Virus record (IMG/VR): IMGVR_UViG_3300028393_000019 | Coordinates: 124,001 to 188,000 of that record | DNA length: 64,000 nucleotides | Source of the DNA: a virus | Reading direction: 5' to 3' (one strand) | In this document: positions 1 to 64,000 of the stretch, piece by piece | How the letters are laid out: the number at the start of each line of letters is the position of its first letter | Position numbering within the stretch: position 1 is the first letter of the stretch | Translations under genes and position numbers: made by a program | Notes under the pieces: model-generated | What the model was told of the DNA's origin: nothing | The model's database searches: none | The model's input: only the letters and a program-made list of their open reading frames with translations

Positions 1-2
1 TG

Positions 3-482
3 CCCGTAAGTTACATGCCATTAAGCACACTAATTTGGGAAGACGCTATCAAATACATGGTTCTAGACAAGGCCGATGTGTTGATGTGGCATGACGATTG
101 GATTGTACATTCAGCCACGTGGGAAACGCCTGTACCCAGTGTTATGATGCTTCGTGAATACATGAAGCCAAAAGTCACAGTTCGATTCAGTCGTGCCAAT
201 ATCTATCTACGTGACAATGCCACTTGTGCCTACTGTTTGAAACCTGTTGAACGCAAAGTGGCCACTCTGGATCATGTGCTACCGGTCAGCAAAGGCGGCA
301 AGACCACTTGGGAAAACTGTGTAACAGCCTGTGCACCATGTAACAGTCACAAGAGTGATACTACCAAAGGATGGAAGCCCAAATTCAAACCTTACAAGCC
401 AGACTTCTACGAACTAGTAAATAAGCGTAAGAAAGAAGCATTTAACTTAAGGTACGAAGAATGGCTACAATTCATCCGGTAA
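3..482 (+). CDS. HNH endonuclease (5' end outside window)
   Basis: The C-terminal half holds a zinc-type HNH nuclease: a CAYC pair, then LDHVLPVSKGG (catalytic His), then NCVTACAPCNSHK with the second Cys pair and the last His of the fold. Family members cut DNA and in phages act as homing or packaging-linked nucleases. An ATG lies at 15, but the frame is open to the window edge and the residues before it (PVSY) look like the usual family start, so the true start is probably upstream. It overlaps the next gene by 22 bases. The fold is sure; the role is not. Confidence 0.82.
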   Translation, partial: PVSYMPLSTLIWEDAIKYMVLDKADVLMWHDDWIVHSATWETPVPSVMMLREYMKPKVTVRFSRANIYLRDNATCAYCLKPVERKVATLDHVLPVSKGGKTTWENCVTACAPCNSHKSDTTKGWKPKFKPYKPDFYELVNKRKKEAFNLRYEEWLQFIR

Positions 483-895
483 AGAAGTTCTTATGGACAG
501 TCCTAGGCTTTTTAAGTCTAGGCATGGCGTATGTTGGGCTGGTCACGCCCGGCATACCCTACAGTTGCTTTGTGGTGGCCGCGGCCTACTGTTTTGCCAA
601 GGGCAACGAACGTATGCATCGTTGGCTATACAATCATAAGATCTTCGGCCCGTTCCTTACCAACTGGAATACCAAGCGTGTGTTCCCTACCAAGATGAAG
701 TTCTTCATGCTGGCCATGATGAGCTCTAGCTTGATCATCATGAGCTTTACTGTTCCCGTTAAGGGCGTGATCTATACAGGTATCTTTATGCTGTGTGTGG
801 CCATATGGGCTTGGCGTTGGCCCGGTAGTGTAGAAGAACACGATCGACGCATCGCAGAGGGCCGTAAGATAGGCTGGTTCAACAATAGCTTCTAA
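461..895 (+). CDS. DUF454 (YbaN-like) inner-membrane protein
   Basis: 144 residues with hydrophobic segments near residues 10-45 and 85-115. The stretch PGIPYSCFVVAAAYCFAKG followed by ERMHRWLYNHKIFGPFL matches the DUF454/YbaN signature (proline-rich turn, cysteine-Phe-Ala, then HRWL..H..FGP). The family is of unknown function and common in bacterial inner membranes; it is an unusual phage cargo. It starts inside the HNH gene (22-base overlap), so the two are co-translated. Confidence 0.75.
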   Translation: MATIHPVKKFLWTVLGFLSLGMAYVGLVTPGIPYSCFVVAAAYCFAKGNERMHRWLYNHKIFGPFLTNWNTKRVFPTKMKFFMLAMMSSSLIIMSFTVPVKGVIYTGIFMLCVAIWAWRWPGSVEEHDRRIAEGRKIGWFNNSF

Positions 896-897
896 GC

Positions 898-903
898 TAA
901 ATA
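898..903 (+). promoter_or_regulatory. TAAATA late-type box 4 bases before the 908 ATG
   Basis: TAAATA is followed by TTGT and then the ATG. No Shine-Dalgarno fits in that space. It is one of five TAAATA-N4-ATG starts in the window. Confidence 0.45.
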
Positions 904-907
904 TTGT

Positions 908-1111
908 ATGAGAGCCGCAGAATTCCTAAGAGGGTTAGCAGATATGATCGATGCAATGGATAGTAAATCCAGCAACGATAGTGTCGACGCAGAACAAAAA
1001 GACCTAAACCCTATAATGGTACCACCATTGCAACAGCATATCGAACTGGCCAAAGCCGGACAGGGCAAGGACAGCGAAGTAATTCAAAAACTCACTCGCA
1101 GTGAGCACTAA
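908..1111 (+). CDS. Small protein with capsid-targeting-like N-terminus
   Basis: 67 residues, begins MRAAEFLRGLAD, then an acidic middle and a basic tail. I do not recognise a family. The start resembles the N-terminus shared by several proteins here (see 8864, 13036, 34352, 46509) and the T4 internal-protein packaging tag MKTYQEF. The late-type box directly before the ATG fits a virion-associated protein. Start and frame are plausible but unproven. Confidence 0.5.
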   Translation: MRAAEFLRGLADMIDAMDSKSSNDSVDAEQKDLNPIMVPPLQQHIELAKAGQGKDSEVIQKLTRSEH

Positions 1112-1119
1112 TCAAAGCC

Positions 1120-1127
1120 GATAAATA
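1120..1127 (+). promoter_or_regulatory. Late-type promoter box GATAAATA
   Basis: GATAAATACT lies 19 bases before the 1147 ATG, leaving a short leader. It is close to the T4 late consensus TATAAATA. Confidence 0.5.
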
Positions 1128-1146
1128 CTCTAACTAGGGTATTTCG

Positions 1147-1977
1147 ATGGCTTTCGCACAAAAACTATTCACCAGCTTACAGAACTACAACAATCCGGAC
1201 ACTAGGATCGGTGAGCTTAACCGCATTTGGTATGATAGTGTCAATAATGTATTTCGTATACAGTTAGATACTACAACTCCTGGCGGTACTATTATAGGTT
1301 TTAGTGGAGTTACCTATAAAGGTCTATATAACGTAACAACTAACACTCCTGCTATATCAGATGCAACAGGATTGGCAGGCTGGGAATGGACCGTATCAGG
1401 CTCCGGAACTCGTAATTTTGGCAACGGCCCGATAGTTATGCAAGACGGTGACTTGCTAATCCATAATGGATCGCATTATGATTTGATTCCTGGACCAAGA
1501 ACACAACTACAGGCCAACTGGACTGAAACTAATTCAAGTCTTGTATCTTTCATACTTAACAAACCAGTATTGGCCACAGTAGCAACTAGTGGTAGTTATA
1601 CTGATTTAACTAATAAGCCTACTATTCCAGCCGCACAAATACAAAGCGATTGGACACAGGCAACAACTTCAGCACTTGATTATATTAAAAACAAACCTAA
1701 TCTTACTATAAAATCAACTAGACTAGTTACCACTGCTACTTATCTAGCCACTACCAGCGATTACTATATTGGTGTTAACCGAGCAGGCGCAGTTGCTATT
1801 ACACTACCCACGCCTGGCGATGGATATGAACTGGTAATCAAAGACGAAAGCGGTGCGTGTACCACTTATCCAATCAGCATTGTGGGAACTATAGACAATG
1901 ATGCTGGCGGTGCCACACTATCAATTAACAATGGAGCCTTGCATCTAATATATAGATCAGGATGGAGAATAATCTAA
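1147..1977 (+). CDS. Virion / tail-fibre-type structural protein
   Basis: 276 residues rich in Thr, Asn, Gly and Ser. It has the phage fibre phrases RIGELNRIWYDSVNNVFRI near the start and two copies of a Q-x-(D/N)-W-x-x-(T/A)-x-S ... I-x-N-K-P unit (about residues 120-135 and 165-180), which recur in fibres and baseplate-attached proteins of T4-like aquatic phages. No enzyme motif is visible. It follows a late-type box and its stop overlaps the next ATG by one base (TAATG). Virion role is an inference from composition and repeats. Confidence 0.65.
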   Translation: MAFAQKLFTSLQNYNNPDTRIGELNRIWYDSVNNVFRIQLDTTTPGGTIIGFSGVTYKGLYNVTTNTPAISDATGLAGWEWTVSGSGTRNFGNGPIVMQDGDLLIHNGSHYDLIPGPRTQLQANWTETNSSLVSFILNKPVLATVATSGSYTDLTNKPTIPAAQIQSDWTQATTSALDYIKNKPNLTIKSTRLVTTATYLATTSDYYIGVNRAGAVAITLPTPGDGYELVIKDESGACTTYPISIVGTIDNDAGGATLSINNGALHLIYRSGWRII

Positions 1978-2588
1978 TGACATATCTTTTTAACAACAAC
2001 ATGGAAGTAGCTAACGATGTAGGTAACCCTTTACCCATCACTGGCAACGTAACAGCAACGATTGGTAATATTATTACTGTTGTTACAACGGAAGATGCTG
2101 GTGACAAATACAGTTTTAACAATCACGCGGCCAATGCCACTCGTGGATGGACCATGGACAACACCATGCGTCCTGTAGTGAGTTTTCAGAATGGCAGTGC
2201 CGATGCCGCAGATGTAATCAAAATTTTAGAATACGAAATTGGCAACAACAATGCCAATCAAAGCACCATTGTGTATGAGTGGTATGAAGGCCCACTAACT
2301 ATTGCAGGCGCGGCCATACCCTCCTGGACTATATTTGGTGTACACAGTCAATATCGAGTGTATCAAGATCAATACTCCTCTAATCAAGGCAATACCTTTA
2401 CTGTTCCGACAGGCACATACATGAGACATAGTGGTATTATCATTGGTAAAAATACCAGCGGCGACGAAGGTCCCGTAAGTCTATACGGAGGCAATAGTAG
2501 AAACATGCTGACACTTTGTATGCGACGAGTAGATAACGCTACTAAACTGGACGTATGGTTTGCTTTTACTATTAGAGAGTTAGCCTGA
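1977..2588 (+). CDS. Virion structural protein
   Basis: 203 residues from the ATG at 1977; an upstream in-frame ATG at 1962 is less likely because the GGAG at 1963-1966 is well placed for 1977. Asn/Thr/Gly-rich beta-type sequence without cysteine motifs or membrane segments. It is translationally coupled to the fibre-like gene before it and is probably a partner structural subunit. I do not recognise the exact family. Confidence 0.6.
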   Translation: MTYLFNNNMEVANDVGNPLPITGNVTATIGNIITVVTTEDAGDKYSFNNHAANATRGWTMDNTMRPVVSFQNGSADAADVIKILEYEIGNNNANQSTIVYEWYEGPLTIAGAAIPSWTIFGVHSQYRVYQDQYSSNQGNTFTVPTGTYMRHSGIIIGKNTSGDEGPVSLYGGNSRNMLTLCMRRVDNATKLDVWFAFTIRELA

Positions 2589-2594
2589 TAAATA
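2587..2594 (+). promoter_or_regulatory. Late-type promoter box GATAAATA
   Basis: GATAAATATAC at the end of the preceding gene, about 24 bases before the nuclease ATG, which has its own AAAGG ribosome site. Confidence 0.5.
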
Positions 2595-2618
2595 TACACA
2601 CTTAACTAAAGGTTTATT

Positions 2619-3440
2619 ATGAAAAAGTTTTTATTTGCGCTACTGCTAGCGGCCACAAGTCTAGCACACGCCTGGGAGCAACGTGCTCCAAATCCAGTAC
2701 AAGCCTGCGCTGTTCATCAACCATACGGCTTTGCACAAACAGCACGTCAACTACAACCTATTTGCCGTCAGGCTTATCTAGTTGCATATGACGCACAGGC
2801 TAAACTACCAAACTATGTTGCTTATACACTGACTCCTCCTAATGCACTAGGTTGCGTTGCCCGTACTAATGCGTTTGCCGCAGATCAAAGTATCCAAGGC
2901 GGCGCTCGTCCGGATGACTATGCGGCCACAGGCTACGACAAAGGACACATGGCTCCAGATGGCGACCTATCATGGGATCCACAAGTAGAGTTCGAATCGT
3001 TCCTAATGACCAATATGAGCCCACAAGCTGGTAGCTTAAATCGCGGTATTTGGAAACTGTTGGAAACATCAGTACGTGGTTGGGCAGTACAGCGTAATCA
3101 AACTTACACAATTATCGCAGGCGGCATTTATGATGCTACTGACAAGAAGATCGGTAACGGTGTAGTTGTACCTCACGGTTTCTACAAGATCGTTATCAAT
3201 CAAGCTACAGGGGAAATTGCAGGTTGGGCATTTCCACACGTTGCACCATATCCTAACTTGGGTAATGATCTAACCCGTTTCCGCTTGCCAATTGTACAGA
3301 TTGAAAAAACAGCAGGAATTGACTTTAAATTTCCTAAAAACGCTAGAGAACTAGACCCAGGCAAAGAATGGCCTGTAGACTATGGAGCCCTTACCAATGC
3401 TAAACGTGCTAAATGCGGAGCCAGTGCTTCCGCCGACTGA
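2619..3440 (+). CDS. Secreted DNA/RNA non-specific endonuclease (NUC1/EndA type)
   Basis: Residues 1-18 form a clean Sec signal peptide ending AHA, so the enzyme is exported. The core carries YDKGHMAP at about residue 107, the D-R/K-GH motif whose His is the general base, followed by FLMTNMSPQ and LNRGIWKLLE (the Asn and Glu that hold the metal in this beta-beta-alpha-metal family). The product would degrade nucleic acid in the periplasm or outside the cell. It has its own late-type box and ribosome site. A phage might use it to clear host DNA at lysis or against competing phages; that part is inference. Confidence 0.88.
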   Translation: MKKFLFALLLAATSLAHAWEQRAPNPVQACAVHQPYGFAQTARQLQPICRQAYLVAYDAQAKLPNYVAYTLTPPNALGCVARTNAFAADQSIQGGARPDDYAATGYDKGHMAPDGDLSWDPQVEFESFLMTNMSPQAGSLNRGIWKLLETSVRGWAVQRNQTYTIIAGGIYDATDKKIGNGVVVPHGFYKIVINQATGEIAGWAFPHVAPYPNLGNDLTRFRLPIVQIEKTAGIDFKFPKNARELDPGKEWPVDYGALTNAKRAKCGASASAD

Positions 3441-3566
3441 TCCGGATAAATATCCTGTATACCCCGAAGATGATGGTACAGATCGTCCAAGAAATCCTTA
3501 TAGCCCTGTGTAAAGACACGTGGCAGGGAATCATAAGATTTGGATGCGGACTTGAAGGATTACCTT
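3441..3566 (+). other. Intergenic stretch with late-type box and short open frame
   Basis: GATAAATA at 3445-3452 lies just after the nuclease stop. A proline-rich open frame (…PPTDPDKYPVYPEDD…) runs in the +1 frame from inside the nuclease end to about 3512, with no convincing start. Nothing else is seen. Confidence 0.3.
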
Positions 3567-4988
3567 ATGAAAACGACAGTACTAGAAGATAAGTTATTTA
3601 AAATGCTCAAAGACAATCTTGCCGATCTATGGCAAGATGATCTGATTGCTGAAGCAGGACAAAAACCACTCCAGGAAAAATGGAGTCAGAAATACAAGAG
3701 CTCTATAAACTGTAGCCATCCTAAAGGTTTCAGTCAGAAAGCTCATTGTGCCGGCAAGAAAAAACACAATGAAGACATCACTATGGAAGCAGTATGCCCA
3801 GATTGCGGCATGTGTCAAACTCACGGCACGCTCAATGAAATCAAGAAGGGCCAAAAAGATGCCAATGGCTACACCCGATGCTGGCCGGGCAAACACGCCG
3901 AAGGCACCAAGAAGGGCAAGAATGGCGGACAGGTGCGTAAATGTGTACCAAATGAAGGTGTGGCGGAAGGCTCTGAGCTTTCTACGTCAACGCTTACTGG
4001 TGAAATTCCCACAGCAATGGGTCCTAGAAAGAGAGAACAGAGAGAATTGATAGAAAAATATGCTCTCTACAACAAAGAGCGAGACTATTTTGAATTATTC
4101 TCAGAGCTGTCAGACAAACCTATGCCTGAAATTTATAATATGAATGATTCGCATCAGTTAGCATATGAACTTTATAACTTAGGATCTCAAATTGCCAGTG
4201 ATTGGAAAAACATTGGTAATCCTACATTTAGCCGTCGTGAATATCTCATCCAAATAATGGCCGATTGGTATAATTTATTTAAAAAATCAATTCAAAAATA
4301 CAAGAGTATGGCGCAAGGTGTAGCGGAAGGCGGTCCTTACGACTTGCCCGGTAAAGATTATGACCGTGCTGGAGATGCGCCACACAAACCTTCTAGAGCA
4401 AAAAACAATCCCTATCCTTTTAGCAAAGAAGAGGATGATGATTACTTCCGTGAAATATTCCGCAAGAAGCGTGAAGCCAAGGAAAAAGATAAAGATGTAG
4501 CGGAAGATTGGAACAAGGTCAATCATCATGATCATACCAACGGACTGAGTCAAAAAGCAGTTAACAGCTATCGTCGTGAACATCCAGGTTCAAAACTCAA
4601 GACCGCAGTCACTACCAAGCCCAGCAAGTTGAAGGCAGGTAGCAAGGCAGCCAAACGTCGCAAGAGCTTTTGTGCTAGAATGGGCGGTAACAAAGGTCCA
4701 ATGAAAACCCCAAGTGGTAAACCTACTCCCAAAGCACTAGCCTTGCGCCGCTGGCATTGTGAAAGTTTGGAAGAACTGTTGGTCACAGCCAGACAACGCA
4801 TATATGAAGCAGAAGGTGAGCCAGAAGGACTCAAGCATCTTACTCCGCATCTGGCCAAAGACATATTGGATCAGATTGAAAAAGAAGGTGTACATGCCAT
4901 TGTTAAAAGTATTGAATGGGGAGATGGCGGAGCCAAAGAACTGATCAATATTATCAAGCGTGAACTAAAGAAAGTGGCCAACGATTAA
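3567..4988 (+). CDS. Lys/Arg-rich phage protein with repeated VAEG sites
   Basis: 473 residues from the ATG at 3567 (AAGGA ribosome site 8 bases upstream); a TTG at 3540 is the alternative. Two conserved-looking modules are visible: a Cys-rich one near residues 45-125 (INCSHPKGFSQKAHC, CPDCGMC, RCWPGKHAEGTKKGK) and a basic one near residues 320-400 (KAAKRRKSFCARMGG, KALALRRWHC). Between them are linkers with NEGVAEG, AQGVAEG and DVAED. The [VI]AEG sites resemble phage prohead-protease cleavage sites (x-x-E/G), so the protein may be processed in the head. Function unknown; a DNA-binding internal protein is my inference. Confidence 0.55.
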   Translation: MKTTVLEDKLFKMLKDNLADLWQDDLIAEAGQKPLQEKWSQKYKSSINCSHPKGFSQKAHCAGKKKHNEDITMEAVCPDCGMCQTHGTLNEIKKGQKDANGYTRCWPGKHAEGTKKGKNGGQVRKCVPNEGVAEGSELSTSTLTGEIPTAMGPRKREQRELIEKYALYNKERDYFELFSELSDKPMPEIYNMNDSHQLAYELYNLGSQIASDWKNIGNPTFSRREYLIQIMADWYNLFKKSIQKYKSMAQGVAEGGPYDLPGKDYDRAGDAPHKPSRAKNNPYPFSKEEDDDYFREIFRKKREAKEKDKDVAEDWNKVNHHDHTNGLSQKAVNSYRREHPGSKLKTAVTTKPSKLKAGSKAAKRRKSFCARMGGNKGPMKTPSGKPTPKALALRRWHCESLEELLVTARQRIYEAEGEPEGLKHLTPHLAKDILDQIEKEGVHAIVKSIEWGDGGAKELINIIKRELKKVAND

Positions 4989-4989
4989 A

Positions 4990-5382
4990 ATGAAAAAACT
5001 GTTACTTGCCGTTGTATTTGTTAGTCTTACCGGATGCAGTGTGATCAGCAGTATCAAAGATCAAATACCCAGCGGCTGGGATGCCAATCAAAGTCAAGTA
5101 GTCACAGACATGCAACAAATGACACGTCATATTGATTGCACAGGAGACTTGAAGACACAACTGCATTCATTGTTTATGAAAGTAGAATGGTATGATATCT
5201 ATGCCACTACTAAGAATACTCGAGACATGGCTAAATTAGATCAGGTTATGCTGACAACAATTAGAGAGTTTCAAGAAAGAGTAGACAAAGGCGCAGTTAG
5301 TGCAATTTACTGTGACATGAAGAAAAAAGTACTAATACAGCAAGCTGACGTCATTGCCAAGACGGTACAGGGGAGATTTTAA
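4990..5382 (+). CDS. Small lipoprotein
   Basis: 130 residues. The N-terminus MKKLLLAVVFVSLTGC is a signal peptide with a lipobox (LTGC at 14-17), so the protein should be lipid-anchored in the periplasm or outer membrane. The rest is helical with two further Cys. It starts one base after the preceding stop and its own stop overlaps the next ATG. An outer-spanin-like or exclusion role is possible but nothing proves it. Confidence 0.6.
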   Translation: MKKLLLAVVFVSLTGCSVISSIKDQIPSGWDANQSQVVTDMQQMTRHIDCTGDLKTQLHSLFMKVEWYDIYATTKNTRDMAKLDQVMLTTIREFQERVDKGAVSAIYCDMKKKVLIQQADVIAKTVQGRF

Positions 5383-5618
5383 TGAGCGACCAACTAATAG
5401 CAGTAGCATCAAGTGGTGATCAATGGGCGGCTGAACGTGCTCAGTATGCGTTACAAATAAGTGATGCAGTTGCTAGTGGACAAATGAGCAAAGAAGAAGC
5501 TACTGAAGTTTTACAAGATATGATTGCTACTCAACAGCTACAAGAACAAGCCCAAGCTGATCAAGTCAAAGCCGCCCTGTTCTTTGGTATTACGAATCTA
5601 ATCAGTATGTACGTTTAA
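5382..5618 (+). CDS. Small helical protein of unknown function
   Basis: 78 residues, Ala/Gln-rich and predicted helical with an [10 protein letters not shown] segment, and a short hydrophobic end ([14 protein letters not shown]). It is coupled to the lipoprotein gene by a TAATG overlap and its last 17 bases overlap the end of the convergent ALA synthase gene. No family recognised. Confidence 0.5.
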
Positions 5619-6804
5619 AAACATCAACTAGGGCCGAGACTAGGTCTTCAATCATTCCATCATCGTGAAACGGAGTAGGTGCAAAACGTAACCGCTCCGT
5701 TCCCACATCTACTGTGGGATAATTGATGGCCTGTACATAGATACTGTAGTCAGCTAGCAATGCATCGCTCATGGCTTTGGCTCGTTTGGCATCACCCACT
5801 AGAACAGGCACGATATGACTGGTACTACAGGTCATAACAGGTATACCAGCCACAGTTAATCTATGCTTGAGTTTGCGAGCACGTTCCTGATGCCGTTCGC
5901 GGATTTCGGGGTGATCCTTCAGCCATTTGATAGCTGCCATTGCGCCACTACAGGTCACTGGACTCATTGATGTTGTAAAGATAAAACCAGCGGCCACACT
6001 ACGGATAGCATCTGCTACAATCCGATCGCAGGCAATATAACCGCCTTGAACTCCAAAGGCCTTTCCCAAGGTTCCGTTGACTATGTCAATCTTGTGTTCA
6101 AGAGCTAGTTCTTCTACTTTGCCACCTCCTGTTGCTCCGTATAGGCCCACAGCGTGTACTTCGTCAATGTAGGTAATAGCTTTGTATTTTTCTGCCAGTT
6201 TGCATATCTCTTTGATATGCCCCACATCACCATCCATTGAGTATACTGATTCAAATACCACACAAGGCGTATTGCCCTGTGCAAAACTGATCTTGAGTTT
6301 TTGTTCTAGATCTTCCAAGTCGTTGTGTTTGAACACAACTTTTTTAGCACGACTGTGTTGTATACCCACAATGATTGAGTTGTGATTGTTGGCATCGCTG
6401 ACATATTCAATATTGGGAATGATCTTGGCCAGGGCAATCAAGGTCCATTCGTTGGCCACATAGGCTGAACTGAACAGCACAGCTTTTTCTTTCTTGTGTA
6501 GTGTGGCAATTTCGTGTTCCAAAGCCACATGATAGTGACTGGTGCCACCAATGTTGCGTGTACCACCTGACCCACTGCCTGTATGATCCAATGCAGTGTG
6601 CATGGCTTCTAGCACCACTTTGTTCTGACCCATGCCCAAATAGTCGTTTGAACACCAATTGGTTATGTTCTTGATATTATAGGGTCCGTACCAAATAGCA
6701 CTGGGAAATTTGCCTGTTTCACGCACAATATCGTTAAACACACGATATTTGCCTGACTCTTTAAGTTCTGCTACCAGCTTCTCGAAGGGTTCTTTGTTTA
6801 TCAT
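5602..6804 (-). CDS. hemA: 5-aminolevulinate synthase (C4/Shemin pathway)
   Basis: Condenses glycine and succinyl-CoA to 5-aminolevulinate, the entry step of heme synthesis. 400 residues from the ATG at 6804, close to the length of alphaproteobacterial enzymes; the 21 codons before it in the frame look untranslated. Motifs of the alpha-oxoamine synthase family are intact: the Gly-rich [23 protein letters not shown] (PLP-ring Asp), and NGTLGKAFG with the Schiff-base Lys at residue 248. The C-terminal RLRFAPTP is also typical. It stands alone on the reverse strand, with a TTAAATA box 7 bases before its ATG, so it is probably expressed late. Separation from synthases making other oxoamines (KBL, BioF) rests on SNDYLGMG...GTRNI and overall similarity; I am confident. 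Confidence 0.93.
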
Positions 6805-6811
6805 AGTCCAG

Positions 6812-6817
6812 TATTTA
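6812..6817 (-). promoter_or_regulatory. TAAATA late-type box 7 bases before hemA ATG
   Basis: Reverse-strand GTTAAATACTGGACT-ATG. The N7 spacing recurs before 34352, 52435 (reverse) and 63354 (reverse). Confidence 0.45.
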
Positions 6818-6866
6818 ACGATAAATAACTGGACAAACAAATATTGTGGCGTACTAGCGCATGTCA

Positions 6867-6873
6867 TTAAATA
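6867..6873 (+). promoter_or_regulatory. Late-type box TTAAATA
   Basis: TTAAATACTAG followed by an AAGGAG ribosome site and the ATG at 6890. Confidence 0.45.
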
Positions 6874-6889
6874 CTAGCAAGGAGAAACT

Positions 6890-8860
6890 ATGTCATTAAA
6901 TGCACAAACAGGCTATCACGAAAGTTCGGCGATGCCACAGCGAGTACGAGACGTACTTGGACGCTTAAAAGTATCAGTTCATCAAAACGTTTATGAAGCT
7001 GACTTTGAATACGGAACACAACCCCTACGTTGGGAAATTGTAACACAAGGCAGTGGTTCAGTTGCCTCTGTTCCCGGATCGGGTGGTGTGCGTATGCGTG
7101 TTACCAATGCGGCAGGCGATATTGCATTGCGTCAAAGTCGTCCATATCACAGATATCAACCAGGTAAGACCATGTTCATGGCCACAGGTTGTCAATTTGG
7201 TGTAGCCACTGCGTCGCAAGTTCAACGTGTGGGGTTCTTTGATGACTCAAACGGTGTATTTTTTGAACAAGGTGTTGCCACACAAACTAATCCATACGGC
7301 ATGTATGTGGTGGTGCGCAGTGACGCAGGTGGCACAATACAGGAAACACGTTGGGGATTAGACAGCTGGAACGGCGATCTTAATAATATTCGTCAATTAG
7401 ATTTCACACGTATACAGATGTTCTGGATTGAATATGCATGGTACGGAGCTGGTGCAACACGTTTTGGTTTCTGGATCAACGGTGAACCGGTGATTGCACA
7501 TCAAATTGGCTGGGCCAACTACAACAACACAGTCAACGCAACTGGACCACAAACTCAGCCTTGGGCACGTACAGGTAACTTGCCAGTGCGCTATGAAATC
7601 CGTAACATAAATGCAGTGGTACCTAATCCCAGCGACATGTATCACTATGGTGTGTCGGTTATCGTTGAAGGTGGACGAGACGAACAGCGTGGTTTTACAT
7701 ACTCATATGGTTTGCCAAATACTGTACAAACTCGTTCAGTAAGTCCATCCACAACACGTTTTCCATTGTTGACAATCCGTGGACGCCAGTTTGGTACGCA
7801 GGAATACGGCACAGTTTATGCGTCATCAACTGGTGCGACAATTACATCAATCGGGGCGGCAGTGAGTTGTAACCTTACAGCCAGCATTTCAGGAACTACA
7901 CTAACAGTCACGGCTACCAATTCGGGAACAATCCAAGCTGGACAACAGCTAACTGGTTTTGGTGTTGCATTTGGCACATATATAACTGGTGGTAGTGGGT
8001 CAACTTGGTCAGTAAGTATCAGTCAAACTACTGCGTCAACAACCATTACTGGATATAGTGTAACTATAACATTCCCAGCGGCCACATTTACCAGCGGACA
8101 GTTTAATGGACGCATGATATTCTTCCCAGGACAAGGCGGAACAGCATTAGATAAAAACGGTATTGTTGCTCGTGTGATTGCTACCAGCCCAACAACATTG
8201 ATCGTTGCTGATCCTGTAACAGGTGGCGCATTGACATCAACGCCTAGCGTTGGTACTCCTCCAGCCGCAAGCGCAATGAGTGGAGGTGTAACTGGTGGAT
8301 ATACATTTACAGTTGGTACTATATCTGGAGCCACAGTTGGTATGAGTGTAACTGGCACTGGTATTAGTCCGGGCAGTATTGTTAGTGCCATTAATGGTAG
8401 TGTAGTTACCATCAACCAACCATTGACAGCCAACAGTGCAGGCAATGCTACATTTGTAGCAGGCTACTGTATTGGACTAATTAATCGTGGACAATTACTA
8501 CCACGTCGTTTGATGGTGTCATCAGATACACGTTGCGTGGTTGAAGTTATTGCAGGTAGTATCACTAATAACAGCACACTAACTGGTGCAAACTTTGTAC
8601 CAATGGCCAGCTCAGGATCGACCAACAGTTTCGCTGAACGTGACTTTAGTGCTACTGCTGTAGCTGGCGGCGAAGTTGTGTTTGCGTTTACACTTGCTAG
8701 TGGTTCAGGATTGCAGGATATTGACTTCAGCTACTTCTTCCCCTTGTATAACAGTATTAGAGGAAATCAAATTGATCAATTAACAGTTGCAATTACTACA
8801 ATTAGTGGCACTACATCAGTTGTTGGTGCGCACTTGATCTGTCAAGAGGCTATGAGTTAA
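6890..8860 (+). CDS. Large virion structural protein
   Basis: 656 residues. The first 280 or so form a mixed domain with many aromatic residues (RPYHRYQPGKTMFMATG, NPYGMYVVVR, TRFGFWINGEP); the rest is Thr/Ser/Gly-rich beta repeat (ITGYSVTITFP, TGTGISPGS) like baseplate or fibre-associated proteins of T4-like aquatic phages. It has a strong AAGGAG ribosome site after a late-type box. No catalytic motif is seen. I cannot name the T4 counterpart. Confidence 0.68.
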   Translation: MSLNAQTGYHESSAMPQRVRDVLGRLKVSVHQNVYEADFEYGTQPLRWEIVTQGSGSVASVPGSGGVRMRVTNAAGDIALRQSRPYHRYQPGKTMFMATGCQFGVATASQVQRVGFFDDSNGVFFEQGVATQTNPYGMYVVVRSDAGGTIQETRWGLDSWNGDLNNIRQLDFTRIQMFWIEYAWYGAGATRFGFWINGEPVIAHQIGWANYNNTVNATGPQTQPWARTGNLPVRYEIRNINAVVPNPSDMYHYGVSVIVEGGRDEQRGFTYSYGLPNTVQTRSVSPSTTRFPLLTIRGRQFGTQEYGTVYASSTGATITSIGAAVSCNLTASISGTTLTVTATNSGTIQAGQQLTGFGVAFGTYITGGSGSTWSVSISQTTASTTITGYSVTITFPAATFTSGQFNGRMIFFPGQGGTALDKNGIVARVIATSPTTLIVADPVTGGALTSTPSVGTPPAASAMSGGVTGGYTFTVGTISGATVGMSVTGTGISPGSIVSAINGSVVTINQPLTANSAGNATFVAGYCIGLINRGQLLPRRLMVSSDTRCVVEVIAGSITNNSTLTGANFVPMASSGSTNSFAERDFSATAVAGGEVVFAFTLASGSGLQDIDFSYFFPLYNSIRGNQIDQLTVAITTISGTTSVVGAHLICQEAMS

Positions 8861-8863
8861 TAA

Positions 8864-9274
8864 ATGCTGGTCAAAGAAATACTCACCGAAGGCTTGAACA
8901 AGAAAGCAACATTTGCTATCCTGCATGACTTTGTACGATTTGCTGCCGAAGACTTGGAGCTCAAGAGCTTGCCACAGTTTGACTTTGTGTTTGACTCGAA
9001 GCAAAGTGTTGAGAACAAGAGCTTTGGTGGGTATAGGCCTGGAGCGGAACACATTACTATCACTGTAAAGCATCGTCATATCAACGATGTATGCCGTACC
9101 TTAGCACATGAGCTGGTACACTATTCACAAGATCTAAAAAGTGAACTAGAAGATGATGGTGCTGGTGCTACTGGATCGCCACAGGAAAACGAAGCTAATG
9201 CCCGTGCCGCGGTTATCATGCGCAACTGGGGCAAGAAGCATCCTGACTACTTTGATAAAGAATCAATAGAATAA
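8864..9274 (+). CDS. Minimal zinc metalloprotease-like protein (HELVH) with capsid-targeting-like start
   Basis: 136 residues. LAHELVHYSQD near residue 82 is the HExxH zinc site of gluzincins/SprT-like proteins, with a downstream ENEANARA segment that could give the third ligand. The N-terminus MLVKEILTEGL matches the packaging-tag-like start seen in several proteins here, with L-T-E-G resembling a prohead protease site. The domain order suggests an enzyme carried in the virion; that is inference. It starts 3 bases after the structural gene stop. Confidence 0.65.
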   Translation: MLVKEILTEGLNKKATFAILHDFVRFAAEDLELKSLPQFDFVFDSKQSVENKSFGGYRPGAEHITITVKHRHINDVCRTLAHELVHYSQDLKSELEDDGAGATGSPQENEANARAAVIMRNWGKKHPDYFDKESIE

Positions 9275-9282
9275 AGAGTCAA

Positions 9283-9305
9283 ATAAAAAGGCCCCGTAGG
9301 GCCTA
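9283..9305 (-). terminator. Rho-independent terminator (reverse strand)
   Basis: Stem AGGCCC/GGGCCT at 9289-9304; on the reverse strand it is followed by TTTTTATTT. It ends the small-gene operon that starts near 10313. Confidence 0.75.
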
Positions 9306-9343
9306 GTAGTATTATATTGCACTTCTGCAAACAAAGCTATGCT

Positions 9344-9610
9344 TTACTTCTTTGTGCCCGTATTTACGAACCCATAGAACTTTTCAGCGGCTTCCATGAT
9401 CTTGTCCATACCTGGAAACTCTGGCATTGCCACTGTGCTGACAACTTGTCCAGTTTTCTCATCACGAGCAACTGACATTTCCCAGCCCTTGAACTTCATA
9501 TGATATTCATCCATAACAGCGTCTTTGGCCATGGCCAACACATCTGTACGGATCTCGTAGCCGTTTTTGCTGAACTTGACTTCTGGTAGTTTTGGAGTAA
9601 AATCAGACAT
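9344..9610 (-). CDS. Small conserved-looking phage protein
   Basis: 88 residues, soluble, mixed charge, no cysteine. The ATG overlaps the stop of the upstream gene (TAATG). It is the last gene of a reverse-strand run of five very small genes and is followed by a terminator. Family not recognised. Confidence 0.6.
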   Translation of the reverse strand: MSDFTPKLPEVKFSKNGYEIRTDVLAMAKDAVMDEYHMKFKGWEMSVARDEKTGQVVSTVAMPEFPGMDKIMEAAEKFYGFVNTGTKK

Positions 9611-9816
9611 TATTTTGCTCCTTTGCGAACTGTGTTTTTGGCATTGGCCACTAGTGTTTGTGCTAGGTCCAAGGTGGTATCAACCCAGCCTTGATAAAAC
9701 TTAGTTTGTGCTTCGATCAGTGTGACTAATTTTGACTGCACTTCTTTGTCAGATACGAATGTATTGACGATTGTTTTCTTGCCACTTTGAATGGCGTCGA
9801 TTGCTTGATTAAACAT
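9610..9816 (-). CDS. Small helical protein, loosely phasin-like
   Basis: 68 residues from the ATG at 9816, chosen because AGGAG lies 7 bases upstream. It is almost wholly amphipathic helix (FNQAIDAIQSGKKT ... TKFYQGWVDTTLDLAQ), a pattern seen in phasin-type granule-surface proteins, but too short and generic to assign. Coupled to the next gene by TAATG. Confidence 0.55.
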   Translation of the reverse strand: MFNQAIDAIQSGKKTIVNTFVSDKEVQSKLVTLIEAQTKFYQGWVDTTLDLAQTLVANAKNTVRKGAK

Positions 9817-9911
9817 TTTAAATCTCCTGTGTGTAATGTTTGTGTGTTTGTAACAACGTTTGCTGTTACAGTTAGTATATATGCCTTTTGTGAAAAAACA
9901 TAGTGTAATGG

Positions 9912-10010
9912 TTATCTTGCTATAAACAAGTATGTGACTATGGCCGCAATCGCCCATGCCGCACACTTCTCACCGTACTTGGCTTCAAATCGTGCAATGG
10001 CTTCTGCCAT
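9912..10010 (-). CDS. Micro-membrane protein (32 aa)
   Basis: Starts MAEAIARFEAKYGEKC and ends in a short hydrophobic helix (AAWAIAAIVTYLFIA). GGAG sits 7 bases before the ATG. It starts just after the stop of the 39-residue gene at 10012-10131. Unknown function. Confidence 0.5.
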   Translation of the reverse strand: MAEAIARFEAKYGEKCAAWAIAAIVTYLFIAR

Positions 10011-10011
10011 A

Positions 10012-10131
10012 TTATGCTCCGTATACAGCTTTGGCTTCTGCAACACGACCTTGACGAGCAAGCCAAGCCGCATGACGTGCTTCACCTACTGATACTAATA
10101 CATGCCATACTGTGCTCAGAATAGTTTTCAT
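10012..10131 (-). CDS. Small protein (39 aa)
   Basis: MKTILSTVWHVLVSVGEARH followed by a helical, basic and Ala-rich tail. Its ATG overlaps the stop of the 10128-10313 gene (ATGA), which supports real translation. Unknown function. Confidence 0.5.
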   Translation of the reverse strand: MKTILSTVWHVLVSVGEARHAAWLARQGRVAEAKAVYGA

Positions 10132-10313
10132 AATCCACGGCTCCAGTATTGTCCTTCAGCCTCATACTGGCGTGTCCAGTATTCTACATCAGATGCATTT
10201 GTTGGACGCTTGCTGTTGATATATTGTTCCAAACGGCTTTGGTAACCTGCCTTAGGGAACATTTCGCCTAGTCTTTCCATAAGAGCTAGCATTTTGCTTG
10301 ATAAAGTTTTCAT
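10128..10313 (-). CDS. Small protein, faintly DUF3563-like
   Basis: 61 residues from ATG 10313 (AGGA upstream). Helical N-terminus and a SRLEQYINSKRP...DVEYW tail that faintly recalls DUF3563, a small family of proteobacterial proteins. First gene of the reverse-strand small-gene operon. Assignment weak. Confidence 0.5.
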   Translation of the reverse strand: MKTLSSKMLALMERLGEMFPKAGYQSRLEQYINSKRPTNASDVEYWTRQYEAEGQYWSRGL

Positions 10314-10401
10314 TTTGTGATATCCTCTGTTAGTGTATGTAGAATTGTGTCCTACCATGTATTTAGCACATCAGTATAAACCATGATAATTTTCAACCCA
10401 T

Positions 10402-10430
10402 TTGATATAATTAAAAGTAGACTGTATAAT
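10402..10430 (+). promoter_or_regulatory. Sigma70-type promoter TTGATA-17-TATAAT
   Basis: Reads toward the 10460 gene; the -10 is exact. It lies in the divergent gap between the reverse operon and this gene. Confidence 0.65.
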
Positions 10431-10459
10431 TCAATAAATAACACACAACGAGAAAGAAC

Positions 10460-10720
10460 ATGCGTAAAAGCACCCGTAGTATTCTACAAGAACTTAGCGA
10501 TATAGGCATTAGCCGCGATACTGATCTAGTGATAGAAAGCCGCGGATCCAACATCATTGCCAGCGCAGTTAACCTTCTCAGTATGATACGCGAACACTAC
10601 GATGTGGAAACTGCCGCTGAACTAGAACGCAGATTCATAAATTCAATCAAATCCAACGATGCAACCAAGTTCAAACGTGGTATCAAGCGCATCCAAGAAG
10701 GCAAAGACACACAGGTATAA
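10460..10720 (+). CDS. Conserved-type small phage protein
   Basis: 86 residues, helical and basic: MRKSTRSILQEL, RGSNIIASAVNLLSMIRE, then ELERRFINSIKSND. The layout resembles small uncharacterised proteins of T4-like cyanophages. It has its own sigma70-type promoter. Function unknown. Confidence 0.6.
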   Translation: MRKSTRSILQELSDIGISRDTDLVIESRGSNIIASAVNLLSMIREHYDVETAAELERRFINSIKSNDATKFKRGIKRIQEGKDTQV

Positions 10721-10844
10721 AATACCAGCTTGAAATTGAGCATATCTAGCCAATTTTTATTCAAACTACTAAATAATTATACAAAGGCCTTTTAGGAAGG
10801 TCGCTCGAAGAGTTCGAGCAGTATGGTAAGATTAGGAGAATATT

Positions 10845-11357
10845 ATGCCATCATTATTAAACACAACAGTCGCCGCCAACTACGGCGCAATGTCAAAGCA
10901 AGACACATACGCAACAGGCGCAGCCTTTAGTGCATTCGGTACACGCCCACTACGTTTGCTCAAAGTTGTACTATCAAGCGGTTCATTGAATGACCTACGT
11001 TATCAAGACGGAACAACAAGCTCAACATCATATGCTGATGCCAACAGCTTGTTTGGTCAAGTGGTTCGCGCTATGCAAACCAACGCTGAAATCTATTTTG
11101 TTGGTCAACCTGACGCAACATCATTCTTAGCACTTGTTGCTGGCGACACAGTAGATGACGCAGAAACTTCAAGCAACGTTGCTGGTACAGGTTACGGTCA
11201 ATTGGAAGCCACAATCAAAGCTACCATTGACGGACGTACAGCCGCTGGTCATGGTGCTGGTGCCGCTGGTACAGCAACTACAGTTACAATTACAGCAAGT
11301 GGTACTGCCGCTAACCCTAACTTCTTTGTTGGTGGTGCTTTAGGTACATTCGCTTAA
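10845..11357 (+). CDS. Small virion-type protein
   Basis: 170 residues, Ala/Thr/Gly-rich, no signal peptide. Its composition and start (MPSLLNTTVAANYGAM) look like a decoration or structural protein. A CTAAATAATT box lies about 75 bases upstream, a GGAG site precedes the ATG, and a strong terminator follows. Role inferred from composition. Confidence 0.55.
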   Translation: MPSLLNTTVAANYGAMSKQDTYATGAAFSAFGTRPLRLLKVVLSSGSLNDLRYQDGTTSSTSYADANSLFGQVVRAMQTNAEIYFVGQPDATSFLALVAGDTVDDAETSSNVAGTGYGQLEATIKATIDGRTAAGHGAGAAGTATTVTITASGTAANPNFFVGGALGTFA

Positions 11358-11397
11358 TTTGTAAATTAAGTTTATTCTCAGGGATGGGAAGCAAATC

Positions 11398-11420
11398 AGG
11401 ACTCTTCGGAGTCCTTTTTT
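11398..11420 (+). terminator. Rho-independent terminator (TTCG loop)
   Basis: AGGACTC-TTCG-GAGTCCT then six T. Confidence 0.85.
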
Positions 11421-11427
11421 GTTGGCT

Positions 11428-11433
11428 TAAATA
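11428..11433 (+). promoter_or_regulatory. TAAATA box 4 bases before ATG 11438
   Basis: It follows the terminator at once, so the next gene must have its own promoter. TAAATA-CTGC-ATG leaves no room for a ribosome site. Confidence 0.5.
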
Positions 11434-11437
11434 CTGC

Positions 11438-11839
11438 ATGGAATACAAACTATACACTCTAGTGGATATTACTCACACAGGACAACACAGGACCGAACCC
11501 GGTAAAGAATCACTGCGTTGGAAAGAACAAAACTTTCAAACTGTTATACAAACTTTGGGCATAAGATCCAATATACTTTACAGCAGTGGCCCTATTGCAT
11601 CTGAAGTTGCTGGCAAACTGATTGGCTTTGACACTGATAAAATCATACGTGTGTGGCGATTTGATTTTAGCACAGACCGTGAGCATGTGTATGAATCCAA
11701 TGGAGACCCCGTTGGCGCACTGATAGAAGATTTTACACTGGTGCCCTATATAGCAGGTCTAGATGAACGTATGGAACAACGATACGCAGTGTTCAACACT
11801 GAAGATCCGGGTAAGAATATTGCATTCTTCGCTAAATAA
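11438..11839 (+). CDS. Phage protein of unknown function
   Basis: 133 residues from the ATG at 11438; an upstream in-frame start at 11384 would read through the terminator hairpin. It begins MEYKLYTLVDITHTGQHR and contains a VWRFDFSTDRE segment; similar small soluble proteins are common in T4-like aquatic phages. No catalytic motif is evident. Confidence 0.6.
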   Translation: MEYKLYTLVDITHTGQHRTEPGKESLRWKEQNFQTVIQTLGIRSNILYSSGPIASEVAGKLIGFDTDKIIRVWRFDFSTDREHVYESNGDPVGALIEDFTLVPYIAGLDERMEQRYAVFNTEDPGKNIAFFAK

Positions 11840-11944
11840 CATTGTAGGCAAATTCAGTACACGTAAACACTTAGGCATTCAATCATACATTAGGCACATG
11901 ACTCGGAGCGAGTCCCTGACTTATCACATTGGAGATGCCTTAAC

Positions 11945-12346
11945 ATGGCCACAAAAGAAGCAGTTGCACAACTAGCCGCAATACCCGAGCGTGTAAGCGT
12001 ACTAGAAACCAAAGTAGAAAACATAAACGAAAAACTGGTTGATCTCAAATCGGATGTCAGAGACATGCACGACTGTTTGGATCAAACTCGTGATACAGTT
12101 CTAGCACAGTTAAATGTTATGACTAACGAGTATCGCACCAATGCTGAAAAATATTACGATCACGCCAATCATCTAAATGAATTGCAAACAGCCCAACACA
12201 ATGAACTAGCTGGTAAAATTAACGAGTTGGAAAAAGTCAAAAGCAAGTGGACCATGTACGCCATGTCAGCGTTGGCCTTTGCCGCTGGCACTGGCTGGAT
12301 CAACGCTATCAACTTCCCACACATATTAAAGTTCTTAGGCTTGTAA
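11945..12346 (+). CDS. Coiled-coil protein with C-terminal membrane segment
   Basis: 133 residues: a long coiled coil (about 15-95, heptads of Ile/Leu/Val such as VLETKVENINEKLVDLK) and a hydrophobic helix at about 105-128 (YAMSALAFAAGTGWI). This is the XhlA-like plan (coiled coil plus one membrane helix) seen in holin partners, but the sequence does not prove that. GGAG upstream of the ATG. Confidence 0.6.
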   Translation: MATKEAVAQLAAIPERVSVLETKVENINEKLVDLKSDVRDMHDCLDQTRDTVLAQLNVMTNEYRTNAEKYYDHANHLNELQTAQHNELAGKINELEKVKSKWTMYAMSALAFAAGTGWINAINFPHILKFLGL

Positions 12347-12352
12347 TTCTGT

Positions 12353-12358
12353 TAAATA
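12353..12358 (+). promoter_or_regulatory. TAAATA box 4 bases before ATG 12363
   Basis: TAAATA-CAGA-ATG; no ribosome site fits. Confidence 0.5.
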
Positions 12359-12362
12359 CAGA

Positions 12363-13046
12363 ATGAACGCATTAGAATTCATCGATCCAAATCCTCATCA
12401 TCATGATCTCAACCCCGTCATATGGGATGACAAAGTCATGCGCCCTGAAATACAACATCAGCTACTGAAGATTGCACGGCATTTCATATCTTATCTAGAT
12501 ACCCCTAATCTCAAGCTCAAAGACGTCACACTCAGCGGCAGTTCAGCAGGATACAACTACAGCAAGTTCAGCGATATGGATCTGCATCTAGTGGTCAACT
12601 CAGAAGAAACATTTACAGCTGAAAAGAATCAATACAATTCAACTCACGACATAGAGATCAAAGATATTCCTGTAGAGCTTTACGTGCAACCAGCTAGTCA
12701 GCCTCATCACAGCGAAGGTATATACAGTGTGCTAAAAGGCCAATGGATACACGAACCTGTACACAAAGAACCCACAACAGATCCCAAAGACATAAAAAGC
12801 AAAGCTCGTAGTTATGCTCACAAGATAAACAGTGCCATGCGTAGCAAAGATTTGACCAAGTGCAAAGAAGCTATGGAATCACTCAAACGACTGCGCAAAG
12901 CAGGACTAGAATCAGGCGGCGAACAAAGCGTGGAAAATCTAGCTTTCAAACTACTCAGAGCTAGGGGACAAATTGATAAATTGCGTAAATACATAGATAA
13001 ACTAACAAGTGCTGAATTAAGCCTCGGGGAAAACAATGAAGATTAA
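12363..13046 (+). CDS. Nucleotidyltransferase-fold phage protein
   Basis: 227 residues. SGSSAGYNYSKFSDMDLHLVV near residues 60-80 is a nucleotidyltransferase signature (G-S followed by D-x-D), with a further acidic DIPVELYV strand that could give the third Asp/Glu. The C-terminal half is a basic helical bundle. Related proteins are frequent in T4-like marine phages with no known substrate. It overlaps the next gene by 11 bases. Confidence 0.68.
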   Translation: MNALEFIDPNPHHHDLNPVIWDDKVMRPEIQHQLLKIARHFISYLDTPNLKLKDVTLSGSSAGYNYSKFSDMDLHLVVNSEETFTAEKNQYNSTHDIEIKDIPVELYVQPASQPHHSEGIYSVLKGQWIHEPVHKEPTTDPKDIKSKARSYAHKINSAMRSKDLTKCKEAMESLKRLRKAGLESGGEQSVENLAFKLLRARGQIDKLRKYIDKLTSAELSLGENNED

Positions 13047-13788
13047 AGACATATTAGGTGAAGACGGAATAACAGTCCAAAGTGTAACCGGCGACAAAGC
13101 CAAGCTGTCAAACGGCACTGAAATTGATGCCAAGACACTGACACCTGACTCAGCACATCCGGGACAGCTGACCATGCCGCAAATGGATCCTGCCGCCATC
13201 AAACCGGGTGCTATGGTCAATCAAGGTGAGCAGTCAGAGGACATGGACAACGATCCCCTGGCACAGCAGTATGTTCAACAGATCAATCAATTCATGCAAC
13301 AGGCTACAGAGCCTTGGGAAAAGGCACAGTTACAAGCACGTCTAAAGGCTGTGCAAGATGGACAAGTGCCACGTTCAGCCAACGGCGGTGCAATCAAACA
13401 ACTGCCTCCACGTGAATGGGAAGCAAACCTAGCCAAAACTGCTCCGTCGACTCTAGTTCGCATGCTGGGTGTGTTTGGTACCAGTGCGTACAGCCCTGAA
13501 TATCTCAAACAACACAACATGTTGAGTCGAGGTCTTGATCACATTGGGCTTGAGGAAGCTGACCTAACTGAAAAGAAACACAAAGACACTATGGCGCAAG
13601 GCGGCAGCGACATTGGTGGCGACAATGGTGGAGACAAGGGCGATGATTTTATCGATGATGTGAAAGACAAAGGCTATGAACGTAAGAATCGTAATCCCGG
13701 ATCCGGCAATCGCGGTCCTATTTCGGGTGGTAAGTTGAAAGAAACTGATGAGCTGTACAAGTGGCTCACCATCGCTGGTCTAAAATGA
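13036..13788 (+). CDS. Probable internal/head-associated protein with capsid-targeting-like start
   Basis: 250 residues. It begins MKIKDILGEDG; the L-G-E-D could be a prohead-protease site. A short beta-type module follows (TGDKAKLSNGTEIDAKTL), then Gln/Pro-rich helices and a Gly/Asp-rich linker near 190-225. No enzyme motif. It sits in a run of overlapping genes (12363, 13036, 13785). Confidence 0.5.
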   Translation: MKIKDILGEDGITVQSVTGDKAKLSNGTEIDAKTLTPDSAHPGQLTMPQMDPAAIKPGAMVNQGEQSEDMDNDPLAQQYVQQINQFMQQATEPWEKAQLQARLKAVQDGQVPRSANGGAIKQLPPREWEANLAKTAPSTLVRMLGVFGTSAYSPEYLKQHNMLSRGLDHIGLEEADLTEKKHKDTMAQGGSDIGGDNGGDKGDDFIDDVKDKGYERKNRNPGSGNRGPISGGKLKETDELYKWLTIAGLK

Positions 13789-13997
13789 AAATAAGCGAGC
13801 TATTGACTAATTTCGTTATCTATACTTCCATTGAGGAACAGCAGATACTAGAAAAATTGGACCAGCCTGTTAAACTATCTAGACTCAGTGAGCATGATCA
13901 ATTTAAAGTGCAGGCCATGATACGCAAAAGTCTAGTGGTCAAAATAGGTATGGAAGATCCCATGGTGGTAAAGAACAAGGACCTTGATTTCCAATAG
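13785..13997 (+). CDS. Small protein with capsid-targeting-like start
   Basis: 70 residues from ATG 13785, which overlaps the preceding stop (ATGA). Starts MKISELLTNF. The rest is helical with balanced charge. Unknown function. Confidence 0.5.
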   Translation: MKISELLTNFVIYTSIEEQQILEKLDQPVKLSRLSEHDQFKVQAMIRKSLVVKIGMEDPMVVKNKDLDFQ

Positions 13998-14026
13998 CAT
14001 CATCTGTGCAGGATAAGTACTGTGCA

Positions 14027-14488
14027 ATGAAACAATCATCTAAAACCAAAAAACCCCAAGGTCGCGTGATCAAAGAGCTGGCACAGCACTTTGAAGAGGA
14101 TCTCAAAAAATCACTGCCCATAAGCATACAGCCCAATGGCACTATAGTGTACAAAACATATTATATCAAAAAGAACTCACGTGAAAACTGGGGTTTGTTC
14201 AATATAAACAGCCACGATCAAGTCAACGAATTTTATCTCAAAACCTGTGCGCTTATGGCAGCCAAGGCCTACAGCAGTGTAAATTTAGATAAATTCTACG
14301 AAATCAAACGTGCAGACAATCTTTACTGGGCTAACTATTGCGATTTGCAAGTGTATCGCAAAAATATCAAGACTGCCAAAGAATTTGAGAGATATTTGAT
14401 CTTGTTAAATAAACTTGAACACACAGAATTCCTAACTGAACATTACAAGGAAAAGATTTCCATGATGTTTAAGTGGAGTTTTGTATAA
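14027..14488 (+). CDS. Conserved-type phage protein
   Basis: 153 residues from ATG 14027; a GTG at 14006 is an alternative start. Basic N-terminus, then YYIKKNSRENWGLFNI and a long helical part rich in Tyr and Lys (QVNEFYLKTCALMAAKAYS). Similar uncharacterised proteins occur in T4-like aquatic phages. No function. Confidence 0.55.
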   Translation: MKQSSKTKKPQGRVIKELAQHFEEDLKKSLPISIQPNGTIVYKTYYIKKNSRENWGLFNINSHDQVNEFYLKTCALMAAKAYSSVNLDKFYEIKRADNLYWANYCDLQVYRKNIKTAKEFERYLILLNKLEHTEFLTEHYKEKISMMFKWSFV

Positions 14489-14491
14489 ATA
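14484..14491 (+). promoter_or_regulatory. Exact T4-type late promoter TATAAATA
   Basis: TATAAATACTT 27 bases before the 14519 ATG; full match to the T4 late -10 octamer. Confidence 0.65.
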
Positions 14492-14518
14492 CTTACAATA
14501 TAGCTTAGGGATACCACC

Positions 14519-15550
14519 ATGCAGATTAGAGAATTATCAAAACCAGTTACAGCTAAACAGCTTAACGAAAACTTAGCCAAACAATATGGCTACAAACTAA
14601 ACTTAGAAAAGTTTAGCGATGTGCAATTAGAAGATGCACGTAACAAGTTACGTACCAAGCTGAGTCAGCTTGAACTTAGTGAAAACTATGATGCCATCAA
14701 CGAAAATCCCGACTATCAAAAGACCAAAATCATGCTGGACTGTATCAATACAGAAATTTTAGAGCGTGAGGCAATTGCAGAGGGCACAAAAGACCTACCA
14801 GGCAATCAAGAAAAGATTGATGTTGCAAAACCAAAAGGCAAAATTGACGGCAAGGACATGGCCGCTCTACGTGCAATGAAGAAAAAGAAAATGGAAAGTG
14901 TAAATCTAGCATTAATGGTTAAAAAGGCTCGTGAGCATTCAGTTCCAACCAAGTGGATCGAATCGGCAATCAGCCGTATCAAACTAGGCGAAACAGATCA
15001 GCAAGAACTAACAGCAGAATTAACAACACGTTATGACCTAAGTGAAGGCCAAGCCAACTATATTGTATATCTAAAAGAAGGTGAGCAAACCAAGGCAGAA
15101 GTAATTATGGCCACTAAAGACATGGTGGACCAAATTACAGGCTGGTACGAAGATGTGGCTCAATTAAAATCTGAGCATCTTCTAGAACTATTAGACTCTA
15201 TAAGAGAAGCACTAGGCAGTGACGTTGCCAGCAAATATGAACAGGCAGTCAAGCCTGCACTGGATCAGATCTATTCATCAATTGAACAAGCACGTCAAGG
15301 CATATCATCAGGCCTAGCTCTAGTATCAGGTGGCGAAGCTCCTGGTATGATGGGAGCACCAGCTCCAACAGGCATGCCAGGCGAAGACGCAGGTATGGGT
15401 GGTGAAACACCTCCGATGCCCGGTGAAGCACCAGACATGGGTGCAGAAACTCCAGCACTACCAGGTGCAGAAGCAGGCCGTGAGAAGCGTGAAAGCATTG
15501 ACTACAGCCGCCGCTTAGGCATGATGTTGGCTCAATCAAAAAAAAACTAA
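14519..15550 (+). CDS. Head/core-type phage protein, Pro-Gly-Met-rich tail
   Basis: 343 residues. It begins MQIRELSKP, then LNLEKFSDVQLEDARNKL and a helical body; LEREAIAEG near residue 85 looks like a prohead-protease site. Residues about 270-325 are a low-complexity linker of PGM, PGE and GAE units. It ends SKKN at an A9 tract that forms the slippery heptamer A AAA AAC; a -1 shift joins it to the next frame. Proteins of this plan are common near head genes of T4-like aquatic phages; exact role unknown. Confidence 0.6.
   Translation: MQIRELSKPVTAKQLNENLAKQYGYKLNLEKFSDVQLEDARNKLRTKLSQLELSENYDAINENPDYQKTKIMLDCINTEILEREAIAEGTKDLPGNQEKIDVAKPKGKIDGKDMAALRAMKKKKMESVNLALMVKKAREHSVPTKWIESAISRIKLGETDQQELTAELTTRYDLSEGQANYIVYLKEGEQTKAEVIMATKDMVDQITGWYEDVAQLKSEHLLELLDSIREALGSDVASKYEQAVKPALDQIYSSIEQARQGISSGLALVSGGEAPGMMGAPAPTGMPGEDAGMGGETPPMPGEAPDMGAETPALPGAEAGREKRESIDYSRRLGMMLAQSKKN
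15541..15547 (+). other. Candidate -1 frameshift site A AAA AAC
   Basis: The A9 tract ends in C; the 0-frame stop TAA follows at once. In the -1 frame the protein continues KKLNENLDPLVMLLRDEQ and on to 15903. A homopolymer miscall in the assembly would look the same. Confidence 0.5.
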
Positions 15551-15573
15551 ATGAAAACCTGGATCCCTTGGTA

Positions 15574-15903
15574 ATGTTACTGAGGGATGAACAGGCCAAA
15601 GCCAATCGCGAATTTGCCGCAACTGGCAATGAAACTTCTGCTCCACTGTCGTGGAAAGCGATTAACCAACTGATCAGTGCATCAGGCAACCCAGAAGTGT
15701 CTTACGATGAGTTTGCACAACGTTGGGACAGTCAAGAGCCAGATGATCAAATACTCAAACAATTGGTAGCTAGATTTGATGGTCAGGGTCTTGTGATCAA
15801 GACCAAAGGTTCCGGTTCACAACCTGACATGGGTGAGCCCAATCCTGGAAAATCCAGTGTAGCTGCCGCGGCAGATCAAGCAACAGATCGAGCGTTTGCC
15901 TAG
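15574..15903 (+). CDS. C-terminal extension or separate small protein
   Basis: If started independently, ATG 15574 gives 109 residues, with only a weak GGA upstream; TTG 15568 is another option. The frame is open back to 15502 and reads sensibly through KKLNENLDPL, so it may be the -1 frameshift extension of the 14519 gene. It contains LSWKAINQLI, YDEFAQRWDSQEP and an acidic/Gly tail. No family recognised. Confidence 0.5.
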   Translation: MLLRDEQAKANREFAATGNETSAPLSWKAINQLISASGNPEVSYDEFAQRWDSQEPDDQILKQLVARFDGQGLVIKTKGSGSQPDMGEPNPGKSSVAAAADQATDRAFA

Positions 15904-15932
15904 TTGACAAGTTACACAAGTTAGTGTAAACT
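15904..15932 (+). promoter_or_regulatory. Sigma70-type promoter TTGACA-17-TAAACT
   Basis: The -10 ends 6 bases before the 15939 ATG, so the transcript would start at or very near the ATG. Confidence 0.65.
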
Positions 15933-15938
15933 AACCTA

Positions 15939-16658
15939 ATGTCACTACTAATAGAAAGGTTCAACTACACACCTATCAACAGACAAAGTGTAGAAGGTAA
16001 GCGTTTGTACGCACTTCCAGACGGAACCAAAGTTCCCAGTGTTACCACAATCCTTGACAAGACCAAAAGTCAAGAAAAGATTGATGCACTCAACAATTGG
16101 AAAAAACGTGTGGGTGAAGCCAAGGCACAGGAAATTGTAACTGAAGCCAGCGGACGTGGAACTAGGATGCACAAGTTCCTTGAAGACTATGTCAAGTCGG
16201 GCATTGTTAACGAACCCGGAACTAATCCTTACAGCAAGCAAAGTCATATTATGGCCAAGCATGTGATTGAAAAGGGTCTATGCAATGTTAATGAAATATG
16301 GGGTGTAGAAGTTCCCTTATATTATCCGGGACTATACGCAGGCACTACTGACGGATGCGGATTGCATCTCAATGATCAAAGCATATTAGATTACAAACAA
16401 ACCAACAAACCCAAAAAAGAAGAGTGGATTGAAGATTACTATCTTCAGTTGACTGCTTATGCTCTAGCACACAACCAAGTACATGGCACTAACATATGCA
16501 AAGGTGTAGTTTTAATGTGTGTTAGTCCTAAAATGAACGACAAACTTGAAGTTATAGAACAACCCGTTTATCAGGAATTTATCTTAAAACCCCAAGATTT
16601 CAGCTACTGGGAAAGCAAGTGGTGGGATAGGGTGGAACAGTACTACGGTAAGAACTGA
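15939..16658 (+). CDS. PD-(D/E)XK exonuclease
   Basis: 239 residues. YAGTTDGCG ... SILDYKQTNKPKK near residues 130-160 is the D...(D/E)xK core of RecB/MGME1-like nucleases, followed by the Y-x-x-Q-L-x-A-Y helix (DYYLQLTAYALAH) typical of this group. An upstream VPSVTTIL and GTRMHKFLE complete the family pattern. Such exonucleases recur in T4-like aquatic phages and probably process DNA ends or host DNA. It has its own early-type promoter, unlike the virion genes around it. Confidence 0.82.
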   Translation: MSLLIERFNYTPINRQSVEGKRLYALPDGTKVPSVTTILDKTKSQEKIDALNNWKKRVGEAKAQEIVTEASGRGTRMHKFLEDYVKSGIVNEPGTNPYSKQSHIMAKHVIEKGLCNVNEIWGVEVPLYYPGLYAGTTDGCGLHLNDQSILDYKQTNKPKKEEWIEDYYLQLTAYALAHNQVHGTNICKGVVLMCVSPKMNDKLEVIEQPVYQEFILKPQDFSYWESKWWDRVEQYYGKN

Positions 16659-16664
16659 TAAATA
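16657..16664 (+). promoter_or_regulatory. Late-type promoter box GATAAATA
   Basis: It overlaps the exonuclease stop and lies 21 bases before the 16686 ATG; AAGAGGA gives the ribosome site. Confidence 0.5.
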
Positions 16665-16685
16665 TCTCATAAGAGGATATTTTTC

Positions 16686-18695
16686 ATGGCCGTATATCAG
16701 ATATCAAGAATACAAGTACGTCGCGGACAAGCGAATAGTGGTACAGGATTGCCACAGCTAGCATCTGGCGAAATGGCTTGGGCTATCGATACACAGCAAT
16801 TATACATCGGTAGTGGTGCTGTAAGCGAAGGCGCTCCGGCAGTCAGCAATATCCGTGTTCTTACAGCGCAGGATCTGGGTCTACAAGGTAACTTGTTGGG
16901 ACTAGCACAGTATGTGTATGGATCCAGTAACAGCTCTATTATTACAGGACCCAACGCCAACAGTCCTGTAGGACGCACTGTTAATACGAGACTGGATGAT
17001 CAAATAACCACAGCAAATTTTGGCACAATAGCAGACGGTGCCACAGATGATACCGCCGCACTACAACGTGCTATCAATCAATTGTTCCTAAACCCTAGCC
17101 AGGTCAGCTGGCAGAATACCAACAGTGCAGTCAAAACCAGGGCAGTGCTGACAATGCCGCCTGGCAATTATTATACCTCTGATACCTTGTACATACCCAG
17201 CTATACCAATCTGGTAGGAGCAGGCATAGACAAGACCATAATCAATTATCATCCCAAACAATACAGCATATCGGGCACATCAACGTATAACAATGCTATT
17301 TTGGCTGCAACAGTCGCCTCTTCAACATATGTAGGCTATATCGTTACATGCCCAGCCAGTCCTACCGCGATTCCAAACAACACTACAGTTACAGGATTTA
17401 CCGCAGGAGTAAGTTTGACACTGAGCAACAATGCGGCAGCCGGTTTATCTGGCGCTACATTTGTGTTGACCAGTCCTAAACCCGCGGTGCAGTTTGTTAA
17501 CGACAACTCCACAGCAGGCTCACCTGATCCAGTAGCTGCCAGTACCACAACACAGGCCCGCAAGATACGCATCACTGATTTGACAATCTCAACCGCAACC
17601 GGACTCAATACTTTGATGCAATGCAATTCAGTGCGTGAAAGCAGATTTGAAAATATTGGATTGAATGGCTATAATAGTCAAACGCCATTTTCTGGAATTA
17701 TCAATAACAACAGTATAGGTATAGCACTCAACAGCCCTATATCAGCTCAAACACAAGATAACATCTTTAGGAACATCAGAGCAACAGGATTGACCTATGG
17801 TGTGTATTCTTATCAGGATATTACACACTACTGCGAATTGGCAAATAACTTATTTGAGAACTGTTATTTTGCCAACAGCCTGATGGGATTCTTTTTAGGT
17901 AATGGTTACGTTTATAATATTGGTACTAGCCCTACAGGTCCAATTCAAACACAGATAGTCAATAATAAATTTTATTATATACAACAAGAGGCAATTTATA
18001 TTGCAGCCGGAACCGGAACCACTGTACAAAACTGCAAATATACCTATGTTGGTAACAATGGCGGAACCAACTTGGTAAGCACTTATCCTCAAGTGTATTT
18101 TGCGACCTATGGCAATTCATCAGTAGGTGATATCAGTGATAGAGATACTAATCTTGCCAACCCAAATACCAGTAGCAACCCAACATTTGCATTGATACCT
18201 TATGTACCTGTAGTGAGCGGACATGGTACTTATTCATACACTGGCAATTCCTCATTGTCGCTGAACTATACAGTGTCGGCTACACAGATTTTTAAATTGC
18301 CATTGACTTGGTTGTCCAGCCAAACTGTTCCCAAAGCCACTTTGTTCAGTACAGTTTCTCCTGCAGGTCCAACAGGGCAGATAATATATTCAGTACCCTA
18401 CGTCTATGCCAGCAACAAAAATTTTACCAGACAAGGCATCCTAACCATCACAGCTGATGCGGCAAATCAACAGCTACAGTTAAGCGATGAATATAACTTT
18501 GCCGGAGCCGATGCAAGTCCAAATACTACATCGTCTATTGCGACCAATTTAGATTTTCAAGCTCAGTTCCTAGACAAGAACGGAGTCCTTACTTCTATCA
18601 GTAGTTTGGCTCCTTTCTCTATAGTAGTCACCTATATCAATACCCTATCCAGTGATAGCGGCACTTTCAGCTATACATACAACTCAGTATTCTAA
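16686..18695 (+). CDS. Tail spike/fibre with pectate-lyase-like domain
   Basis: 669 residues. Residues 1-50 are the fibre attachment motif (ISRIQVRRG ... LASGEMAWAIDTQQLYIGSG). FGTIADGATDDTAALQRAI at about 110-130 is the classic start of a right-handed beta-helix (pectate-lyase fold) used by tail spikes; Asn/Ser-rich helical rungs follow to about 450, then a separate Thr/Ser-rich C-terminal beta domain. It probably binds or trims surface glycans. Late-type box upstream. Confidence 0.83.
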   Translation: MAVYQISRIQVRRGQANSGTGLPQLASGEMAWAIDTQQLYIGSGAVSEGAPAVSNIRVLTAQDLGLQGNLLGLAQYVYGSSNSSIITGPNANSPVGRTVNTRLDDQITTANFGTIADGATDDTAALQRAINQLFLNPSQVSWQNTNSAVKTRAVLTMPPGNYYTSDTLYIPSYTNLVGAGIDKTIINYHPKQYSISGTSTYNNAILAATVASSTYVGYIVTCPASPTAIPNNTTVTGFTAGVSLTLSNNAAAGLSGATFVLTSPKPAVQFVNDNSTAGSPDPVAASTTTQARKIRITDLTISTATGLNTLMQCNSVRESRFENIGLNGYNSQTPFSGIINNNSIGIALNSPISAQTQDNIFRNIRATGLTYGVYSYQDITHYCELANNLFENCYFANSLMGFFLGNGYVYNIGTSPTGPIQTQIVNNKFYYIQQEAIYIAAGTGTTVQNCKYTYVGNNGGTNLVSTYPQVYFATYGNSSVGDISDRDTNLANPNTSSNPTFALIPYVPVVSGHGTYSYTGNSSLSLNYTVSATQIFKLPLTWLSSQTVPKATLFSTVSPAGPTGQIIYSVPYVYASNKNFTRQGILTITADAANQQLQLSDEYNFAGADASPNTTSSIATNLDFQAQFLDKNGVLTSISSLAPFSIVVTYINTLSSDSGTFSYTYNSVF

Positions 18696-18893
18696 GCCAA
18701 ACAACTAGACAACGCTATAAAATGCGTATATAATTTAGTTTATCAGCGTGATAAGAAAAGTTAGAACTACGAAATAGGGCAAAATTGTTCTAAATTGTTG
18801 TCTTTGAATAGAATTTTAGCGCCATTCTATTCTCTAATAAATACTACCTAGACACATTAAGTACAATACACAACCTATTCAAAGAAACAGACA
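18696..18893 (+). promoter_or_regulatory. nrd leader: promoter, hairpins and late-type box
   Basis: TAGACA-17-TATAAT at 18706-18734, hairpin TTATCA/TGATAA at 18740-18754, a perfect 9-bp hairpin GAATAGAAT/ATTCTATTC at 18806-18832, and AATAAATAC just after it. No gene is seen. Dual early/late control of nrdA is plausible. Confidence 0.5.
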
Positions 18894-21215
18894 ATGATAA
18901 AGATTACCGTAATAAAGAGAAGTGGCAACAAGGAAGATCTAGCAGTAGAAAAATGGCAAGCCCAAGTTGCAAAAGTTTGCCAAGGTATTGCCGATGTTAG
19001 TCAATCAATGATTGAGATCAAAAGTCAGCCACACTTTTATGATGGTATCACTACAGCAGAGATCGACGGCATTACACTACGTGCCATAGTAGACCTAATC
19101 GATGTAGAATCGAATCCGGATGTAGGTCACACCAATTATCAGTATGTGGCAGGCAAACAGCGTTTGTCAATGCTACGTAAAGATGTATATGGACAATATG
19201 AGGTTCCCCACCTCTACACAATCGTCAAGAAGAATGTTGATGTAGGACTGTACACTCCGGAACTGCTGGAGTGGTACACTGAAGATGATTGGAACCGAAT
19301 GAATGACATGCTGGATCATGAAAAAGATGAACAGTATGGATATGCGGCTATTGAGCAGTTGATTGAAAAATATTTGGTACGCAATCGTGCGACAAAGGAA
19401 ATTTATGAAACTCCACAAATTAGATATATTGTGGCAGCGGCTACTGTGTTCCATAAAGAAGAACCTAACAGTGCTAGGATGCGTTATATTAAAGAGTATT
19501 ATCAAGCCGCTTCAGATGGTTTGTTTACTTTGGCTACTCCTGTGCTGGCTGGTCTTGGAACTCCTACTAAGCAATTTAGTAGTTGCGTTCTTATTCGTAG
19601 CGATGATGATTTGGATTCCATTTTTGCCTCTGGTGAAATGATGGCCAAGTATGCCAGCAAACGTGCAGGCATTGGTTTAGAAATTGGTCGATTACGTCCA
19701 CTAGGTAGTCCTATCCGTGGTGGCGAAATTATGCACACTGGCATGATCCCATTCTTAAAGAAATGGTTTGGTGATCTACGCAGTTGCAGTCAAGGAGGTA
19801 TCCGTAATGCAAGTGCTACTGTGTTTTATCCCATTTGGCATCTACAGTTTGATGATCTTATTGTTCTTAAGAATAACCAAGGAACAGAAGAAACTAGGGT
19901 TCGACATATGGACTATGGAGTGGTATTGTCTGCCTTCTTCTGGAGACGATTTCGAAATAAGGAAGCTATAACTTTCTTTGATCCCAATCAAGTACCTGAC
20001 TTGTATGAAGCGTTCTACAAGAACACGCCCCTGTTTGAAGAGTTATATGTCAAATATGAAAAGCGCAAAGATCTACGTACCAAGACTATGAGTGCCGAAG
20101 AAGTATTCAAGAGCGGAATACTAAAAGAGCGTACAGATACTGGACGTATCTATCTTGTGTTCATTGACAATGTACAGAATCAAGGACCATTCGATCCTGA
20201 ATACCACACTATCTATCAAAGTAATCTCTGTTGTGAAATACTATTACCTACTAAATCTTTCAAGCGTCTTGATGATGTGGATGGCCGTATTGCTCTTTGC
20301 ACACTCGGCTCGATCAACTGGGGAGCATTCCGCAATCCAGAAGACATGCGCCGTGCTTGCCGTATTTTACAGCGTAGTCTATGCAACATACTTGACTACC
20401 AAGATTTTCTAAGTATACAGAGCAAACTCAGCAATGATGAGATACAGCCACTAGGCATTGGTGTTACTAACCTAGCCTACTGGCACGCCAAGCGTGGCCT
20501 ACGCTATGGCGAAAAAGATGCATTGCAGGACGTTAAGAGTTGGATGGAACATCAGGCCTTTTACTTGACAGAAGCCACAGTCGAACTAGCCAAAGAACGT
20601 GGTGCTTGTCAGCATAGCTCACATACACGATACGGCAAAGGCATCTTTCCCTGGGAACTTAGAGCCAAAGGTGCTGACCAGTTGGCAAACTTTGCTCCCG
20701 AACTTGACTGGGAAACACTGCGTACCAATATGAAAGAATACGGTGTGCGCAATGCTACGCTTATGGCTATTGCTCCAGTGGAGTCTAGCAGTGTTGTTAT
20801 CAATTCAACTAATGGCATAGAAATGCCAATGAGCTTGATTAGCACTAAGGAAAGCAAAGCAGGATCGTTTACACAGGTTGTTCCCGAGTATCATAAACTC
20901 AAGAACAAGTATCAAATGATGTGGGATCAAAAGGATTGTACAGGTTATTTAAAAACTGCGGCAGTGCTAGCGGCCTATGTGGATCAGAGTATCAGTACTA
21001 ACACTTTTTATAATCCAGCACACTTTGCTGATCGTAAAGTTCCAACCACATTGATTGCCAAGAACTTGATGCAAGCACAGCTATGGGGTTTAAAGACATT
21101 CTACTACAGTTTGATCAACAAAGCAGGCAGTAAACAAATAGCAGAAGAAGCTCCCACAATGTTAGAAGCTATTGATTTTGACAACGAAGAAGATTGCGAG
21201 GCATGTAAGCTATGA
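18894..21215 (+). CDS. nrdA: Class Ia ribonucleotide reductase, alpha subunit
   Basis: 773 residues, full length. An N-terminal ATP-cone (residues 1-95) is followed by the ten-stranded barrel: FSSCVLIRSDDDLDSI (active-site Cys), SNLCCEILLP and RIALCTLGSINW around the middle with Asn/Cys/Glu residues, MAIAPVESSSVVINSTNG near the end, and a C-terminal CEACK Cys pair that takes electrons from glutaredoxin. It makes dNDPs with NrdB for phage DNA synthesis. It overlaps nrdB by 4 bases (ATGA). Confidence 0.97.
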   Translation: MIKITVIKRSGNKEDLAVEKWQAQVAKVCQGIADVSQSMIEIKSQPHFYDGITTAEIDGITLRAIVDLIDVESNPDVGHTNYQYVAGKQRLSMLRKDVYGQYEVPHLYTIVKKNVDVGLYTPELLEWYTEDDWNRMNDMLDHEKDEQYGYAAIEQLIEKYLVRNRATKEIYETPQIRYIVAAATVFHKEEPNSARMRYIKEYYQAASDGLFTLATPVLAGLGTPTKQFSSCVLIRSDDDLDSIFASGEMMAKYASKRAGIGLEIGRLRPLGSPIRGGEIMHTGMIPFLKKWFGDLRSCSQGGIRNASATVFYPIWHLQFDDLIVLKNNQGTEETRVRHMDYGVVLSAFFWRRFRNKEAITFFDPNQVPDLYEAFYKNTPLFEELYVKYEKRKDLRTKTMSAEEVFKSGILKERTDTGRIYLVFIDNVQNQGPFDPEYHTIYQSNLCCEILLPTKSFKRLDDVDGRIALCTLGSINWGAFRNPEDMRRACRILQRSLCNILDYQDFLSIQSKLSNDEIQPLGIGVTNLAYWHAKRGLRYGEKDALQDVKSWMEHQAFYLTEATVELAKERGACQHSSHTRYGKGIFPWELRAKGADQLANFAPELDWETLRTNMKEYGVRNATLMAIAPVESSSVVINSTNGIEMPMSLISTKESKAGSFTQVVPEYHKLKNKYQMMWDQKDCTGYLKTAAVLAAYVDQSISTNTFYNPAHFADRKVPTTLIAKNLMQAQLWGLKTFYYSLINKAGSKQIAEEAPTMLEAIDFDNEEDCEACKL

Positions 21216-22312
21216 GTAAAGAACAATATAATTTAAAAACAAAGACAGACTACCTTAATCGTAAGATGTTCTTAGACCCAGCGGGCCCAGTTACTATCCA
21301 ACGATTTGAAGAAGTTAAGTACAAAAAGATTGCAGACTTTGAAGCTACTGCACGTGGCTTCTTTTGGCAACCAGAAGAGATTAGTCTAAGCAAGGACTCT
21401 AACGATTTTAAAGATGCCAGCGATGCAGTCAAGCATATTTTTACCAGTAACCTACTACGCCAAACAGCTCTTGACAGTTTGCAAGGTCGCGGCCCTACAC
21501 AAGTTTTTACACCAGTGTGCAGTTTGCCCGAAGTAGAAGCACTCATGTACAACTGGGGCTTCTTTGAAACCAACATCCACAGCAAGAGCTATAGCCATAT
21601 CATTCGTAATATCTACAATGTGCCCAAAGATGTGTTTAGCACAATACACGACACAGAAGAGATTGTGGGCATGGCCTCAAGCGTGGGAAATTATTATGAT
21701 GCATTGCATGTTATAAACTGCCGCAAAGAAGCAGGCGAAAAGATCAATGAAAAAACTCATATCAAAGCAATTTGGTTAGCATTGCATGCCAGCTATGCGT
21801 TGGAAGCATTCCGCTTCATGGTTAGTTTTGCTACAAGTCTTGCAATGGTAGAGAACAAGATCTTTATTGGCAATGGCAACATCATCAGTTTGATTCTACA
21901 AGACGAACTGCTACACAAGGGTTGGACTGCCTATTTGATCAATCAAGTGATCAAAGAAGATCCGAGATTCGCTGAAGCCAAAGCAGAATGTGAAGCAGAA
22001 GTTTATGCACTGTATGCGGATGTGATACGTGAAGAAAAGGCGTGGGCAGATTACCTGTTCAAGATGGGTCCGGTGATCGGACTTAATGCGGCTATTCTCA
22101 AAGACTTTGTTGACTATACAGCAGTTGGCGCATTAAAAGATATTGGCATCAAGTACCAATCCAATGCACCTAGGTCTACTCCTATTCCTTGGTTCAATAA
22201 ACATAGCGACACCAGCAAAAAACAAACAGCATTACAAGAAAACGAATCAACTAACTATGTGATAGGTATCATGGGTGAAGGCATTGACTACGATGAGTTG
22301 CCCGTGCTATAA
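21212..22312 (+). CDS. nrdB: Class Ia ribonucleotide reductase, beta subunit
   Basis: 366 residues. The di-iron ligand segments are present: W(Q)PEEI...LSKDSNDF early, EALMYNWGFFETNIHSKSYSHI (Glu, Glu, His and the radical-region Tyr), and LILQDELLHKGW for the last Glu and His. It supplies the tyrosyl radical to NrdA. Coupled to nrdA by an ATGA overlap, with glutaredoxin 18 bases downstream. Confidence 0.96.
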   Translation: MSKEQYNLKTKTDYLNRKMFLDPAGPVTIQRFEEVKYKKIADFEATARGFFWQPEEISLSKDSNDFKDASDAVKHIFTSNLLRQTALDSLQGRGPTQVFTPVCSLPEVEALMYNWGFFETNIHSKSYSHIIRNIYNVPKDVFSTIHDTEEIVGMASSVGNYYDALHVINCRKEAGEKINEKTHIKAIWLALHASYALEAFRFMVSFATSLAMVENKIFIGNGNIISLILQDELLHKGWTAYLINQVIKEDPRFAEAKAECEAEVYALYADVIREEKAWADYLFKMGPVIGLNAAILKDFVDYTAVGALKDIGIKYQSNAPRSTPIPWFNKHSDTSKKQTALQENESTNYVIGIMGEGIDYDELPVL

Positions 22313-22330
22313 TAACAAAAAGGAACTAAT

Positions 22331-22558
22331 ATGAAAGCAATAGTATGGAGTAAAAATGCCTGTCCGTTTTGTGATCAAGCCAAGGGCTTGCTCAAAATGA
22401 AGGGAATAGAGTTTGAAGAACGCAATATGAGCAAAGATTGGACCAAGGAGCAGTTGATGGCCGCTGTGCCCAATGCCAGAACTGTGCCGCAGATATTTAT
22501 AGATGATAAATTAATAGGCGGGTTTCAAGAACTAAAGAAACATTTTGAAAAGGTATAA
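22331..22558 (+). CDS. Glutaredoxin (electron donor for NrdAB)
   Basis: 75 residues with CPFC at 11-14, the conserved TVPQIFID cis-Pro loop and GGFQEL helix end. It reduces the NrdA C-terminal disulphide. TTGACT-18-TATAAT inside the nrdB end may give it an extra promoter; AAGGA precedes the ATG. Confidence 0.93.
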   Translation: MKAIVWSKNACPFCDQAKGLLKMKGIEFEERNMSKDWTKEQLMAAVPNARTVPQIFIDDKLIGGFQELKKHFEKV

Positions 22559-22559
22559 T

Positions 22560-22850
22560 ATGTTAATTAATAAAGGAATAGCAGAAGGCGAAGTGGTCAC
22601 AATCAAAACTACAGCCGGTGAAGAAATTGTGGCTAAATTAGTTACAGATGGTCCACTCAGTGTTACTGTTAAAAAACCTCTTTGTCTCACTGCTACCAAA
22701 GACGGGATTGGCCTAGTGCCGTTCTTGTTTACCACAGATCCTGACACAGAAATTAGCATTAACAAAAACAGTATAATGGTTCTTGCGCCAACTATCAAAG
22801 ATGCCGCAGATCGTTATACAGAACAAACAACTGGTATTAAACTGGTATAA
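22560..22850 (+). CDS. Small beta-rich protein, possibly Sm/Lsm-like
   Basis: 96 residues from ATG 22560 (AAGG 7 bases upstream). The pattern EGEVVTIKTTAGEEIVAKL followed by PLSVTVKKPLCL resembles the strand order of a small Sm-like barrel, and similar proteins sit in T4-like phages. It also carries a C-terminal helix. The fold is a guess from strand pattern only. Confidence 0.5.
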   Translation: MLINKGIAEGEVVTIKTTAGEEIVAKLVTDGPLSVTVKKPLCLTATKDGIGLVPFLFTTDPDTEISINKNSIMVLAPTIKDAADRYTEQTTGIKLV

Positions 22851-22864
22851 TTAAAGGAAACACA

Positions 22865-23056
22865 ATGAGCACACAATATCAAAAATTCACATCATTAGTA
22901 GAATCAATGGAATCAGACTTTGAAAAGTTTTATGACAAGGGCGTAAGCGCCGCGGGCACACGAGTTCGCAAACACTTGCAAGAATTGGCCAAACTTTGCA
23001 AAGAAGGGCGCAATGACGTAACAGCAGTTAAGAACGCCAAGAAAGAAGTCAAGTAA
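22865..23056 (+). CDS. Histone H1-like (Hc1-type) DNA-binding protein
   Basis: 63 residues: LVESMESDFEKFYDKG, then AAGTRVRKHLQELAKLCKE. The F-E-K-F-Y-D/E-K-G ... AAGTR-x-RK pattern is that of bacterial/phage histone H1-like proteins. It is probably a DNA-coating or nucleoid-changing protein. SD AAAGGA upstream. Confidence 0.72.
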   Translation: MSTQYQKFTSLVESMESDFEKFYDKGVSAAGTRVRKHLQELAKLCKEGRNDVTAVKNAKKEVK

Positions 23057-23064
23057 ATGCCAAC

Positions 23065-24396
23065 ATGACTATCACTGTTGTATCAATCCCTGCAACATTA
23101 ACCGTTGATGTAAACAATGCGTTTACCATGCAGGGTATTTTTAATTCAATATACAGCAGTCTTCCTCCGCCTACTGTGGTCAGCTCAACTGGCATAGTAG
23201 GCGGCATCACTAGTATAAATCCAACAGAAGGCCCTTGGTCGGCCAGCATCTCCGGAATGTCATCCACAGCTGGATTGTCTATAGGTGATAGAATTACTGC
23301 CACTTCGGGCACTGGCACATTGTATGGTGCCACTCCGGTAAGCTGTACTGTAGACAAGATAGGATCTAATAATACTATTGAGTATACTGTAGTTGGAGGC
23401 ACAACACCAACATCTGGTACCATAACAAATATTACCAAATATCAATACACAGTAACAGGTATCAGTTTGGCTATGATAGGCTTGCCTTGCAAAACTGAAG
23501 GTGTAATTGACAGCTATATGGACATCAAGGATGCAGTGGCGCGATTGTACAATTACTGTATGAAAAGTTATTTGGAACCCATATGGAAAGTACTCAATGA
23601 ACTGCTGAAGGCATTAGAAGCGGTAGTGGGCAGTTTGTTTTCCGTGGATCTCACAATACCGGTGTTGAATCTCACTATTAGCGATTTGTTCAGCGATAAC
23701 TTGTACAATAAGTTGACTATCAGTATCACAAACTTGTACAACAACGCAAGAGAAGATTTGCTTTCTTTGCTTAGGTTTTTAGGTATTCCGTTTCAACCGT
23801 TTTCGGGTGTTGATTCACCACAAACAGATATTGCCAGTATTGTAAAAAATGCCATGGTCAGCCTGTGGGGACAATTGATTAAAAAACTGGCTGACATACT
23901 GCAAGCAATAAAAACCGGATTGACTGCGTATGATATTTTAACAAATCCTGGATCATTTTATCGTCCATTAACTACTATTTGGGTTGATGTAACTGATGCA
24001 ATTTTAGGAAAAATTTCATTATTCTTTTTAACAGGCGGTCCTAGTGTGCAAGAAATATTAAATGCCTTGGAGGACTTTGTAAAGTCTGCACTGAAGAAAA
24101 CCACAGTAACAGCTCAAGAGATCTTGGACTATCTCACAGGATTCACACTGCCAGTGTTTGGCAAGCCATTTGATTGGGATTTGCCATTCCAGGGCGGTGT
24201 TCGATCTCCGCTGAAAGATCTCAATCAACTGCTGGGCGATATCAAAAATTATTGTACAAACTACATAGCTCTAATACTGGCAGCATTTGTCAAGGCTATC
24301 AGTTCTATCTTAAGTGTATTTTCACTCAGTGTGTCTTTTCCGGTGCTAAGTATTAATTATACCGCATGTGCAGTTGTGAACAACCCAGGAACCTAA
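23065..24396 (+). CDS. Virion structural protein
   Basis: 443 residues. Beta-type N-terminal third (TITVVSIPATLTVDVNNAF), then long amphipathic, Leu-rich helices (KVLNELLKALEAVVGSLF, LWGQLIKKLADILQAIKTG) ending in hydrophobic stretches. It may be a membrane-active or baseplate component. No enzyme motif is seen and the family is not recognised. It lies only 8 bases after the histone-like gene and directly before iscU. Confidence 0.5.
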   Translation: MTITVVSIPATLTVDVNNAFTMQGIFNSIYSSLPPPTVVSSTGIVGGITSINPTEGPWSASISGMSSTAGLSIGDRITATSGTGTLYGATPVSCTVDKIGSNNTIEYTVVGGTTPTSGTITNITKYQYTVTGISLAMIGLPCKTEGVIDSYMDIKDAVARLYNYCMKSYLEPIWKVLNELLKALEAVVGSLFSVDLTIPVLNLTISDLFSDNLYNKLTISITNLYNNAREDLLSLLRFLGIPFQPFSGVDSPQTDIASIVKNAMVSLWGQLIKKLADILQAIKTGLTAYDILTNPGSFYRPLTTIWVDVTDAILGKISLFFLTGGPSVQEILNALEDFVKSALKKTTVTAQEILDYLTGFTLPVFGKPFDWDLPFQGGVRSPLKDLNQLLGDIKNYCTNYIALILAAFVKAISSILSVFSLSVSFPVLSINYTACAVVNNPGT

Positions 24397-24783
24397 ATGG
24401 CCTATTCAGACAAAGTAATCGATCACTATGAAAATCCTCGCAATGTAGGATCGTTTGATAAAAATGATCCCACAGTGGGCACTGGCATGGTGGGAGCACC
24501 TGCCTGTGGCGATGTAATGAAACTGCAAATCAAAGTAGACACAGATGGCATCATTACCGATGCTAGATTTAAAACATATGGTTGTGGCAGTGCCATTGCC
24601 AGCAGTTCACTTATCACGGAATTGGTCAAGGGTATGAGTTTGGATCAGGCAAGTTCAATCAAGAACAGTGATATTGCACAAGAGCTGGCTCTTCCTCCGG
24701 TCAAGATACATTGTAGTATTCTAGCAGAAGATGCTATCAAGGCAGCCGTAAATGATTACCGTAACCGAAATAGCTCAAGCTAA
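24397..24783 (+). CDS. iscU: IscU-type iron-sulfur cluster scaffold
   Basis: 128 residues. All three cluster Cys are present: APACGD (about 36), TYGCGSAIASSS (about 63) and KIHCSILAEDAI (about 106, with the preceding His). It assembles 2Fe-2S clusters for transfer to apo-proteins. The IscU LPPVKxHCS chaperone-binding loop is intact (LPPVKIHCS), which fits the phage also carrying DnaK. It starts where the virion gene stops and overlaps iscA by 32 bases. Confidence 0.95.
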   Translation: MAYSDKVIDHYENPRNVGSFDKNDPTVGTGMVGAPACGDVMKLQIKVDTDGIITDARFKTYGCGSAIASSSLITELVKGMSLDQASSIKNSDIAQELALPPVKIHCSILAEDAIKAAVNDYRNRNSSS

Positions 24784-25078
24784 GATCAAACTGAATTTGG
24801 CTAAGCGTGGGCGTGGCGTCGGCATACGTATAGGTGTTAGAACCACAGGATGCAGTGGTTTGGCCTATACCATGGAATATGTGGACAAGTACGAAGCTGA
24901 AGTGGGTGTTACTAATTTTGGACATAAAGATTTTGTATTATTGGTAGATGCCAAAAGTCTAGTTTACTTAGATGGGCTGACCATGGATTGGGTTCGCAAT
25001 GGGCTCAATGAAGGATTTGATTTTGCCAATCCAAATGAAAAAGATCGTTGCGGATGCGGTGAGTCATTTAGAGTTTGA
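24752..25078 (+). CDS. iscA: IscA/ErpA-type iron-sulfur carrier
   Basis: 108 residues with the three A-type carrier Cys: RTTGCSGLAYTME (about 34) and CGCGESF near the end. It accepts clusters from IscU or stores iron for them. The 32-base overlap with iscU makes the pair translationally linked. No cysteine desulfurase is in the window, so sulfur would come from the host. Confidence 0.93.
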   Translation: MITVTEIAQAKIKLNLAKRGRGVGIRIGVRTTGCSGLAYTMEYVDKYEAEVGVTNFGHKDFVLLVDAKSLVYLDGLTMDWVRNGLNEGFDFANPNEKDRCGCGESFRV

Positions 25079-25103
25079 CAAGTTCCAAAAGTGATGTTAT
25101 AAT
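25075..25103 (+). promoter_or_regulatory. Consensus promoter TTGACA-17-TATAAT with palindrome
   Basis: Both hexamers are exact. A 7-bp inverted repeat GTTATAA/TTATAAC (25096-25120) covers the -10 and start site and could be an operator. Confidence 0.85.
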
Positions 25104-25134
25104 ACTTGTATTGTTATAACTTTTGGAGTCAAAA

Positions 25135-25533
25135 TTGAGTATGCACTTAGAAGGTCCGTGGCTATCAACCACAGGCAAGCAAAAAGGCCGCAAGAAATTT
25201 GCTTCAGCAGAGCATGCTCGCAAGGCACGCGAGCAAGAAGCCAGTTGGAAGGAATTGCTCAAACGGCAGGGAATCGAACTTGAAGAAAAGAAACGTCGAC
25301 GTGCTATGGCCAGTGAAAGTTTAGGTAGCACTTACAGTTTGAAGATTCCAGAAGGCCGCAATACCACAGCACATATCCCCAGCAGAGACACTGGTGGCGG
25401 TGTAGCCACGTTGCCTCCGGCCAAAGTTTATACAGGAAACATGGTAAAAGGCATTGCGACCATGCATAAGAGCAACGCAGTACCAGTTTTTAGTGATGAA
25501 CAAGCAGTTGACATTAGTCGCATGAGGCGTTAA
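25135..25533 (+). CDS. Basic conserved-type phage protein
   Basis: 132 residues from the TTG at 25135 (GGAG 8 bases before; ATG 25141 is the alternative). It begins MSMHLEGPWLSTTGKQKGRKK, a start I associate with a small uncharacterised protein in T4-like phages, then a Lys/Arg-rich helix and a Ser/Thr/Pro-rich tail. It has its own consensus promoter. Function unknown. Confidence 0.6.
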   Translation: MSMHLEGPWLSTTGKQKGRKKFASAEHARKAREQEASWKELLKRQGIELEEKKRRRAMASESLGSTYSLKIPEGRNTTAHIPSRDTGGGVATLPPAKVYTGNMVKGIATMHKSNAVPVFSDEQAVDISRMRR

Positions 25534-25707
25534 ACTGTGACTAAGTATAAACATAGTGTTATTCCCCTGGTAACAGAGGATAACTATATATTGTCCCCGA
25601 AGGATTTTGGGACAAACAGCAGTAAGGCTAATTTTTACAGGAGAAATATACAGCCAATTTTTAATGATGGTACTAGCGATACCTCATCCAGCGTAAAGGA
25701 GAAAACA

Positions 25708-26238
25708 ATGATACGCATTATCAAAATAGTAATAAATGTGCTAGTCGTACTAGCCATTGCATCTGTAGCACAACAAGCAGTTTCAAGAAAGTTTGAACGT
25801 CTTGAACAGGCTCGCGAAACAGCAAGCCCAATTACAGCCAAAATGAGACAAACTCAATTAGATTGTCTGGCTCGTAACATATACCATGAAGCAGGCGGTG
25901 AACCTTTTGAAGGCAAAGTGGCCGTGGCTCAGGTAACAATCAACAGAACCGAAAGTGGTCAATTCCCTTCTGACATCTGTGGTGTAGTCTATCAAAAAAA
26001 TGTAGTCTACGAACGTGTACTTTGCCAGTTCAGCTGGTATTGTCAAGGTCCCAGTGCCATGAAACCAATGAACGGGCCTATATATACTGAAAGTATGGAA
26101 GTAGCCAAAAAGGTGCTACTAGAAGGATTCCGCTTGCCGGATTTAAAGAAAGCTCTATACTTTCATGGGGATTATGTACAACCCGGTTGGGGCAAGAAAC
26201 CAGTGGCCAAAATTGGCCGTCACATTTTTTATGATTAA
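25708..26238 (+). CDS. SleB/CwlJ-type cell-wall hydrolase (endolysin)
   Basis: 176 residues from ATG 25708, chosen for its AAAGGAG site; the frame is open back to a GTG at 25537. Residues 5-25 form a hydrophobic N-terminal helix (IKIVINVLVVLAIASVA) that could be a signal-anchor. The rest is Hydrolase_2: LARNIYHEAGGEPFEGKVAVAQVTINR with the catalytic Glu, then SWYCQGPS and HGDYVQPGW. It cuts peptidoglycan at lysis. A TTGTCCC/GGGACAA hairpin lies upstream at 25591-25615. Confidence 0.88.
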   Translation: MIRIIKIVINVLVVLAIASVAQQAVSRKFERLEQARETASPITAKMRQTQLDCLARNIYHEAGGEPFEGKVAVAQVTINRTESGQFPSDICGVVYQKNVVYERVLCQFSWYCQGPSAMKPMNGPIYTESMEVAKKVLLEGFRLPDLKKALYFHGDYVQPGWGKKPVAKIGRHIFYD

Positions 26239-26250
26239 TCAAGGATAATT

Positions 26251-26592
26251 ATGAACGCAATAGTTGAAAAAATCAAAACAGGAATCCACGATCTATTTGA
26301 TTTGGATTTGTTAGTTAAAAATCTCAAAGAACACGCACCGCATGTGAGTGCAGAAACAATGGGGTGGGTAGCAGTTATTCTGCTACATTTGGCCACTATT
26401 CCCACGATGCTGGCAGTCCTAACAGGATTAACAGAGAAAATGCCACCGGTTGACATGGTTTTGTTCAGCTGGGCTGGGCTATTTTGCTTTTTTATCAAAG
26501 CCGCGATCCAAAAGGACTTTTTGAACATTGTAACCATTGGATTCGGCTTCTTTTGCCAAGCCGCTGTACTAGCACTAATAGTGTTTAAGTAA
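26251..26592 (+). CDS. Three-helix membrane protein, possible holin
   Basis: 113 residues with hydrophobic segments at about 37-60, 68-85 and 92-112 (WVAVILLHLATIPTMLAVL, MVLFSWAGLFCFFIKAA). The place directly after the endolysin suggests a holin. A charged N-terminal helix precedes the membrane part. Assignment rests on neighbourhood and topology. Confidence 0.5.
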   Translation: MNAIVEKIKTGIHDLFDLDLLVKNLKEHAPHVSAETMGWVAVILLHLATIPTMLAVLTGLTEKMPPVDMVLFSWAGLFCFFIKAAIQKDFLNIVTIGFGFFCQAAVLALIVFK

Positions 26593-26631
26593 TCGACATG
26601 CTAAATATACTATATAACAAGGAGTATCCAA

Positions 26632-27336
26632 ATGGCTGGATCAGGATTTCAATTAGATAGTAATCAGTTAACACCAACTGCTTATCGTATCAGCATCAAT
26701 ACAAATACCAACTTTGCTACCACTGGAACAGCAGGCGGCGGCGTGAACCCTTACGATTGGGACAGTTCAAATTACACAAATGCTACAGCAATGTCAGCGG
26801 CGCAGGCACTGTTGCTGGCCCAGGGCAATGTGCGTTGGAACAACATTGTTCAACAATTGAGCACAGTTTCTGATTGCCGCATTTTGGATGTGGTCATCAC
26901 TGGTGGCGGAAGCCCAGCTGGTACAGATGCTACTTCAGCAAATACCGCAGTGGCATTTACTGTGGTGTTTGATCGTGCTTCTGTTATTGTTGGCAATTGG
27001 AATGCTTGGTTAAAAAGCCAAGGCGCAACAGCCAACGGTACATTCACCAATGCAGATGGTTCAACTGGTACAGCCTACAACAGTTTGAATGCGTCAGGTA
27101 CAGTTGCTATCAACACTACAGCACTGGCAGTTCAAGATATGATTGCCACTGCGCTGGTAGCAGGCGGAGCAAGCGCAGGATACACTAGAAACTTCCGCGT
27201 ATACAGTCCTTCATCACTCGGTGACTCACAAGTCAAAGTCACTGTTCTTCAACCATGCACCCCAGCACAAGCGTATACCGGCGTAGGTACCGCAACCTTA
27301 ATTGACACTATTGGGCTGGTAGGCGTACCATTATAA
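26632..27336 (+). CDS. Virion structural protein
   Basis: 234 residues, Thr/Ala/Asn/Gly-rich, with ALLLAQGNVRWNNIVQQL and LDVVITGG strands. CTAAATATAC lies 25 bases upstream and AAGGAG precedes the ATG, the usual late-gene layout here. Composition is that of a virion surface protein; no family recognised. Confidence 0.55.
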   Translation: MAGSGFQLDSNQLTPTAYRISINTNTNFATTGTAGGGVNPYDWDSSNYTNATAMSAAQALLLAQGNVRWNNIVQQLSTVSDCRILDVVITGGGSPAGTDATSANTAVAFTVVFDRASVIVGNWNAWLKSQGATANGTFTNADGSTGTAYNSLNASGTVAINTTALAVQDMIATALVAGGASAGYTRNFRVYSPSSLGDSQVKVTVLQPCTPAQAYTGVGTATLIDTIGLVGVPL

Positions 27337-27349
27337 TCGAAAGACAGGA

Positions 27350-28501
27350 ATGATATTAGCGTATCTACTACTACTAACAGGTTTAACAATATCGGCGGTC
27401 GCAATCTACTACTCAGTGGTAGGTTTGACCGCTATCTTTTCTGCCGCGGCCATACCCATTATTATCATGGGGTCAGCTCTTGAGGTAGGTAAACTGGTGT
27501 GTGCAAGTTGGCTCAAAGCCAATTGGGAACGTGCTCCACGTTTCATGAAGTACTACATGGTCATAGCAGTTGTAGTACTGATGCTGATTACGTCAATGGG
27601 CATATTCGGATTCCTTTCAAAAGCCCACAACGATCAAACCCTAGTCAGTGGAGACGTTGGCAGTAAGATCGCAATCTATGATGAAAAAATCAAAACCGAA
27701 AAAGAGAATATTGAAGCAAACCGTAAGGCACTTAAACAGATGGATGAGGGAGTGGACCAAGTACTGGGTCGCTCAACAGATGAAAAAGGTGCCGACAAAG
27801 CTGTGGCTATGCGTCGCTCCCAGCAGAAAGAACGTGTTAGACTTCAAGCTGAAATATCACAGTCGCAGAAGTCTATCGCGGAACTTAATGATGCCCGTGC
27901 GCCTATTGCCGCCGAGGTACGTAAAGTCGAAGCAGAAGTTGGGCCAATTAAGTATATCGCGGCGTTCATCTACGGCACAGCGCCAGACGAAACAATGCTG
28001 GAACGAGCAGTAACTTGGATCATTATCCTTATTGTAGTTGTATTTGACCCATTGGCAGTTATCATGTTGTTAGCCGCACAGATGACATTTGGTTGGAAGA
28101 AAGAACAAGAACACGTACCGGAAGAAATACCAGTTGTATCGACACCAGCTGATGAAATATTGAAACAGGGTGTTACCAACAGTAGCCCTGCCGATAATAT
28201 ACCGTTGATCACAGAATACGAAGGCGTTATAGCGGCAGGAACTCCCGAAGTTTTAGACGACAAGCCTGCAGAAATTATTGAAGAAACAGAATTGGACAAA
28301 TGGAACAAAATGGTGGAAGAAGCTGAACGAGCTATTGTAGAACCTGGTCCTAGTTTAGAAGAACGTTTGGCATCCGGCGAGTCCTATGTGGACAGTGAGG
28401 GCAACGAGAATCCAGTGTACTCGGAAGAAGACGGCTCAAAAAAAAAGACCTATATGATCAAGGACCCTACGGGGCAGATCCAAGTCAAGAACAGAGAATA
28501 G
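27350..28501 (+). CDS. Membrane protein with coiled coil; frameshift donor
   Basis: 383 residues. Membrane helices near 3-25, 28-45, 68-92 and 225-250 flank a long coiled coil (about 105-195). The C-terminal tail is acidic and ends at TAG 28501. Near the end the A9 tract followed by G forms A AAA AAG, the strongest bacterial -1 slippery heptamer, with a GGAAGAAG Shine-Dalgarno-like element about 10 bases upstream. Proteins of this topology occur in T4-like aquatic phages; function unknown. Confidence 0.65.
   Translation: MILAYLLLLTGLTISAVAIYYSVVGLTAIFSAAAIPIIIMGSALEVGKLVCASWLKANWERAPRFMKYYMVIAVVVLMLITSMGIFGFLSKAHNDQTLVSGDVGSKIAIYDEKIKTEKENIEANRKALKQMDEGVDQVLGRSTDEKGADKAVAMRRSQQKERVRLQAEISQSQKSIAELNDARAPIAAEVRKVEAEVGPIKYIAAFIYGTAPDETMLERAVTWIIILIVVVFDPLAVIMLLAAQMTFGWKKEQEHVPEEIPVVSTPADEILKQGVTNSSPADNIPLITEYEGVIAAGTPEVLDDKPAEIIEETELDKWNKMVEEAERAIVEPGPSLEERLASGESYVDSEGNENPVYSEEDGSKKKTYMIKDPTGQIQVKNRE
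28441..28447 (+). other. Strong -1 frameshift site A AAA AAG
   Basis: The 0-frame reads TCA AAA AAA AAG ACC; a -1 slip reads AAA AAA GAC CTA and enters an open frame to 28776. The upstream SD-like GGAAGAAG is placed as in E. coli dnaX. Confidence 0.65.
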
Positions 28502-28776
28502 AGTATGTTCAAAATGAAGAACAATCCACTGATACCATTTGGTCTAGACTTAGCGAAAGAATTGTACACAGGCCAGTAGATGAGCTATATAAAGCATACC
28601 ATGAAGGAGCATTCAAAGATTTTACAGTAGACGAGTCGGAGATTGAACTGTGTAATTTTGTCAAACAAACAATAGACACAGGGCCTAGATTCTATGACTA
28701 TGCGGCAGAAAAAACAGCATATTTTGAAAAACGAATATATGAACTTAGGAAAAATAACTTTAATAACACCCCCTGA
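28447..28776 (+). CDS. -1 frame extension with no start codon of its own
   Basis: 109 residues if entered by frameshifting. The frame is open from 28399 to 28776 and contains no ATG, GTG or TTG at all, yet it is strongly protein-like (VDELYKAYHEGAFKDF, ELCNFVKQTIDTGPRFYDYA). It therefore looks like the C-terminus of a fusion made from the 27350 gene. Its last 38 bases overlap the next gene. An A10 to A9 assembly error would make the two parts one ordinary gene. Confidence 0.65.
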   Translation, partial: DLYDQGPYGADPSQEQRIEYVQNEEQSTDTIWSRLSERIVHRPVDELYKAYHEGAFKDFTVDESEIELCNFVKQTIDTGPRFYDYAAEKTAYFEKRIYELRKNNFNNTP

Positions 28777-29155
28777 CAAATTGTTCAATAACAATTTGAG
28801 CTACCTTTTGGTCAAGCCCAGCAACTTTGTCAAATCACAATTCCAAACCATACTGAGTCATGGTCTAGAAGATTTGAATGTGTTTATATTTGACAACGAT
28901 GATACAGACATCAGTTGGCTGTTAAGTTCCAGCTATCAAGCTGATTGTATTATTATTGATGTAGACAACTGTGATCCCCAAACACACAAGTTTGTTACTC
29001 TATTGCTGATGCATCCCAATGCATACTATATGACCAAGGATGAAACAACTCCGTATCATCTTATCAGCCGTAATAGAATTTACGATCTAAATTGGATAAT
29101 AGAAAAAATCAAAGCAGAAGAGGAAGAAGGCCCAGAAGATGAACCAGAAGAATAA
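28739..29155 (+). CDS. Conserved T4-like phage protein of unknown function
   Basis: 138 residues from ATG 28739. It begins [19 protein letters not shown] and contains LNVFIFDND and [10 protein letters not shown] segments, a pattern I recall from T4-like cyanophage proteins of unknown role. The C-terminus is very acidic. It overlaps the -1 frame upstream and bS21 downstream by 17 bases. Confidence 0.65.
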
Positions 29156-29369
29156 AGGTACAGGTGTCACTGTCAAGGACGGAGAGAACATCAATCAGGC
29201 CTTGCGTAGATTCAAACGTAAGATTGAGGATTCAGGGCTTTTGGAAGATTTACGGGCTAAAGAATTCTACGAAAAACCTACCACTGAACGCAAACGTAAA
29301 AAAGGTGCGGCCCAAGCACGTTGGAAAAAGAAGCTGAAAGATCAGCAATTACCCAAAAAAATGTATTGA
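29139..29369 (+). CDS. rpsU: Ribosomal protein bS21
   Basis: 76 residues: [31 protein letters not shown] and [16 protein letters not shown] give the whole bS21 signature. bS21 sits near the anti-Shine-Dalgarno helix of the 30S subunit and exchanges easily, so a phage copy can alter which mRNAs are started. Overlaps the gene before it by 17 bases. Confidence 0.93.
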
Positions 29370-29394
29370 CACACTGATCTAAATCTGTTATAAT
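29366..29394 (+). promoter_or_regulatory. Consensus promoter TTGACA-17-TATAAT
   Basis: Both hexamers exact. The -10 ends 5 bases before the ATG at 29400, so the mRNA would be leaderless or nearly so. Confidence 0.85.
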
Positions 29395-29399
29395 AAGGT

Positions 29400-29981
29400 A
29401 TGCTTACTGACATTATGATAGATTTGGAGACTCTAAATACAACTCCAGACGCAACCATCCTAACTATAGGTGCTGTTAAATTTGATCCGTTTGGATTAGA
29501 ATTAAAAGAACCTGCAATGAAAAGCTTCTACTGTAAAGTAGATGTTGATTCGTGTGATAGGATCGGTCTTACCACTAGCGATGACACAATAGAATGGTGG
29601 GCAAGTCAAAGCAAGGAAGCCCAAGAAGCGGCTTTTGATCCCGAAGGAAGAATTGATATTGAAGAAGCGTTTGCGCAACTGTATAAATTCTGTTGGGGCG
29701 CAAAACGTGTATGGTCAAACGGTTCATGTTTTGATATTGTGATCTGCGAACATGTGTTCCGTAAAATCAATCGAGCTTGCCCATGGAAGTTTTGGGAAGT
29801 ACGTGATGTACGCACTGCTTTTGATCTAGGCATCAATCCTCAGCGTCCTCCTATTACAGCTCACCATGCGCTAGAAGATGCATGGAATCAAGCAGTGGGT
29901 ATTCAGAATGTCTACAATACTCTACGCACTTCGACTACATATGAAGGTAAGATGCTACAACCGTTTATTAATCAGAGGTAA
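29400..29981 (+). CDS. DEDD-family 3'-5' exonuclease
   Basis: 193 residues. IMIDLETLNTTPDA (D-x-E), SNGSCFDIVICEHVF (Asp) and HHALEDAWNQA (H-x-x-x-D) supply the four acids of a DEDDh exonuclease, in the spacing of the Rv2179c-like exoribonuclease group and phage DexA-type enzymes. RNA or DNA substrate cannot be told from sequence. Driven by a consensus promoter with almost no leader; MazG-like gene follows. Confidence 0.85.
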   Translation: MLTDIMIDLETLNTTPDATILTIGAVKFDPFGLELKEPAMKSFYCKVDVDSCDRIGLTTSDDTIEWWASQSKEAQEAAFDPEGRIDIEEAFAQLYKFCWGAKRVWSNGSCFDIVICEHVFRKINRACPWKFWEVRDVRTAFDLGINPQRPPITAHHALEDAWNQAVGIQNVYNTLRTSTTYEGKMLQPFINQR

Positions 29982-29983
29982 AA

Positions 29984-30265
29984 ATGGACAGTCAAACTAA
30001 AGAAGTAATGGACATTCTACAAGAAGAATGTGCCGAGGTAATACAAGCGGTTAGTAAAATCAGCCGTTTTGGGCTCGATAATCTCAAGCCAGGAAAACCT
30101 AAAACCAACAGGGAACACTTGGAAGAAGAACTAGGCGATTTACAAGCAATGGTAGATATTCTACAAGAGCTTGACATTGTTAGCTTTGCCAACATTGAAA
30201 AAGCCGCAGAGGCTAAACGAGAAAAACTTAAAATTTGGTCAAATATTTTCAAGGAAAAAGTCTGA
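29984..30265 (+). CDS. mazG: MazG-like nucleotide pyrophosphohydrolase
   Basis: 93 residues with the all-alpha NTP-PPase pattern: ILQEECAEVIQAVSK (E-E-x-x-E) and HLEEELGDLQAMVDIL (E-x-x-D). Family members hydrolyse NTPs or (p)ppGpp-like nucleotides; phage copies are thought to tune host nucleotide pools. It starts 2 bases after the exonuclease stop. Confidence 0.85.
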   Translation: MDSQTKEVMDILQEECAEVIQAVSKISRFGLDNLKPGKPKTNREHLEEELGDLQAMVDILQELDIVSFANIEKAAEAKREKLKIWSNIFKEKV

Positions 30266-30357
30266 CTGAGATAAATATTTACGTGCTAAAATGCCGTAAG
30301 GGTTTAAGTACACGGACATAGAGTCCAAATTTACTTGCTTAATTAAAGGAGAAAATT

Positions 30358-32271
30358 ATGAGCAAAATCATCGGTATCGATTTAGGTACAACAAATAGCT
30401 GTGTGGCAATCCTGGAAAACGGAGTTGCCAAAGTAATTGAAAACAGCGAAGGTGCGAGAACAACACCATCAATCATTGCATATACCAAGGACGAGATCCT
30501 AGTAGGTGCAACAGCAAAACGACAAGCAGTCACAAACCCAAAGAATACAATCTACGCCAGCAAGCGCCTTATTGGTCGCAAGTTTGACGAGAAAGAAGTA
30601 CAAAAAGACATCGACTTGATGCCTTATTCAATTATCAAAGCTGACAACGGTGACGCTTGGATTGAAGCCAACGGCGAGAAACTTGCTCCACAGCAGGTGT
30701 CAGCTGAAGTGCTACGTAAAATGAAAAAGACAGCAGAAGACTATCTGGGTAAAGAAGTTACACAGGCAGTTATCACTGTGCCTGCTTACTTCAACGACAG
30801 CCAACGTCAAGCAACCAAAGACGCAGGACGTATCGCTGGACTAGAAGTTCTACGTATCATCAATGAGCCAACAGCGGCCGCATTGGCATATGGTGTAGAC
30901 AAGCAAGACAAGAAAGATCGTAAGATCGCTGTGTATGACTTGGGTGGTGGTACATTTGACATCTCCATTATTGAAATTGCCAACATTGACGGCGACAAGC
31001 AAATTGAAGTGTTGAGTACAAACGGTGACACATTCCTAGGTGGTGAAGACTTTGACCAAGTTCTTATGGATCATTTGGTAGCAGAGTTTAAGAAAGACAA
31101 TGGTATTGACCTAAAGCAAGACGTGCTGGCTTTACAGCGTTTGAAAGAGTCTGCTGAAAAGGCCAAGATTGAATTGTCTAGTGCCGCAAGTACAACTGTT
31201 AACTTGCCATACATCACAGCAGATGCCAGTGGTCCAAAGCACATGAATGTGACTATCAGCCGTGCCAAGTTTGAGCAAATGGTTGAGAAACTGATCGAGC
31301 GTTCAATTGAGCCATGTAAGATTGCTATGAATGATGCCAAAGTTACAGCCGTAGATATCGACGAAGTTATCCTAGTTGGCGGCCAAACACGTATGCCCAA
31401 AGTGCAAGAAGCAGTTGAGAAACTGTTTGGCAAGGCACCACGCAAAGATGTCAACCCAGACGAAGCAGTGGCCGCAGGTGCCGCAGTACAAGGCGCTGTT
31501 CTAGCAGGCGACAAGACAGACGTGCTGTTGTTGGACGTGACTCCATTGACATTGGGTATTGAAACAATGGGCGGAGTGTTTACCAAGCTGATCAGCAAAA
31601 ATACAACTATACCAACCAAACACTCACAAACATTCTCAACAGCAGAAGACAATCAACCAGCTGTGACAATCAAAGTTGCACAGGGCGAGCGTGAGTTGTT
31701 TAAGTATAATAAGATGCTAGGTGAGTTCAATCTAGAGGGTATTGACCCTGCACCACGCGGTATGCCACAGATTGAAGTCACACTAGATTTAGATGCAAAC
31801 GGTATCTTGAATGTAAGTGCCAAAAATAAAACCACTGGCAAAGAAAACAAGATAACTATCAAGTCTGATTCCGGACTAACTGAAGCTGAAATCCAACGTA
31901 TGGTTCGTGAAGCTGAAGAAAATGCCGAATCAGACAAGAAGGCAGCAGAATTGATCGGAGCACGTAATCAAGCTGAAGGTACTACACACAGTATCAAGAA
32001 AGACTATGAAACGTATAAAGATCAATTGACTGAGGAAGAAAGAACCAAATTTGACGAAGCAGTAAAAGCAGTGGAAACTGCTTGTGCTGGTGAAGACAAA
32101 GAGGCGATTGACAAATCAGTACAGACTTTCTTTGAAGCCGCTGGTCCGGTTATGACTAAAAAACAAGCCGCTGAATCAACGACAGACGAAACCCCAGCTC
32201 AAAGCCAATCAGCTCAAGAGCAAACGGTTGATGCTAGCTTCACAGAAGTTGACAAAGAAGAAAAGAAGTAA
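30358..32271 (+). CDS. dnaK: Hsp70 chaperone DnaK, full length
   Basis: 637 residues, the usual bacterial length. The ATPase domain is intact: [56 protein letters not shown]. The linker [19 protein letters not shown] and the substrate domain follow, then a short lid and tail ending EEKK. No DnaJ or GrpE is in the window, so host co-chaperones are needed. A GATAAATATT box and AAAGGAG site lie upstream. Likely roles: folding of virion proteins, or help to IscU. Confidence 0.97.
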
Positions 32272-32277
32272 TATAAT
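32249..32277 (+). promoter_or_regulatory. Consensus promoter TTGACA-17-TATAAT inside dnaK end
   Basis: Both hexamers exact; reads into hsp20-clpS-heme oxygenase-bilin reductase. Confidence 0.85.
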
Positions 32278-32282
32278 GTAAT

Positions 32283-32309
32283 TGTAGGACGCCTTCGGGG
32301 TCCTACACA
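32283..32309 (+). other. Hairpin with TTCG loop before hsp20
   Basis: GTAGGAC(G)CC-TTCG-GGGTCCTAC, one bulged G, no T-run. In the 5' leader of the hsp20 mRNA; could be a stabiliser, thermosensor-like element or weak terminator. Confidence 0.55.
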
Positions 32310-32336
32310 TTCTTGCTTAATATAAGGAGATTAAAA

Positions 32337-32768
32337 ATGGCAACAATGCAATTAAAAGCGGTGAGTCCAGCAGACTTCGCCAATCTAAGTAGAGCCTTAA
32401 TTGGCTTTGATCAAATCTTTAACCAAAGATTGCAACAAGCAAACAGTAACTATCCTCCACACAACATTGTGAAGTATAGTGACAGTGAATATGCTATTGA
32501 AGTAGCAGTGGCAGGTTTCAGCAAAGAAGAAATCACAGTAGAAGTTGACCAGGATCAATTGATTGTTCGTGGTGTTCAGGGTGAAGTAGTAACCGAAGGT
32601 AAGGAATACTTACATCGCGGACTAGCTAGCCGAAACTTCGAACAGACATGGACACTGGCTGAATACATGGAAGTTAAAGATGCCGAAGTCAAAGACGGTA
32701 TGTTGGTCATTCAAATTGACCGCATCATGCCAGAAGCACTGAAGCCTCGACAAATTGTAATTAAATAA
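32337..32768 (+). CDS. Small heat-shock protein (Hsp20/IbpA type)
   Basis: 143 residues from ATG 32337 (AAGGAG). NYPPHNIVKYSDSEYAIEVAVAGFSKEEI is the IbpA/alpha-crystallin start and RGLASRNFEQTWTLAEYMEV the conserved middle; the C-terminal I-x-I/V (QIVIK) is present. It holds unfolded proteins for DnaK. T4-like phages often carry one. First gene of a four-gene operon. Confidence 0.93.
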   Translation: MATMQLKAVSPADFANLSRALIGFDQIFNQRLQQANSNYPPHNIVKYSDSEYAIEVAVAGFSKEEITVEVDQDQLIVRGVQGEVVTEGKEYLHRGLASRNFEQTWTLAEYMEVKDAEVKDGMLVIQIDRIMPEALKPRQIVIK

Positions 32769-32773
32769 TCAAC

Positions 32774-32791
32774 GGGGGAGGAAACTCCCCC
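32774..32791 (+). other. Perfect GC-rich hairpin (GAAA loop) between hsp20 and clpS
   Basis: GGGGGAG-GAAA-CTCCCCC, 7 bp, followed by TCTTAATAG rather than a T-run, so more likely an mRNA processing/stability element than a terminator. Confidence 0.6.
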
Positions 32792-32811
32792 TCTTAATAG
32801 AAAGAGCTAGA

Positions 32812-33114
32812 ATGTCAAATACAGATGTAATGATCGATGAGAAGATCAAGATACGTGCTACCGAACCCCGACGTTGGAAAGTCATCTTGTTAAATGACGA
32901 TTCTACTCCTATGGAGTTTGTTATTGTTCTACTAGTAGATATATTCAAGCATACAGTTGACAGTGCCAAAGATGTCATGCTCCAAGTACACGAAACTGGC
33001 TCCGGCGTAGCTGGAATCTATAGTTTTGAAATAGCAGAAGCCAAAGCAGTTGAAGCTACCAATCAAAGTAGACAAGACGGCCATCCTCTGCAGATAAAGC
33101 TGGAGGAAGAATGA
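32812..33114 (+). CDS. clpS: ClpS adaptor for the ClpAP protease
   Basis: 100 residues. WKVILLNDDSTPMEFVIVLL carries the N-degron pocket (N-D-D and Met), and the family spacing to VMLQVHETGSGVAGIY is right. It would steer N-end-rule substrates, or host proteins, to ClpA. Its stop overlaps the heme oxygenase ATG (ATGA). Confidence 0.9.
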   Translation: MSNTDVMIDEKIKIRATEPRRWKVILLNDDSTPMEFVIVLLVDIFKHTVDSAKDVMLQVHETGSGVAGIYSFEIAEAKAVEATNQSRQDGHPLQIKLEEE

Positions 33115-33668
33115 GCCTTAGAGAATTGACCAAAGACGCACATACTAATGCAGAGCGTCAAGAATTTGTTAAAATACTGTTCAGTGGCAATATCAATCCC
33201 AAACTGTATGCAGTATTTTTAAAAAATCAACATCCGCAGTATGAAATAGTAGAAGTGTGTGCCATGATGCATCCTGGACTGCTGTCCGGCATGCCCGATG
33301 TTCGTCGTGCCCCCCATATTCTAGCAGACTATGAGGAACTGTGGGATGATGAAACAGACGGTAAACCGCACATTTTAAAAACCACAGATAACTATTGTAA
33401 ACATATCTTGAGTATCAAGGATGATCCTAAAAAACTGATGGCACATATATATGTGCGCCATATGGGAGATCTAGCAGGCGGGCAGATGATAGCTAAGAAA
33501 GTTCCAGGTGCTGGTCGAATGTATCAATTTGAAGATCCTGAAAAACTCAAAACAATGATACGTGAAAAAATCAGTGACGATATGGCTGACGAAGCTAAAC
33601 TGTGTTTTGACTTTGCTACAGAGACATTTAAAGAAATGTTGGAATTAGTCGAATACAAAGATGAGTAA
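33111..33668 (+). CDS. ho1: Heme oxygenase
   Basis: 185 residues. The proximal His is His11 (LTKDAHTNAER); the distal helix is YVRHMGDLAGGQMI (Gly-rich kink, Asp120), followed by VPGAGRMYQF. It opens heme to biliverdin, CO and iron using ferredoxin electrons. It overlaps clpS by 4 bases and the bilin reductase by 8, so the biliverdin maker and user are made together. The same family is known from cyanophages and from uncultured phages of non-photosynthetic hosts. Confidence 0.95.
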   Translation: MSLRELTKDAHTNAERQEFVKILFSGNINPKLYAVFLKNQHPQYEIVEVCAMMHPGLLSGMPDVRRAPHILADYEELWDDETDGKPHILKTTDNYCKHILSIKDDPKKLMAHIYVRHMGDLAGGQMIAKKVPGAGRMYQFEDPEKLKTMIREKISDDMADEAKLCFDFATETFKEMLELVEYKDE

Positions 33669-34341
33669 AGTTTGGGATACACTAATAGATATCCAACAAC
33701 TTTTAGAGGATAATTTTGAGCGCACTGGCACTGAAGTTTTCGAGCCTGGAATGGATCGTTTTAACCAACCTGGCTGGGTTAATAGGGTATGGACTAGTGA
33801 TCTCTATCGCCGTGCTCACGTTGATGTGGTTGACGCGAGAGATACTAAAGGCCTTTGGATGATGCACTGTTGCATCTTTCCACATACACATAATCCTGCT
33901 CCAATTTACGGCTTTGATGTCATAGCTGGCAAGAACAAGATAACTGGCTGTTTTCATGATTACTCTAAAGCAGGCGATGCTGACCATCCAATGATGCAAT
34001 GGTTTGCAGGAGAAGTAGCCAAACTGGAATGGCGCAAAGAACGTGCTTTACCTGAATGGGCTACTAATATATTCAGTAAAAGTATGGTAGCCGCGGGCAA
34101 TGTACAAGACGAAACAGAGCTAGAACAGATTACCGACCTAGCTAGAACTACAGTAGCACACTATCTGAGCACAGTAGCAGAAACTAACAATACTGCTGAA
34201 AACACTACAGAAGCACAAAATTACTATGCACAGAATCAAAAGTGTAACCCGCATACACCCCGTGTAATGGTCAGTTTAGGTCTAAGCGAAGAAGATGTTG
34301 AACATTTCATACAGGAATGCCTGTTCCCTGAAATAGTATAA
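33661..34341 (+). CDS. pcyX: Ferredoxin-dependent bilin reductase (PebS/PcyX group)
   Basis: 226 residues. PAPIYGFDVIAGKNKITG and CFHDYSKA at 80-103 match the FDBR core; Asp100 takes the place of the conserved catalytic Asp (D-x-S). The C-terminus NPHTPRVMVSLGLSE...FIQECLFPEI is also typical. FDBRs reduce biliverdin to phytobilins such as phycoerythrobilin. The 8-base overlap with heme oxygenase supports the role. Subgroup (PcyX versus PebS or PebA) cannot be settled by eye; the non-cyanobacterial context favours PcyX. Confidence 0.85.
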   Translation: MSKVWDTLIDIQQLLEDNFERTGTEVFEPGMDRFNQPGWVNRVWTSDLYRRAHVDVVDARDTKGLWMMHCCIFPHTHNPAPIYGFDVIAGKNKITGCFHDYSKAGDADHPMMQWFAGEVAKLEWRKERALPEWATNIFSKSMVAAGNVQDETELEQITDLARTTVAHYLSTVAETNNTAENTTEAQNYYAQNQKCNPHTPRVMVSLGLSEEDVEHFIQECLFPEIV

Positions 34342-34344
34342 ATA
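34337..34344 (+). promoter_or_regulatory. Exact T4-type late promoter TATAAATA
   Basis: TATAAATA-TTACACT-ATG; overlaps the bilin reductase stop. N7 spacing to ATG 34352. Confidence 0.6.
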
Positions 34345-34351
34345 TTACACT

Positions 34352-35911
34352 ATGCGTGTAATTGACATTTTAAACGAATCTACTGATATTAATTCTGATT
34401 TGCAATCTATTATTCATTCTGTTGAAGATAATCCCGAAATAGCTCGTGAAGTTCTTCAGACGATTACTGATATGACAGATCAAATTGAGCAAGTCTTACA
34501 GACTGAACCAACGCCTGCAGTTAATCCCCAACTGCAACCCCAGCCCCAACAACAACCTGAACAAGAACTAGAACCTGAACTAGATCAAGAATATGATGAT
34601 GCAACAGACTCGTATCCAGGACAACCAAACGGCCCAGAACAACACCCAGAGCAACCTTTGTATGAAAATGACGATACTGCTATCTTAACACTTGAACAGG
34701 AATTAAACAAATTCAAAAAATACCATGACCTGCTGATTGCTCAAGGGTTGATTGATGACGCTAATGAATTTGCATCGGCCATAGCTAATTTAAAAAATGA
34801 AATAGACAGCAGAACAAATCCGGATGTTACTCGAGACGAAGTAGAAAAAAATATTACTGCTAGAGTAAAAAAACTTTCGCAACTGACCGATCTAAAGGTA
34901 AAAAAAGCTGTAGGTTCGGCATTGGCAACTGCATGGTTTAACGGTAAGGAACGTGGAATAGGCCATCAACTAATTTATCAATTTCTAGATGATTGTGCAG
35001 ATGACAGTACCAAGCCAATTGATTTACCTACTATAGTTGCCAATGGCGGCGATGGTACGTTGGTTCCTTCAAGCAGTCCATATTTTAATTTATTAATCGA
35101 TCTTGGTAAAATAAATCCCGGATCAGGAAACTCCGCATCTGGTCAAGGTGAATGGATGCTGGTGCTAGCGGGTAAAAATACTGAAAAGATCCATCCGGGA
35201 GACATTGGGATAGTAAGACCAGATGGACCATCTCTCAAAATCGAAGTAAAAGCATCTGATAGTCCTAAAGAAGATTATGCACAAAAAGGCGGTACAGGAG
35301 TTAGTGATTTTGTACTCAGTTGTGGGAAACTTGATGTACGCAAAGCAAAAGAGATAATGGAGTTCTGGACCAATGAGGTATTAGGACAGAGTCATGTAGT
35401 TCCTGCACTGGGCGATAAGAATATTTCAGCTCTTAATGAAACAGTCTTTATGCCAATGAATGCGAAAAGGGCTGGTAGTGTACAAAAAATGTTCAAAGAA
35501 ATGTATCTAGCTGTTGCACCAGAGCCCAGTATGCTTCAGTATATCAATAACATTGTAGAATCTATTCCTAAAAATGGCAAAATTGATTACAAAACAACCA
35601 GCGCACATGTGGCAGTACTGGCGGCTGCGCATTATCAATTAATTAACAAACACCAATCATTATTACTGTTAAATATTCCAACACTAAGTTACTCTGTTGT
35701 CAACGATCCAGCTACTATGCAGGATCTAATAGCTAGCTTAGAAGAAAATATAACTATTTCGTCTATAATTGATTTTAGACCAAACCCTAGCGCATTGGCA
35801 ACATTTAAAAAAATAATAGCCAAAGTTCCAAAAAAGAAAAAAACTGAATCAATTTCTGAACACAGACAAGCTCTTGCAGAAGTTGACAGTCTTCTCCGCA
35901 AACTATTTTAA
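34352..35911 (+). CDS. Nuclease-like virion cargo candidate (PD-(D/E)XK-like)
   Basis: 519 residues. N-terminus MRVIDILNESTD matches the capsid-targeting-like group, with L-N-E-S as possible protease site. A Gln/Pro/Glu-rich linker (about 48-105) follows, then a folded part. GEWMLVLAGKN ... HPGDIGIVRPDGPSLKIEVKAS at about 265-305 has the D...E-x-K layout of a PD-(D/E)XK nuclease. The last 200 residues are helical. A packaged nuclease is an inference from the two motifs together. Confidence 0.55.
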   Translation: MRVIDILNESTDINSDLQSIIHSVEDNPEIAREVLQTITDMTDQIEQVLQTEPTPAVNPQLQPQPQQQPEQELEPELDQEYDDATDSYPGQPNGPEQHPEQPLYENDDTAILTLEQELNKFKKYHDLLIAQGLIDDANEFASAIANLKNEIDSRTNPDVTRDEVEKNITARVKKLSQLTDLKVKKAVGSALATAWFNGKERGIGHQLIYQFLDDCADDSTKPIDLPTIVANGGDGTLVPSSSPYFNLLIDLGKINPGSGNSASGQGEWMLVLAGKNTEKIHPGDIGIVRPDGPSLKIEVKASDSPKEDYAQKGGTGVSDFVLSCGKLDVRKAKEIMEFWTNEVLGQSHVVPALGDKNISALNETVFMPMNAKRAGSVQKMFKEMYLAVAPEPSMLQYINNIVESIPKNGKIDYKTTSAHVAVLAAAHYQLINKHQSLLLLNIPTLSYSVVNDPATMQDLIASLEENITISSIIDFRPNPSALATFKKIIAKVPKKKKTESISEHRQALAEVDSLLRKLF

Positions 35912-36000
35912 TATATTAGTAATCTGCGTATATAATACACTAGTATAATTCTCTGTTCTCACGGCTTAAATAATAATAAGACCTAGTGGGAGCGAAGACC

Positions 36001-36447
36001 ATGTCTAAATTGGCGATACTATTGCTATCCTTAATGCCTATTGTGTGTGTTTCTGCACCCATAGGCGACTATCAATTCAAAAGCCCTAGCTTTAACGGTG
36101 TAGGTTACAGTTCTCACGTGCTTACTATCGAAAATCAAGAATTCACTCGACAGGTACAAGTTAAGAAAGATATACAAGCCGCATTAGACAAAGCCAAAGC
36201 TGACGCGGCTAACACCAACATATCTAAGTTTCTAAACAACTTGGAAAGTCGTATCTATGCACAGATCAGTCAAAATTTAGCCACTGCCATGTTTGCCAAT
36301 GGCGGCACTAACAGCGGCACATTAAACTTTGAGGGTAATACTATATTCTGGTCAAAGGATGGCACGGCCGTAACAATGACAGTCACCGATGTCACTGGAA
36401 ATCAGACCACTGTAGTAATTCCTCTAAGTCAATTCCAATTCCAATAA
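36001..36447 (+). CDS. csgF: CsgF-like curli assembly factor
   Basis: 148 residues from ATG 36001. Signal peptide ends at VSA, and mature protein begins with a PIGDYQFKSPSFNG segment equivalent to the CsgF N-terminus that plugs into the CsgG pore. The rest (LESRIYAQISQNLATAMF, then VTDVTGNQTTVVIPL) fits the CsgF family. It is 1 base upstream of csgG. TTAAATAATAA lies upstream as a weak late-type box. Confidence 0.88.
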   Translation: MSKLAILLLSLMPIVCVSAPIGDYQFKSPSFNGVGYSSHVLTIENQEFTRQVQVKKDIQAALDKAKADAANTNISKFLNNLESRIYAQISQNLATAMFANGGTNSGTLNFEGNTIFWSKDGTAVTMTVTDVTGNQTTVVIPLSQFQFQ

Positions 36448-36448
36448 T

Positions 36449-37684
36449 ATGAAAAAGATTCTACTTGCACTTATTGTTGTGATGCTGAGTGGATGTGCAG
36501 TGATCCAAAGCACAGGGTTGACTGAAGTAGATCCCACATTGACAACTCAACGTGTTAATATCAAAAAAGAATTTGATAATATGCCTGCGCCAGCTAACGG
36601 CAAACCTGTCAGTGTTGCAGTTTATGGATTTACAGATAAAACAGGACAACGTAGACCACAACCAAATGTGGCCAGTTTGAGTACAGCAGTTACACAAGGC
36701 GCTGAAACATTCTTGATACAGGCCTTGCAAGGTGTTGGACAAGGTCGCTGGTTTGAAGTAGTGGAACGTGTGGGTATTGATAACCTCACTAAAGAACGTA
36801 CCATCATTAGACAGATGCGCGAAGCATACGAAGGTGCCAATGCCAAACCTTTGATGCCTATGCAATTTGCAGGTATAATCATGGAGGGCGGTATTGTAGG
36901 ATATGATGCTACATCTACCAGCGGCGGCGCTGGCATGCGTATATTTGGTATTGGCAAACAAACACAGTGGTCAACAGACACAGTGACCATTAGTTTACGT
37001 GCTGTCAGTGTCAATACAGGTAAGGTGTTAGCTGTGGTTACTGTACAAAAAACTATTTTATCAACAGCAGATAGTGCAACAGCATTGAAGTTCTTTGATC
37101 AGGGCACACAGGCATTTGAAGCAGAGATGGGTCTAACAATCAACGAGCCAGGAACCTATGCAGTCAAGGCCGCAACAGAGATGGCTGTAGTTGAGTTGAT
37201 CAAAGAAGGAGCAAGAAAAGGCATATGGGAATACAAGCCGGACACTCCGGTAGTTTTACCAGCACCTGTAGTTGAAAAGAAAGCTCCAGTAATCAGTAGC
37301 GAGATTAAGAAAGAAGTAGAGGAGAAGAAAGATGTCGTGGTTCAACCGCAGGCCGTGCCCGAAACAAAAACAGAAACCATACCCAGTGCCCCCGCAGAAG
37401 TAAAGGTTGAAGAAAAGAAAGCTGAAGTAAAGAAAGACAATGTCAAACCCAACGAAACAAAAATAGCACAAGATACTGCTAGATCGTTATTTGGCAAACG
37501 TAAATTGAAAGAAGATTCTTATTTGTATTCGGAGCAGGATTATACAAGCGTTAAGAAGTGGCAGTTCAAGAAAGGCACAGTGGTAGATGTAAGACAGCCT
37601 GGAAGTGAAGGCTGGTTTAGAGTAACAGACAGTGAATCAAGGGGCGGATGGATTCGTACAGAGCAGTTAGAGGAAGTAAAATAA
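36449..37684 (+). CDS. csgG: CsgG-like outer-membrane secretion pore with C-terminal SH3-like extension
   Basis: 411 residues; E. coli CsgG is 277. Lipobox LSGC at 13-16, then the CsgG core: VSVAVYGFTDKTGQ, RWFEVVERVGIDNLTKERTI, and the barrel region with SGGAGMRIFGIGKQTQW. After residue 270 there is a Lys/Glu/Val-rich linker of about 65 residues and a terminal SH3-like domain (about 350-411, WQFKKGTVVDVRQPG ... GWFRVTDSESRGGWI). The core makes a nonameric outer-membrane channel for curlin; the added domain may bind cell wall. The extension is unusual. Confidence 0.9.
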   Translation: MKKILLALIVVMLSGCAVIQSTGLTEVDPTLTTQRVNIKKEFDNMPAPANGKPVSVAVYGFTDKTGQRRPQPNVASLSTAVTQGAETFLIQALQGVGQGRWFEVVERVGIDNLTKERTIIRQMREAYEGANAKPLMPMQFAGIIMEGGIVGYDATSTSGGAGMRIFGIGKQTQWSTDTVTISLRAVSVNTGKVLAVVTVQKTILSTADSATALKFFDQGTQAFEAEMGLTINEPGTYAVKAATEMAVVELIKEGARKGIWEYKPDTPVVLPAPVVEKKAPVISSEIKKEVEEKKDVVVQPQAVPETKTETIPSAPAEVKVEEKKAEVKKDNVKPNETKIAQDTARSLFGKRKLKEDSYLYSEQDYTSVKKWQFKKGTVVDVRQPGSEGWFRVTDSESRGGWIRTEQLEEVK

Positions 37685-37906
37685 GGTGTTGTTTTTTTAA
37701 CAGTGTTGATTTTTTTACACCTTAGATGTAACGAAAAAATAACAGCAGTACTAAATTAAAGTCAACAATGTAGTAAATATTTTACAAAGGAAAAAGATGT
37801 AGCGAGAACAGTAGTACTAAAGGAACAGAGTTCCAAGGAGCGATGAGGGGATAAACTAAGCGTTTGTAAACAGTTACAAACAAGGTGTTCCAACCCAAAT
37901 CAAGTA
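37685..37906 (+). promoter_or_regulatory. Curlin leader: hairpins, late-type box and start-stop mini-ORFs
   Basis: No gene. AAGGTGT/ACACCTT pair around two T-runs (about 37683-37724); TAAATATT near 37774; AAAGG followed 7 bases later by ATG-TAG (37797-37802); AAGGAG next to ATG-AGG-GGA-TAA (37843-37854); perfect 8-bp hairpin GTTTGTAA/TTACAAAC at 37862-37881. Confidence 0.5.
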
Positions 37907-38830
37907 ATGATGATGAAAACATCAAGTTTAAAAGGCGCTGGTAAGTTGTCGCGAAAATTACTTACAATTCTTATGGTGTCTGCAATGCCACCATTGGGCT
38001 ATGCTGTTGACAACAGTATCTACATCGATCAGACGGGGAGTAATGCTGTGATTAATATTACTCAGGATGGTGCAGGTAATACAGTTAAAGCATTGACAAG
38101 CAACAGAACAGATGCGGCTATAATTAATGCCGATGGTGCTAATATTGCAATAACACAAGTTGGATCGGGCAACACAGTATCGTTAGGAGTATCGGCATCA
38201 GTAACAAGTGGTATATCTACCGATATTACATATTCTACAGGTACCAGTGGAGTAACCGGATCAACAGCCATATTCAATGTTAATGCAGGTGGTACTCAAT
38301 CAAATGCAAGCAAGACCAGTATTAATGTGTTACAAACTGGCAACAGCTCTAAATTTGAAGCCGATGTCACAGGTACGGGCAATAGTATAAGTGCTACCAC
38401 AGCAGGACCAAGTGACGATGTGTATTCTAAAATGCGTGGAAGCAGTAACACAGCCAATGTCAGTTTTAGCGGTACCGGCGGCTCAAACCAAGCAGTACTT
38501 GATCAATCAGGTAGCGGCAGTAATGCCATTGGAATCAATGCAAGTAGTACAGGTAACTATTTTGGTGTAACACAAGTTGGTAGTTTGAATACTGTTACAG
38601 TTGGCGGATACACATCCGGTGCGTTAGCAGGCGATGACAACACTGTGTTAATTCAACAAAATGGTACAAGTAACTTGGCTAATTTAGGAATTACAGGTGC
38701 TAGTAATAGTGTTAATATTAACCAAGGCGGCACCGGCCAAGATGCTAATGTAAAAATTAGCGGCGCAAGTAACACTGTTAACATTAGTCAAGGCGCTGGC
38801 AGTAATTTGTTAACTCCGCTATCTCGTTAA
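37907..38830 (+). CDS. Curlin-repeat protein (CsgA/CsgB-like)
   Basis: 307 residues. An N-terminal export region (about 1-33, ending near GYAV) is followed by repeated N-x(5)-Q-x-G-x-x-N-x(5) units: YIDQTGSNAVINITQDGAGN, IAITQVGSGNTVSL, INVLQTGNSS, VLDQSGSGSN, VTQVGSLNTV, IQQNGTSN, NINQGGTGQ, NISQGAGSN. These are curlin amyloid repeats. Three consecutive ATGs start the frame. The product should leave through CsgG and form fibres or coat the cell. Subunit versus nucleator cannot be decided. Confidence 0.85.
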   Translation: MMMKTSSLKGAGKLSRKLLTILMVSAMPPLGYAVDNSIYIDQTGSNAVINITQDGAGNTVKALTSNRTDAAIINADGANIAITQVGSGNTVSLGVSASVTSGISTDITYSTGTSGVTGSTAIFNVNAGGTQSNASKTSINVLQTGNSSKFEADVTGTGNSISATTAGPSDDVYSKMRGSSNTANVSFSGTGGSNQAVLDQSGSGSNAIGINASSTGNYFGVTQVGSLNTVTVGGYTSGALAGDDNTVLIQQNGTSNLANLGITGASNSVNINQGGTGQDANVKISGASNTVNISQGAGSNLLTPLSR

Positions 38831-38831
38831 C

Positions 38832-39956
38832 ATGGTTAAATTTTTAATAGGCGTTGTAGCTCTGTTAGCAATCTCACAGAGCTACGCGGCTATTGGCACC
38901 ATAACTGAACAAGTGAACGCGGCACCAACAGTAACACGCAAAACTCAAAATATAGTTGGAACCAAAGGCACTGGTATGGAGATGAACGATACTGTTCGCA
39001 CAACTCAGGGCAAGGTTGGGATAACATTCGAAGATCAGACCAAAGTACAAGTAAATGAAAACAGCAAACTAGTCATTGATGACTTTGTATACGATGCCAA
39101 GAAAGGCGCAGGTAAACTATCTCTTAATATGGCGTTGGGCACTGTGCGCTATGCATCAGGACAGATAGCCAAAAATAATCCGCAGAATGTGGGTATCACT
39201 ACACCAAGTGCCACTGTCAGTGTGCGTGGTACAGACTTTACTGCTACAGTAGATGAACTGGGTCGTAGTACATTTATTCTATTACCCAGCTGTCCCAGTG
39301 ATAGACTAACTCGTACTGTTAGCGATATTGAAACAAACTGCAAAGTTGGAGAGATTATTGTTGAAAGTGATGCTGGCCAAGTCGTATTAAATCAGGCGTT
39401 TCAAGCTACTAGAGTAGATAATAGAGGCACACCTCCTAGCCCGCCTGTCATATTAAAACTTAGCGAAGGTGCCATCAACAACATGATGATTGTTGCTCCT
39501 CCTAAAGAATTAAATCAAGATCAGCAAAAAACTAACACAAAATTTGAAATGAAAAATGCATTAGACATGAATTTTCTCAAAGAACAAGGGCTTGCTAATG
39601 TGTTGGATCAGCAACAGCAAGAAGTATACCAAGACAAACTAGCACGTAATTTCCTTGATCAGAACTTTCTTGCAAATATACTAGACATTATCGATAGTAT
39701 GATGAAGGCACAGATGAATTTATTAAATACTACAAGTAATAGATTACTTCCAGATTACAATGCTCTAACCGGGATTGTGGTAGACATACAAGAACCCAAG
39801 ATCACACTGAGCAGGGATGATGGCAGTAATGTGATGAGTGTAACTACTCCTACAAGTCAAAATACCACGATCTACATGACACAAGGTGCCATGGATACTA
39901 TTAAGAATAGAGTTAATAGCGGAGGCAGCACAGTTATAACGCTGATACAGAGATGA
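38832..39956 (+). CDS. Secreted FecR-domain protein
   Basis: 374 residues. Signal peptide (1-19, QSYA), then a FecR domain: TVRTTQGKVGITFEDQTKVQVNENSKLVIDDF and SATVSVRGTDFTATVD. The second half is helical and Gln/Asn-rich. FecR domains here lack the transmembrane sigma-regulator layout, so a periplasmic binding or scaffolding role is more likely. It starts 1 base after the curlin gene and overlaps the next ATG. Confidence 0.82.
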   Translation: MVKFLIGVVALLAISQSYAAIGTITEQVNAAPTVTRKTQNIVGTKGTGMEMNDTVRTTQGKVGITFEDQTKVQVNENSKLVIDDFVYDAKKGAGKLSLNMALGTVRYASGQIAKNNPQNVGITTPSATVSVRGTDFTATVDELGRSTFILLPSCPSDRLTRTVSDIETNCKVGEIIVESDAGQVVLNQAFQATRVDNRGTPPSPPVILKLSEGAINNMMIVAPPKELNQDQQKTNTKFEMKNALDMNFLKEQGLANVLDQQQQEVYQDKLARNFLDQNFLANILDIIDSMMKAQMNLLNTTSNRLLPDYNALTGIVVDIQEPKITLSRDDGSNVMSVTTPTSQNTTIYMTQGAMDTIKNRVNSGGSTVITLIQR

Positions 39957-40120
39957 TAAGACAATCAAATTCCAGTTACGTTGAATCGCAAAGACGCAGA
40001 CAAAAAGAAAAAGAAGCGATAGCTCGTGATAACTTAATCAAAGGTATGATAATAGCTCCTATATATTTGTTAGCTTGGTTTCCTATAGTGTGGATAATAT
40101 CTAAGGTATTTGGCAAATGA
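39953..40120 (+). CDS. Small single-helix membrane protein (55 aa)
   Basis: Basic N-terminus (SQRRRQKEKEAIAR) and one hydr­ophobic helix (MIIAPIYLLAWFPIVWII). ATG overlaps the FecR stop and its stop overlaps the next ATG, both ATGA, so it is part of the curli operon. Confidence 0.6.
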   Translation: MIRQSNSSYVESQRRRQKEKEAIARDNLIKGMIIAPIYLLAWFPIVWIISKVFGK

Positions 40121-40704
40121 AATTCTTAATAGTTGCGATAGTCATATCTATGGCCGGTTTGCAATGTTCAAACACTAAGGCTGCCGATAATACTATTATC
40201 ATCGATCAAATAGGTAGCGGCAACACGACTACAATAGTTCAAGATGGCAGTGGCAATACTGCCAGTGTAACAGCTGGATCTACTAGTGCTGTTGATTATA
40301 ATGTGTTTGCCATAACACAACAGGGTAATAATAAGACTGCAAGTATAGAACTAAAATCAGGAATTAATAACACATTTAATATACAACAAGATGGCACAGG
40401 TAATCATAATGCTAGTATACAAAACATGATCGGATCGGGTAATAATGTTACAGTAACACAGCAAGGCGCAGGCAATCATACTCTTACAGTTACCAATCCA
40501 AACAATGCTACTAACAATGGCAATACTGTAACAGCAACACAAACGGGCGGAACAGGCGCCGACAAAACATTCAATTTATATTTTAATGGTGCTACAGGTG
40601 CCGGTGTTACTATCAATCAAACTAATCCTACACAACCGGATCAAGCAGGTATGAACATACAATGCAATCCGTGTGGGTCAGGATGGAGCTATACTAAGTT
40701 TTAA
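40117..40704 (+). CDS. Second curlin-repeat protein
   Basis: 195 residues. Signal peptide to about 22 (TKAA), then curlin repeats IIIDQIGSGNTTTIVQDGSG, AITQQGNNKTASI, NIQQDGTGNHNAS, VTQQGAGNHTLTV, ATQTGGTG. A Cys pair (CNPC) near the end is odd for a curlin and may form a disulphide cap. Last gene of the cluster; a terminator follows at 40761. Confidence 0.83.
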   Translation: MKFLIVAIVISMAGLQCSNTKAADNTIIIDQIGSGNTTTIVQDGSGNTASVTAGSTSAVDYNVFAITQQGNNKTASIELKSGINNTFNIQQDGTGNHNASIQNMIGSGNNVTVTQQGAGNHTLTVTNPNNATNNGNTVTATQTGGTGADKTFNLYFNGATGAGVTINQTNPTQPDQAGMNIQCNPCGSGWSYTKF

Positions 40705-40760
40705 GAGATAAATAAAGTACGGGCACAAAATAGGGTGTCGCTGGAACCCGTAATCAGCAC

Positions 40761-40782
40761 TGGACCATTTTGGTCCTTTTTT
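40761..40782 (+). terminator. Rho-independent terminator after curli cluster
   Basis: GGACC-ATTTT-GGTCC then six T. Confidence 0.85.
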
Positions 40783-40801
40783 ACCCCTGAAGGAGTCTGG
40801 T

Positions 40802-40933
40802 ATGAAAGTTAAAAAATTAGTAATGAAACTTAACAAAGCCGAAGTTGAGCATAATTTAAAGAAAGTTAAAGAGTTTTGGTTTAAGTTGTTAAAGAAAAGT
40901 TTAAAACACAAGCACACAGAATCAGTAAGATAA
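40802..40933 (+). CDS. Lys-rich micro-protein (43 aa)
   Basis: AAGGAG lies 6 bases before the ATG. It begins MKVKKLVMKLNKAEVE and is highly basic and helical. The start weakly recalls the capsid-targeting-like group. Unknown function. Confidence 0.5.
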   Translation: MKVKKLVMKLNKAEVEHNLKKVKEFWFKLLKKSLKHKHTESVR

Positions 40934-40970
40934 TTGTAACATTCTTGTAACAACAGTAACTCAATACTGC

Positions 40971-40978
40971 GATAAATA
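40971..40978 (+). promoter_or_regulatory. GATAAATA late-type box 4 bases before ATG 40983
   Basis: GATAAATA-TGGT-ATG, no ribosome site. Confidence 0.5.
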
Positions 40979-40982
40979 TGGT

Positions 40983-41753
40983 ATGACACCGAAAACTTAT
41001 CGCAGTATTTTTATTTCCGATGTACACTTAGGCACACGCGACTGCCAAGCTGGCAAACTCAACAACTTTCTCAAACACAACACCTGCGAAACATTGTATC
41101 TTGTAGGAGATATCATTGATGCGTGGAAAATCCAACAAAACAAATGGCGATGGAAACAGGCGCATACCAATGTCGTTCGTAGGGTTCTTGGTCACGCTAA
41201 ACGTGGCACTAGGGTTGTATACGTGGCTGGAAATCATGACGAATTCCTGCGCCCGATGATACCATATGGATTTAGCTTTGGACTTGTAGAAATACACAAT
41301 CAAACCGAACACATAGGCGCAGACGGCAAGCATTATCTTGTTACACACGGAGATTTGTTCGACGGAATTACCCGACTCGCGCCATGGCTGGCGTTTTTAG
41401 GTGATAAATTATACGATCTTGTGCTAGATTGGAACAGTAGATTCAACTGGGTTCGCCACAAATTAGGCTTCGGTTACTGGAGTTTGAGTAAATATCTAAA
41501 GCATAAAGTCAAGAAGGCATCGGACTTTATGTTTCAATTTGAACGTAATTTAGCGGGCTACTGTAAGAAACGTGGCTATGATGGCGTGATATGCGGACAT
41601 ATACATCACGCAGAAATCAAACAAATAGACGGTGTTACTTACATGAATGACGGTGACTGGGTAGAAAGTTGTACAGCATTAGTAGAACATCACGACGGCA
41701 CCTGGGAAATTGTTACATGGACACAAGAAAATGACCGTACTACTACTGACTAA
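40983..41753 (+). CDS. plcP: PlcP-like metallophosphoesterase (phospholipase C for lipid renovation)
   Basis: 256 residues. Calcineurin-like core: ISDVHLGTRDCQA (D-x-H), YLVGDIIDAWK (GD), VAGNHDEF (GNHD), THGDLFDG and CGHIHHAEI (GHxH). The middle and C-terminal phrases (YWSLSKYLKHKVKKA, NDGDWVESCTALVEH) are those of the PlcP group, usually annotated as UDP-2,3-diacylglucosamine pyrophosphatase. In marine bacteria PlcP removes phosphate headgroups from phospholipids when phosphate is scarce. The Agt-like glycosyltransferase two genes on supports that role over LpxH. Confidence 0.82.
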   Translation: MTPKTYRSIFISDVHLGTRDCQAGKLNNFLKHNTCETLYLVGDIIDAWKIQQNKWRWKQAHTNVVRRVLGHAKRGTRVVYVAGNHDEFLRPMIPYGFSFGLVEIHNQTEHIGADGKHYLVTHGDLFDGITRLAPWLAFLGDKLYDLVLDWNSRFNWVRHKLGFGYWSLSKYLKHKVKKASDFMFQFERNLAGYCKKRGYDGVICGHIHHAEIKQIDGVTYMNDGDWVESCTALVEHHDGTWEIVTWTQENDRTTTD

Positions 41754-42609
41754 ACAAAAGTCCGGATATGAGCGCAAGAGGCTAGAGCATAGCTTTGCTG
41801 AGAAGAAAATGGATGTGTTGATCAGCCATCCTAGCAAATTTGACATTGTACTCACTAGCGTAGTAAGTCAAAGTGTCAAACATTTGGGCAAAGATTTCCC
41901 CTGGCCCGAATTGGTCTTGACTCGTTCAGGCGCTGGTGAAAATAGTTTTAATCTTGCACTGCTCAGAGAATTTGAACAAGCTCTTGTTCCTGTGATCAAT
42001 ACAGCTGGCAGTATTGAAATAGCCCGCGACAAACTGCGCACCAATCAAATATTGGCAAACAACGGCCTACATGTTCCCAGAACAATGATGTTTAGATTTC
42101 CTGTAGACTACGATCTAGTTGAAAAGGAAATTGGATTTCCTTGTGTTGTCAAAGTAGTTACAGGGAGTCAAGGTAATGGAGTTTACCTGTGCGATACTAG
42201 AAAAGAATTTAAAAAATTAATGGGCATTGCAATTGGCCTCGGCAACAAAAAAACTTTGATTGTACAGGAATATCTAAACGAGAGAGTTGGGGAAGATTTA
42301 CGTGTACTTGTAGTAGGCGGCAAGGTAATAGGCGCCATGCGTCGCATCAGTAACAACGATTTTCGTGCCAACATTAGCCAAGGCGGATATGGTGAACCAT
42401 TTAAAGTTACTGAAGAGATAGATTTTCTCAGCAGAGAAAGTGCTAAGATATTGGGGTTAGATATTGCAGGAGTTGACTTGCTATTCAACAAAGGAAGTTT
42501 TAGTATATGCGAAGTTAATAGCAATCCCGGATTCAAAGGATTTGAAACTTATTGCAATGTAGATGTAGCAGATGCTATAACAGAATACGTAAAGTTTAGG
42601 ATTCAATGA
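41731..42609 (+). CDS. RimK-like ATP-grasp ligase
   Basis: 292 residues from ATG 41731, 23 bases inside plcP. FPCVVKVVTGSQGNGVYL and IVQEYLNERVGEDLRVLVVGG are the ATP-grasp nucleotide and metal segments; NISQGGYG and ICEVNSNPGFKGFE close the site, as in RimK/LysX. The family adds Glu or similar residues to a carboxylate of a protein or small molecule. Substrate unknown; its place between PlcP and Agt hints at a lipid or headgroup precursor, but this is guesswork. Confidence 0.85.
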   Translation: MTVLLLTKQKSGYERKRLEHSFAEKKMDVLISHPSKFDIVLTSVVSQSVKHLGKDFPWPELVLTRSGAGENSFNLALLREFEQALVPVINTAGSIEIARDKLRTNQILANNGLHVPRTMMFRFPVDYDLVEKEIGFPCVVKVVTGSQGNGVYLCDTRKEFKKLMGIAIGLGNKKTLIVQEYLNERVGEDLRVLVVGGKVIGAMRRISNNDFRANISQGGYGEPFKVTEEIDFLSRESAKILGLDIAGVDLLFNKGSFSICEVNSNPGFKGFETYCNVDVADAITEYVKFRIQ

Positions 42610-43607
42610 CAAAAACTATTTTAATTATCACAGATAATCTAAAGGACCAGATCAATGGTGTTGTTACGACTTACAAAAATATTGAGACGTGTGCTGTTCG
42701 TGACGGTTATAACGTTGTGGTGTTGGATCCCGGGTGGTTCCGCTACATTGATTGTCCTGGCTACAACGAAGTCAAGATTGCCTATCCCCGGAACCTCGGC
42801 AAGAAGATTGAGGAGATATCTCCGGATTATATCCATATCGCCACAGAGGGTCCTTTGGGTTTGTGGGCTCGAGCATATCTTTCATTGGGTAATATTCGCC
42901 ACAATACCGCTTATCACACTAAGTTTCCTGAAGGGCTCCGAAAGCTATTTGGCGTACCTGAGTCACTTACCTGGAGATTTGTACGCTGGTTTCATAAGCA
43001 TAGTGGCAAAGTTTTAACAACTACAGACTCAATGGTTAAGGAATTAAAGGCACATGGATTTGATGGCGAAGTTATTCCATGGACTCGTGGGGTTGATCGT
43101 ACAATCTTTACTCCAGCACTTAGAGAAGAAGTTCTAGCAAAATATTTGCTGTGTGTTAGCCGTGTGAGTAAGGAAAAGAATTTAGAAAAGTTTTTTGAGC
43201 TAGACTATCCTGGCTATTTAAAAATAATGGTAGGCGATGGACCTATGCTAGAAACTTACAAGAAAAAATATCCCGATGTACATTTTACAGGATTTAAAAC
43301 AGGTGTAGATTTAGCTCGATACTATGCCAACGCTGAAGTGTTTGTATTTCCTAGTCAATGGGAAACATTTGGTATTGTAATGATAGAAGCAATGGCCTGC
43401 GGAACTCCCGTAGCCGCGTTTCCATGTCAAGGTCCGGAAGATGTTATTGATCAAGGCGTAACTGGATTTATGAATGAAAGTCTAGAGGATGCTGTTACAG
43501 GTTGTTTACAATTAAACAGAGGTTATGTTGAAATGGGTAGTCAACGTTGGACTTGGGAAAAGGCTTGGCAAATATTCCGTGACAACCTAGTGGAAAAATC
43601 CAGATAA
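42606..43607 (+). CDS. agt: Agt-like glycosyltransferase (GT4), glycolipid synthesis
   Basis: 333 residues. NGVVTTYKNIE near the start, IHIATEGPLGLWARAYL and NTAYHTKFPEGLR in the acceptor domain, WTRGVDRTIFTP at the hinge and FPSQWETFGIVMIEAMACGTPVAAFP (E-x7-E donor site). This is the MgtA/SqdX/Agt branch of GT4 enzymes that put sugars on diacylglycerol. It overlaps the RimK-like gene by 4 bases. With PlcP it would swap phospholipids for glycolipids, sparing phosphate for phage DNA. Confidence 0.8.
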   Translation: MTKTILIITDNLKDQINGVVTTYKNIETCAVRDGYNVVVLDPGWFRYIDCPGYNEVKIAYPRNLGKKIEEISPDYIHIATEGPLGLWARAYLSLGNIRHNTAYHTKFPEGLRKLFGVPESLTWRFVRWFHKHSGKVLTTTDSMVKELKAHGFDGEVIPWTRGVDRTIFTPALREEVLAKYLLCVSRVSKEKNLEKFFELDYPGYLKIMVGDGPMLETYKKKYPDVHFTGFKTGVDLARYYANAEVFVFPSQWETFGIVMIEAMACGTPVAAFPCQGPEDVIDQGVTGFMNESLEDAVTGCLQLNRGYVEMGSQRWTWEKAWQIFRDNLVEKSR

Positions 43608-43610
43608 ATA
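43603..43610 (+). promoter_or_regulatory. GATAAATA-type box 4 bases before ATG 43615
   Basis: AGATAAATA-CTGG-ATG at the end of agt; no ribosome site. Confidence 0.5.
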
Positions 43611-43614
43611 CTGG

Positions 43615-45657
43615 ATGTTAAAGAAACTCATCCTAAGCCCGTGGACTGCACTGCTGACTCTAGTGTTGGTAGTGGGCATACGCATTGCAGATCCCTCATT
43701 TGTTGAAAGCGTACGACTACGCTATTTTGATACATTAATTGTAAACAAAGAACCAACATTTAATAATATTATCACGGTCAACATAGACGAAGCTAGTCTA
43801 GACAAATACGGCCAATGGCCACTACCAAGGGTTAACTATGCTGAAATTATTGAAGACCTTTATCATCGTAATGCTGGCCTTGTTGTGCTTAACGTGCTCA
43901 TGGCTGAGCGTGATCGTACTGGTGGAGATAGGGATCTGGCCTCCACTCTTAAACATTATCCGGTAATACTTCCTAGCGTTCCCAGTAATCAAACAAAGAA
44001 TACACCACGTGTTCCAGGCAGTGCTGTACTAGCACCAGAATGGTTAGATCAAATTGTTCAGTATCCTGGACTTGTTGCCAACATCTCAAGTTTAGAAAAT
44101 AGTGCGGCCGGTGTTGGTATTGTAAACACGCTACCAGAGATAGATGGTGTCAATCGTCGTATGCCTTTGATTGTGTCAGTTGACGGCAAACTTTATCCAT
44201 CAATGAGTTTAGAAACTCTGCGTGTGGCCGCAGGTGACACAACATTCCAAGTTAAGTTGTTTGAAGGTGGCGTTGAGAAAATGCGTATCCCCAAGTTTGG
44301 GCCTGTGACTACAGATAATCTGGGGCGTGTTTGGATTGATTGGAGTCAACAAAATCGTAGTTTTAGTTTGATTAACTTACCCAAAGATTTAGAAGGTGCT
44401 GTTGTTATAGTAGGACCTACAGCCGCAGGTATCGGTAATCCGTTACCAACTAGCAAAGGCGCAATATGGCCTCATGATGTACAAGCCGCTGTTATTGGCA
44501 CAATGATGAATGGAGTTGTTATACAACGGCCTGATTGGGCAGACGGTGCAGAAATATTGGGCTTATTGACCGCAGGTATTTTATTATTATTTTTAACAAG
44601 GTGGACTTATGTTGGTATTGGCGCAGGTGTTGTTATTATTGGCTCTATTATTCCTCTATGTGGACTCGCATATAGCAGTGGCTTACAACTCGTGGATGCG
44701 ACTGTTCCGGTCGGGGGCCTTGTTTTGGTTATGCTTCACGCTTATGGTGTTAAGTTTGTAAGTGAATACTTACAGAAACAAGCAATCAAGAAACAGTTTG
44801 CTGGCTATTGCAGTAAGGAAGTAGTCGAACTACTACAAAAAGATCCAGACTTGATCAAGCGTGGTGTACGTAAAGACGTAAGTGTCATGTTCAGTGATCT
44901 ACGTGGCTTTACTCCTATTGGTGAACATTACGGAGATGATGTTGCTGGCTTGGGCAAGTATATGAACGGATACATGGACAGCATTAGTCGTCCCATGCTA
45001 GATAATAATGGAATGATTATCAAGTACGTAGGCGATGCAAGTATGCACATACACGGTGCCCCTATTGAAGATCCTAATCACGCTAGAACAATAGTTGCTG
45101 TTGGACTTGAAATGCTAGACAAAGTAGACGAGTATACTAACATTATGGAAGCACAAGGATTGCCACCAGCCGCAATGGGTTGGGGTTGTAACTCAGGTAT
45201 TGGCTTTATCGGTGAGATGGGTTCAACAGAACGACACAGCTATGACATCTTGGGTGACATGGTTTCAACTGCGGCACGACTAGAAGCACGTTGTAAAGCA
45301 TATGGTGTATTGTGTATTATTGGTGCTGAAACATACAACCGTACTAAGGATGATTTCTTCTACTTGTATTTGGATAACTTACAACCAAAAGGTAAAACTG
45401 TAGCAGATGCTATCTATACAGCATTACGAACCAAAGGCAACGACTACAGTAAAGAACTTGCCACACACAATAAGATGCATATCCTGTACAAAGAAAAACA
45501 ATTTGATGCGGCTGCTATATTGTGTGGAGAATTGAAAGGCAAGTTTAGCGGACAAATGGACAAGTACTACAAAATGTGGATTGAACGCTGTGCGTTTATG
45601 AAACAGCAAGATCTAGGCGATGATTGGAACGGTGAGTTTATTGCTCACGAGAAATAA
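43615..45657 (+). CDS. CHASE2-domain class III adenylate cyclase
   Basis: 680 residues: an N-terminal membrane helix, a periplasmic CHASE2 sensor (about 30-310, ITVNIDEASLDKYGQWPLPR), three membrane helices (about 315-385), and a cyclase domain (about 415-590). The cyclase has both metal Asp (MFSDLRGFTPIG; KYVGDASM) and the adenine-type Lys/Asp pair (IIKYVGD; YDILGD). The usual transition-state Asn of V-N-x-A-x-R is Ser here (MVSTAARLE), Arg kept. It would make cAMP in response to an outside or envelope signal. 7 bases after agt. Confidence 0.9.
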   Translation: MLKKLILSPWTALLTLVLVVGIRIADPSFVESVRLRYFDTLIVNKEPTFNNIITVNIDEASLDKYGQWPLPRVNYAEIIEDLYHRNAGLVVLNVLMAERDRTGGDRDLASTLKHYPVILPSVPSNQTKNTPRVPGSAVLAPEWLDQIVQYPGLVANISSLENSAAGVGIVNTLPEIDGVNRRMPLIVSVDGKLYPSMSLETLRVAAGDTTFQVKLFEGGVEKMRIPKFGPVTTDNLGRVWIDWSQQNRSFSLINLPKDLEGAVVIVGPTAAGIGNPLPTSKGAIWPHDVQAAVIGTMMNGVVIQRPDWADGAEILGLLTAGILLLFLTRWTYVGIGAGVVIIGSIIPLCGLAYSSGLQLVDATVPVGGLVLVMLHAYGVKFVSEYLQKQAIKKQFAGYCSKEVVELLQKDPDLIKRGVRKDVSVMFSDLRGFTPIGEHYGDDVAGLGKYMNGYMDSISRPMLDNNGMIIKYVGDASMHIHGAPIEDPNHARTIVAVGLEMLDKVDEYTNIMEAQGLPPAAMGWGCNSGIGFIGEMGSTERHSYDILGDMVSTAARLEARCKAYGVLCIIGAETYNRTKDDFFYLYLDNLQPKGKTVADAIYTALRTKGNDYSKELATHNKMHILYKEKQFDAAAILCGELKGKFSGQMDKYYKMWIERCAFMKQQDLGDDWNGEFIAHEK

Positions 45658-46351
45658 GTTTTGCAAGTCCTAATAAACTAAAAAGTCTCAGCCACATATA
45701 ACCAATATCAAATTCAAACCAGCGGCGACTCAGTTTAACGCTTGCTGGATTAAGATGATGGTTATTATGAAGTTCTTCACCGCCCACCACAATGCCCCAA
45801 GGAACAATGTTGCGACTACTATCACGAGTAGTTCCGTTCTTGTAACCATACCAATGTCCTATACCGTTGATAACTCCAGCGGCCCAAAATGGAATCCATA
45901 TCATTTGCACACCCCACACTACAAATCCCCACGGTCCAAAGAACAATAGATCTATGATCAGCATTAGAAGAATACCGAGGCGGCTATGGGGTGTATAAAT
46001 GTTACGCTCAATCCAATCGTCAGGAGTACCTACTCCAAACTTGTTGACCATGTCTGTGTCTTTACTTGCTAGATGATAAAGGCCTGCACCTTTGAAAAAT
46101 ACACGAGCGATGCCGTATACGTGCGGGCTATGCGGATCACCCGCATTATCACTAAATGCATGATGCTTACGATGTATAGCCACCCATTGTTTGGTTACCA
46201 TACCAGTTGTAAGCCATAGCCATGCTCGCATGAAATGGCTTAGTATCGGGTTGAATGCGATTCCCTTGTGCGCTTGGCCTCTGTGTAAAAACAAAGTAAC
46301 GGAAACGATAGTGATGTGTGTGACTACAAGTGTGTATATAATTATGTTCAT
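45638..46351 (-). CDS. Acyl-CoA/acyl-lipid fatty acid desaturase
   Basis: 237 residues. The three His boxes are intact: LHRGQAH, HRKHHAFSD and ELHNNHH, set among four hydrophobic spans, as in delta-9-type membrane desaturases. It introduces a double bond with electrons from ferredoxin or cytochrome b5-like donors. Its 3' end overlaps the cyclase by 20 bases (convergent). A second desaturase is at 61976-62743. Confidence 0.92.
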   Translation of the reverse strand: MNIIIYTLVVTHITIVSVTLFLHRGQAHKGIAFNPILSHFMRAWLWLTTGMVTKQWVAIHRKHHAFSDNAGDPHSPHVYGIARVFFKGAGLYHLASKDTDMVNKFGVGTPDDWIERNIYTPHSRLGILLMLIIDLLFFGPWGFVVWGVQMIWIPFWAAGVINGIGHWYGYKNGTTRDSSRNIVPWGIVVGGEELHNNHHLNPASVKLSRRWFEFDIGYMWLRLFSLLGLAKLISREQ

Positions 46352-46363
46352 TATATACTTATC

Positions 46364-46522
46364 TTAGGAGCCGCCAACCAGTTTATTAAATGCAGGTTGT
46401 TTGCCATCTTTACGCGGTTTAGCAGTGCCACGCAGTTGCCCGGCAATACCTGCTTTTTGCCCAACTTTTGCTCCGGCAAAATAATATTTTTTTGCTTCGT
46501 TAGTAAATTCACTTGCCCGCAT
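46364..46522 (-). CDS. Small basic protein with capsid-targeting-like start (52 aa)
   Basis: Begins MRASEFTNEAKKYYFAG and ends KLVGGS; basic and Gly-rich. It starts 14 bases inside the end of the 46509-47141 gene. The start is the closest in this window to the T4 tag MKTYQEFIAEA. Not a known family. Confidence 0.5.
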   Translation of the reverse strand: MRASEFTNEAKKYYFAGAKVGQKAGIAGQLRGTAKPRKDGKQPAFNKLVGGS

Positions 46523-47141
46523 GTTTCTTCCTACCAGCTTTCATATTGGCTAACCAATGTGCTAACTGTCCTTTGCGTCCGCCTTGCTTGGCAGTTTTGC
46601 GCAGACTACTGACACTGGCTTTGGTATTGATACCATGGCGTTTGGCATCACCTTTGTCTTGGGGATTGCGTCCGTCAGCAAAGTTTTCCGGCAACGATCC
46701 GTATGCTTGTTGTTGTTTAATCCATTGTTCCAAGGCAGCATATTCGCTTGCACTAAATTGGGGTTGTTGTCCTTTAGCGTTGGCATCTTTAATACGCTGT
46801 AAGTACATTCTTATGTGTGGCGGGGGAACTGTGTCCAAGGCAGCTTTATCTGCAGCCACAGCCGCTCGCATTGTTGATAAACTACTAGTAGGTTTTGTTG
46901 CAGTTTTGACCACAGGCTTTGACAAGAAACTCATGAGTCCTTCATCTACATCTTGTTTTTCTAGATACCGTTTGACTTTGAGTAGTTGTGCTTGATTCAA
47001 GTCGTCTAAATGTTCTTTACCCGTCAACCTTTTGGTGAGAGCAAGAAAGCTGGGCTTGTCATCCCATTTTACACCTTTGGCATCGGCCAGGGTGTGTATA
47101 TTTTTGGGAGTTAGACCTTCTAGGATTTCTTTAACTTTCAT
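46509..47141 (-). CDS. Basic DNA-associated/head protein candidate with capsid-targeting-like start
   Basis: 210 residues, strongly basic. Begins MKVKEILEGLTPKNIH; a helical domain with KGVKWDDKPSFLALTKRLTG follows; the C-terminus GDAKRHGINTKASVSSLRK and GGRKGQLAHWLANMK is a conserved-looking module I associate with T4-like phage proteins. A TAAATA box sits 5 bases before the ATG. Packaging with the genome is an inference. Confidence 0.6.
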   Translation of the reverse strand: MKVKEILEGLTPKNIHTLADAKGVKWDDKPSFLALTKRLTGKEHLDDLNQAQLLKVKRYLEKQDVDEGLMSFLSKPVVKTATKPTSSLSTMRAAVAADKAALDTVPPPHIRMYLQRIKDANAKGQQPQFSASEYAALEQWIKQQQAYGSLPENFADGRNPQDKGDAKRHGINTKASVSSLRKTAKQGGRKGQLAHWLANMKAGRKKHAGK

Positions 47142-47146
47142 ACAGC

Positions 47147-47152
47147 TATTTA
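47147..47152 (-). promoter_or_regulatory. TAAATA box 5 bases before reverse ATG 47141
   Basis: Reverse strand AATAAATA-GCTGT-ATG. Confidence 0.45.
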
Positions 47153-47262
47153 TTCAAGAAAAGGCCACACTTTAGGGATTGCCGGTAGCGAATCAGTTTT
47201 CCCAAGGCAGTGGCCGCCTATTCACATTCGGTAACTAGTACCGGTCCTAAGGTGAATTCTTT

Positions 47263-47598
47263 TTATTTTTTATTTTTGATATTGTCAGCTTCGTCCATGG
47301 CATCATGGAACTTGACGTTGGCTTGTGCTTCCACTATGGCAGTTTCCATAACACGATCTGATTCGATCATCTTGCCACGAATGGTCAGCACTGTGTTGAC
47401 TTTTTGATTCAAACGAATTAGGTCATTGTCCAACATGCGTACACGATCTATCAGTGCGATAAGCACAGTGTTGGCATCGTTGATAACAGGCTTGATTTCT
47501 TTGGTTGCCCATTCCCACACATACTTGATAATGAAACCCATTCCCACAGCCATTACTATGGGAAATCCGTACTTGTTGACTAGATCTACTACATCCAT
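47263..47598 (-). CDS. Membrane-anchored coiled-coil protein (copy 1)
   Basis: 111 residues: one membrane helix (about 10-30, GFPIVMAVGMGFIIKYVW), then a coiled coil (ALIDRVRMLDNDLIRLNQKV). Small proteins of this plan are common in T4-like aquatic phages and may be holin-like. It resembles the 47925-48206 product in order and phrases (GFP, LIALIDRV / IITALDNRV, DLIRL / DVIRI), so the two look like paralogs. Last of a four-gene reverse operon. Confidence 0.6.
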   Translation of the reverse strand: MDVVDLVNKYGFPIVMAVGMGFIIKYVWEWATKEIKPVINDANTVLIALIDRVRMLDNDLIRLNQKVNTVLTIRGKMIESDRVMETAIVEAQANVKFHDAMDEADNIKNKK

Positions 47599-47738
47599 TA
47601 CAGCACCTTACCTAATACATATCCCACTACAAACACAATAGCACAGAATTTTAATAAATCTCTATCAGTCCAAATCTGATGATCGATACCAAATTCTGCT
47701 ATGCTTTGCGGCATTCTGTTTATTTTTTGTTTATTCAT
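47598..47738 (-). CDS. Small membrane protein (46 aa)
   Basis: Soluble start (INRMPQSIAEFGIDHQ) and one C-terminal hydrophobic helix (CAIVFVVGYVLGKVL). Coupled by TAATG to the next gene and overlapping the previous one by 8 bases. Confidence 0.55.
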   Translation of the reverse strand: MNKQKINRMPQSIAEFGIDHQIWTDRDLLKFCAIVFVVGYVLGKVL

Positions 47739-47925
47739 TGCAGTTCACCTTGTGTCCTCGAGCAAATTGCTCTACTGGGTCCAACTTGACTAGCATACTA
47801 CGGCCGTCACGATTGACAACTTTGAAACAGTCGCCATGTTTCCAGCCCAGTGCATCTATGTTTAATTCGGGGTCAAACTTGATGTACTCGGGCTCTAGGT
47901 CCCAGTCGTAATCGTAATGCCTCAT
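47731..47925 (-). CDS. Small acidic protein (64 aa)
   Basis: Starts MRHYDYDWDLEPEYIKFDPE; no membrane helix. The middle GDCFKVVNRDGRSMLVKLDP looks like a small beta-barrel. ATG overlaps the stop of the upstream gene. Unknown. Confidence 0.5.
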   Translation of the reverse strand: MRHYDYDWDLEPEYIKFDPELNIDALGWKHGDCFKVVNRDGRSMLVKLDPVEQFARGHKVNCNE

Positions 47926-48206
47926 TAATCTCTCCTTGCATCGTTCTTGCCGTCTGCACGGCTGATACGGTCTACATCTGGCCGTAAGCCGAGAGCATTT
48001 GATACAATAGTGTCAATGCGGATTACATCATGGTTCATGGTTTTTACACGATTATCAAGTGCTGTGATAATACCAGCCATGCCCTTTACGCTACTAAGGA
48101 CACCTGCCAGTAACAACTTGATCGTTAGATACACAAAATAGCCGCCTGCTAGTGCTGCCGCGACAGGAAACCCAAGGTCCCCGATGATTTTGAAAATTTC
48201 GCCCAT
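47925..48206 (-). CDS. Membrane-anchored coiled-coil protein (copy 2)
   Basis: 93 residues: membrane helix about 10-35 (GFPVAAALAGGYFVYLTI), then a coiled coil (IITALDNRVKTMNHDVIRI). First gene of the reverse operon; a reverse GCATAAATAC box lies about 25 bases upstream and GGAG precedes the ATG. Paralog of 47263-47598. Confidence 0.6.
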   Translation of the reverse strand: MGEIFKIIGDLGFPVAAALAGGYFVYLTIKLLLAGVLSSVKGMAGIITALDNRVKTMNHDVIRIDTIVSNALGLRPDVDRISRADGKNDARRD

Positions 48207-48231
48207 TTCCGATTCGCTCCCGGTATAAAAG

Positions 48232-48238
48232 TATTTAT
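48232..48238 (-). promoter_or_regulatory. Late-type box ATAAATA (reverse)
   Basis: GCATAAATACTT on the reverse strand, upstream of ATG 48206. Confidence 0.45.
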
Positions 48239-48259
48239 GCTATTTCTAGCCAAAATGCA

Positions 48260-48288
48260 TTGCTATCTTGCTAGAAAGGATATATAAT
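48260..48288 (+). promoter_or_regulatory. Sigma70-type promoter TTGCTA-17-TATAAT
   Basis: Reads into two basic micro-genes and the tmRNA. Confidence 0.65.
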
Positions 48289-48312
48289 ACTAACTGTACA
48301 AAGGAGAGCACT

Positions 48313-48420
48313 ATGCCGAGTCCTCGTAGAGTTTCGCAAATTTTAAAAGGTAAAAAACCACCTAGGCCAAAGACTGTAAAAGCTATGGCTAAACGGGTAG
48401 TCAGGAGAAAATCAAAATGA
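48313..48420 (+). CDS. Arg/Lys-rich micro-protein (35 aa)
   Basis: AAGGAG upstream. MPSPRRVSQILKGKKPPRPK and a basic tail; 14 of 35 residues are Lys or Arg. Ends in an ATGA overlap with the next micro-gene. Possibly nucleic-acid binding. Confidence 0.5.
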   Translation: MPSPRRVSQILKGKKPPRPKTVKAMAKRVVRRKSK

Positions 48421-48488
48421 CACAAGGTCGCGTAAAATCAGTCAAAGCTAGAGCCAAACGTGCAACTCGTAAAGCACGTAACAAGTAA
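48417..48488 (+). CDS. Arg/Lys-rich micro-protein (23 aa)
   Basis: MTQGRVKSVKARAKRATRKA plus RNK; protamine-like. Coupled to the preceding micro-gene and directly upstream of tmRNA. Translation is supported only by the ATGA overlap. Confidence 0.4.
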   Translation: MTQGRVKSVKARAKRATRKARNK

Positions 48489-48496
48489 TAGCAAAA

Positions 48497-48840
48497 GAAT
48501 TGTTGTACAAGCCTTAAAGTAAGGCATTCTGGACGCGGGTTCGACTCCCGCCAGGTCCACCATAAGCATATTAGGTCGTTGAGTTAAAAAGTCGCATGTG
48601 ATGCGCTCAGACTAAAATAGTATGCTTTTGATGGGCCTGCCATGGTTTCGACAGGGTGAGATAGGATAAAGGTCAACACGTGGGGTCACGTAAAATACAA
48701 ATAAAGTAAATGCAAAAGCAAATACATTCGAGTATTTCCAAGTTCCTGTAACATTAGCTACTGCTAATGATGCAGAATTTGCAATCGCAGCCTAAGAAAC
48801 TGCACTCGCGAGGTAGGACTTACCTTGTCATCAAAACAAC
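48497..48840 (+). ncRNA. ssrA: tmRNA, circularly permuted two-piece type
   Basis: The acceptor piece comes first: T-arm GCGGGTTCGACTCCCGC and a 3' end CAGGTCC-A-CCA ending at 48562. After a spacer of about 70 bases the coding piece starts at 48633 with GGGCCTG, which pairs with CAGGTCC, followed by the conserved CCATGGTTTCGACAGGG. The tag reading frame at 48757-48795 gives ATANDAEFAIAA and a TAA stop; the -AIAA end is a ClpXP-type degron. Piece order is that of alphaproteobacterial tmRNA. It frees stalled ribosomes and tags the products. Outer ends are approximate. Confidence 0.9.
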
Positions 48841-48846
48841 CAAAAA

Positions 48847-48868
48847 GGCACTTTCGAGTGCCTTTTTT
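48847..48868 (+). terminator. Rho-independent terminator after tmRNA
   Basis: GGCACT-TTCG-AGTGCC then six T. Confidence 0.88.
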
Positions 48869-48869
48869 A

Positions 48870-48898
48870 TTGACCAGTAAACAATTTGCATATATAAT
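48870..48898 (+). promoter_or_regulatory. Sigma70-type promoter TTGACC-17-TATAAT
   Basis: Directly after the tmRNA terminator, drives the outer-membrane protein. Confidence 0.75.
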
Positions 48899-48944
48899 AG
48901 GGTACTGTGTAAAAACAGTCATTTTAATTAAAAGGAAGTAAAAC

Positions 48945-49397
48945 ATGAAGAAAATTGCAATCGCAACCCTATTGGCCCTAGCGGCCGCAACAGCCAGTGC
49001 TGTAGAAGTTGGCGTCAACGGATCGTACGATTACGGTTCACCAACCCAACGTCCAGGTGCAGGTATCACAATCGGTCAGAAATATGACAAGTTTGGTGTC
49101 ACTGCTGGATTTGATCGTTACTCAAAAGGTACAGATCAAAACAAGTGGACACTGGTTGGTTCATATGATGTGTATTCAGTCGGTGCCGCAACGTTCGCAG
49201 TCAAAGCTGGTGCCGCATATTTGGACAACTATGGTAATGTTGCTGATGGTTATGCTGGTCTAGTTGGCACAGGTGTCAGCTATGCAGTTGCTAAGAATGT
49301 TGCATTGACAGCAGACTATCGCTATCAGTTCGGCCAGTCACGTGTTAACCAATTTGATGGCAACACAATTTCTACAGGCATCAAGGTCTCATTCTAA
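48945..49397 (+). CDS. Small outer-membrane beta-barrel protein
   Basis: 150 residues. Signal peptide MKKIAIATLLALAAATASA, then alternating strands with aromatic belts (GVTAGFDRYSK, KWTLVGSYDVYS, ALTADYRYQFGQS) and a terminal Phe (IKVSF) as BAM signal. The size fits an 8-strand barrel. It has its own promoter and terminator, so it is probably expressed early and independently. A phage-made surface protein could block superinfection; not shown by sequence. Confidence 0.8.
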   Translation: MKKIAIATLLALAAATASAVEVGVNGSYDYGSPTQRPGAGITIGQKYDKFGVTAGFDRYSKGTDQNKWTLVGSYDVYSVGAATFAVKAGAAYLDNYGNVADGYAGLVGTGVSYAVAKNVALTADYRYQFGQSRVNQFDGNTISTGIKVSF

Positions 49398-49420
49398 TTT
49401 TTAATTAGAAAAACATCAAG

Positions 49421-49440
49421 GGACCTTAGGGTCCTTTTTT
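49421..49440 (+). terminator. Rho-independent terminator
   Basis: GGACC-TTAG-GGTCC then six T. Confidence 0.85.
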
Positions 49441-49487
49441 GTTAATGGAAAATATTGTGGCGATTTTGCCACATTATCACTAGGTTC

Positions 49488-49516
49488 TTGACAAGTGATA
49501 TAAATACATATATAAT
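49488..49516 (+). promoter_or_regulatory. Consensus promoter TTGACA-17-TATAAT
   Basis: Both hexamers exact. It is followed at 49550-49571 by a perfect 8-bp hairpin TTTGTTGT/ACAACAAA. Confidence 0.85.
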
Positions 49517-49587
49517 AGAAGCTGTGTTAGAGATGCTTCGTTAAAAAAGTTTGTTGTCCAAAAACAACAAAAAGATTTACAAAGTAG

Positions 49588-49616
49588 TTGACAACAACGT
49601 CGAGAGGCGTTATAAT
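49588..49616 (+). promoter_or_regulatory. Second consensus promoter TTGACA-17-TATAAT
   Basis: Exact; 100 bases after the first, same direction. Confidence 0.85.
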
Positions 49617-49675
49617 TAACACATGAACTAGCAATTCCGCTAGTAAAAACAAAAAGGTTTAAAAGAGAAAACAAA

Positions 49676-49825
49676 ATGCAATCTTGCAATAGACATCATC
49701 AGTTTAATACGATGCCCAAACAGGTAGGCGTTATAGCCTCTTATTGGTCAGCGATTAACGGCGGAAGTCTGTCATTAGATCGTACACCAGAGATTACAAG
49801 GGTCCGGGAGGGCTGGGATGACTAG
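49676..49825 (+). CDS. Small protein (49 aa) behind tandem promoters
   Basis: MQSCNRHHQFNTMPKQVG then SYWSAINGGSLSLDR and a charged end. Two exact early promoters upstream and a terminator downstream make it a monocistronic, probably highly and early expressed gene, typical of a host-takeover peptide. No family recognised. Confidence 0.5.
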   Translation: MQSCNRHHQFNTMPKQVGVIASYWSAINGGSLSLDRTPEITRVREGWDD

Positions 49826-49858
49826 GTAACAACTTAGAAACATTTCAAAACTTCAAGG

Positions 49859-49887
49859 ACCCTAGGATTAAAACCCTGGGGTTTTTT
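49859..49887 (+). terminator. Rho-independent terminator
   Basis: ACCCTAGG/CCTGGGGT (one G-U) then six T. Confidence 0.8.
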
Positions 49888-49905
49888 GTTTTTAGGAAAG
49901 GAAAA

Positions 49906-50082
49906 ATGGAACAGATAGATTACGAAAAATTAAATCAACGCATTGTTGAACAGGCTTATGAAACTGCTTTTGGTCCTACATTGGATAAAGAACAGCTTCA
50001 AAAACTTATTCAAGATAAGTTTGAACGTGCTAGAAAATATCACGAAGCGTTAGCGAAAGCACCGACGTTCAGTGTAAACTAG
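49906..50082 (+). CDS. Small helical protein (58 aa)
   Basis: AAAGGA upstream. MEQIDYEKLNQRIVEQAYE, then KEQLQKLIQDKFERARKYHE; all helical. Unknown function. Confidence 0.5.
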   Translation: MEQIDYEKLNQRIVEQAYETAFGPTLDKEQLQKLIQDKFERARKYHEALAKAPTFSVN

Positions 50083-50283
50083 TACAACGTGTGAAGATAC
50101 CAGTAACGAGGACTGGGCCCTGCACGTAAAACATGGGGCGAACGGGCGGCCTATCGGATGGAACTCCTCTTCTGGAGCTAAAAATGGTAGCGTATCGAAG
50201 CATTCTCGGGCCGATAGAGGCAAGTGGGTTCATCCATGTAGAATGCTTCGATACACACTTTCCAACACTACCTGAAATAGTGC
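50083..50283 (+). repeat. Gene-free stretch with perfect 15-bp inverted repeat
   Basis: GTATCGAAGCATTCT at 50192-50206 and its exact complement at 50240-50254, loop 33 bases. No open frame of note. Probably a structured RNA or processing signal just before the tRNA promoter. Confidence 0.6.
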
Positions 50284-50312
50284 TTGACATAGTCAACGGA
50301 GAGTGTTAAAAT
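50284..50312 (+). promoter_or_regulatory. Promoter TTGACA-17-TAAAAT for tRNA cluster
   Basis: The -10 ends 8 bases before tRNA-Tyr, so the transcript begins at or beside the tRNA 5' end. Confidence 0.75.
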
Positions 50313-50320
50313 TAAAATCT

Positions 50321-50409
50321 GGAAGTGTGCGCTGAATTGGTTGAAGGCAACGGACTGTAAATCCGCCACATAAGAAACATTGTTGGTTCGAATCCAACCA
50401 CTTCCACCA
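50321..50409 (+). tRNA. tRNA-Tyr (GTA)
   Basis: Class II with long variable arm; acceptor GGAAGTG/CACTTCC, anticodon GTA, CCA encoded. Confidence 0.93.
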
Positions 50410-50414
50410 AATTT

Positions 50415-50489
50415 GGTCCTGTCATATAGTGGTTATTATACCGGCCTGTCTAGTCGGATATCGGGGTTCGATTCCCCGCAGGATCGCCA
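50415..50489 (+). tRNA. tRNA-Asp (GTC)
   Basis: Acceptor GGTCCTG/CAGGATC, anticodon GTC, T-arm GGGGTTCGATTCCCC, CCA encoded. Confidence 0.93.
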
Positions 50490-50497
50490 AGTATATT

Positions 50498-50574
50498 CGG
50501 AGTGTAGCGCAGTCTGGTAGCGCACCTGGTTTGGGACCAGGGGGTCCAAGGTTCGAATCCTTGTACTCCGACCA
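50498..50574 (+). tRNA. tRNA-Pro (TGG)
   Basis: Acceptor CGGAGTG/TACTCCG, anticodon TGG, CCA encoded. Confidence 0.93.
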
Positions 50575-50581
50575 ATTTTAT

Positions 50582-50656
50582 GCACGGTTCGTCTATCGGT
50601 TAGGACACTGGCCTTTCACGTCAGTAAGACGGGTTCGATTCCCGTACCGTGTACCA
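50582..50656 (+). tRNA. tRNA-Glu (TTC)
   Basis: Acceptor GCACGGT/ACCGTGT, anticodon TTC, CCA encoded. Confidence 0.92.
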
Positions 50657-50850
50657 AGAACGTTCCGCTTTGTTAGCGGATACTGTGACCCGCAGGATGG
50701 GAAGTGAGGTGACTCTCAAGGGTGGTTCTAGTCTTACCGAACTAGCGTTAGCAACACGATAGCGGTCCCTGTCGGGAAGCGGGTGGAGGGCATGCGTGAT
50801 GGACCTAGTCCTGATGTGCTATAATTACCGCCGAGGGATGTCAGAGCTTT
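50657..50850 (+). ncRNA. Gene-free structured stretch between tRNAs
   Basis: 194 bases without an open frame. Hairpins TCCGCT/AGCGGA near 50666, CTAGT/ACTAG near 50730, TCCC/GGGA near 50766, and a long-range ACCCGC/GCGGGT pair spanning about 100 bases. No known RNA recognised. Confidence 0.4.
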
Positions 50851-50925
50851 TCCTCTTGTAGTTAAATGGTATAACAGTCGGCTGATAACCGGCCATTACA
50901 AGTTCGATTCTTGTCGAGAGGACCA
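50851..50925 (+). tRNA. tRNA-Ile (GAT)
   Basis: Acceptor TCCTCTT/GAGAGGA, anticodon stem GTCGG..CCGGC with GAT, CCA encoded. Confidence 0.88.
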
Positions 50926-50953
50926 ATTTTTAACAAAGAACAAAGGAAATGTT

Positions 50954-51331
50954 ATGTCATATAGTGACTGGAATAACTCTGCTAAAATAGCAGACATGGT
51001 AGGTAAAACTTTTACAAGTGTAAAAGCAGATGGCAACGAGTTGGTGTTTGAAAACAGCGTGGATCGTTATGTGTTCTTTCATGCACAAGATTGTTGCGAA
51101 CATGTGCGCATTGAAGACATCGCGGGCGACTTGAGCGACCTAGAAGGTGAACCTTTAGTAATAGCAGACGAAGTTGAAGGTGAAAGCCCAGCTGACTTTG
51201 AAGCATACGAAAGTTACACTTGGACATTTTACAAGTTCGCTACTCGCAAGGGCTATGTGGACGTGAGATGGCTAGGAGAAAGCAACGGGTACTACAGCGA
51301 AAGCGTAAACCTAGGATACGAAACAGTTTAA
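50954..51331 (+). CDS. Phage protein of a small conserved family (DUF7448-like)
   Basis: 125 residues. VGKTFTSVKADGNELVFEN, YVFFHAQDCCEHVRIEDI and TWTFYKFATRKGYVDVRWLGESNGYYSE form a pattern I know from many phage proteins of unknown role. The paired Cys and acids could hold a metal. It sits within the tRNA cluster with an AAAGGA site. Confidence 0.65.
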   Translation: MSYSDWNNSAKIADMVGKTFTSVKADGNELVFENSVDRYVFFHAQDCCEHVRIEDIAGDLSDLEGEPLVIADEVEGESPADFEAYESYTWTFYKFATRKGYVDVRWLGESNGYYSESVNLGYETV

Positions 51332-51381
51332 TTTTATAAAAGGAGATCTGTCATGACCAGTGACAAGAGTGATAAGATGAT

Positions 51382-51456
51382 GGGGGTATAACTTAACGGC
51401 TAAAGTAGCGGGCTTTTAACCCGTAAATCAGAGTTCGATTCTCTGTGCCCCTACCA
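51382..51456 (+). tRNA. tRNA-Lys (TTT)
   Basis: Anticodon stem GCGGG..CCCGT with TTT, T-arm CAGAGTTCGATTCTCTG, CCA encoded; acceptor begins with a G-T pair. Confidence 0.9.
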
Positions 51457-51467
51457 TATAAAAACAT

Positions 51468-51540
51468 ACTGGATCTTCTAGTGGACTAAGACGCTGGCAA
51501 ATAGGTCGGTGAACGTGGTGTTCAAATCCCACTCTAGTGT
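51468..51540 (+). tRNA. Degenerate tRNA-like element
   Basis: Acceptor ACTGGA/TCTAGT, D-arm TCTT..AAGA and a T-arm GTGG..TTCAAAT..CCAC are present, but the anticodon arm (CGCTG..CGGTG) would have a 10-base loop and no CCA is encoded. Either a decayed tRNA or an unusual tRNA-like RNA. Confidence 0.45.
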
Positions 51541-51571
51541 GTTTCTATATGGTATTACTTGTAGATAAATC

Positions 51572-51602
51572 GAGATTGTTTTTTAATCTCTTTAATCTTT
51601 TT
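51572..51602 (+). terminator. Possible terminator
   Basis: GAGATT/AATCTC around a T-rich loop, then TTTAATCTTTTT. Confidence 0.45.
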
Positions 51603-51631
51603 CCTATACTTGAAACGGATGTATAAAGATT

Positions 51632-52435
51632 TTAAAAATGCAAACATTTAATCTTCTCAGCTAGATCTTTGGCTATTAGATCGTGTCCGGATTGCGTAAA
51701 ATGCCATTGGGGCAAGTAGTCAGCATTTGTTATTTCTTCCAAAGATTTAGCAGTTAGTTTAAAGTCATAAAACTCTTTTAACAACTGCTGTTGGATATCA
51801 TTTAACAAGATTGGATCTTTTTCATTCACTATTAGATCGACCTCTTGCCCTTTTAGGTGCGGTTCTTCCAAAGGTTGATTTAACTTAGTAGGCGAGATAC
51901 GTAACAGATAACAGGGTATATTTTTAGAACGAAGTAGTCTTACAGCATATAGCACAGACACATAGTCTTCAACCATCGTAAGCGATTCGTTAAAAAATTC
52001 AAGAAAGAATTCTTGCATGATATTGTTTTGTCTACTATTTAAAAAATGAGTCGGCCAGTTTGGTTGTAGAACTGCACTGTTTACTAGGTTATTTGAATAA
52101 TTCACTAGTAGTCGATTATGAGTAGTCATTTGAATCACTGCTACAGTATCATCGTAGTGGTTTTCAGGAAATTTTAAAATAGCTCGCATAGCTATTTCTT
52201 TATTGGAAATACCTCGTAGGGCAATATTTTCAATCTCTGCATTGAGTAGATTGCCTACCAATGATGGGTAACAATATTGTTTATTATATTCGTTTATTTG
52301 TTCATCGGATGCAGACCTAGTAGCTTTACCAGCTTGAAACACATTCATAGCGGTGTATTGGGGGACGAATTTTTCTTCCCATAGCTCTGTACCAGCGGTA
52401 ATACTGCATCCTGCGAAAACGATTTTTTTAATCAT
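51632..52435 (-). CDS. SGNH/GDSL-like hydrolase family protein
   Basis: 267 residues. FAGCSITAG near the start is a block I variant (Ser in G-x-S), NIALRGISNKEI supplies the block II Gly, VIQMTTHNRL lies where block III has its Asn, and PQWHFTQSGHDLIA near the end gives a His as in block V. The family removes acyl or acetyl groups from lipids and glycans. Phage versions are often called GDSL-like without known substrate. A reverse ATAAATA box sits 7 bases before the ATG. Confidence 0.65.
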   Translation of the reverse strand: MIKKIVFAGCSITAGTELWEEKFVPQYTAMNVFQAGKATRSASDEQINEYNKQYCYPSLVGNLLNAEIENIALRGISNKEIAMRAILKFPENHYDDTVAVIQMTTHNRLLVNYSNNLVNSAVLQPNWPTHFLNSRQNNIMQEFFLEFFNESLTMVEDYVSVLYAVRLLRSKNIPCYLLRISPTKLNQPLEEPHLKGQEVDLIVNEKDPILLNDIQQQLLKEFYDFKLTAKSLEEITNADYLPQWHFTQSGHDLIAKDLAEKIKCLHF

Positions 52436-52442
52436 AGTAAAA

Positions 52443-52449
52443 TATTTAT
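52443..52449 (-). promoter_or_regulatory. ATAAATA late-type box 7 bases before reverse ATG 52435
   Basis: Reverse strand AATAAATA-TTTTACT-ATG. Confidence 0.45.
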
Positions 52450-52462
52450 TATAATTTTTTAC

Positions 52463-52538
52463 AGTAGAGTAGCATAGCGGCTAATGCACCACCTTCATAC
52501 GGTGTTTATCGTGGGTTCGAGTCCCACCTCTACTACCA
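52463..52538 (+). tRNA. tRNA-Met or Ile2 (CAT)
   Basis: Acceptor AGTAGAG/CTCTACT, D-stem GCAT/ATGC, loop TTCATAC with CAT, CCA encoded. CAT could be elongator Met or lysidine-modified Ile. Confidence 0.85.
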
Positions 52539-52542
52539 AATT

Positions 52543-52618
52543 GGAAGTTTAGCTCAGCTGGTAGAGCGTCTGCCTTACACGCAGAATGTCGGCGGTTCGA
52601 TCCCGTCAACTTCCACCA
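52543..52618 (+). tRNA. tRNA-Val (TAC)
   Basis: Acceptor GGAAGTT/AACTTCC, anticodon TAC, CCA encoded. Confidence 0.93.
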
Positions 52619-52624
52619 AACTGT

Positions 52625-52698
52625 TGGGGGTTAGTTAAATGGTATAACCGCGGATTTTGATTCCGCTATTAAAGGTTCGATTCCTTTACCCTCTGCCA
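52625..52698 (+). tRNA. tRNA-Gln (TTG)
   Basis: Anticodon stem GCGGA..TCCGC with TTG; acceptor TGGGGGT/ACCCTCT has a weak first pair, usual for Gln; CCA encoded. Confidence 0.88.
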
Positions 52699-52704
52699 AT
52701 CAAT

Positions 52705-52780
52705 GGTGTCTTTAGTGTAGTGGCCTGCACCCTGCTCTGTGAAAGCGGTAGTACCGGATCGATACCGGTAAGGCACCCCA
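52705..52780 (+). tRNA. tRNA-His (GTG)
   Basis: Extra G(-1) opposite C73, as His requires; anticodon GTG; CCA encoded. Confidence 0.92.
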
Positions 52781-52785
52781 AACAT

Positions 52786-52861
52786 GCTACTTTAGCTGAT
52801 GTGGTCATAGCGGCGGTCTGAAGAACCGTTGAACCAGGTTCGATTCCTGGAGGTAGCACCA
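52786..52861 (+). tRNA. tRNA-Phe (GAA)
   Basis: Acceptor GCTACTT/AGGTAGC, anticodon stem GCGGT..ACCGT with GAA, CCA encoded. Confidence 0.9.
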
Positions 52862-53375
52862 AGTTTTGTAAGTGTTAGCAAGAGAAAGTCACGCTGTCTA
52901 GGTTTCTTCGAAGGACCGAAACAGTAGAAGGTGATGGGTTCGACACCCACTAGGTCCATTGAGGCGACTAAACTGGACAAGTATTCCAAGTAACTTATCC
53001 TGACCCTGCCGGCTCAATTACAAGGGAAAATGGTTGCGATGAGAGGGACGCAACAACTTACAAATTCAACAGACCCCCGCTTTGTCAGGTTGTGCGGTAA
53101 ACAATCTGACACTTACTAAGTAATTGTATTAGTAAAAGATTTAAGGTGTGATAGTGTTTCGCAAGAACTTTGAGGATGCCGGAAGCGTTCAAAGAGGATA
53201 GTTATAGACTATAACACTGATTGGCAGATAGAGTTGGGTATTGTTTTCAGCATTGACCCAACAGTCGATCACGCATTCCATGTTAGGCGAGACCAAAAGA
53301 GCAGATCTGAAAAGTCTGGGTCGCCACTGCTAACGCAAAACCAAAACTCTGTGAATCTTTTACTAATATCTTTAT
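52862..53375 (+). ncRNA. Structured gene-free region with tandem perfect hairpins
   Basis: 514 bases without a credible gene. From 53033 to 53325 there are seven successive perfect helices: GTTGCG/CGCAAC, TGTCAG+TTGT/ACAA+CTGACA, TTACTAA/TTAGTAA, CTTTGA/TCAAAG, GTTATAG/CTATAAC, GTTGGGT/ACCCAAC, GGCGA/TCGCC. A T-arm-like GGGTTCGACACCC lies at about 52937 without a full tRNA around it. Looks like a large folded RNA in the tRNA operon; not a family I can name. Confidence 0.6.
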
Positions 53376-53451
53376 GCGGGCGTAGCTCAGTTGGTAGAGC
53401 ATTACCTTGCCAAGGTAAATGTCGAGAGTTCGAACCTCTTCGCCCGCTCCA
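53376..53451 (+). tRNA. tRNA-Gly (GCC)
   Basis: Acceptor GCGGGCG/CGCCCGC, anticodon GCC, CCA encoded. Confidence 0.94.
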
Positions 53452-53515
53452 AATTATGGCTCCTAGACTTGTTCACATAGTGTCCCCTGGGAGTTTTTCT
53501 TTTATGCCCGGGTGG

Positions 53516-53595
53516 CGAAATTGGTAGACGCACTTCTCTCAAAAGGAAGAAGGAAAAACACCTAGTTGTGAGTTCGAATCTCATCCCGGGCACCA
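53516..53595 (+). tRNA. tRNA-Leu (CAA)
   Basis: Acceptor GCCCGGG/CCCGGGC, anticodon stem CTTCT..GGAAG with CAA, short class II variable arm, CCA encoded. Confidence 0.9.
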
Positions 53596-53597
53596 AT

Positions 53598-53689
53598 GCC
53601 AGCGAGACTTGACAGTCAGAGAGGTTTTATAAACCTTTTAGCGCCAGATTAGCGTTCTTGAGAGGGTTTGATTCCCTCCGCTGGTACCA
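53598..53689 (+). tRNA. Atypical class II tRNA with TAT anticodon
   Basis: Acceptor GCCAGCG/CGCTGGT, anticodon arm GAGGT..ACCTT with TAT, long variable arm (AGCGC/GCGTT), T-loop TTTGATT, CCA encoded. The D-loop lacks the usual GG. UAU would read AUA (Ile), but Ile tRNAs never have a long variable arm, so identity is open. Confidence 0.6.
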
Positions 53690-53690
53690 C

Positions 53691-53764
53691 GCTCTTATAA
53701 TTTAATGGTAGAATGCCTCCTTGGTATGGAGGCAATGATGGTTCGATTCCCTCTAAGAGCACCA
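53691..53764 (+). tRNA. tRNA-Thr (GGT)
   Basis: Acceptor GCTCTTA/TAAGAGC, anticodon stem CCTCC..GGAGG with GGT, CCA encoded. Confidence 0.92.
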
Positions 53765-53769
53765 AACAC

Positions 53770-53844
53770 CTGGCTATAGTACAATGGATAGTACAATGAG
53801 CTTCTACCTCATGAATGTGGGTTCGATTCCTGCTAGCCGGACCA
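53770..53844 (+). tRNA. tRNA-Arg (TCT)
   Basis: Acceptor CTGGCTA/TAGCCGG, anticodon stem ATGAG..CTCAT with TCT, CCA encoded. Confidence 0.9.
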
Positions 53845-53852
53845 ATCAATAT

Positions 53853-53927
53853 CGGCCATTGGTGAAATGGATATCATCTCTGTCTTCGAAACAGAGGGTG
53901 TGGGTTCGATTCCTGCATGGCCGGCCA
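53853..53927 (+). tRNA. tRNA-Arg (TCG)
   Basis: Acceptor CGGCCAT/ATGGCCG, anticodon stem TCTGT..ACAGA with TCG, CCA encoded. Confidence 0.9.
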
Positions 53928-53956
53928 CGATAAGTCAAATATATTTCACAAAGATG

Positions 53957-53985
53957 TTGACACACAGCATCAGATGTTGTATAAT
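53957..53985 (+). promoter_or_regulatory. Consensus promoter TTGACA-17-TATAAT inside tRNA cluster
   Basis: Both hexamers exact; reads into tRNA-Leu (TAG) and later tRNAs. Confidence 0.87.
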
Positions 53986-54038
53986 AGTTGTATACTAGGC
54001 AACTGGTACAATAGTTCTTTAAAAAATTAAAAGCAAAT

Positions 54039-54121
54039 GCCCCGATGGTGGAATTGGTAGACACGCTGGTCTTAGAAGCCAGTGCGCAAGCGTCCGAGTT
54101 CGAGTCTCGGTTGGGGCACCA
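54039..54121 (+). tRNA. tRNA-Leu (TAG)
   Basis: Acceptor GCCCCGA/TTGGGGC, anticodon TAG, class II variable arm, CCA encoded. Confidence 0.92.
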
Positions 54122-54311
54122 TATAAATGCTTTCTGAGTAGCTACAGTGGAACACCGAAATACCGGTCAATGTCGACCATGTACCGGGACCGGCCATGAA
54201 GAGTGGGGCTACCGTGGATTCAAGCGCCACAGAGAGCACCTATATGATCGAGTCTTGGACACGCAGACTTTAAAACGAGGTGGAAGTAGGTGGAAGCCCT
54301 ACACCTAATAT
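54122..54311 (+). ncRNA. Gene-free structured stretch between tRNAs
   Basis: 190 bases, no open frame. Helices GTAGC/GCTAC enclosing CCGGTC/GACCGG, then GTGG/CCAC, then AGGT..GTAGG/CCTAC..ACCT near 54274-54309. No known RNA recognised. Confidence 0.4.
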
Positions 54312-54385
54312 CGCGGGATAGAGTAACGGTAATTCAGAAGTCTCATAAGCTTCAGATCTTGGTTCGATTCCAGGTCCCGCTACCA
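54312..54385 (+). tRNA. tRNA-Met (CAT), position 1-72 unpaired
   Basis: CGCGGGA/TCCCGCT leaves C1 opposite T72, like an initiator tRNA, but the anticodon stem GAAGT..GCTTC lacks the initiator GGG/CCC. CCA encoded. Confidence 0.85.
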
Positions 54386-54391
54386 AATAGA

Positions 54392-54481
54392 GGAAATGTG
54401 GCAGAGTCCGGTTTATTGCAACAGTCTTGAAAACTGTCGAGTCGAAAGGCTCCGTGAGTTCGAATCTCACCGTTTCCGCCA
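54392..54481 (+). tRNA. tRNA-Ser (TGA)
   Basis: Acceptor GGAAATG/CGTTTCC, anticodon TGA, long variable arm, discriminator G, CCA encoded. Confidence 0.92.
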
Positions 54482-54487
54482 AGTTGA

Positions 54488-54561
54488 GTCTCATTAGTAT
54501 AATGGCAGTATAGCGGTCTCCAAAACCGTTGGTCGGGGTTCGAGTCCCTGGTGGGACGCCA
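54488..54561 (+). tRNA. tRNA-Trp (CCA)
   Basis: Acceptor GTCTCAT/GTGGGAC, anticodon stem GCGGT..ACCGT with CCA, discriminator G, CCA end encoded. Confidence 0.9.
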
Positions 54562-54571
54562 AATGTCAATT

Positions 54572-54655
54572 GCGAGAGTGGAGAAATGGTATACTCAAGA
54601 GACTTAAAATCTCTCGTCGAAAGGCATGCGGGTTCGAGTCCCGCTTCTCGCACCA
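54572..54655 (+). tRNA. tRNA-Leu (TAA)
   Basis: Acceptor GCGAGAG/TTCTCGC, anticodon TAA, class II variable arm, CCA encoded. Confidence 0.92.
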
Positions 54656-54674
54656 TTCATAAAGGAGATGTAGT

Positions 54675-54818
54675 ATGTCAAAAAGAGAAGATGTTCTAAA
54701 CAAGGCATACGGCAACGTGCCTCGTGAAATTGGATTTAGCATAGTATGGGATTTCCTGCCAACTTGGCGCGGTGTGCGATACTACTGGCATAAATTAATA
54801 CGTAAGATAACAAGATAA
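54675..54818 (+). CDS. Small protein inside tRNA cluster (47 aa)
   Basis: AAAGGAG upstream of ATG 54675. MSKREDVLNKAYGNVPRE, then an amphipathic FSIVWDFLPTWRGVRYYWHK segment and a basic end. May be membrane-attached. Unknown. Confidence 0.55.
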   Translation: MSKREDVLNKAYGNVPREIGFSIVWDFLPTWRGVRYYWHKLIRKITR

Positions 54819-54824
54819 GCAAAA

Positions 54825-54912
54825 GGATAGTTGGCCGAGTGGTTAAGGCAACGGTTTGCTAAACCGTCGTTCCGAAAGGGGCGCATAGGTTCGAATCCTA
54901 TACTATCCGCCA
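54825..54912 (+). tRNA. tRNA-Ser (GCT)
   Basis: Acceptor GGATAGT/ACTATCC, anticodon GCT, long variable arm, CCA encoded. Confidence 0.92.
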
Positions 54913-54959
54913 GTACATAGGAGATATACTCTCCGCCATTTTTTAAAAAGAGAAAAACT

Positions 54960-55181
54960 ATGATGAAACCAGGCAAGACGTTCAATTTGAACAAACAAAC
55001 CAAACGCTTTATGGCCACGTTTGTGAACGCAGAAGATCGTAATCATTTCAAACGCATGATGATCGATGCACAACTGTGCAGTGAAGTTGTTATCAAGAGT
55101 GCACCGCGTGACAAGAATGCACCGCGTGGTACTGCCAACTATCAAACTAACGATACAGGTACAGCAAGTACCGCAGTATAA
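54960..55181 (+). CDS. Small basic protein (73 aa)
   Basis: Starts MMKPGKTFNLNKQTKRFMAT; basic N-terminal half with FKRMMIDAQLCSE, disordered Thr/Asn-rich tail. It lies between tRNA-Ser and tRNA-Asn. No family recognised. Confidence 0.5.
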   Translation: MMKPGKTFNLNKQTKRFMATFVNAEDRNHFKRMMIDAQLCSEVVIKSAPRDKNAPRGTANYQTNDTGTASTAV

Positions 55182-55190
55182 AAGCATTAT

Positions 55191-55266
55191 TCCGCAGTAG
55201 CTCAGTCGGTAGAGTAGATGACTGTTAATCATTTGGTCGGTGGTTCGAGCCCACCCTGTGGAGCCA
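55191..55266 (+). tRNA. tRNA-Asn (GTT)
   Basis: Acceptor TCCGCAG/CTGTGGA, anticodon stem GATGA..TCATT with GTT, CCA encoded. Confidence 0.92.
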
Positions 55267-55271
55267 GGATT

Positions 55272-55347
55272 GGGGGATTAGCTCATTTGGGAGAGCACCT
55301 GCTTTGCAAGCAGGGGGTGGTCGGTTCGATCCCGACATCCTCCACCA
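55272..55347 (+). tRNA. tRNA-Ala (TGC)
   Basis: Acceptor GGGGGAT/ATCCTCC, anticodon stem CCTGC..GCAGG with TGC, CCA encoded. Confidence 0.94.
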
Positions 55348-55399
55348 AGATCACCATTACACACGGTGTACAATAGGATAAGTAGTGTGTAACAAATTT

Positions 55400-55475
55400 G
55401 CCGGTTTAGCTCATTTGGTAGAGCGCCGCTCTTGTAAGGCGGATGTGGTCAGTTCGATTCCGACAACCGGCACCA
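55400..55475 (+). tRNA. tRNA-Thr (TGT)
   Basis: Acceptor GCCGGTT/AACCGGC, anticodon stem CCGCT..GGCGG with TGT, CCA encoded. Confidence 0.93.
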
Positions 55476-55865
55476 AGTTTAAACATATTGAAATCTGTAA
55501 AAAGATCAGGTTTGGTATCCCAGTCACTATGATAGGCATAGCCCATATACTCAATACACCACAATATGTTTATTCGTTTCCCGGGACTACTGGCCGTAAC
55601 CCAAGTAGCGTAATTACAGTAACGATAACTGTACGGTGCATTGGATCTACCGCAAGGCCCGCTATATGGGCGACTTGAGAAATCACAAAGGCAGAGCACT
55701 AACTGTCTATATGGAAACATGCGGTACGGACACCAAGCCTAGTCTAGGGCATTCGGGAGAGTGTAACTAGACACTTTAATCAAACACACTTAGCCTAGCT
55801 ATAAGCTAGGTTGCAAGGACCACACACCATCTTAGAAAAAAGTGTTAAGTGTGTTTGATTAAAGT
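55476..55865 (+). ncRNA. Structured gene-free region ending in a 21-bp hairpin
   Basis: 390 bases without a credible gene. Long-range perfect helices AACATATTG/CAATATGTT (55482/55562), GCCCATATA/TATATGGGC (55541/55663), TACAGT/ACTGTA near 55616, then a perfect 21-bp inverted repeat (55772-55792 with 55846-55866) enclosing a 7-bp hairpin CCTAGCT/AGCTAGG (55794-55810). The 21-bp stem touches the first base of tRNA-Gly. A folded ncRNA or a small mobile-element-like hairpin. Confidence 0.6.
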
Positions 55866-55939
55866 GCGGGATTAGTTTAATGGTAAAACAGCAGATTTCC
55901 AATCTTCGGTCAAGAGTTCGATTCTCTTATCCCGCTCCA
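55866..55939 (+). tRNA. tRNA-Gly (TCC)
   Basis: Acceptor GCGGGAT/ATCCCGC, anticodon TCC, CCA encoded. Confidence 0.88.
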
Positions 55940-55959
55940 ATTTTTAAAAAGGAAAACAA

Positions 55960-56220
55960 ATGAAAGCAAGTCATATTTTGGTAGCCACACGTGAACAAGC
56001 TGATGCAATCTTGGCTGAAGCAACTGCATTGAATTTTGGATCACTTGCACAGCAGTACAGCTCATGCCCCAGTAAAGCACGTGGTGGCGACTTGGGCGAT
56101 TTCGGCCCAGGTCAAATGGTCAAGCCGTTTGAAGATGCTACTGTGGCAACAGCAGTTGGTGCTATTAGCCAGCCAGTGCAAACACAATTTGGTTTTCACT
56201 TGATCCATCGCACTGGATGA
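55960..56220 (+). CDS. Parvulin-type peptidyl-prolyl isomerase
   Basis: 86 residues, a bare parvulin domain: KASHILVATREQADAIL, LAQQYSSCPSKARGGDLGDFGPGQMVKPFE and TQFGFHLIHR. Catalytic His (SHI, FHLI), Cys and Met/Phe positions are present. Cytoplasmic (no signal). Could speed folding of proline-rich virion proteins. Overlaps the next gene by 4 bases. Confidence 0.93.
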   Translation: MKASHILVATREQADAILAEATALNFGSLAQQYSSCPSKARGGDLGDFGPGQMVKPFEDATVATAVGAISQPVQTQFGFHLIHRTG

Positions 56221-56777
56221 TAATAGATTCAAACGATCTTTGCCGCAAGTATGATTACAGTAGTTTGATCTCAGCTACCGAAAACGACACAGCCATAGGC
56301 ATTATCAAAAGTATAATCGAAAGCGGCAACTACTTTAAAAACTCGCCTCCGTTTCAAACACAGGAAAATTTGTTTGGCAGATCCGAGGCAGTTTGGTTGA
56401 AATATCGTATGACATTTTTGACCAGTGTGTTTTTATATTTGGGACACGAAGCCAGAGTCAGCAACATGATGGCTTGGAGTTTTATGACCAATTTGAGCAC
56501 AGTAGAAGATCGTGACAAATATTGGCATCATCATGACAAACATTCGGGCAAAAGCCTAAGCGGAATCATGTACTTGCACATCCCCGACGATGTGAAGGAT
56601 TTTGACACATGTGGCACCGAACTGGCACCCAATGGGCCAGAGTCTCCTGGCAAATTTTTTGTACGACCCAGTTACTGCTCGTGGATTATCTATCCCAGCA
56701 ACATTTGGCATAGACCAGGTATTGTGCAAAGTGACAAATATCGATTTATTTTAGCCGCAGACGTTGACTACGAGTAA
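56217..56777 (+). CDS. 2-oxoglutarate/Fe(II) oxygenase-like protein
   Basis: 186 residues. YWHHHDKHSGKSLSGIMYLH suggests the H-x-D iron site and IYPSNIWHRPGI...KYRFILAADVD the distal His and the 2OG-binding Arg on the last strand, as in phage 2OG-Fe(II) oxygenases (TIGR02466-like). Substrate unknown; related phage enzymes hydroxylate proteins or nucleotides. ATGA overlap with the parvulin gene suggests a linked protein-modifying role. Confidence 0.68.
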   Translation: MIIDSNDLCRKYDYSSLISATENDTAIGIIKSIIESGNYFKNSPPFQTQENLFGRSEAVWLKYRMTFLTSVFLYLGHEARVSNMMAWSFMTNLSTVEDRDKYWHHHDKHSGKSLSGIMYLHIPDDVKDFDTCGTELAPNGPESPGKFFVRPSYCSWIIYPSNIWHRPGIVQSDKYRFILAADVDYE

Positions 56778-56792
56778 AATAGATGTTATAAT
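56764..56792 (+). promoter_or_regulatory. Sigma70-type promoter TTGACT-17-TATAAT
   Basis: Drives the omega-like gene; overlaps the preceding stop. Confidence 0.7.
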
Positions 56793-56813
56793 AACGTTTT
56801 AACGGAGATATCA

Positions 56814-57047
56814 ATGCGAAATACAACACTTAGCCGTGGTCCAGAAATTGACAGAGAACTGTGCTGTAGCAAAATGGGGACTGGTATGTATGATCTTGTT
56901 CTGGCAGCCACAGCTCGAGCAAGAGAGATCCGTCGTCAGCATAGAAGCAGTGAGTCATATGAGCATATCTATCCAATAGTAACTGCTATACTGGAAATCC
57001 AACAAGGCAAGATTGATCCAAAAGAGTATCTCAAACGAGTACGTTAA
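56814..57047 (+). CDS. rpoZ: RNA polymerase omega-subunit-like protein
   Basis: 77 residues. CCSKMGTGMYDLVLAATARAREIRR matches the omega core (x-N-R/M-Y/F-D/E-LV-x-x-A-x-x-RAR-x-I), followed by YPIVTAILEIQQGKIDP, equivalent to the omega V-x-x-AL-x-EI-x-x-GKI. Omega latches onto the beta-prime C-terminus, so a phage copy could mark or retune host polymerase. The start MRNTTLSRGPEIDRE differs from the bacterial MARVTVED. Own early-type promoter. Confidence 0.7.
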   Translation: MRNTTLSRGPEIDRELCCSKMGTGMYDLVLAATARAREIRRQHRSSESYEHIYPIVTAILEIQQGKIDPKEYLKRVR

Positions 57048-57052
57048 TTCGT

Positions 57053-57130
57053 GCAACGGTGGCAGAGCGGCCCAATGCACCGGATTGCAAATCCGTAAAA
57101 CCGGGGGTTCAAATCCCTCCCGTTGCTCCA
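57053..57130 (+). tRNA. tRNA-Cys (GCA)
   Basis: Acceptor GCAACGG/CCGTTGC, anticodon stem CCGGA..TCCGT with GCA, CCA encoded. Last tRNA of the cluster. Confidence 0.92.
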
Positions 57131-57140
57131 TAAATAACAC

Positions 57141-57169
57141 TTGACATCTATGGTAATAGGTGTTATAAT
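57141..57169 (+). promoter_or_regulatory. Consensus promoter TTGACA-17-TATAAT
   Basis: Both hexamers exact; drives the DksA-like gene and the kinase/phosphatase genes. Confidence 0.87.
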
Positions 57170-57196
57170 TTTATTTTAAGAAATCAAGGAGCAGAA

Positions 57197-57439
57197 ATGC
57201 GCGAATACGAAAGCATCCAAGGCGACAATTTAGAGGAAGCGGATCAAGCACAGCTATTGTCTACTGCTCTAAGTGCAGACGCTGTGGCCAAGATCAGAGC
57301 CAGTATCCCTACTGGGCCCAGTTTGAGTCATTGCAACGAATGCGGAGAAGAAATTCCGCTTGCTAGGCAACGAGCATTGCGTGGATGCATGACCTGTATC
57401 GATTGTCAAACACTTAGCGAAAGAAAGAAGTTAGGATAA
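57197..57439 (+). CDS. TraR/DksA-type zinc-finger transcription regulator
   Basis: 80 residues: helical half with ALSADAVAKIR, then HCNECGEEIPLARQRALRGCMTCIDCQ, the four-Cys DksA/TraR finger. Small TraR-like proteins bind the RNA polymerase secondary channel and act like DksA without ppGpp. Own consensus promoter, close to the omega-like gene. TAATG overlap with the next gene. Confidence 0.9.
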   Translation: MREYESIQGDNLEEADQAQLLSTALSADAVAKIRASIPTGPSLSHCNECGEEIPLARQRALRGCMTCIDCQTLSERKKLG

Positions 57440-57606
57440 TGAAAATCCAATTTACAAAAGAAACTATGCCCGACGAACTGTACAATACGCTCCTACAGCA
57501 CTTTGTAAACGAAGCAGTTGGACTAGGGGTAGAAGTAAACAAGTTTACCCAGTTTGATAATTGGGTAATTGAATGTACCGTGGATGCAAAAGAATCGGTG
57601 CATTAA
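57439..57606 (+). CDS. Small protein (55 aa)
   Basis: MKIQFTKETMPDELYNTLLQH, then FTQFDNWVIECTVDAKES. Overlaps both neighbours by one base (TAATG), so it is part of the operon. Unknown. Confidence 0.55.
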   Translation: MKIQFTKETMPDELYNTLLQHFVNEAVGLGVEVNKFTQFDNWVIECTVDAKESVH

Positions 57607-58067
57607 TGCCCAAGTGTTATCAATTAATCGGAGTTCCCTGCGCAGGAAAAAGTACTTGGACTAAGAGCCAGCAATGGATCTTAGGTATGGAGTATGTAAG
57701 TACTGACCATCATGTAGAAGTCTATGCTGAACAGCAAGGTAAGACTTATTCAGAAGTGTTTAAGGATTACATGCCTAGAGCAGTTGAACTAATGGCACAA
57801 GAAGTCGTAGATGCTAGAACAGCAGGACGTGATGTGATTTGGGATCAAACTAGTACTACAGTTGCTAGCCGTGCTAGGAAGTTTAATATGCTTCCTGACT
57901 ATTGGCACATCGCTGTGGTGTTTCCGACTCCTGAAATCGCAGTATTGAAAGAACGTTTGGCTAGCCGTCCAGGCAAAGAAGTTCCTTGGGAAGTTGTACA
58001 AGGAATGATCGATAATTTTGAATACCCTACTAACGAAGAGGGTTTCAAAGAAATTTGGAGGGTATAA
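57606..58067 (+). CDS. P-loop kinase (polynucleotide-kinase-like)
   Basis: 153 residues from ATG 57606. LIGVPCAGKSTWTKS is a Walker A at 5-19; VSTDHHVE gives the T4 Pnk-like acceptor Asp; RDVIWDQTSTTVASRARKF the Walker B/Arg region; a LID-like RLASRPGKE follows. Substrate may be RNA/DNA 5' ends or a small molecule. TAATG overlaps on both sides; the phosphatase follows. Confidence 0.8.
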   Translation: MPKCYQLIGVPCAGKSTWTKSQQWILGMEYVSTDHHVEVYAEQQGKTYSEVFKDYMPRAVELMAQEVVDARTAGRDVIWDQTSTTVASRARKFNMLPDYWHIAVVFPTPEIAVLKERLASRPGKEVPWEVVQGMIDNFEYPTNEEGFKEIWRV

Positions 58068-58534
58068 TGCCTTGGATTGAAAACGTAGCCGCAAGTGATA
58101 TCCCAATTGGATTCCATCACGATGCTGGCCCTAATAGTATGCTGATCAGTATAGTTGATCCTGCAAGCTGGCGACCTGAAGCCAAACACCAATTCAAAGA
58201 GCGCCACAACTTTGAGTTTTTGGATGTGGAAGAAAAGGATTCGGTACTGGAAGAATCAATGAAGTGCAGTCATGAGCAGGCCGCAGAGCTTGTTCGTTTG
58301 CTACAACACGCATTGGACAACCGTATGAATGTAGTGGTCCATTGCTTTGCAGGCATTTGCCGTTCGGGCGCAGTTTGCGAAGTAGGGATTATGATGGGAT
58401 TTGACGACACAGAACGCTTTCGTAGTCCAAATCTTTTGGTTAAGCATCGTATGATGAAGCAGTTGGGTTGGACCTACGATGAAAACGAAAAGCCCAATAT
58501 CGACGACTGGCGTACTTTTAGATCGGTTGACTAA
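58067..58534 (+). CDS. Protein-tyrosine/dual-specificity-type phosphatase
   Basis: 155 residues from ATG 58067. VVVHCFAGICRSGAV carries the H-C-x5-R-S signature with Cys and Arg in place. Upstream FLDVEEKD could supply the general-acid Asp. It would hydrolyse phosphoprotein or nucleotide phosphates through a Cys intermediate. TAATG-coupled to the kinase, so the two may act on the same pathway. Confidence 0.82.
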   Translation: MPWIENVAASDIPIGFHHDAGPNSMLISIVDPASWRPEAKHQFKERHNFEFLDVEEKDSVLEESMKCSHEQAAELVRLLQHALDNRMNVVVHCFAGICRSGAVCEVGIMMGFDDTERFRSPNLLVKHRMMKQLGWTYDENEKPNIDDWRTFRSVD

Positions 58535-58555
58535 TTGGCAAATTGAGTGTATAAT
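58527..58555 (+). promoter_or_regulatory. Sigma70-type promoter TTGACT-17-TATAAT
   Basis: In the end of the phosphatase gene, reads into the phosphoesterase; AAAGGAGG ribosome site follows. Confidence 0.7.
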
Positions 58556-58584
58556 AATATATTAAACAATGAAAGGAGGGCAAG

Positions 58585-59190
58585 ATGCCTAGTGTTTTTC
58601 TAGTAAGTGATACGCACTTTGGACACAAAGGCGTATGCCACTTTACACGTAACGATGGTGTTACAAAACTTCGCCCATGGGACTCGCCCGAGGAAATGGA
58701 CGAAGCAATGGTCAAGGCGTGGAACGAACGGGTAAAGCCCACAGACAAAGTCTACCATTTGGGCGACGTTGTTATCAATCGTAGAGCGTTGGATATCATG
58801 CATAGACTTAACGGCGACAAAGTGCTGATTCGTGGTAATCACGATATCTTTAAAGACACAGACTATCGTGAACACTTTAGAGAACTTAGAGCTTATCACG
58901 TTATGGATGGTATGATCCTTAGCCATATTCCGTTACACTCAGATTCAATGGGTCGTTTTGGTGTTAACATTCACGGTCACACTCACGCAAATCGTGTGAA
59001 AAAAGCTCGTGGGGTTGATGCTAGAACTGGGGAAGTTCTGTACAGCGAAGAGAACGATGTGCGCTACCATTGTGTATGCGTGGAACAAACCCCAGACTTC
59101 GCTCCAATTCTGTTTGAAGATGTCATAAAGAACATCGAAGCAGAAGGCGGGAGTGTAGGATTCCGCAACGGAAACGGTCCTACTATGTAA
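58585..59190 (+). CDS. Calcineurin-like metallophosphoesterase
   Basis: 201 residues. VSDTHFGHKG (D-x-H), YHLGDVVIN (GD), LIRGNHDIF (GNHD), MILSHIPLH and NIHGHTHAN (GHTH) complete the two-metal site. Family members of this size cut cyclic nucleotides or nucleotide and RNA ends. A strong ribosome site (AAAGGAGG) and its own promoter suggest high early expression. Substrate not visible from sequence. Confidence 0.9.
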   Translation: MPSVFLVSDTHFGHKGVCHFTRNDGVTKLRPWDSPEEMDEAMVKAWNERVKPTDKVYHLGDVVINRRALDIMHRLNGDKVLIRGNHDIFKDTDYREHFRELRAYHVMDGMILSHIPLHSDSMGRFGVNIHGHTHANRVKKARGVDARTGEVLYSEENDVRYHCVCVEQTPDFAPILFEDVIKNIEAEGGSVGFRNGNGPTM

Positions 59191-59206
59191 TATAGTAGCA
59201 CTTTAA

Positions 59207-59231
59207 TAGGGCCTTCGGGCCCTATTTTTTT
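59207..59231 (+). terminator. Rho-independent terminator
   Basis: TAGGGCC-TTCG-GGCCCTA then seven T. Confidence 0.88.
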
Positions 59232-59253
59232 GGCTCTACGTTATGCTCATTTT

Positions 59254-59261
59254 AATAAATA
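59254..59261 (+). promoter_or_regulatory. Late-type box AATAAATA
   Basis: AATAAATACAG 46 bases before the tail-fibre ATG; a TATAAT lies just after it. Confidence 0.4.
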
Positions 59262-59307
59262 CAGTATAATAATCATCAACCAGATGACAGCATAACGGAG
59301 ATAGCAC

Positions 59308-61380
59308 ATGTCGCTACAAATTAGACGCGGAACTGATGCCCAAAGACAAGCAGTAACTTTTGACTTAGGCGAAATTTTATACACAACAGATACTAAGAAA
59401 CTCTTCATTGGTGACGGTGCCACGTTGGGCGGTGTAAATGTTCTTGCTAGCTCAGCTGGTACTGGACTAAGTTGGAATTCAACTACACAAACACTAAACT
59501 TTTCAGGAACATTAAGTGGTTATACCACAGATAACCTAGCACAAGGTACAGTCAACTTATACTATTCACCCACACGGGCGAAAGCTGATATAGCTACCAT
59601 GTTTACTGCTACAGGATCTAGTACAGTGACAGGAACAGTTACAGCTACCACAGCCACTACAATTTCATTTGTAGGCGCAGTGTCTAGCATCAACGGTGTA
59701 GGTATACTAACGTACACCAGCGGCACAGTACCGCAGATTGGCATGGTTATAACAGGTACCGGTATCAATGCAAGCCCTGCCACATACATTGTTTCAGGTA
59801 CTAGTCCCACATTTATTTTAAATCAAGTACCTACAGCCGCAGGTACAGGCGTAGCAATACAGGGTGTGATATCACTGGTCACAGTCAGCTCGGCTGCTGG
59901 ACTGGTAGCATTAGAACCTTTCTTAGTAACAGGATCAGGAGGTGGTGGTCTATCACCTAGCACCTACTATATCATTAATCCTTCAGCCGGTACCAATCAA
60001 ATTACCCTGGCAACAACTCAAGCTAATGCACAGAACAGTGTTGCAATAACTACACTAACGACTGCTACATTATCTGCTACTAATTTTAGTGCTGGCGGCC
60101 CTGATGCTAATGTTACGTTTTCTTATAATTCTGTAACTGGCACTATGAGTGTCAATTCAGCTGGTTCGGGACTCACAGCTATATTGCAAGATAGTAGTCC
60201 AACATTGGGTGGAAATTTAACGCTCAACGGTAACACAATTAGTGGCAATGGCAACATCAATATTACAGGACAAATTCTTGCTAATGTTATATCAACAACT
60301 TTAACTAGTGTTAGCGGAACACAAGTGTTGTTGGTTTCTAATACAAATATGCGAGTAGGAATGCCTATAGTGTTTGGCCTTACAAGCCAAACAGCAGTGA
60401 CTACAGGTAATATTATTCCGTATTTGACATATTATGTTGCGAGCGTATTAGCCGGTAACTATATTACTATATCAACCACAATCGGCGGAACTGCGTTCAA
60501 TGCCGGCACTGCTAGTGGTACGATGTTTGTTACAGCCAACGGGCTGGATACCGGCGTTGTAACTGCTAGTTCAGTTAATGTTAATTCAATGTTAACATTC
60601 AGAGACATGACATATCCCGCAAACACTACTGAATATCAAATTTCAGGTATTAGCGGCTATTTTGTATTTGGACAAGCAAGCGCACCTCAGAACTTTGTGT
60701 TCAATACCAACTCAGCTGACCAACCATTCACTATTAGAGGTGCTACTACTGGGAATTTTGGAAACCAGCCTAATCTTAAGTTTGGAAGTTCGAGAGGAAC
60801 CGTGGCAGCGCCACTGATATGCCAAAACGGTGACTCAATCGGTCTAATCAAGTTTGATCCCTACACTGGTATTGCTAGCATGGGCGGCTATAGCAATGGT
60901 GCATTTATTACGGCATATGTAAGCGATTCAACCTTCGTGGCAAATGCCGCGCTAGTAAATACCACCATCGCTATCGGTAATGATGCTGATATTGGAACTG
61001 GTACATATACTACATTTGCACCAGGTGGAGTTGTAACAGTACCGGTCCTTACTAGAAACTTAGTAAACGAAGTTACCAATTTTATTGCTGTTGGTAGTAG
61101 TACCACTTATGCATTGAGTACCACAGCAACTAATAATATCTTAATAACTAGCGGTAGTTATACAGCAACACTAACGTTTCCTAGTTCCGGACTACGTGAT
61201 GGACAACTTGTCAAATTTACTGTTGCGGCAACTGCATCAGCATTTACATTGACTTTGGCATTAACTGCCGGTCCCACTTTGATAGGAACATTTGCAGGTG
61301 CAGTTGCAACCTCTGCATCGACAGCTACAACTTATTCCTACATATATAGGGCCAGTAATACTAGTTGGTATCGAGTTTAA
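59308..61380 (+). CDS. Tail fibre protein
   Basis: 690 residues. Residues 2-40 carry the fibre attachment motif (LQIRRGTDAQRQAV ... GEILYTTDTKKLFIGDG). The middle is Thr/Ser/Gly beta repeat, with the fibre hallmark ILQDSSPTLGGNLTLNGN at about 290 and a C-terminal beta domain. It forms a trimeric fibre that touches the host. Its stop overlaps the convergent sulfotransferase-like gene by 4 bases. Confidence 0.85.
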   Translation: MSLQIRRGTDAQRQAVTFDLGEILYTTDTKKLFIGDGATLGGVNVLASSAGTGLSWNSTTQTLNFSGTLSGYTTDNLAQGTVNLYYSPTRAKADIATMFTATGSSTVTGTVTATTATTISFVGAVSSINGVGILTYTSGTVPQIGMVITGTGINASPATYIVSGTSPTFILNQVPTAAGTGVAIQGVISLVTVSSAAGLVALEPFLVTGSGGGGLSPSTYYIINPSAGTNQITLATTQANAQNSVAITTLTTATLSATNFSAGGPDANVTFSYNSVTGTMSVNSAGSGLTAILQDSSPTLGGNLTLNGNTISGNGNINITGQILANVISTTLTSVSGTQVLLVSNTNMRVGMPIVFGLTSQTAVTTGNIIPYLTYYVASVLAGNYITISTTIGGTAFNAGTASGTMFVTANGLDTGVVTASSVNVNSMLTFRDMTYPANTTEYQISGISGYFVFGQASAPQNFVFNTNSADQPFTIRGATTGNFGNQPNLKFGSSRGTVAAPLICQNGDSIGLIKFDPYTGIASMGGYSNGAFITAYVSDSTFVANAALVNTTIAIGNDADIGTGTYTTFAPGGVVTVPVLTRNLVNEVTNFIAVGSSTTYALSTTATNNILITSGSYTATLTFPSSGLRDGQLVKFTVAATASAFTLTLALTAGPTLIGTFAGAVATSASTATTYSYIYRASNTSWYRV

Positions 61381-61976
61381 TAATTAAAATAATCGATATC
61401 TCGAGCATGTAATTTGGCAATAGATTTTATGCTAGCATCGTTAAAATACTGTTTATATTCATAGTGGTCATACCCACTTATATCAGGTAAAGGAATATCG
61501 CAATTTAGATATTCCTTTATTTTTTTGAAATCTCGTTCTAGTGTTTCCGCCTTACAAACAAAATCAACGTTCTCATCATTTACATGTATAAAGTCAACTT
61601 GATTTGTAAAACGAGTAAACCATCTGGGGAAATTAAATTCTATATCCGGATCGCAGTAGTCTGCTACCCATTCATTAATTGGTTTTAAATCTAACAATGT
61701 TTGATTATTCCAATCTAACCAATATCCTTCTGTGCTTATCTTACGGAATAGACTATACACACGTTGCCATGGGTTACGAACAACAGTCATAGTCTTAGCA
61801 TACGGGTATCGGTCCTTTACCATGCCCAAGTGTGGATGATCAATCATCCACGGCTCAGCATCCTTAACATCAAAATTAGTTTTGAGCCAATCACTAATAA
61901 TTTTCTTCATGGCCATACCTGTACGAGGTACATGTACATAGGCTAGTTCAGGAGATGAAATATAAAAAGTCCCCAT
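61377..61976 (-). CDS. Sulfotransferase-family-like protein
   Basis: 199 residues. AYVHVPRTGMAMKKI is a variant of the 5'-phosphosulfate loop (usual H-x-P-K-T-x-x-T), with Arg for Lys; VVRNPWQRVYSLFRK is the 3'-phosphate-binding R-N-P..R..S. The Arg-for-Lys change puts activity in doubt. It would move sulfate from PAPS to a sugar or lipid. Third gene of a reverse operon; TAATG overlap with the desaturase. Confidence 0.72.
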   Translation of the reverse strand: MGTFYISSPELAYVHVPRTGMAMKKIISDWLKTNFDVKDAEPWMIDHPHLGMVKDRYPYAKTMTVVRNPWQRVYSLFRKISTEGYWLDWNNQTLLDLKPINEWVADYCDPDIEFNFPRWFTRFTNQVDFIHVNDENVDFVCKAETLERDFKKIKEYLNCDIPLPDISGYDHYEYKQYFNDASIKSIAKLHARDIDYFNY

Positions 61977-62743
61977 TATTTTTTAATAATCCTAATTACT
62001 TGAGCCATTAGATCCCATTCCCACCATAATTTTCTAGTGTTCCAATCTCCGGGATTAGCATGATGGTTATTGTGCCAACCGTCTCCCAGACTCACAAGAT
62101 TAGCAATCCAGCTGTTAGTACTTCGATCCTTGGTTTCAAAGTTTCTATAACCATGCCCGTGCCCAAATACATTGACTACTCCGATAAGGTGCACAGTCAT
62201 GCTGGCAGGTACGACGTAGACAAATAACCAAAGTATAGGATCGATCACCACCAGCACCAACGAAAATACAAAAATAATTTTAAAATAATTATTAAAGATA
62301 AATTTGTGTACAGGTTTTTTCATTAGATCTTTAACATAGGCCACTGGGATATTAGGGATAGCCCAATCATAGCCCCACCACACTTTTAAAGCCTGTGTAA
62401 TATCAAGTTTATCATTAATATATGGACTGTGCGGATCACCTTCCTTGTCTGATCTAGCATGATGCTGTCGATGCAATCCTACCCAACTTATAGTAGGGCC
62501 TATTGTCGATATTACACTAATCAGACTTAGTGCATTTTCAAGCCATGGATGTGTAGTAAAACTCTTGTGTGTTAATAGTCTATGCAATGTTACTACACTA
62601 CTGATAGGACCAATAATAAGCCATGATACAAATGCAATACCTAGGAGATAGTACTGTGCCGTCACTAATGCATACACTATTGCAGGGACAGCCGCTATAT
62701 GATTAAACGCTTGTAGTAGTCTAATTTTTGTATTTAAATTCAT
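61976..62743 (-). CDS. Second fatty acid desaturase
   Basis: 255 residues with four hydrophobic spans and intact His boxes TLHRLLTH, LHRQHHARSD and GWHNNHH. Same family as 45638-46351 but clearly diverged in sequence. Membrane enzyme that desaturates acyl chains. Coupled to both neighbours (ATGA and TAATG). Confidence 0.92.
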   Translation of the reverse strand: MNLNTKIRLLQAFNHIAAVPAIVYALVTAQYYLLGIAFVSWLIIGPISSVVTLHRLLTHKSFTTHPWLENALSLISVISTIGPTISWVGLHRQHHARSDKEGDPHSPYINDKLDITQALKVWWGYDWAIPNIPVAYVKDLMKKPVHKFIFNNYFKIIFVFSLVLVVIDPILWLFVYVVPASMTVHLIGVVNVFGHGHGYRNFETKDRSTNSWIANLVSLGDGWHNNHHANPGDWNTRKLWWEWDLMAQVIRIIKK

Positions 62744-63354
62744 TTACCTTGTTCCAGTTGTTGCCACTCGTTGTCGTCGATAATTTTAGTATTCCAATTT
62801 ACAAAAGCGCCGGGCGTTGTTTCATAGTATACAAAATTCTGCCAACATTTTTGTACAGGCCATGGGCATGTTTGTATATAACCGGCACCCAACGTCCATT
62901 TATTATCGCTTGCAATGGCCATTTGATTGACCCAAGTATCCCACCAACGCTTTCCGCCTCGGTTGCGATTTTGCATAGTAATCAAATATAAATCGTAGTT
63001 GTTTACTTTTTCTAATGCATCGATTAACTTACAGGTTACTCTAAACCCATCAGTCATATCCGTAGGCTTCATGCGAAACTCAGGAAATGTATAAAGCCTG
63101 TTAATCATCTTTGCTACGTTTTTTGGGTAACGATCGTCTCTGAATACTCCGCCCATTACCATAGGTTTGCCTGTGCTGGTTTGATAGACTACCCCATACC
63201 CTGTGTGATGCTCTACCACTAAATTTTCCTCAGTATAGTTATGTCGTAACCAGTTGTCTTCCTTTAGGCAAAGCTGTCTAGCTTCTTCAAATTTTGGAAG
63301 AGACTTGTAGTATATAACTATGTGGGTATCTTGTACATCATATCTGTTTTGCAT
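62740..63354 (-). CDS. Phage protein of unknown function
   Basis: 204 residues, soluble, rich in Trp/Tyr: HHTGYGVVYQTSTGKPMVMGG, YDLYLITMQNRNRGGKRWWD. The Arg/Tyr layout (GGVFRDDRYPKN) faintly recalls acetyltransferase-like phage proteins, but I do not assign it. First gene of the reverse operon; a reverse TAAATA box lies 7 bases before its ATG. Confidence 0.55.
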   Translation of the reverse strand: MQNRYDVQDTHIVIYYKSLPKFEEARQLCLKEDNWLRHNYTEENLVVEHHTGYGVVYQTSTGKPMVMGGVFRDDRYPKNVAKMINRLYTFPEFRMKPTDMTDGFRVTCKLIDALEKVNNYDLYLITMQNRNRGGKRWWDTWVNQMAIASDNKWTLGAGYIQTCPWPVQKCWQNFVYYETTPGAFVNWNTKIIDDNEWQQLEQGK

Positions 63355-63361
63355 GAAGTAA

Positions 63362-63375
63362 TATTTACTTAAATA
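63362..63375. promoter_or_regulatory. Back-to-back divergent late-type boxes
   Basis: Reverse TAAATA (63362-63367, N7 before ATG 63354) and forward TTAAATA (63369-63375, before ATG 63394) share this 14-base stretch. Confidence 0.5.
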
Positions 63376-63393
63376 TGCGTAGGTGGGAAAAAA

Positions 63394-64000
63394 ATGTTAG
63401 ATAACGCAGTAACCAAGTTAAACTTCACAATTAAATTAGATAGTTTAAGAGAATACTATCATATTCTAGCGGCTGAGTATGACCATTTAAAATGGAATTG
63501 GGAACGTCACGGTAATGATATAACTGAAGAATGGCGCAACCGTATGATGTCAGACAAGGGCACATTACTTCCGTATGGATGGGCTATACAGAGTAATTTA
63601 GTTGATATAACTATCCCATGTCCACCATATAACATTAGTACCCATGATCGATGCGACTATAGAAATACTGAATTAGCATTTGGACTTGTGACTAAACTAC
63701 AGGAACTAATGCCGTATACATACCGTTGGAGTTTAGTAGTACAGCCACCTGGCGGTAAGGTGACTAGGCATACTGATCAGGGTGATGAATACACTGCACA
63801 CATTCCAATATACGAGGCACCTGCCGCAGTTTTTAAATTTTGGGATACAGACGAATCTCAACGATTATTTAATATGGATGCCGACGGCACTGTTTATCTA
63901 GTAGATACTATTATTCCTCACGAAACAGAAAACTATGATACTACAGATAGAATAGGACTAGTGTTTAGATTTAAAAGAGATGACTTGCCCAAGTTACTAA
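63394..64000 (+). CDS. Oxygenase-like phage protein (3' end outside window)
   Basis: 202 codons are visible and the frame runs off the end. VVQPPGGKVTRHTDQGDEY has an H-x-D and AHIPIYEAP, VDTIIPHETENYD and RIGLVFRFKR follow, a layout like aspartyl/asparaginyl beta-hydroxylase or other 2-oxoglutarate oxygenases (H-x-D ... H ... R). The N-terminal 90 residues are Trp/Tyr-rich helices. Start chosen at ATG 63394 after a GGTGGG site. Family call moderate. Confidence 0.55.
   Translation, partial: MLDNAVTKLNFTIKLDSLREYYHILAAEYDHLKWNWERHGNDITEEWRNRMMSDKGTLLPYGWAIQSNLVDITIPCPPYNISTHDRCDYRNTELAFGLVTKLQELMPYTYRWSLVVQPPGGKVTRHTDQGDEYTAHIPIYEAPAAVFKFWDTDESQRLFNMDADGTVYLVDTIIPHETENYDTTDRIGLVFRFKRDDLPKLL

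Follow-up and report, generated by a model that had tools for sequence, protein, structure and literature searches.

By its sequence, the minus-strand gene at positions 5602..6804 of the window (the whole 64 kb stretch analysed here, part of a viral record of 265,680 bases) is a genuine and conserved 5-aminolevulinate (ALA) synthase, termed viral AlaS, carried by a large aquatic phage; the enzyme opens one of the routes to heme. We consider it rather probable that this gene encodes a working enzyme, is expressed from its own late-type promoter and would provide a C4 route in a C5 host, the heme being shared between heme proteins and a HemO/PcyX branch. The phage AlaS described here is known in kind, because viral AlaS was published in 2024. 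According to passages of that report (Wegner et al. 2024, PMC11480375), aquatic phages carry viral alaS either by itself or together with hemO and pcyA/X, and the CB_2 enzyme rescues an E. coli strain auxotrophic for ALA. The initial annotation had called Shemin-pathway genes in aquatic phages a recent theme. Viral alaS was also tracked in metagenomes in a 2026 estuary study, as far as the portion consulted goes (PMC13390420). What is interesting is the context added here, namely a likely C5 host, a DUF454 partner, a clpS-hemO-pcyX run and an upstream element belonging to alaS itself.

Identity and relatives of the viral AlaS

The open reading frame encodes 400 amino acids, with the ATG at 6804 and the stop codon ending at 5602. 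This start was favoured over an upstream ATG at 6867, since all 51 distinct relatives carry an ATG at the same residue. The NCBIfam ALA synthase model TIGR01821 scored 560.9 bits (cut-off 338.55). Models of BioF, KBL and serine palmitoyltransferase (Spt) reached 203-312 bits, all below their cut-offs of 426-670, and the best-matching solved structures were the ALA synthases 7x98 and 2bwn. In ALA synthase, H142, D214 and H217 take part in PLP binding, and R21, T83, N85 and I86 form the succinyl-CoA pocket. In the alignment, 79 of 79 phage rows keep R21, T83, R84, N85, I86, H142, S189, D214, H217, T245, K248, T365 and R374 (R. capsulatus numbering). All catalytic and substrate residues that were checked are thus common to the window AlaS, the R. 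capsulatus enzyme (2bwn) and alphaproteobacterial HemA. The Schiff-base Lys248, encoded at 6061-6063, has the same number as in R. capsulatus, and K248 is named in PMC11480375. Reading frame, family score and lysine together bear out the earlier description of an intact ALA synthase. The gene is under strong purifying selection: against same-lineage relatives the median dN/dS was 0.065 (range 0.034-0.120). This covers 39 of 54 pairs; in the 15 pairs left out, dS was saturated or undefined.

The window AlaS differs from alphaproteobacterial HemA in its separate clade, in lacking a Cys near the C-terminus and in carrying Arg341 as the equivalent of His342. No Cys is present within the last 22 residues in 80 of 81 phage loci, Cys400 itself lying outside the aligned template. 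The viral enzyme may be poorly inhibited by heme, because it has Arg in place of His342 and no C-terminal Cys. The lost histidine nevertheless argues only weakly for feedback resistance, as His342 is present in no more than 6 of 28 bacterial AlaS. Loss of the heme-regulatory His is shared with the viral AlaS of Wegner et al., as is the catalytic Lys; passages of that paper describe His342 and/or Cys400 as absent in many, not all, viral AlaS (PMC11480375).

In a maximum-likelihood tree of 135 rows, the 79 phage rows, with the window included, formed one side of a branch (SH-aLRT 93), and the same rows plus five genome-contig rows (L084-087, L089) were held together with SH-aLRT 100. The tree comes from a quick search with SH-aLRT support only and carries a long-branch warning; the CB_2 protein was not identified among its rows. 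Removed beforehand were L001 and L002 (the window again), L053 and L109 (partial) and the outgroup L141-L163. The phage clade lies apart from alphaproteobacterial AlaS/HemA, which is its nearest cellular family, and far from 24 KBL/BioF-like rows. The phylogeny against alphaproteobacterial HemA that the initial annotation had proposed as a check thus placed the window AlaS with phage AlaS, outside HemA.

Relatives are encoded on 487 pattern-matched viral-contig stretches, some of which are more distant family members; in all counts given here, relatives are not independent samples. A counterpart in isolate phages was sought and rejected: 19 annotated records matched at only 26-35% identity, the annotated matches being KBL or BioF. 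By their record names, several of the 19 look like host DNA. Among the genome-contig rows, L085, L086, L087 and L089 have a DUF454 gene overlapping alaS or at most 12 nt after it, as in phages. Given this phage-like arrangement, the four contigs probably belong to phages and were binned with bacterial genomes; a PHROG scan of ten other proteins from these contigs was partly informative. The copy at L084:6001-7188, in a Neisseriaceae genome, lies among genes for PdxA, SurA, LptD, a patatin, an outer-membrane efflux protein and an ABC transporter. With such chromosomal neighbours it appears to be a phage-type AlaS residing in a cellular genome, and transfer from phage to bacterium or the reverse is possible. 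Another phage alaS (G046:C1:13367-14560) contains one in-frame TAA, perhaps marking a decaying copy or a sequencing error.

Genomic site and upstream element

The alaS gene overlaps a small plus-strand ORF (5382..5618) tail to tail by 17 nt. This overlap is kept in 51 of the 58 loci that match the small ORF (81 viral loci examined, redundancy not removed). Upstream, the divergent neighbour on the plus strand encodes a virion structural protein (6890..8860; PHROG phrog_1645). The gene had been described as standing alone among virion genes, which is roughly right: a virion structural gene flanks it on one side, but the other flank holds only small opposite-strand ORFs without a family match. 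Since the overlap is widely kept and the virion gene diverges from alaS, both the site and the antisense orientation seem to be old in this phage group.

A late-type box, TTAAATAC, is located on the minus strand at 6811..6818, 6 nt before the alaS ATG. The initial annotation had drawn attention to such a box, and this claim stood in part. With 6 occurrences against 4.1 expected, the exact TTAAATAC is not enriched in the window, and nor is the exact TATAAATA. The degenerate form T[AT]AAATA, however, precedes alaS in 32 of 51 distinct relatives, compared with 1.3% of background 60-nt stretches; it precedes only 3 of the 53 genes in the window. Directly upstream of alaS lies an AT-rich inverted repeat, TATTTA-N4-TAAATA (6812..6827), which is a candidate operator or bidirectional promoter. 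The pattern ATTTA-N(0-8)-TAAATA was found upstream of alaS in 41 of 51 distinct relatives and in 69 of 21,542 background 60-nt stretches (0.32%), and across those 51 loci it has only 45 copies in total (one strand read). The 60 nt upstream of alaS are otherwise diverged among the relatives (median ungapped identity 0.37). We infer that the repeat may represent two opposed late-type boxes, or else an operator. No Shine-Dalgarno sequence is visible before alaS, so a leaderless mRNA is possible, and a sigma-70 scan around the gene returned fewer sites than shuffled sequences.

Two further gene-start copies of the repeat were found in 144 kb of the window's record. One (window 63362-63375) precedes a minus-strand ORF by 8 nt, with a fatty-acid desaturase gene following that ORF. 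The other (L430:5982-5997) separates two divergent ORFs, whose starts are 6 and 9 nt away. Other matches to the looser pattern are mostly intragenic. The desaturase behind the repeat-preceded ORF, at 61976-62743 (-), is one of two in the window, the second being encoded at 45638-46351 (-). A CHASE2 sensor fused to an adenylate/guanylate cyclase domain is encoded at 43615-45657.

The bilin genes and DUF454

The heme oxygenase and bilin reductase that the initial annotation had reported alongside AlaS are indeed encoded in the same record, 26 kb from alaS. HemO (33111..33668, +) overlaps the gene of a ferredoxin-dependent bilin reductase of the PcyX type (33661..34341, +), and is itself overlapped by 4 nt by the gene of a ClpS protease adaptor (32812..33114, +). 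The ClpS motifs NDD.TPMEFV and VH are kept, residues of which have known roles in the ClpS pocket. HemO has the N-terminal His and the GDL.GGQ motif, both with established roles in this enzyme. All of the 14 regions compared, which come from 13 related records, show clpS, hemO and the reductase gene contiguous and in this order. The reductases of these 14 regions all keep Asp55, His69 and Asp86, of which Asp55 and Asp86 are also present in the window; a role of Asp86 in PcyX is known. The window reductase scored 230 bits against the solved PcyX (5owg) and 57 against PcyA. CB_2, by comparison, has a PcyA that lacks Asp55, and the relevant passage of PMC11480375 attributes its PcyA activity to this missing residue. 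Phycoerythrobilin (PEB) is therefore the predicted product of the window reductase, as Asp55 is kept.

A "broken cassette", with hemO and the bilin reductase gene located away from alaS, is shared with viral alaS phages in the part of the work of Wegner et al. concerned. Pelagibacter phage Mosig (MT647606, L432) likewise has an overlapping hemO and bilin reductase, the latter 50% identical to that of the window. In contrast to the window, Mosig has an annotated ferrochelatase near hemO-pcyX and no annotated clpS in the stretch compared, and it is not among the phage-collection records matched by the window AlaS. Several 2OG-Fe(II) oxygenases adjoin its hemO-pcyX pair. Ahead of hemO in the window, DnaK, Hsp20 and ClpS stand in a row (30358-33114). 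Overlapping genes for IscU-like (NifU_N) and IscA-like Fe-S assembly proteins are present at 24397-25078. Curli genes occupy 35986-40704 (CsgF, CsgG and two curlin-repeat proteins, with a FecR-domain protein between); a literature search on curli with jumbo phage or heme oxygenase gave nothing relevant by title.

Both hemO and the reductase, always together, were found in 13 of 38 AlaS contigs, which had been chosen from 80 alaS loci and are mostly longer contigs. Neither gene was found in the other 25, some of 147-185 kb; most of these are fragments, and all may be. In nine non-redundant loci the reductase gene lies directly upstream of alaS. No ClpS match was obtained in the examined flanks of other phage AlaS loci, these nine three-gene cassettes included.

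The genomic partner of phage AlaS is a gene for a small membrane protein of the DUF454 family (PF04304, YbaN family; 461..895, + in the window). Of the 35 non-redundant loci of the window lineage that had about 8 kb of downstream sequence, 30 carried DUF454, always on the opposite strand. Two other lineages have it immediately behind alaS and in the same orientation in 54 of 102 loci, and at most 3 kb away in 67 of 78; these counts describe those lineages and not all phage AlaS, because both AlaS seeds adjoin DUF454. Two of the nine loci with the reductase joined to alaS also carry it. In the reverse search, alaS was found in 21 of 26 DUF454 records of at least 25 kb, a subset of 80 DUF454 loci. 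The DUF454 gene thus travels with phage alaS in several lineages. Among 50,697 phage records DUF454 gave six matches, all at most 35% identical. A test on bacterial DUF454 yielded 0 of 27 with a profile made from phage sequences, which may miss distant members, and a structural model (pLDDT 79, pTM 0.50) had no PDB match better than E 3.3. Among the papers that a literature search on DUF454, COG2832 or PF04304 listed, none concerned phages by title. Part of PMC12282271 places bacterial DUF454 together with heme oxygenase in the neighbourhood of T11SS genes, and according to part of PMC7970244 iron limitation raises DUF454 in Avibacterium. DUF454, tmRNA and ClpS do not occur in the main text of PMC11480375; "promoter" occurs four times, with only the tac promoter meant in the relevant passages.

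Host and role of the viral AlaS

Two genes hint at the host. The phage DnaK (30358..32271, +) is nearer to the order of the Neisseriaceae genome G039, which we take to be the GTDB Burkholderiales, than to Alphaproteobacteria: genomes of the former gave 869-945 bits in 38 of 41 cases, those of Alphaproteobacteria (the class of a Methylocystaceae genome) 708-823 bits in 33 of 41. The permuted tmRNA (48450..48869, +) has beta_tmRNA as its best clan match (118.5 bits, gathering score 84), a model above cut-off in only 2 of 100 genomes of G039's order. Together with 28 tRNA genes, one of them tRNA-Glu(TTC) (50582..50656, +), it spans 48450-57130. Of 200 genomes belonging to this order, only 6, including G039 itself, had a TIGR01821 match above the cut-off. 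DnaK and tmRNA thus hint at a betaproteobacterial host that would make ALA from glutamyl-tRNA, a difference from the viral AlaS phages of Wegner et al. A C5 host appears the likelier case, given DnaK, beta_tmRNA and the rarity of AlaS in G039's order, although this argument runs through genes that may have been acquired. A search for pmoC in the genome gave no match, and control genomes were equally silent.

In the reading we prefer, alaS would be transcribed from its own late-type, possibly bidirectional promoter at the strand switch. The product would be a PLP-dependent homodimer that, like its family, joins glycine and succinyl-CoA to ALA on Lys248, and it may respond only poorly to feedback inhibition by heme. 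Adding this one-enzyme C4 route to a C5 host would let tetrapyrrole synthesis continue during infection without using glutamyl-tRNA, the remaining steps of the heme pathway being supplied by the host. Some of the heme would serve respiratory and other heme proteins, and some would pass via phage HemO to biliverdin and on, by the PcyX-type reductase, to phycoerythrobilin.

It is possible, though doubtful, that AlaS chiefly feeds the phage bilin branch through HemO and then PcyX, with PEB or iron release as the product that counts. Both genes are in the same record, they accompany AlaS in 13 of 38 contigs, and the reductase directly precedes alaS in nine loci. However, 25 contigs show neither gene, some of them 147-185 kb long, even if fragmentation may contribute; elsewhere DUF454 and not hemO is the usual neighbour of alaS, with the caveat that the hemO profile was made from few sequences and may miss divergent copies; and the scan of window proteins recognised neither a bilin-binding protein nor a ferredoxin. 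The earlier proposal that the phage pushes heme synthesis for bilin or heme-protein needs accordingly keeps its plausibility, but bilin supply accounts for only a part. The enzyme is rather unlikely to be redundant in an alphaproteobacterial Shemin-route host, where the phage copy would merely sustain ALA synthesis free of host control. The alphaproteobacterial affinity of the nearest cellular family fits such a host, as does the assignment of the related CB_2 phage to Methylocystis in parts of PMC7674155 and PMC11480375, while DnaK and tmRNA point away from Alphaproteobacteria.

A misnamed KBL, BioF, serine palmitoyltransferase or cyclising ALA synthase is hardly credible. The fold is common to these families at ~30-34% identity, but the BioF, KBL and Spt models stayed below their cut-offs, the KBL/BioF-like rows form a separate branch, and T83, N85 and I86 are kept. 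KBL, BioF or Spt identity was rejected on these scores and the tree, and the grouping with those families that the initial annotation had named as counter-evidence did not occur. We regard as improbable a more far-reaching scheme in which the phage switches its host from C5 to C4. Viral AlaS would replace the host route, phage ClpS would steer host glutamyl-tRNA reductase (GluTR) to Clp proteolysis, freeing glutamyl-tRNA for late protein synthesis, and DUF454 would be a membrane partner handling a tetrapyrrole or its iron. We know of no obvious GluTR degron, and the C5 host underlying this scheme is itself something we infer. The scheme rests on the intact ClpS motifs, the clpS-hemO-pcyX order in 14 of 14 regions and the phage tRNA-Glu, as well as on GluTR being a Clp/Lon substrate in bacteria and binding ClpS in plants, as stated in parts of PMC6597238 and PMC7966870. 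Against it, the dark decay of plant GluTR appears unchanged without ClpS1 in the passage concerned (PMC7966870).

Returning to the preferred reading, of a C4 route added to a C5 host, sparing of glutamyl-tRNA in non-alphaproteobacterial hosts has already been proposed in a passage of PMC11480375. Should the host indeed use the C5 route, the phage would supply a pathway missing from that host, which makes this idea directly testable. Phage AlaS is confirmed as widespread, and it is now linked to a fixed genomic position, to a control element upstream of the gene and to DUF454, a domain of unknown function; this pairing is a concrete lead on DUF454 in phages.

Follow-up and report, generated by a model that had tools for sequence, protein, structure and literature searches.

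Whether a phage equips its infected host with a curli-type export system and fiber subunits of its own is the question raised by six open reading frames (ORFs) that form one run on the plus strand at positions 36001 to 40704 of the window, the 64,000-base stretch analyzed here. In order, they encode CsgF, CsgG, a curlin-repeat protein, a secreted FecR-domain protein, a small membrane protein, and a second curlin-repeat protein, as the first-pass annotation had described, and the Pfam matches of the CsgF, CsgG, curlin, and FecR ORFs all exceed the curated cutoffs. The run is carried by a large phage, with terminase, virion, helicase, and single-stranded DNA-binding genes present in the same 265,680-base record, and the terminase is related to those of PA5oct and Paride. 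Chaperone and bilin genes neighbor the curli module in this record.

The first gene, csgF (36001 to 36447, plus strand), encodes a secreted CsgF homolog of 148 amino acids (PF10614, E = 5.6e-13; phrog_35372, E = 5.6e-58). It has a signal peptide and carries YQFKSPSFNG, the aromatic motif for docking on CsgG; its comparison with the PDB gave no significant match. In Escherichia coli, CsgF docks on CsgG through residues F24, F26, and F31 (PMC10133297). The motif xxF..P.F.G was found in 57 of the 58 distinct CsgF ORFs collected, with the equivalents of F26 and F31 kept in 57, and the position of F24 is occupied by Y, F, or W in 43 and by H in 14. The adjacent csgG (36449 to 37684, plus strand) encodes an outer-membrane lipoprotein pore of 411 amino acids (PF03783, E = 1.4e-46) with the lipobox LSGC, a charged linker, and a C-terminal bacterial SH3-like domain. 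Residues 1 to 263 match the solved structures of E. coli CsgG in the PDB (E of about 1e-46). The constriction differs from that of E. coli, with F56 aligning to Leu in most of this phage's clade. The SH3_4 domain was detected in CsgG of seven of nine relatives (best E = 3.4e-9), and most CsgGs in the clade have a C-terminal extension of this kind. A search of the 265,680-base record for CsgE (PF10627) gave no match, while the E. coli positive control was detected; the gating of the pore is thus left unexplained. CsgE, a periplasmic gate with a stimulating role in curli systems, is also absent from the modules of SAR11 phages (PMC9599517), and bacterial curli is reported not to depend strictly on it (PMC9599517, PMC7029224).

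The first curlin-repeat gene, curA (37907 to 38830, plus strand), encodes a predicted all-beta repeat fiber subunit of 307 amino acids (PF07012, E = 7.3e-9), for which the AlphaFold2 model has a pLDDT of 82 and a pTM of 0.79. The top viral fold matches of this model are phage proteins annotated as "Curlin associated" (E = 3.1e-7). Generic beta-helix phage proteins are among its weak fold matches, and the PDB likewise yielded weak generic beta-helix matches and no specific solved structure. The second gene, curB (40117 to 40704, plus strand), encodes a putative fiber subunit of 195 amino acids (PF07012, E = 5.5e-10) that matches the curlin repeat protein of PDB entry 8c50 (E = 1.3e-11) and ends in a tail, CNPCGSGWSYTKF, that is invariant in the alignment. 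Each protein contains four QxGxxN motifs, against 0.19 and 0.26 expected from composition shuffles, and none of 10,000 shuffles reached the observed count. In an alignment of 37 CurA sequences sharing 22% to 84% identity, Q, G, or N occupies 22 of the 29 columns that are conserved (odds ratio, 10; p = 4e-8), and this curlin ladder is, as judged from the alignment, the conserved portion of the fiber subunit. The N-termini of both CurA and CurB look signal-peptide-like by eye.

Between the curlin genes lies fecR (38832 to 39956, plus strand), which encodes a secreted FecR-domain protein of 374 amino acids and probable periplasmic sensor (PF04773, E = 3.6e-11; phrog_37870, E = 1e-134). Its fold matches the periplasmic cell-surface signaling domain of PupR (6ovk; prob, 1.00; E = 1.2e-4). 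A second fold match, to the cell-surface anchoring domain of 5ix9 (prob, 1.00), was given no weight, as sequence searches with both ends of FecR missed 5ix9. The small ORF that follows (39953 to 40120, plus strand) overlaps both fecR and curB and encodes a predicted single-pass membrane protein of 55 amino acids with no family match; its homologs occupy the equivalent place in two relatives (L004 and L005) and lie downstream of CurB in another (L010).

The curli set extends beyond the run's end as first marked, since a CHASE2-adenylate cyclase gene (43615 to 45657, plus strand; 680 amino acids; PF05226, E = 1e-37; PF00211, E = 1.2e-13), separated from curB by three genes, belongs to it as the probable signaling member. 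All relatives whose downstream sequence exceeds 8.5 kb have the cyclase, and in seven loci the end of fecR and the beginning of the cyclase gene overlap. Class III adenylate cyclases are marked by a metal-binding Asp pair, a Lys, and Asn and Arg as transition-state residues; of these elements, FSDLRGFT and KYVGDASM are kept, as is the Arg of the VN.A.R motif. The Asn of that motif is replaced by Ser in this phage's clade, in contrast to the Asn found elsewhere, and cyclase activity is therefore not assured. No cyclic-nucleotide-binding protein was found in the 265,680-base record, so any reader of cAMP would be the host's.

A terminator-like hairpin, GGACCATTTTGGTCC-TTTTTT, does lie downstream of curB (40762 to 40776, plus strand), but such sites occur in the region at the frequency of shuffled sequence (10 observed against 10.2 expected), and with the cyclase further 3', the run that this hairpin had been proposed to close is not the end of the module. 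The term nearly complete holds only with reservations, since the record gave no CsgE match and the adjacent cyclase had been overlooked. A single transcript for the run is only presumed, because a non-coding gap of 222 bases (37685 to 37906, plus strand), possibly a regulatory stretch, separates csgG from curA. An Rfam search of this gap returned no matches, and no riboswitch or other RNA was found near the operon, the sole RNA being a tmRNA further on. T4-type late promoters were also considered and rejected, as TATAAATA occurs at chance level.

The conservation of the module was examined in 54 loci with distinct CsgGs, with only the loci having enough flanking sequence counted for each gene. 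CsgF is present in 53 of 53 loci, FecR in 47 of 47, and an ORF with the curlin motif in 46 of 47. A cyclase ORF was found in 27 of 29 loci, and in the remaining two tblastn detected the cyclase at the edge of the locus. In five alphaproteobacterial genomes, curlin-motif ORFs are present beside csgFG, and FecR and the cyclase are absent there. In the CsgG tree, the five alphaproteobacterial sequences fall outside a group that contains all phage-type sequences (support, 100/99), but their branches are long and the tree is not taken to indicate a donor. The only GTDB matches close to this CsgG (G001 to G003) were set aside as bacterial relatives, since phage-like genes adjoin the locus in each, and the translations, judged by eye, make them look like misbinned phage contigs. 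For a methanotroph host, considered via pmoC, the AmoC domain search was uninformative, as it gave no match and its control likewise gave no signal.

Taken together, the family matches, the conserved fiber ladder, and the docking motif favor fiber export as the best reading of a curli-type set with its own amyloid-type subunits. The locus is probably a phage-borne type VIII (curli-type) module with which the infected cell secretes amyloid fibers, and in which FecR and the CHASE2 cyclase would report the state of the envelope or fibers as cAMP. CsgG would form the lipidated outer-membrane pore with CsgF docked on its outer face, and CurA and CurB would be exported through it to assemble into amyloid-type fibers on the infected cell. 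The periplasmic FecR protein may sense the envelope or export state and pass it, by contact, to the CHASE2 sensor of the cyclase, to which the cAMP level of the infected cell would respond. Export by the module is likely, and what the phage gains from it is inferred; the likeliest use would be remodeling of the infected-cell surface, which could mask receptors or cause host cells and progeny to aggregate or be retained. Counting against this overall reading are the missing CsgE, the altered CsgG constriction, the Ser in the cyclase, the lack of a cyclic-nucleotide-binding protein in the record, the absence of a specific solved-structure match for CurA, and the absence of clumping in cultures of Melnitz-infected cells (PMC9004378).

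Surface remodeling could also serve superinfection block, with exported fibers or a FecR/CsgG complex coating or altering the outer membrane and thereby keeping related phages from adsorbing. Such a role would suit a large lytic phage, and surface-changing genes of pelagimyophages have been discussed in these terms (PMC7029224), but known exclusion proteins are absent among the parts according to Pfam and PHROG matches, and amyloid export would be a costly route; this explanation is unlikely. Similarly doubtful is a closed circuit, exclusive to phages and going beyond fiber export, in which FecR would replace CsgE at the CsgG pore, the cyclase would signal the export or envelope state as cAMP, and a host cAMP receptor would reprogram the cell together with the neighboring chaperone and bilin genes.

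The idea that CsgG and CsgF are repurposed as a gated pore timing lysis or leakage, with fiber export incidental or lost, was proposed for Melnitz (PMC9004378), and the divergent constriction and the missing CsgE gate would fit it. However, the Melnitz argument relied on the absence of csgA and csgB, yet the Melnitz record annotates curlin-repeat genes, which nearly all flanked loci share, and the present phage encodes a separate endolysin (25537 to 26238). Because the fiber repeats and the docking motif of CsgF are constrained across divergent phages, a pore solely for lysis, one of the uses first suggested, is disfavored and quite improbable, and real fiber export is favored over a bare pore. 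That the curlin-repeat proteins are instead tail fibers or capsid decorations, the likeness to CsgF and CsgG being incidental, is very improbable: tail fibers are often repeat-rich beta proteins and CurA has weak beta-helix matches, but each of the two begins with a signal-peptide-like segment and is encoded next to CsgG and CsgF in almost all relatives, and CurA finds its strongest fold matches in proteins annotated as "Curlin associated."

Fiber export remains the preferred reading. The complete phage curli module, until now described from SAR11 phages of the ocean, is also widespread in another lineage of large phages, where the order of its genes is retained. The pairing of FecR with the CHASE2 cyclase points to an unstudied route by which infected cells may convey envelope state to cAMP. 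Bacterial curli operons (csgBAC/csgDEFG) have the CsgG pore, CsgF, and curlin-repeat subunits in common with this locus, which adds FecR and the cyclase and in which CsgE was searched for but not found. FecR-CHASE2 gene pairs are known from the biofilm-regulating (BiofilmReg) operon of Burkholderia (PMC5192318), where a secreted FecR-domain protein likewise lies beside a CHASE2 sensor and is tied to biofilm control; that operon involves no curli pore, however, and its CHASE2 protein is a histidine kinase, in contrast to the adenylate cyclase and curli pore found here. Among cultured phages, Pelagibacter phage HTVC008M and Methylophilales phage Melnitz share the order CsgF-CsgG-curlin-FecR-curlin-cyclase, with CsgGs about 43% to 45% identical to this one. 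Their CsgGs are short (278 to 280 amino acids), their terminases are only 34% identical to that of this phage, and the flanks examined contain no bilin or chaperone genes. Since curlin genes are annotated in both records and are carried by the phages of PMC9599517, amyloid subunits do not set this locus apart from known marine CsgF/CsgG phages, as had been supposed. The same genes in the same order, also without CsgE, were published in 2022 for the type VIII modules of SAR11 phages of the Podoviridae (HTVC023P-type) and Myoviridae (PMC9599517). In the Podoviridae set, one or two genes for short, diverged histidine kinases precede the module, which is not stated for the Myoviridae set; no HATPase_c domain was found in the 265,680-base record, in a search that a short, diverged kinase could escape. 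The present locus differs from those modules in its 265-kb record and PA5oct/Paride-like terminase, in the SH3-like extension of CsgG, in the three genes between curB and the cyclase, and in having a gene for a small membrane protein inserted between fecR and curB. To the known module, the comparisons made here add the CHASE2 sensor on the cyclase, the SH3-like extension, the kept CsgF motif, the curlin ladder, and the alphaproteobacterial csgFG loci without FecR or cyclase. The locus is thus a further phage type VIII (curli) secretion system, in a lineage with a PA5oct-related terminase, and its gene set itself was already known.

The window covers bases 124001 to 188000 of a 265,680-base IMG/VR virus record. 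The terminase large subunit encoded in the record is ~52% identical to those of Pseudomonas phages PA5oct and Paride, and T4-like helicase, single-stranded DNA-binding, virion, and ribonucleotide reductase genes are also encoded, which indicates that the record represents a large tailed phage. A permuted (betaproteobacterial-type) tmRNA adjoins a cluster of 28 tRNA genes, which together serve most amino acids (48450-57130).

All six ORFs assigned to the curli-type locus (36001-40704) by the first-pass annotation are present on the plus strand. Matches above the curated Pfam cut-offs were obtained for CsgF (36001-36447; E = 5.6e-13), CsgG (36449-37684; 1.4e-46), FecR (38832-39956; 3.6e-11), and the curlin repeats of the first (37907-38830; 7.3e-9) and second (40117-40704; 5.5e-10) repeat proteins; the sixth ORF encodes a small membrane protein. 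Residues 1-263 of CsgG align with the solved Escherichia coli CsgG (E ~1e-46), the second curlin protein has a match in PDB 8c50, a curlin repeat protein (1.3e-11), and QxGxxN motifs are far commoner in the window curlin proteins than in composition shuffles. The locus is real and well supported, and the system is already known. The second curlin protein ends in a C-terminal tail with a Cys pair, CNPCGSGWSYTKF, which is invariant in all aligned relatives and unusual for a curlin.

The description of the locus as a nearly complete curli export set holds for CsgF, CsgG, the curlins, and FecR, but it missed an adjacent cyclase, and a family search found no CsgE in the phage record. The absence of CsgE does not exclude membership of the published phage modules, since those also lack it. 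In most loci of the phage CsgG clade that includes the window, CsgG is 366-442 residues long and includes a charged linker plus an SH3-like domain; the CsgGs of other phages mostly have 256-302 residues. SH3_4 was detected in seven of the nine clade members scanned (best, 3.4e-9), with the window's own match (3.2e-4) falling below the Pfam cut-off. The constriction residue F56 of E. coli CsgG aligns with Leu in most of the clade.

Directly upstream, DnaK, Hsp20, ClpS, heme oxygenase, and a PcyA/PcyX-type bilin reductase are encoded in a row (30358-34341), an order kept in most relatives of the clade, and heme oxygenase and ClpS occur in all 34 distinct loci with the bilin reductase. Phage hemO-pcyA/X cassettes are already known (PMC11480375); no report linking such genes to curli genes was found in the literature. 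A hypervariable gene (34352-35911) separates the bilin reductase from csgF: the corresponding product of the relative locus L010 shows 32% identity, and other relatives encode proteins of similar size there without detectable similarity. In the pelagiphage-type loci L112, L114, and L115, a pair of similar membrane proteins of ~95 residues (GFPIA..) is encoded ahead of csgF; the window has neither at this position.

Scans of viral_contigs retrieved 10 loci with the FecR query and 62 with the CsgG alignment. Counts were taken over 54 loci with distinct CsgGs and sufficient flank, which are related and do not represent independent events. Among those with flank, CsgF was found in 53/53, FecR in 47/47, and a curlin-motif ORF in 46/47. 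A cyclase ORF was present in 27 of 29, and tblastn located the cyclase at the locus edge in the other two. Five of 385 genomes searched, all alphaproteobacterial, carry csgF, each with csgF-csgG and curlin-motif ORFs and with neither FecR nor a cyclase nearby. Three genome bins with a seemingly phage-type arrangement were rejected as probably misbinned phage contigs, since the translations revealed adjoining phage-like genes. The contigs of loci L091, L092, L093, and L112-L115 look like phage sequences misplaced in GTDB bins, whose species labels are Rhodobacteraceae, Sphingobacteriales, and Saprospirales.

Docking of E. coli CsgF on CsgG is disrupted when F24, F26, and F31 are mutated, and each of the single Phe-to-Ser changes abolished complementation (PMC10133297). 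With positions matched by eye, the F26/F31 equivalents are kept in 57 of 58 distinct phage CsgF sequences, the exception starting inside the protein, and at the F24 position 43 sequences have Y, F, or W, while 14 have H. An alignment of 37 first curlin proteins (22-84% identity to that of the window) has 29 conserved columns, 22 of which are Q, G, or N (odds ratio 10, p = 4e-8). AlphaFold2 predicts an all-beta repeat protein (pLDDT 82, pTM 0.79), whose best matches in a viral-library fold search are named 'Curlin associated' (E = 3.1e-7); the search against the PDB gave nothing specific. These findings are what fibre production and a CsgF acting on CsgG would predict, and they argue against the disfavoured alternative that the phage keeps only a bare pore.

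A family search of the record for class III cyclases gave one match (44872-45366), within a protein of 680 residues (43615-45657) that combines a CHASE2 sensor (E = 1e-37) with a cyclase domain (1.2e-13). Between its gene and the second curlin gene lie metallophosphoesterase, RimK-type ATP-grasp, and glycosyltransferase genes; they look like insertions because they occur in only some relatives, and in L004, L006, and L007 the cyclase lies directly 3' of that gene. In seven loci (L077-L083) without an intervening second curlin gene, the FecR stop overlaps the CHASE2-cyclase start, as expected of partner proteins. For the FecR model (pLDDT 73; middle disordered), the fold match is to PupR, an anti-sigma regulator, in its periplasmic domain for cell-surface signalling (prob 1.00, E = 1.2e-4). 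FecR-domain and CHASE2 proteins are encoded by adjoining genes in a Burkholderia biofilm-regulating operon (PMC5192318). Based on this pair and the PupR match, FecR may signal to the CHASE2 domain of the cyclase. Both metal-binding motifs of the cyclase are kept, but its VN.A.R motif has Ser in this clade versus Asn in others, a change that may affect activity. Domain searches of the record found neither a cyclic-nucleotide-binding nor a histidine kinase ATPase domain; any cAMP from the predicted cyclase would act on the host.

The interest of the locus lies in its breadth of occurrence, the evidence of constraint, and a testable FecR-cyclase idea, while its function in phages is still a proposal. 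No paper on a curli module in phages of the window lineage, or naming the CHASE2 domain, was found in a search of mostly open-access literature. CsgF and CsgG were reported in SAR11 myophages, with 'sibling capture' suggested (PMC7029224). Methylophilales phage Melnitz was said to lack csgA and csgB, and a pinholin- or secretin-like pore was proposed (PMC9004378); however, its GenBank record includes annotations for a pair of curlin-repeat proteins as well as FecR and a cyclase. The complete set, including FecR and adenylate cyclase, was described in SAR11 phages of both families, Podoviridae and Myoviridae (PMC9599517), so the curlin subunits do not set the locus apart from known phages as first thought. 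Pelagibacter phage HTVC008M and Melnitz share the gene order of the window locus, which, because its organization is the same as that of the PMC9599517 modules, is a further member of the known phage curli set with variant features.

Follow-up and report, generated by a model that had tools for sequence, protein, structure and literature searches.

Sequences that border structured RNAs can pair into long stems, as in pre-rRNA, where such stems are cut by RNase III within one transcript. Rickettsia palindromic elements and similar repeats are hairpin units that occur at several places in a genome, RNA genes included. GOLLD and ROOL are large phage RNAs of unknown function, which are often encoded near tRNA islands and form RNA-only cages (PMC12286853); ROOL has been described as having multiple pseudoknots (PMC12286853). 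The permuted tmRNA (RF01850, RF04321; PMC11915505) has a stem-closed insert between its two mature pieces, i.e., the intervening segment, which is missing from the mature tmRNA (PMC11915505).

The window analysed here is the whole stretch of 64,000 nucleotides (64 kb) inside a 265,680-bp virus record. It carries a permuted tmRNA and 28 tRNA genes, all on the + strand and all located between 48.4 and 57.2 kb. The region of interest, called the interval, comprises the 390 bases between tRNA-Thr(TGT) and tRNA-Gly(TCC). Like GOLLD and ROOL, it encodes a structured phage RNA near a tRNA island; like the permuted tmRNA, it has a stem-closed insert between two RNA pieces predicted to be mature, and in four phages the insert of the permuted tmRNA is itself module A, one of the three parts of the RNA of the interval. 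The features are as follows.

48470-48886, + strand: permuted tmRNA of betaproteobacterial type, a gene separate from the interval
48563-48631, + strand: intervening segment of the tmRNA, 69 nt, closed by AAGCATA/TATGCTT; the site of module A in four relatives
54122-54244, + strand: family D cassette, directly 3′ of tRNA-Leu(TAG) (profile match, E 4.4e-35)
55400-55475, + strand: tRNA-Thr(TGT), the upstream border of the interval (ARAGORN, Rfam)
55480-55572, + strand: module A, a three-way-junction cassette closed by an 11-bp stem, 55480-55490/55562-55572 (13 diverse copies)
55573-55777, + strand: core of the non-coding RNA, about 200 nt, with three pseudoknots, five hairpins and the 3′ end ACTTT (72-copy alignment)
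55742-55772, + strand: final hairpin of the core, nearly invariant; it has a GTCTAG/CTAGAC stem and an apical stem that covaries
55772-55866, + strand: module C, a 21-bp stem with a nested hairpin and a third helix (perfect inverted repeat; alignments of relatives)
55866-55939, + strand: tRNA-Gly(TCC), the downstream border of the interval

Setting and distribution of the interval

There is no convincing protein gene in the 390 bases. A preliminary description had called them gene-free, which holds for proteins but not otherwise, since the interval is an RNA gene. Rfam gave no family other than tRNA at its cut-off, and up to E 10 there were sub-threshold chance matches only; among those below the cut-off, MIR7993 and mir-3 over the hairpin were set aside, as such miRNA models suit any long hairpin.

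Loci of relatives were gathered by means of two neighbouring proteins, and the interval was present there in diverged form. Matches to it split into three independent blocks, corresponding to module A, the core and module C. Among relatives that retained at least 4 kb upstream of a neighbouring oxygenase gene, 20 of 34 had the core. With CTAGGGCN(5-20)GTRRCTAGRCACTTT as a search pattern for the core's end, matches were obtained in at least 119 contig stretches of large uncultured phages, and in every case where tRNAs were callable the core lay inside a tRNA array. The identity of the upstream tRNA varies (Thr, Leu, Asn, Gly, Trp, Ile or Val), as does that of the tRNA downstream (Gly, Met, Ala, Asn, Cys or Ser). 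Where callable, the upstream tRNA mostly ends 168-178 nt before the core motif; in the window an insertion of 91 nt of module A raises the distance to 268.

In 84,980 bacterial and archaeal genomes the same pattern gave one match (L251), with neither tRNA nor core around it, which was attributed to chance. A blastn search of three diverse copies and module A against 50,697 phage records gave no match, and for two diverse copies (L161, L228) Rfam gave none up to E 1 either. No description of the core or of the modules was found in the openly accessible, published literature that was covered. One record in the collection, L273 (CAKLQF020000003.1, "Acinetobacter phage MD-2021a"), has tRNAs surrounded by chemotaxis, dapE and cysJ genes and is bacterial in appearance. 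The phage of the window encodes a DnaK-like chaperone (30358-32268), which shares about 66% identity with copies of DnaK found in the phage collection. This gene had suggested the Moraphages (PMC12619734) as the phage group, an assignment that was dropped, as the predicted hosts of Moraphages are Bacteroidota, whereas the tmRNA here fits the betaproteobacterial model.

Other parts of the array are also of interest. At 52862-53070 there is another conserved, unannotated RNA-like stretch, with matches of strong E-values in 28 relatives, a T-arm like that of tRNA or tmRNA, GGGTTCGACACCCACTAGGTCCA, and no Rfam match up to E 1. Adjacent to it is a further conserved stretch (53071-53375), similar in style to the interval. 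It may begin with a pseudoknot, and its 18-bp stem (53126-53143/53352-53369) ends 6 nt before tRNA-Gly(GCC) at 53376. Perfect 12/12 matches to the sigma-70 consensus promoter are located at 53957-53985, upstream of tRNA-Leu(TAG), and at 57141-57169, after tRNA-Cys.

A conserved core with three pseudoknots

In the 72 aligned copies of the core, a mutual-information scan that assumed no structure recovered helices belonging to the three pseudoknots. When the 12 helices were taken together, 89.9% of cells were paired, compared with 72.5% after shuffling and at most 44.8% with slid partners, and the covariation score was 0.482, compared with 0.195 and at most 0.125, respectively; as the structure was drawn from the alignment on which it was tested, these pairing figures are somewhat favoured, and the stronger evidence is the number of pairs with changes on both sides, 32 of 45. 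Almost no variation is seen in the outer stem of the last hairpin or in the ACTTT that follows it. Core copies seem to differ by entire domains: those of L156 and L167 are close to each other until the third pseudoknot, where they diverge.

Over the three alignments of core, module A and module C, G-U outnumbers A-C by 302 to 129 on the tRNA strand, as would be expected for structures formed by RNA of that strand. The whole interval folds better than its shuffles (z -5.7), mostly because of the 21-bp hairpin, and module C alone reaches z -8.3; the core alone is not unusually stable by single-sequence folding (z -0.8), a measure that ignores pseudoknots. The preliminary description had offered a non-coding RNA as one reading of the region, and this is strongly supported by the covariation, by the three pseudoknots and by the conservation of the core while the neighbouring tRNAs change. 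Judged from these alignments, the interval encodes a previously undescribed structured RNA with plug-in hairpin modules.

The setting in a phage tRNA island is that of GOLLD and ROOL (PMC12286853), and short stretches that resemble RNase P RNA, GCAAGGCC and ACTTGAG, can be picked out by eye. The core could therefore be imagined as a very diverged member of GOLLD, ROOL, RNase P RNA, tmRNA or the group I introns, but this is highly improbable. Apart from tRNA and sub-threshold chance hits, there is no match to a family of Rfam 15, either for the copy in the window, up to E 10, or for the two diverse copies mentioned above; thus, membership in GOLLD or ROOL fails, the likeness being one of setting and not of sequence, and the proposed RNase P RNA was dropped on the same grounds. 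The core is also only about 200 nt long, and swappable 3′ modules common to tmRNA segments are undescribed for GOLLD and ROOL. With regard to tmRNA, positions 55476-55865 gave no tmRNA call, no Rfam tmRNA match and no visible tag reading frame. Unlike a permuted tmRNA, the core lacks a tRNA-like domain and is not a tmRNA, and the insert lies between separate RNAs.

The preferred reading, at a probability of roughly 0.6, makes the interval the gene of a structured phage RNA, probably stable and acting in trans, which would be co-transcribed with the tRNA array and has exchangeable domains. Its setting within that array suggests that the RNA is released by the enzymes that process tRNAs. The 3′ processing of the upstream tRNA would then provide the 5′ border of the RNA, and RNase P acting at the downstream tRNA would provide its 3′ end, which the terminal stem may protect, whilst the modules would be exchangeable accessory domains.

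Modules A and C, and cassettes elsewhere in the arrays

The preliminary description had reported two 9-bp long-range pairs, without specifying them. The interval has three long-range pairings of at least 9 bp. The longest, AAACATATT/AATATGTTT, is the 11-bp stem that closes module A; it is real and covaries, and in the 13 diverse copies of this module 93.9% of cells are paired and 50 columns are invariant. The other two would join module A to the core: GCCCATATA/TATATGGGC (55541-55549/55663-55671) and AGGTTTGGT/ACCAAGCCT (55508-55516/55732-55740). Both are unconserved and were rejected, because module A is missing from that place in most relatives and because all of the partners are engaged in conserved local pairs.

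Module C contains the perfect 21-bp inverted repeat of the preliminary description (55772-55792/55846-55866), which extends to 23 bp when one G-U is allowed and is the longest stem found across the 64-kb window. It is far above chance, and 11 of its 21 pairs show changes on both sides, as do all five pairs of the nested hairpin, CCTAGCTATAAGCTAGG; in the close relatives the repeat was looked for and was found neither missing nor scrambled. There is also a third helix, absent from the preliminary description. With the three helices taken together, 94.4% of cells are paired in 34 diverse copies (79.2% when shuffled, at most 45.3% when slid), and 18 of 29 pairs, the third helix included, have changes on both sides. 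Covariation, proposed earlier as a check, is thus seen in the stem, in the hairpin and in the helices of the core.

The outer stem of module C starts inside the ACTTT of the core and, as had been stated, ends on the 5′ base of the tRNA: its final pair takes 55866, the first base of tRNA-Gly(TCC). Among 80 relatives, the bases that follow the core (ACTTT...) pair with those just before the next tRNA, with a mean of 10.7 of 12 pairs, compared with 9.0 when arms are swapped between loci, and with compensatory changes at positions 6-12. This terminal stem abuts the tRNA exactly in 17 of the 80, and most of the others end 2-4 nt earlier. The insert that it encloses varies among phages: inspection by eye distinguishes at least 10 kinds, and at times two or three of them stand in tandem.

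Modules A, C and D occur 3′ of the core and also alone between tRNAs. Module A is 5′ of the core in the window and in L008, 3′ of the core in L010, L092 and L216, and alone between tRNAs in L136, L212 and L232; in L128, L130, L133 and L135 it lies within the permuted tmRNA, in the intervening segment. Module C follows the core and is also found between tRNA-Lys and tRNA-Met, between two tRNA-Arg and between other pairs; family D follows the core and also lies between tRNA-Ser and tRNA-Trp and between tRNA-Glu and tRNA-Leu. The position of module A 3′ of the core in L010 and L092 had raised the idea of a circular permutation of one RNA, which was abandoned because module A also exists as a separate module in the tmRNA and between tRNAs. 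Similar A/T-rich stems close a number of the intervening segments in the tmRNAs of these phages; those of L261 and L255 resemble short reading frames and not hairpin modules. Cassettes of a further type, E (L161, L163, L199 and others), have a hairpin like a T-arm, e.g., GTTTGGTTCGATTCCAAC, in which the T-loop motif occurs outside any tRNA.

Mobility, processing and meaning

The module families stand at several non-homologous places, as those of a mobile element would, and a related site exists with and without module A: L220 reads CACCA-TATTTCCCGG where L008 and the window carry the module, and this one comparison shows no clear target-site duplication. Perhaps, then, the modules are selfish palindromic elements that insert at the level of DNA beside structural RNA genes, with no benefit to the phage. 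This is quite unlikely. There are no constant terminal repeats independent of the site: the ends are ACTTT/AAAGT after the core and often CCAT/ATGG after tRNAs. In this the cassettes differ from Rickettsia palindromic elements, as their ends are not constant and their stems covary with context. The outer stem takes in bases of the upstream RNA, the loops are conserved, G-U is favoured over A-C on one strand, and a match to the Y1 transposase family occurred in 0 of 7 phage records. The earlier suggestion of an inserted palindromic element stands in part: there are exchangeable cassettes at many positions, but instead of fixed terminal repeats they have stems that differ from place to place and are maintained by compensatory changes.

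Cassette stems often begin within the RNA upstream, at its mature 3′ end (the CCA of a tRNA or the ACTTT of the core). In these phages, 609 distinct tRNA spacers of 50-420 nt were examined for stems in which at least 10 of 12 bases, CCA plus nine, pair with the end of the spacer. Such stems were present in 75 of the 609, against 5.2 expected with tails swapped, a result that is regarded as a lead because it concerns a minority of spacers, because a CCA start was required by the search and because related phages are not independent. Of 74 non-redundant cases, 58 have all three CCA bases paired. The base that precedes the CCA, which lay outside the selection, also pairs above chance (0.73, compared with 0.58). 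The 3′ arm ends between 3 nt inside the next tRNA and 15 nt before it, and in 40 of the 75 it ends 2 nt inside. In the arrays of four cultured phages there were none in 18 spacers, a number too small for such clamps to be called specific to the phages studied here.

A long perfect duplex adjoining a mature RNA end, as in RNase III processing stems, is found in the interval, where 21 bp run onto tRNA-Gly and are kept in relatives. From this position against the tRNA, an RNase III/RNase P processing signal, as first suggested, is plausible. In pre-rRNA, by contrast, it is the mature RNA that is looped out by the stems. In the interval it is the cassette, with the 5′ arm of the stem beginning in the mature 3′ end of the preceding RNA, and cleavage is putative. 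Further, the presence of module A in a tmRNA segment that is missing from the mature tmRNA suggests that this module, at least, may be discarded during processing.

This last observation, together with the excess of CCA-starting stems, the pairing of their CCA and of the base before it, and the 21-bp stem that ends on a tRNA, would suit a wider reading: that the stem-closed cassettes serve in processing, as the core perhaps also does. Each stem would pair the mature 3′ end of one RNA with the end of the spacer after it and so impose an order on the cuts of RNase III, RNase E or RNase P, after which the cassettes would be discarded like the tmRNA intervening segment. That reading is considered unlikely. 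Simple stems have no need of conserved loops, whereas module A has its invariant columns and the core its covarying pseudoknots; such a stem is absent from most spacers in the same arrays; and a gene for RNase III was found in 0 of 7 phage records, though host enzymes would suffice. An RNA ligase family was found in 1 of the 7 records searched.

More tentatively than the preferred reading of the interval as the gene of a structured phage RNA, it is proposed that a group of large phages shares a kit of exchangeable structured cassettes, the 5′ arm of each closing stem being the mature 3′ end of the RNA that precedes it (CCA, ACTTT or the acceptor of the tmRNA). The cassettes may be 3′-end clamps that control the maturation or activity of phage RNAs, with the core as one of their hosts; this would be an RNA-level system not described before.

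The tRNA islands of phages gain an undescribed and widespread structured RNA, where other large RNAs, GOLLD and ROOL, are still without a known function. Domain swapping among a non-coding RNA, tRNA spacers and a tmRNA precursor was found described for neither of these two. Short transcripts would now allow direct tests of the cutting of phage tRNA arrays and of the role of the non-tRNA RNAs in them.
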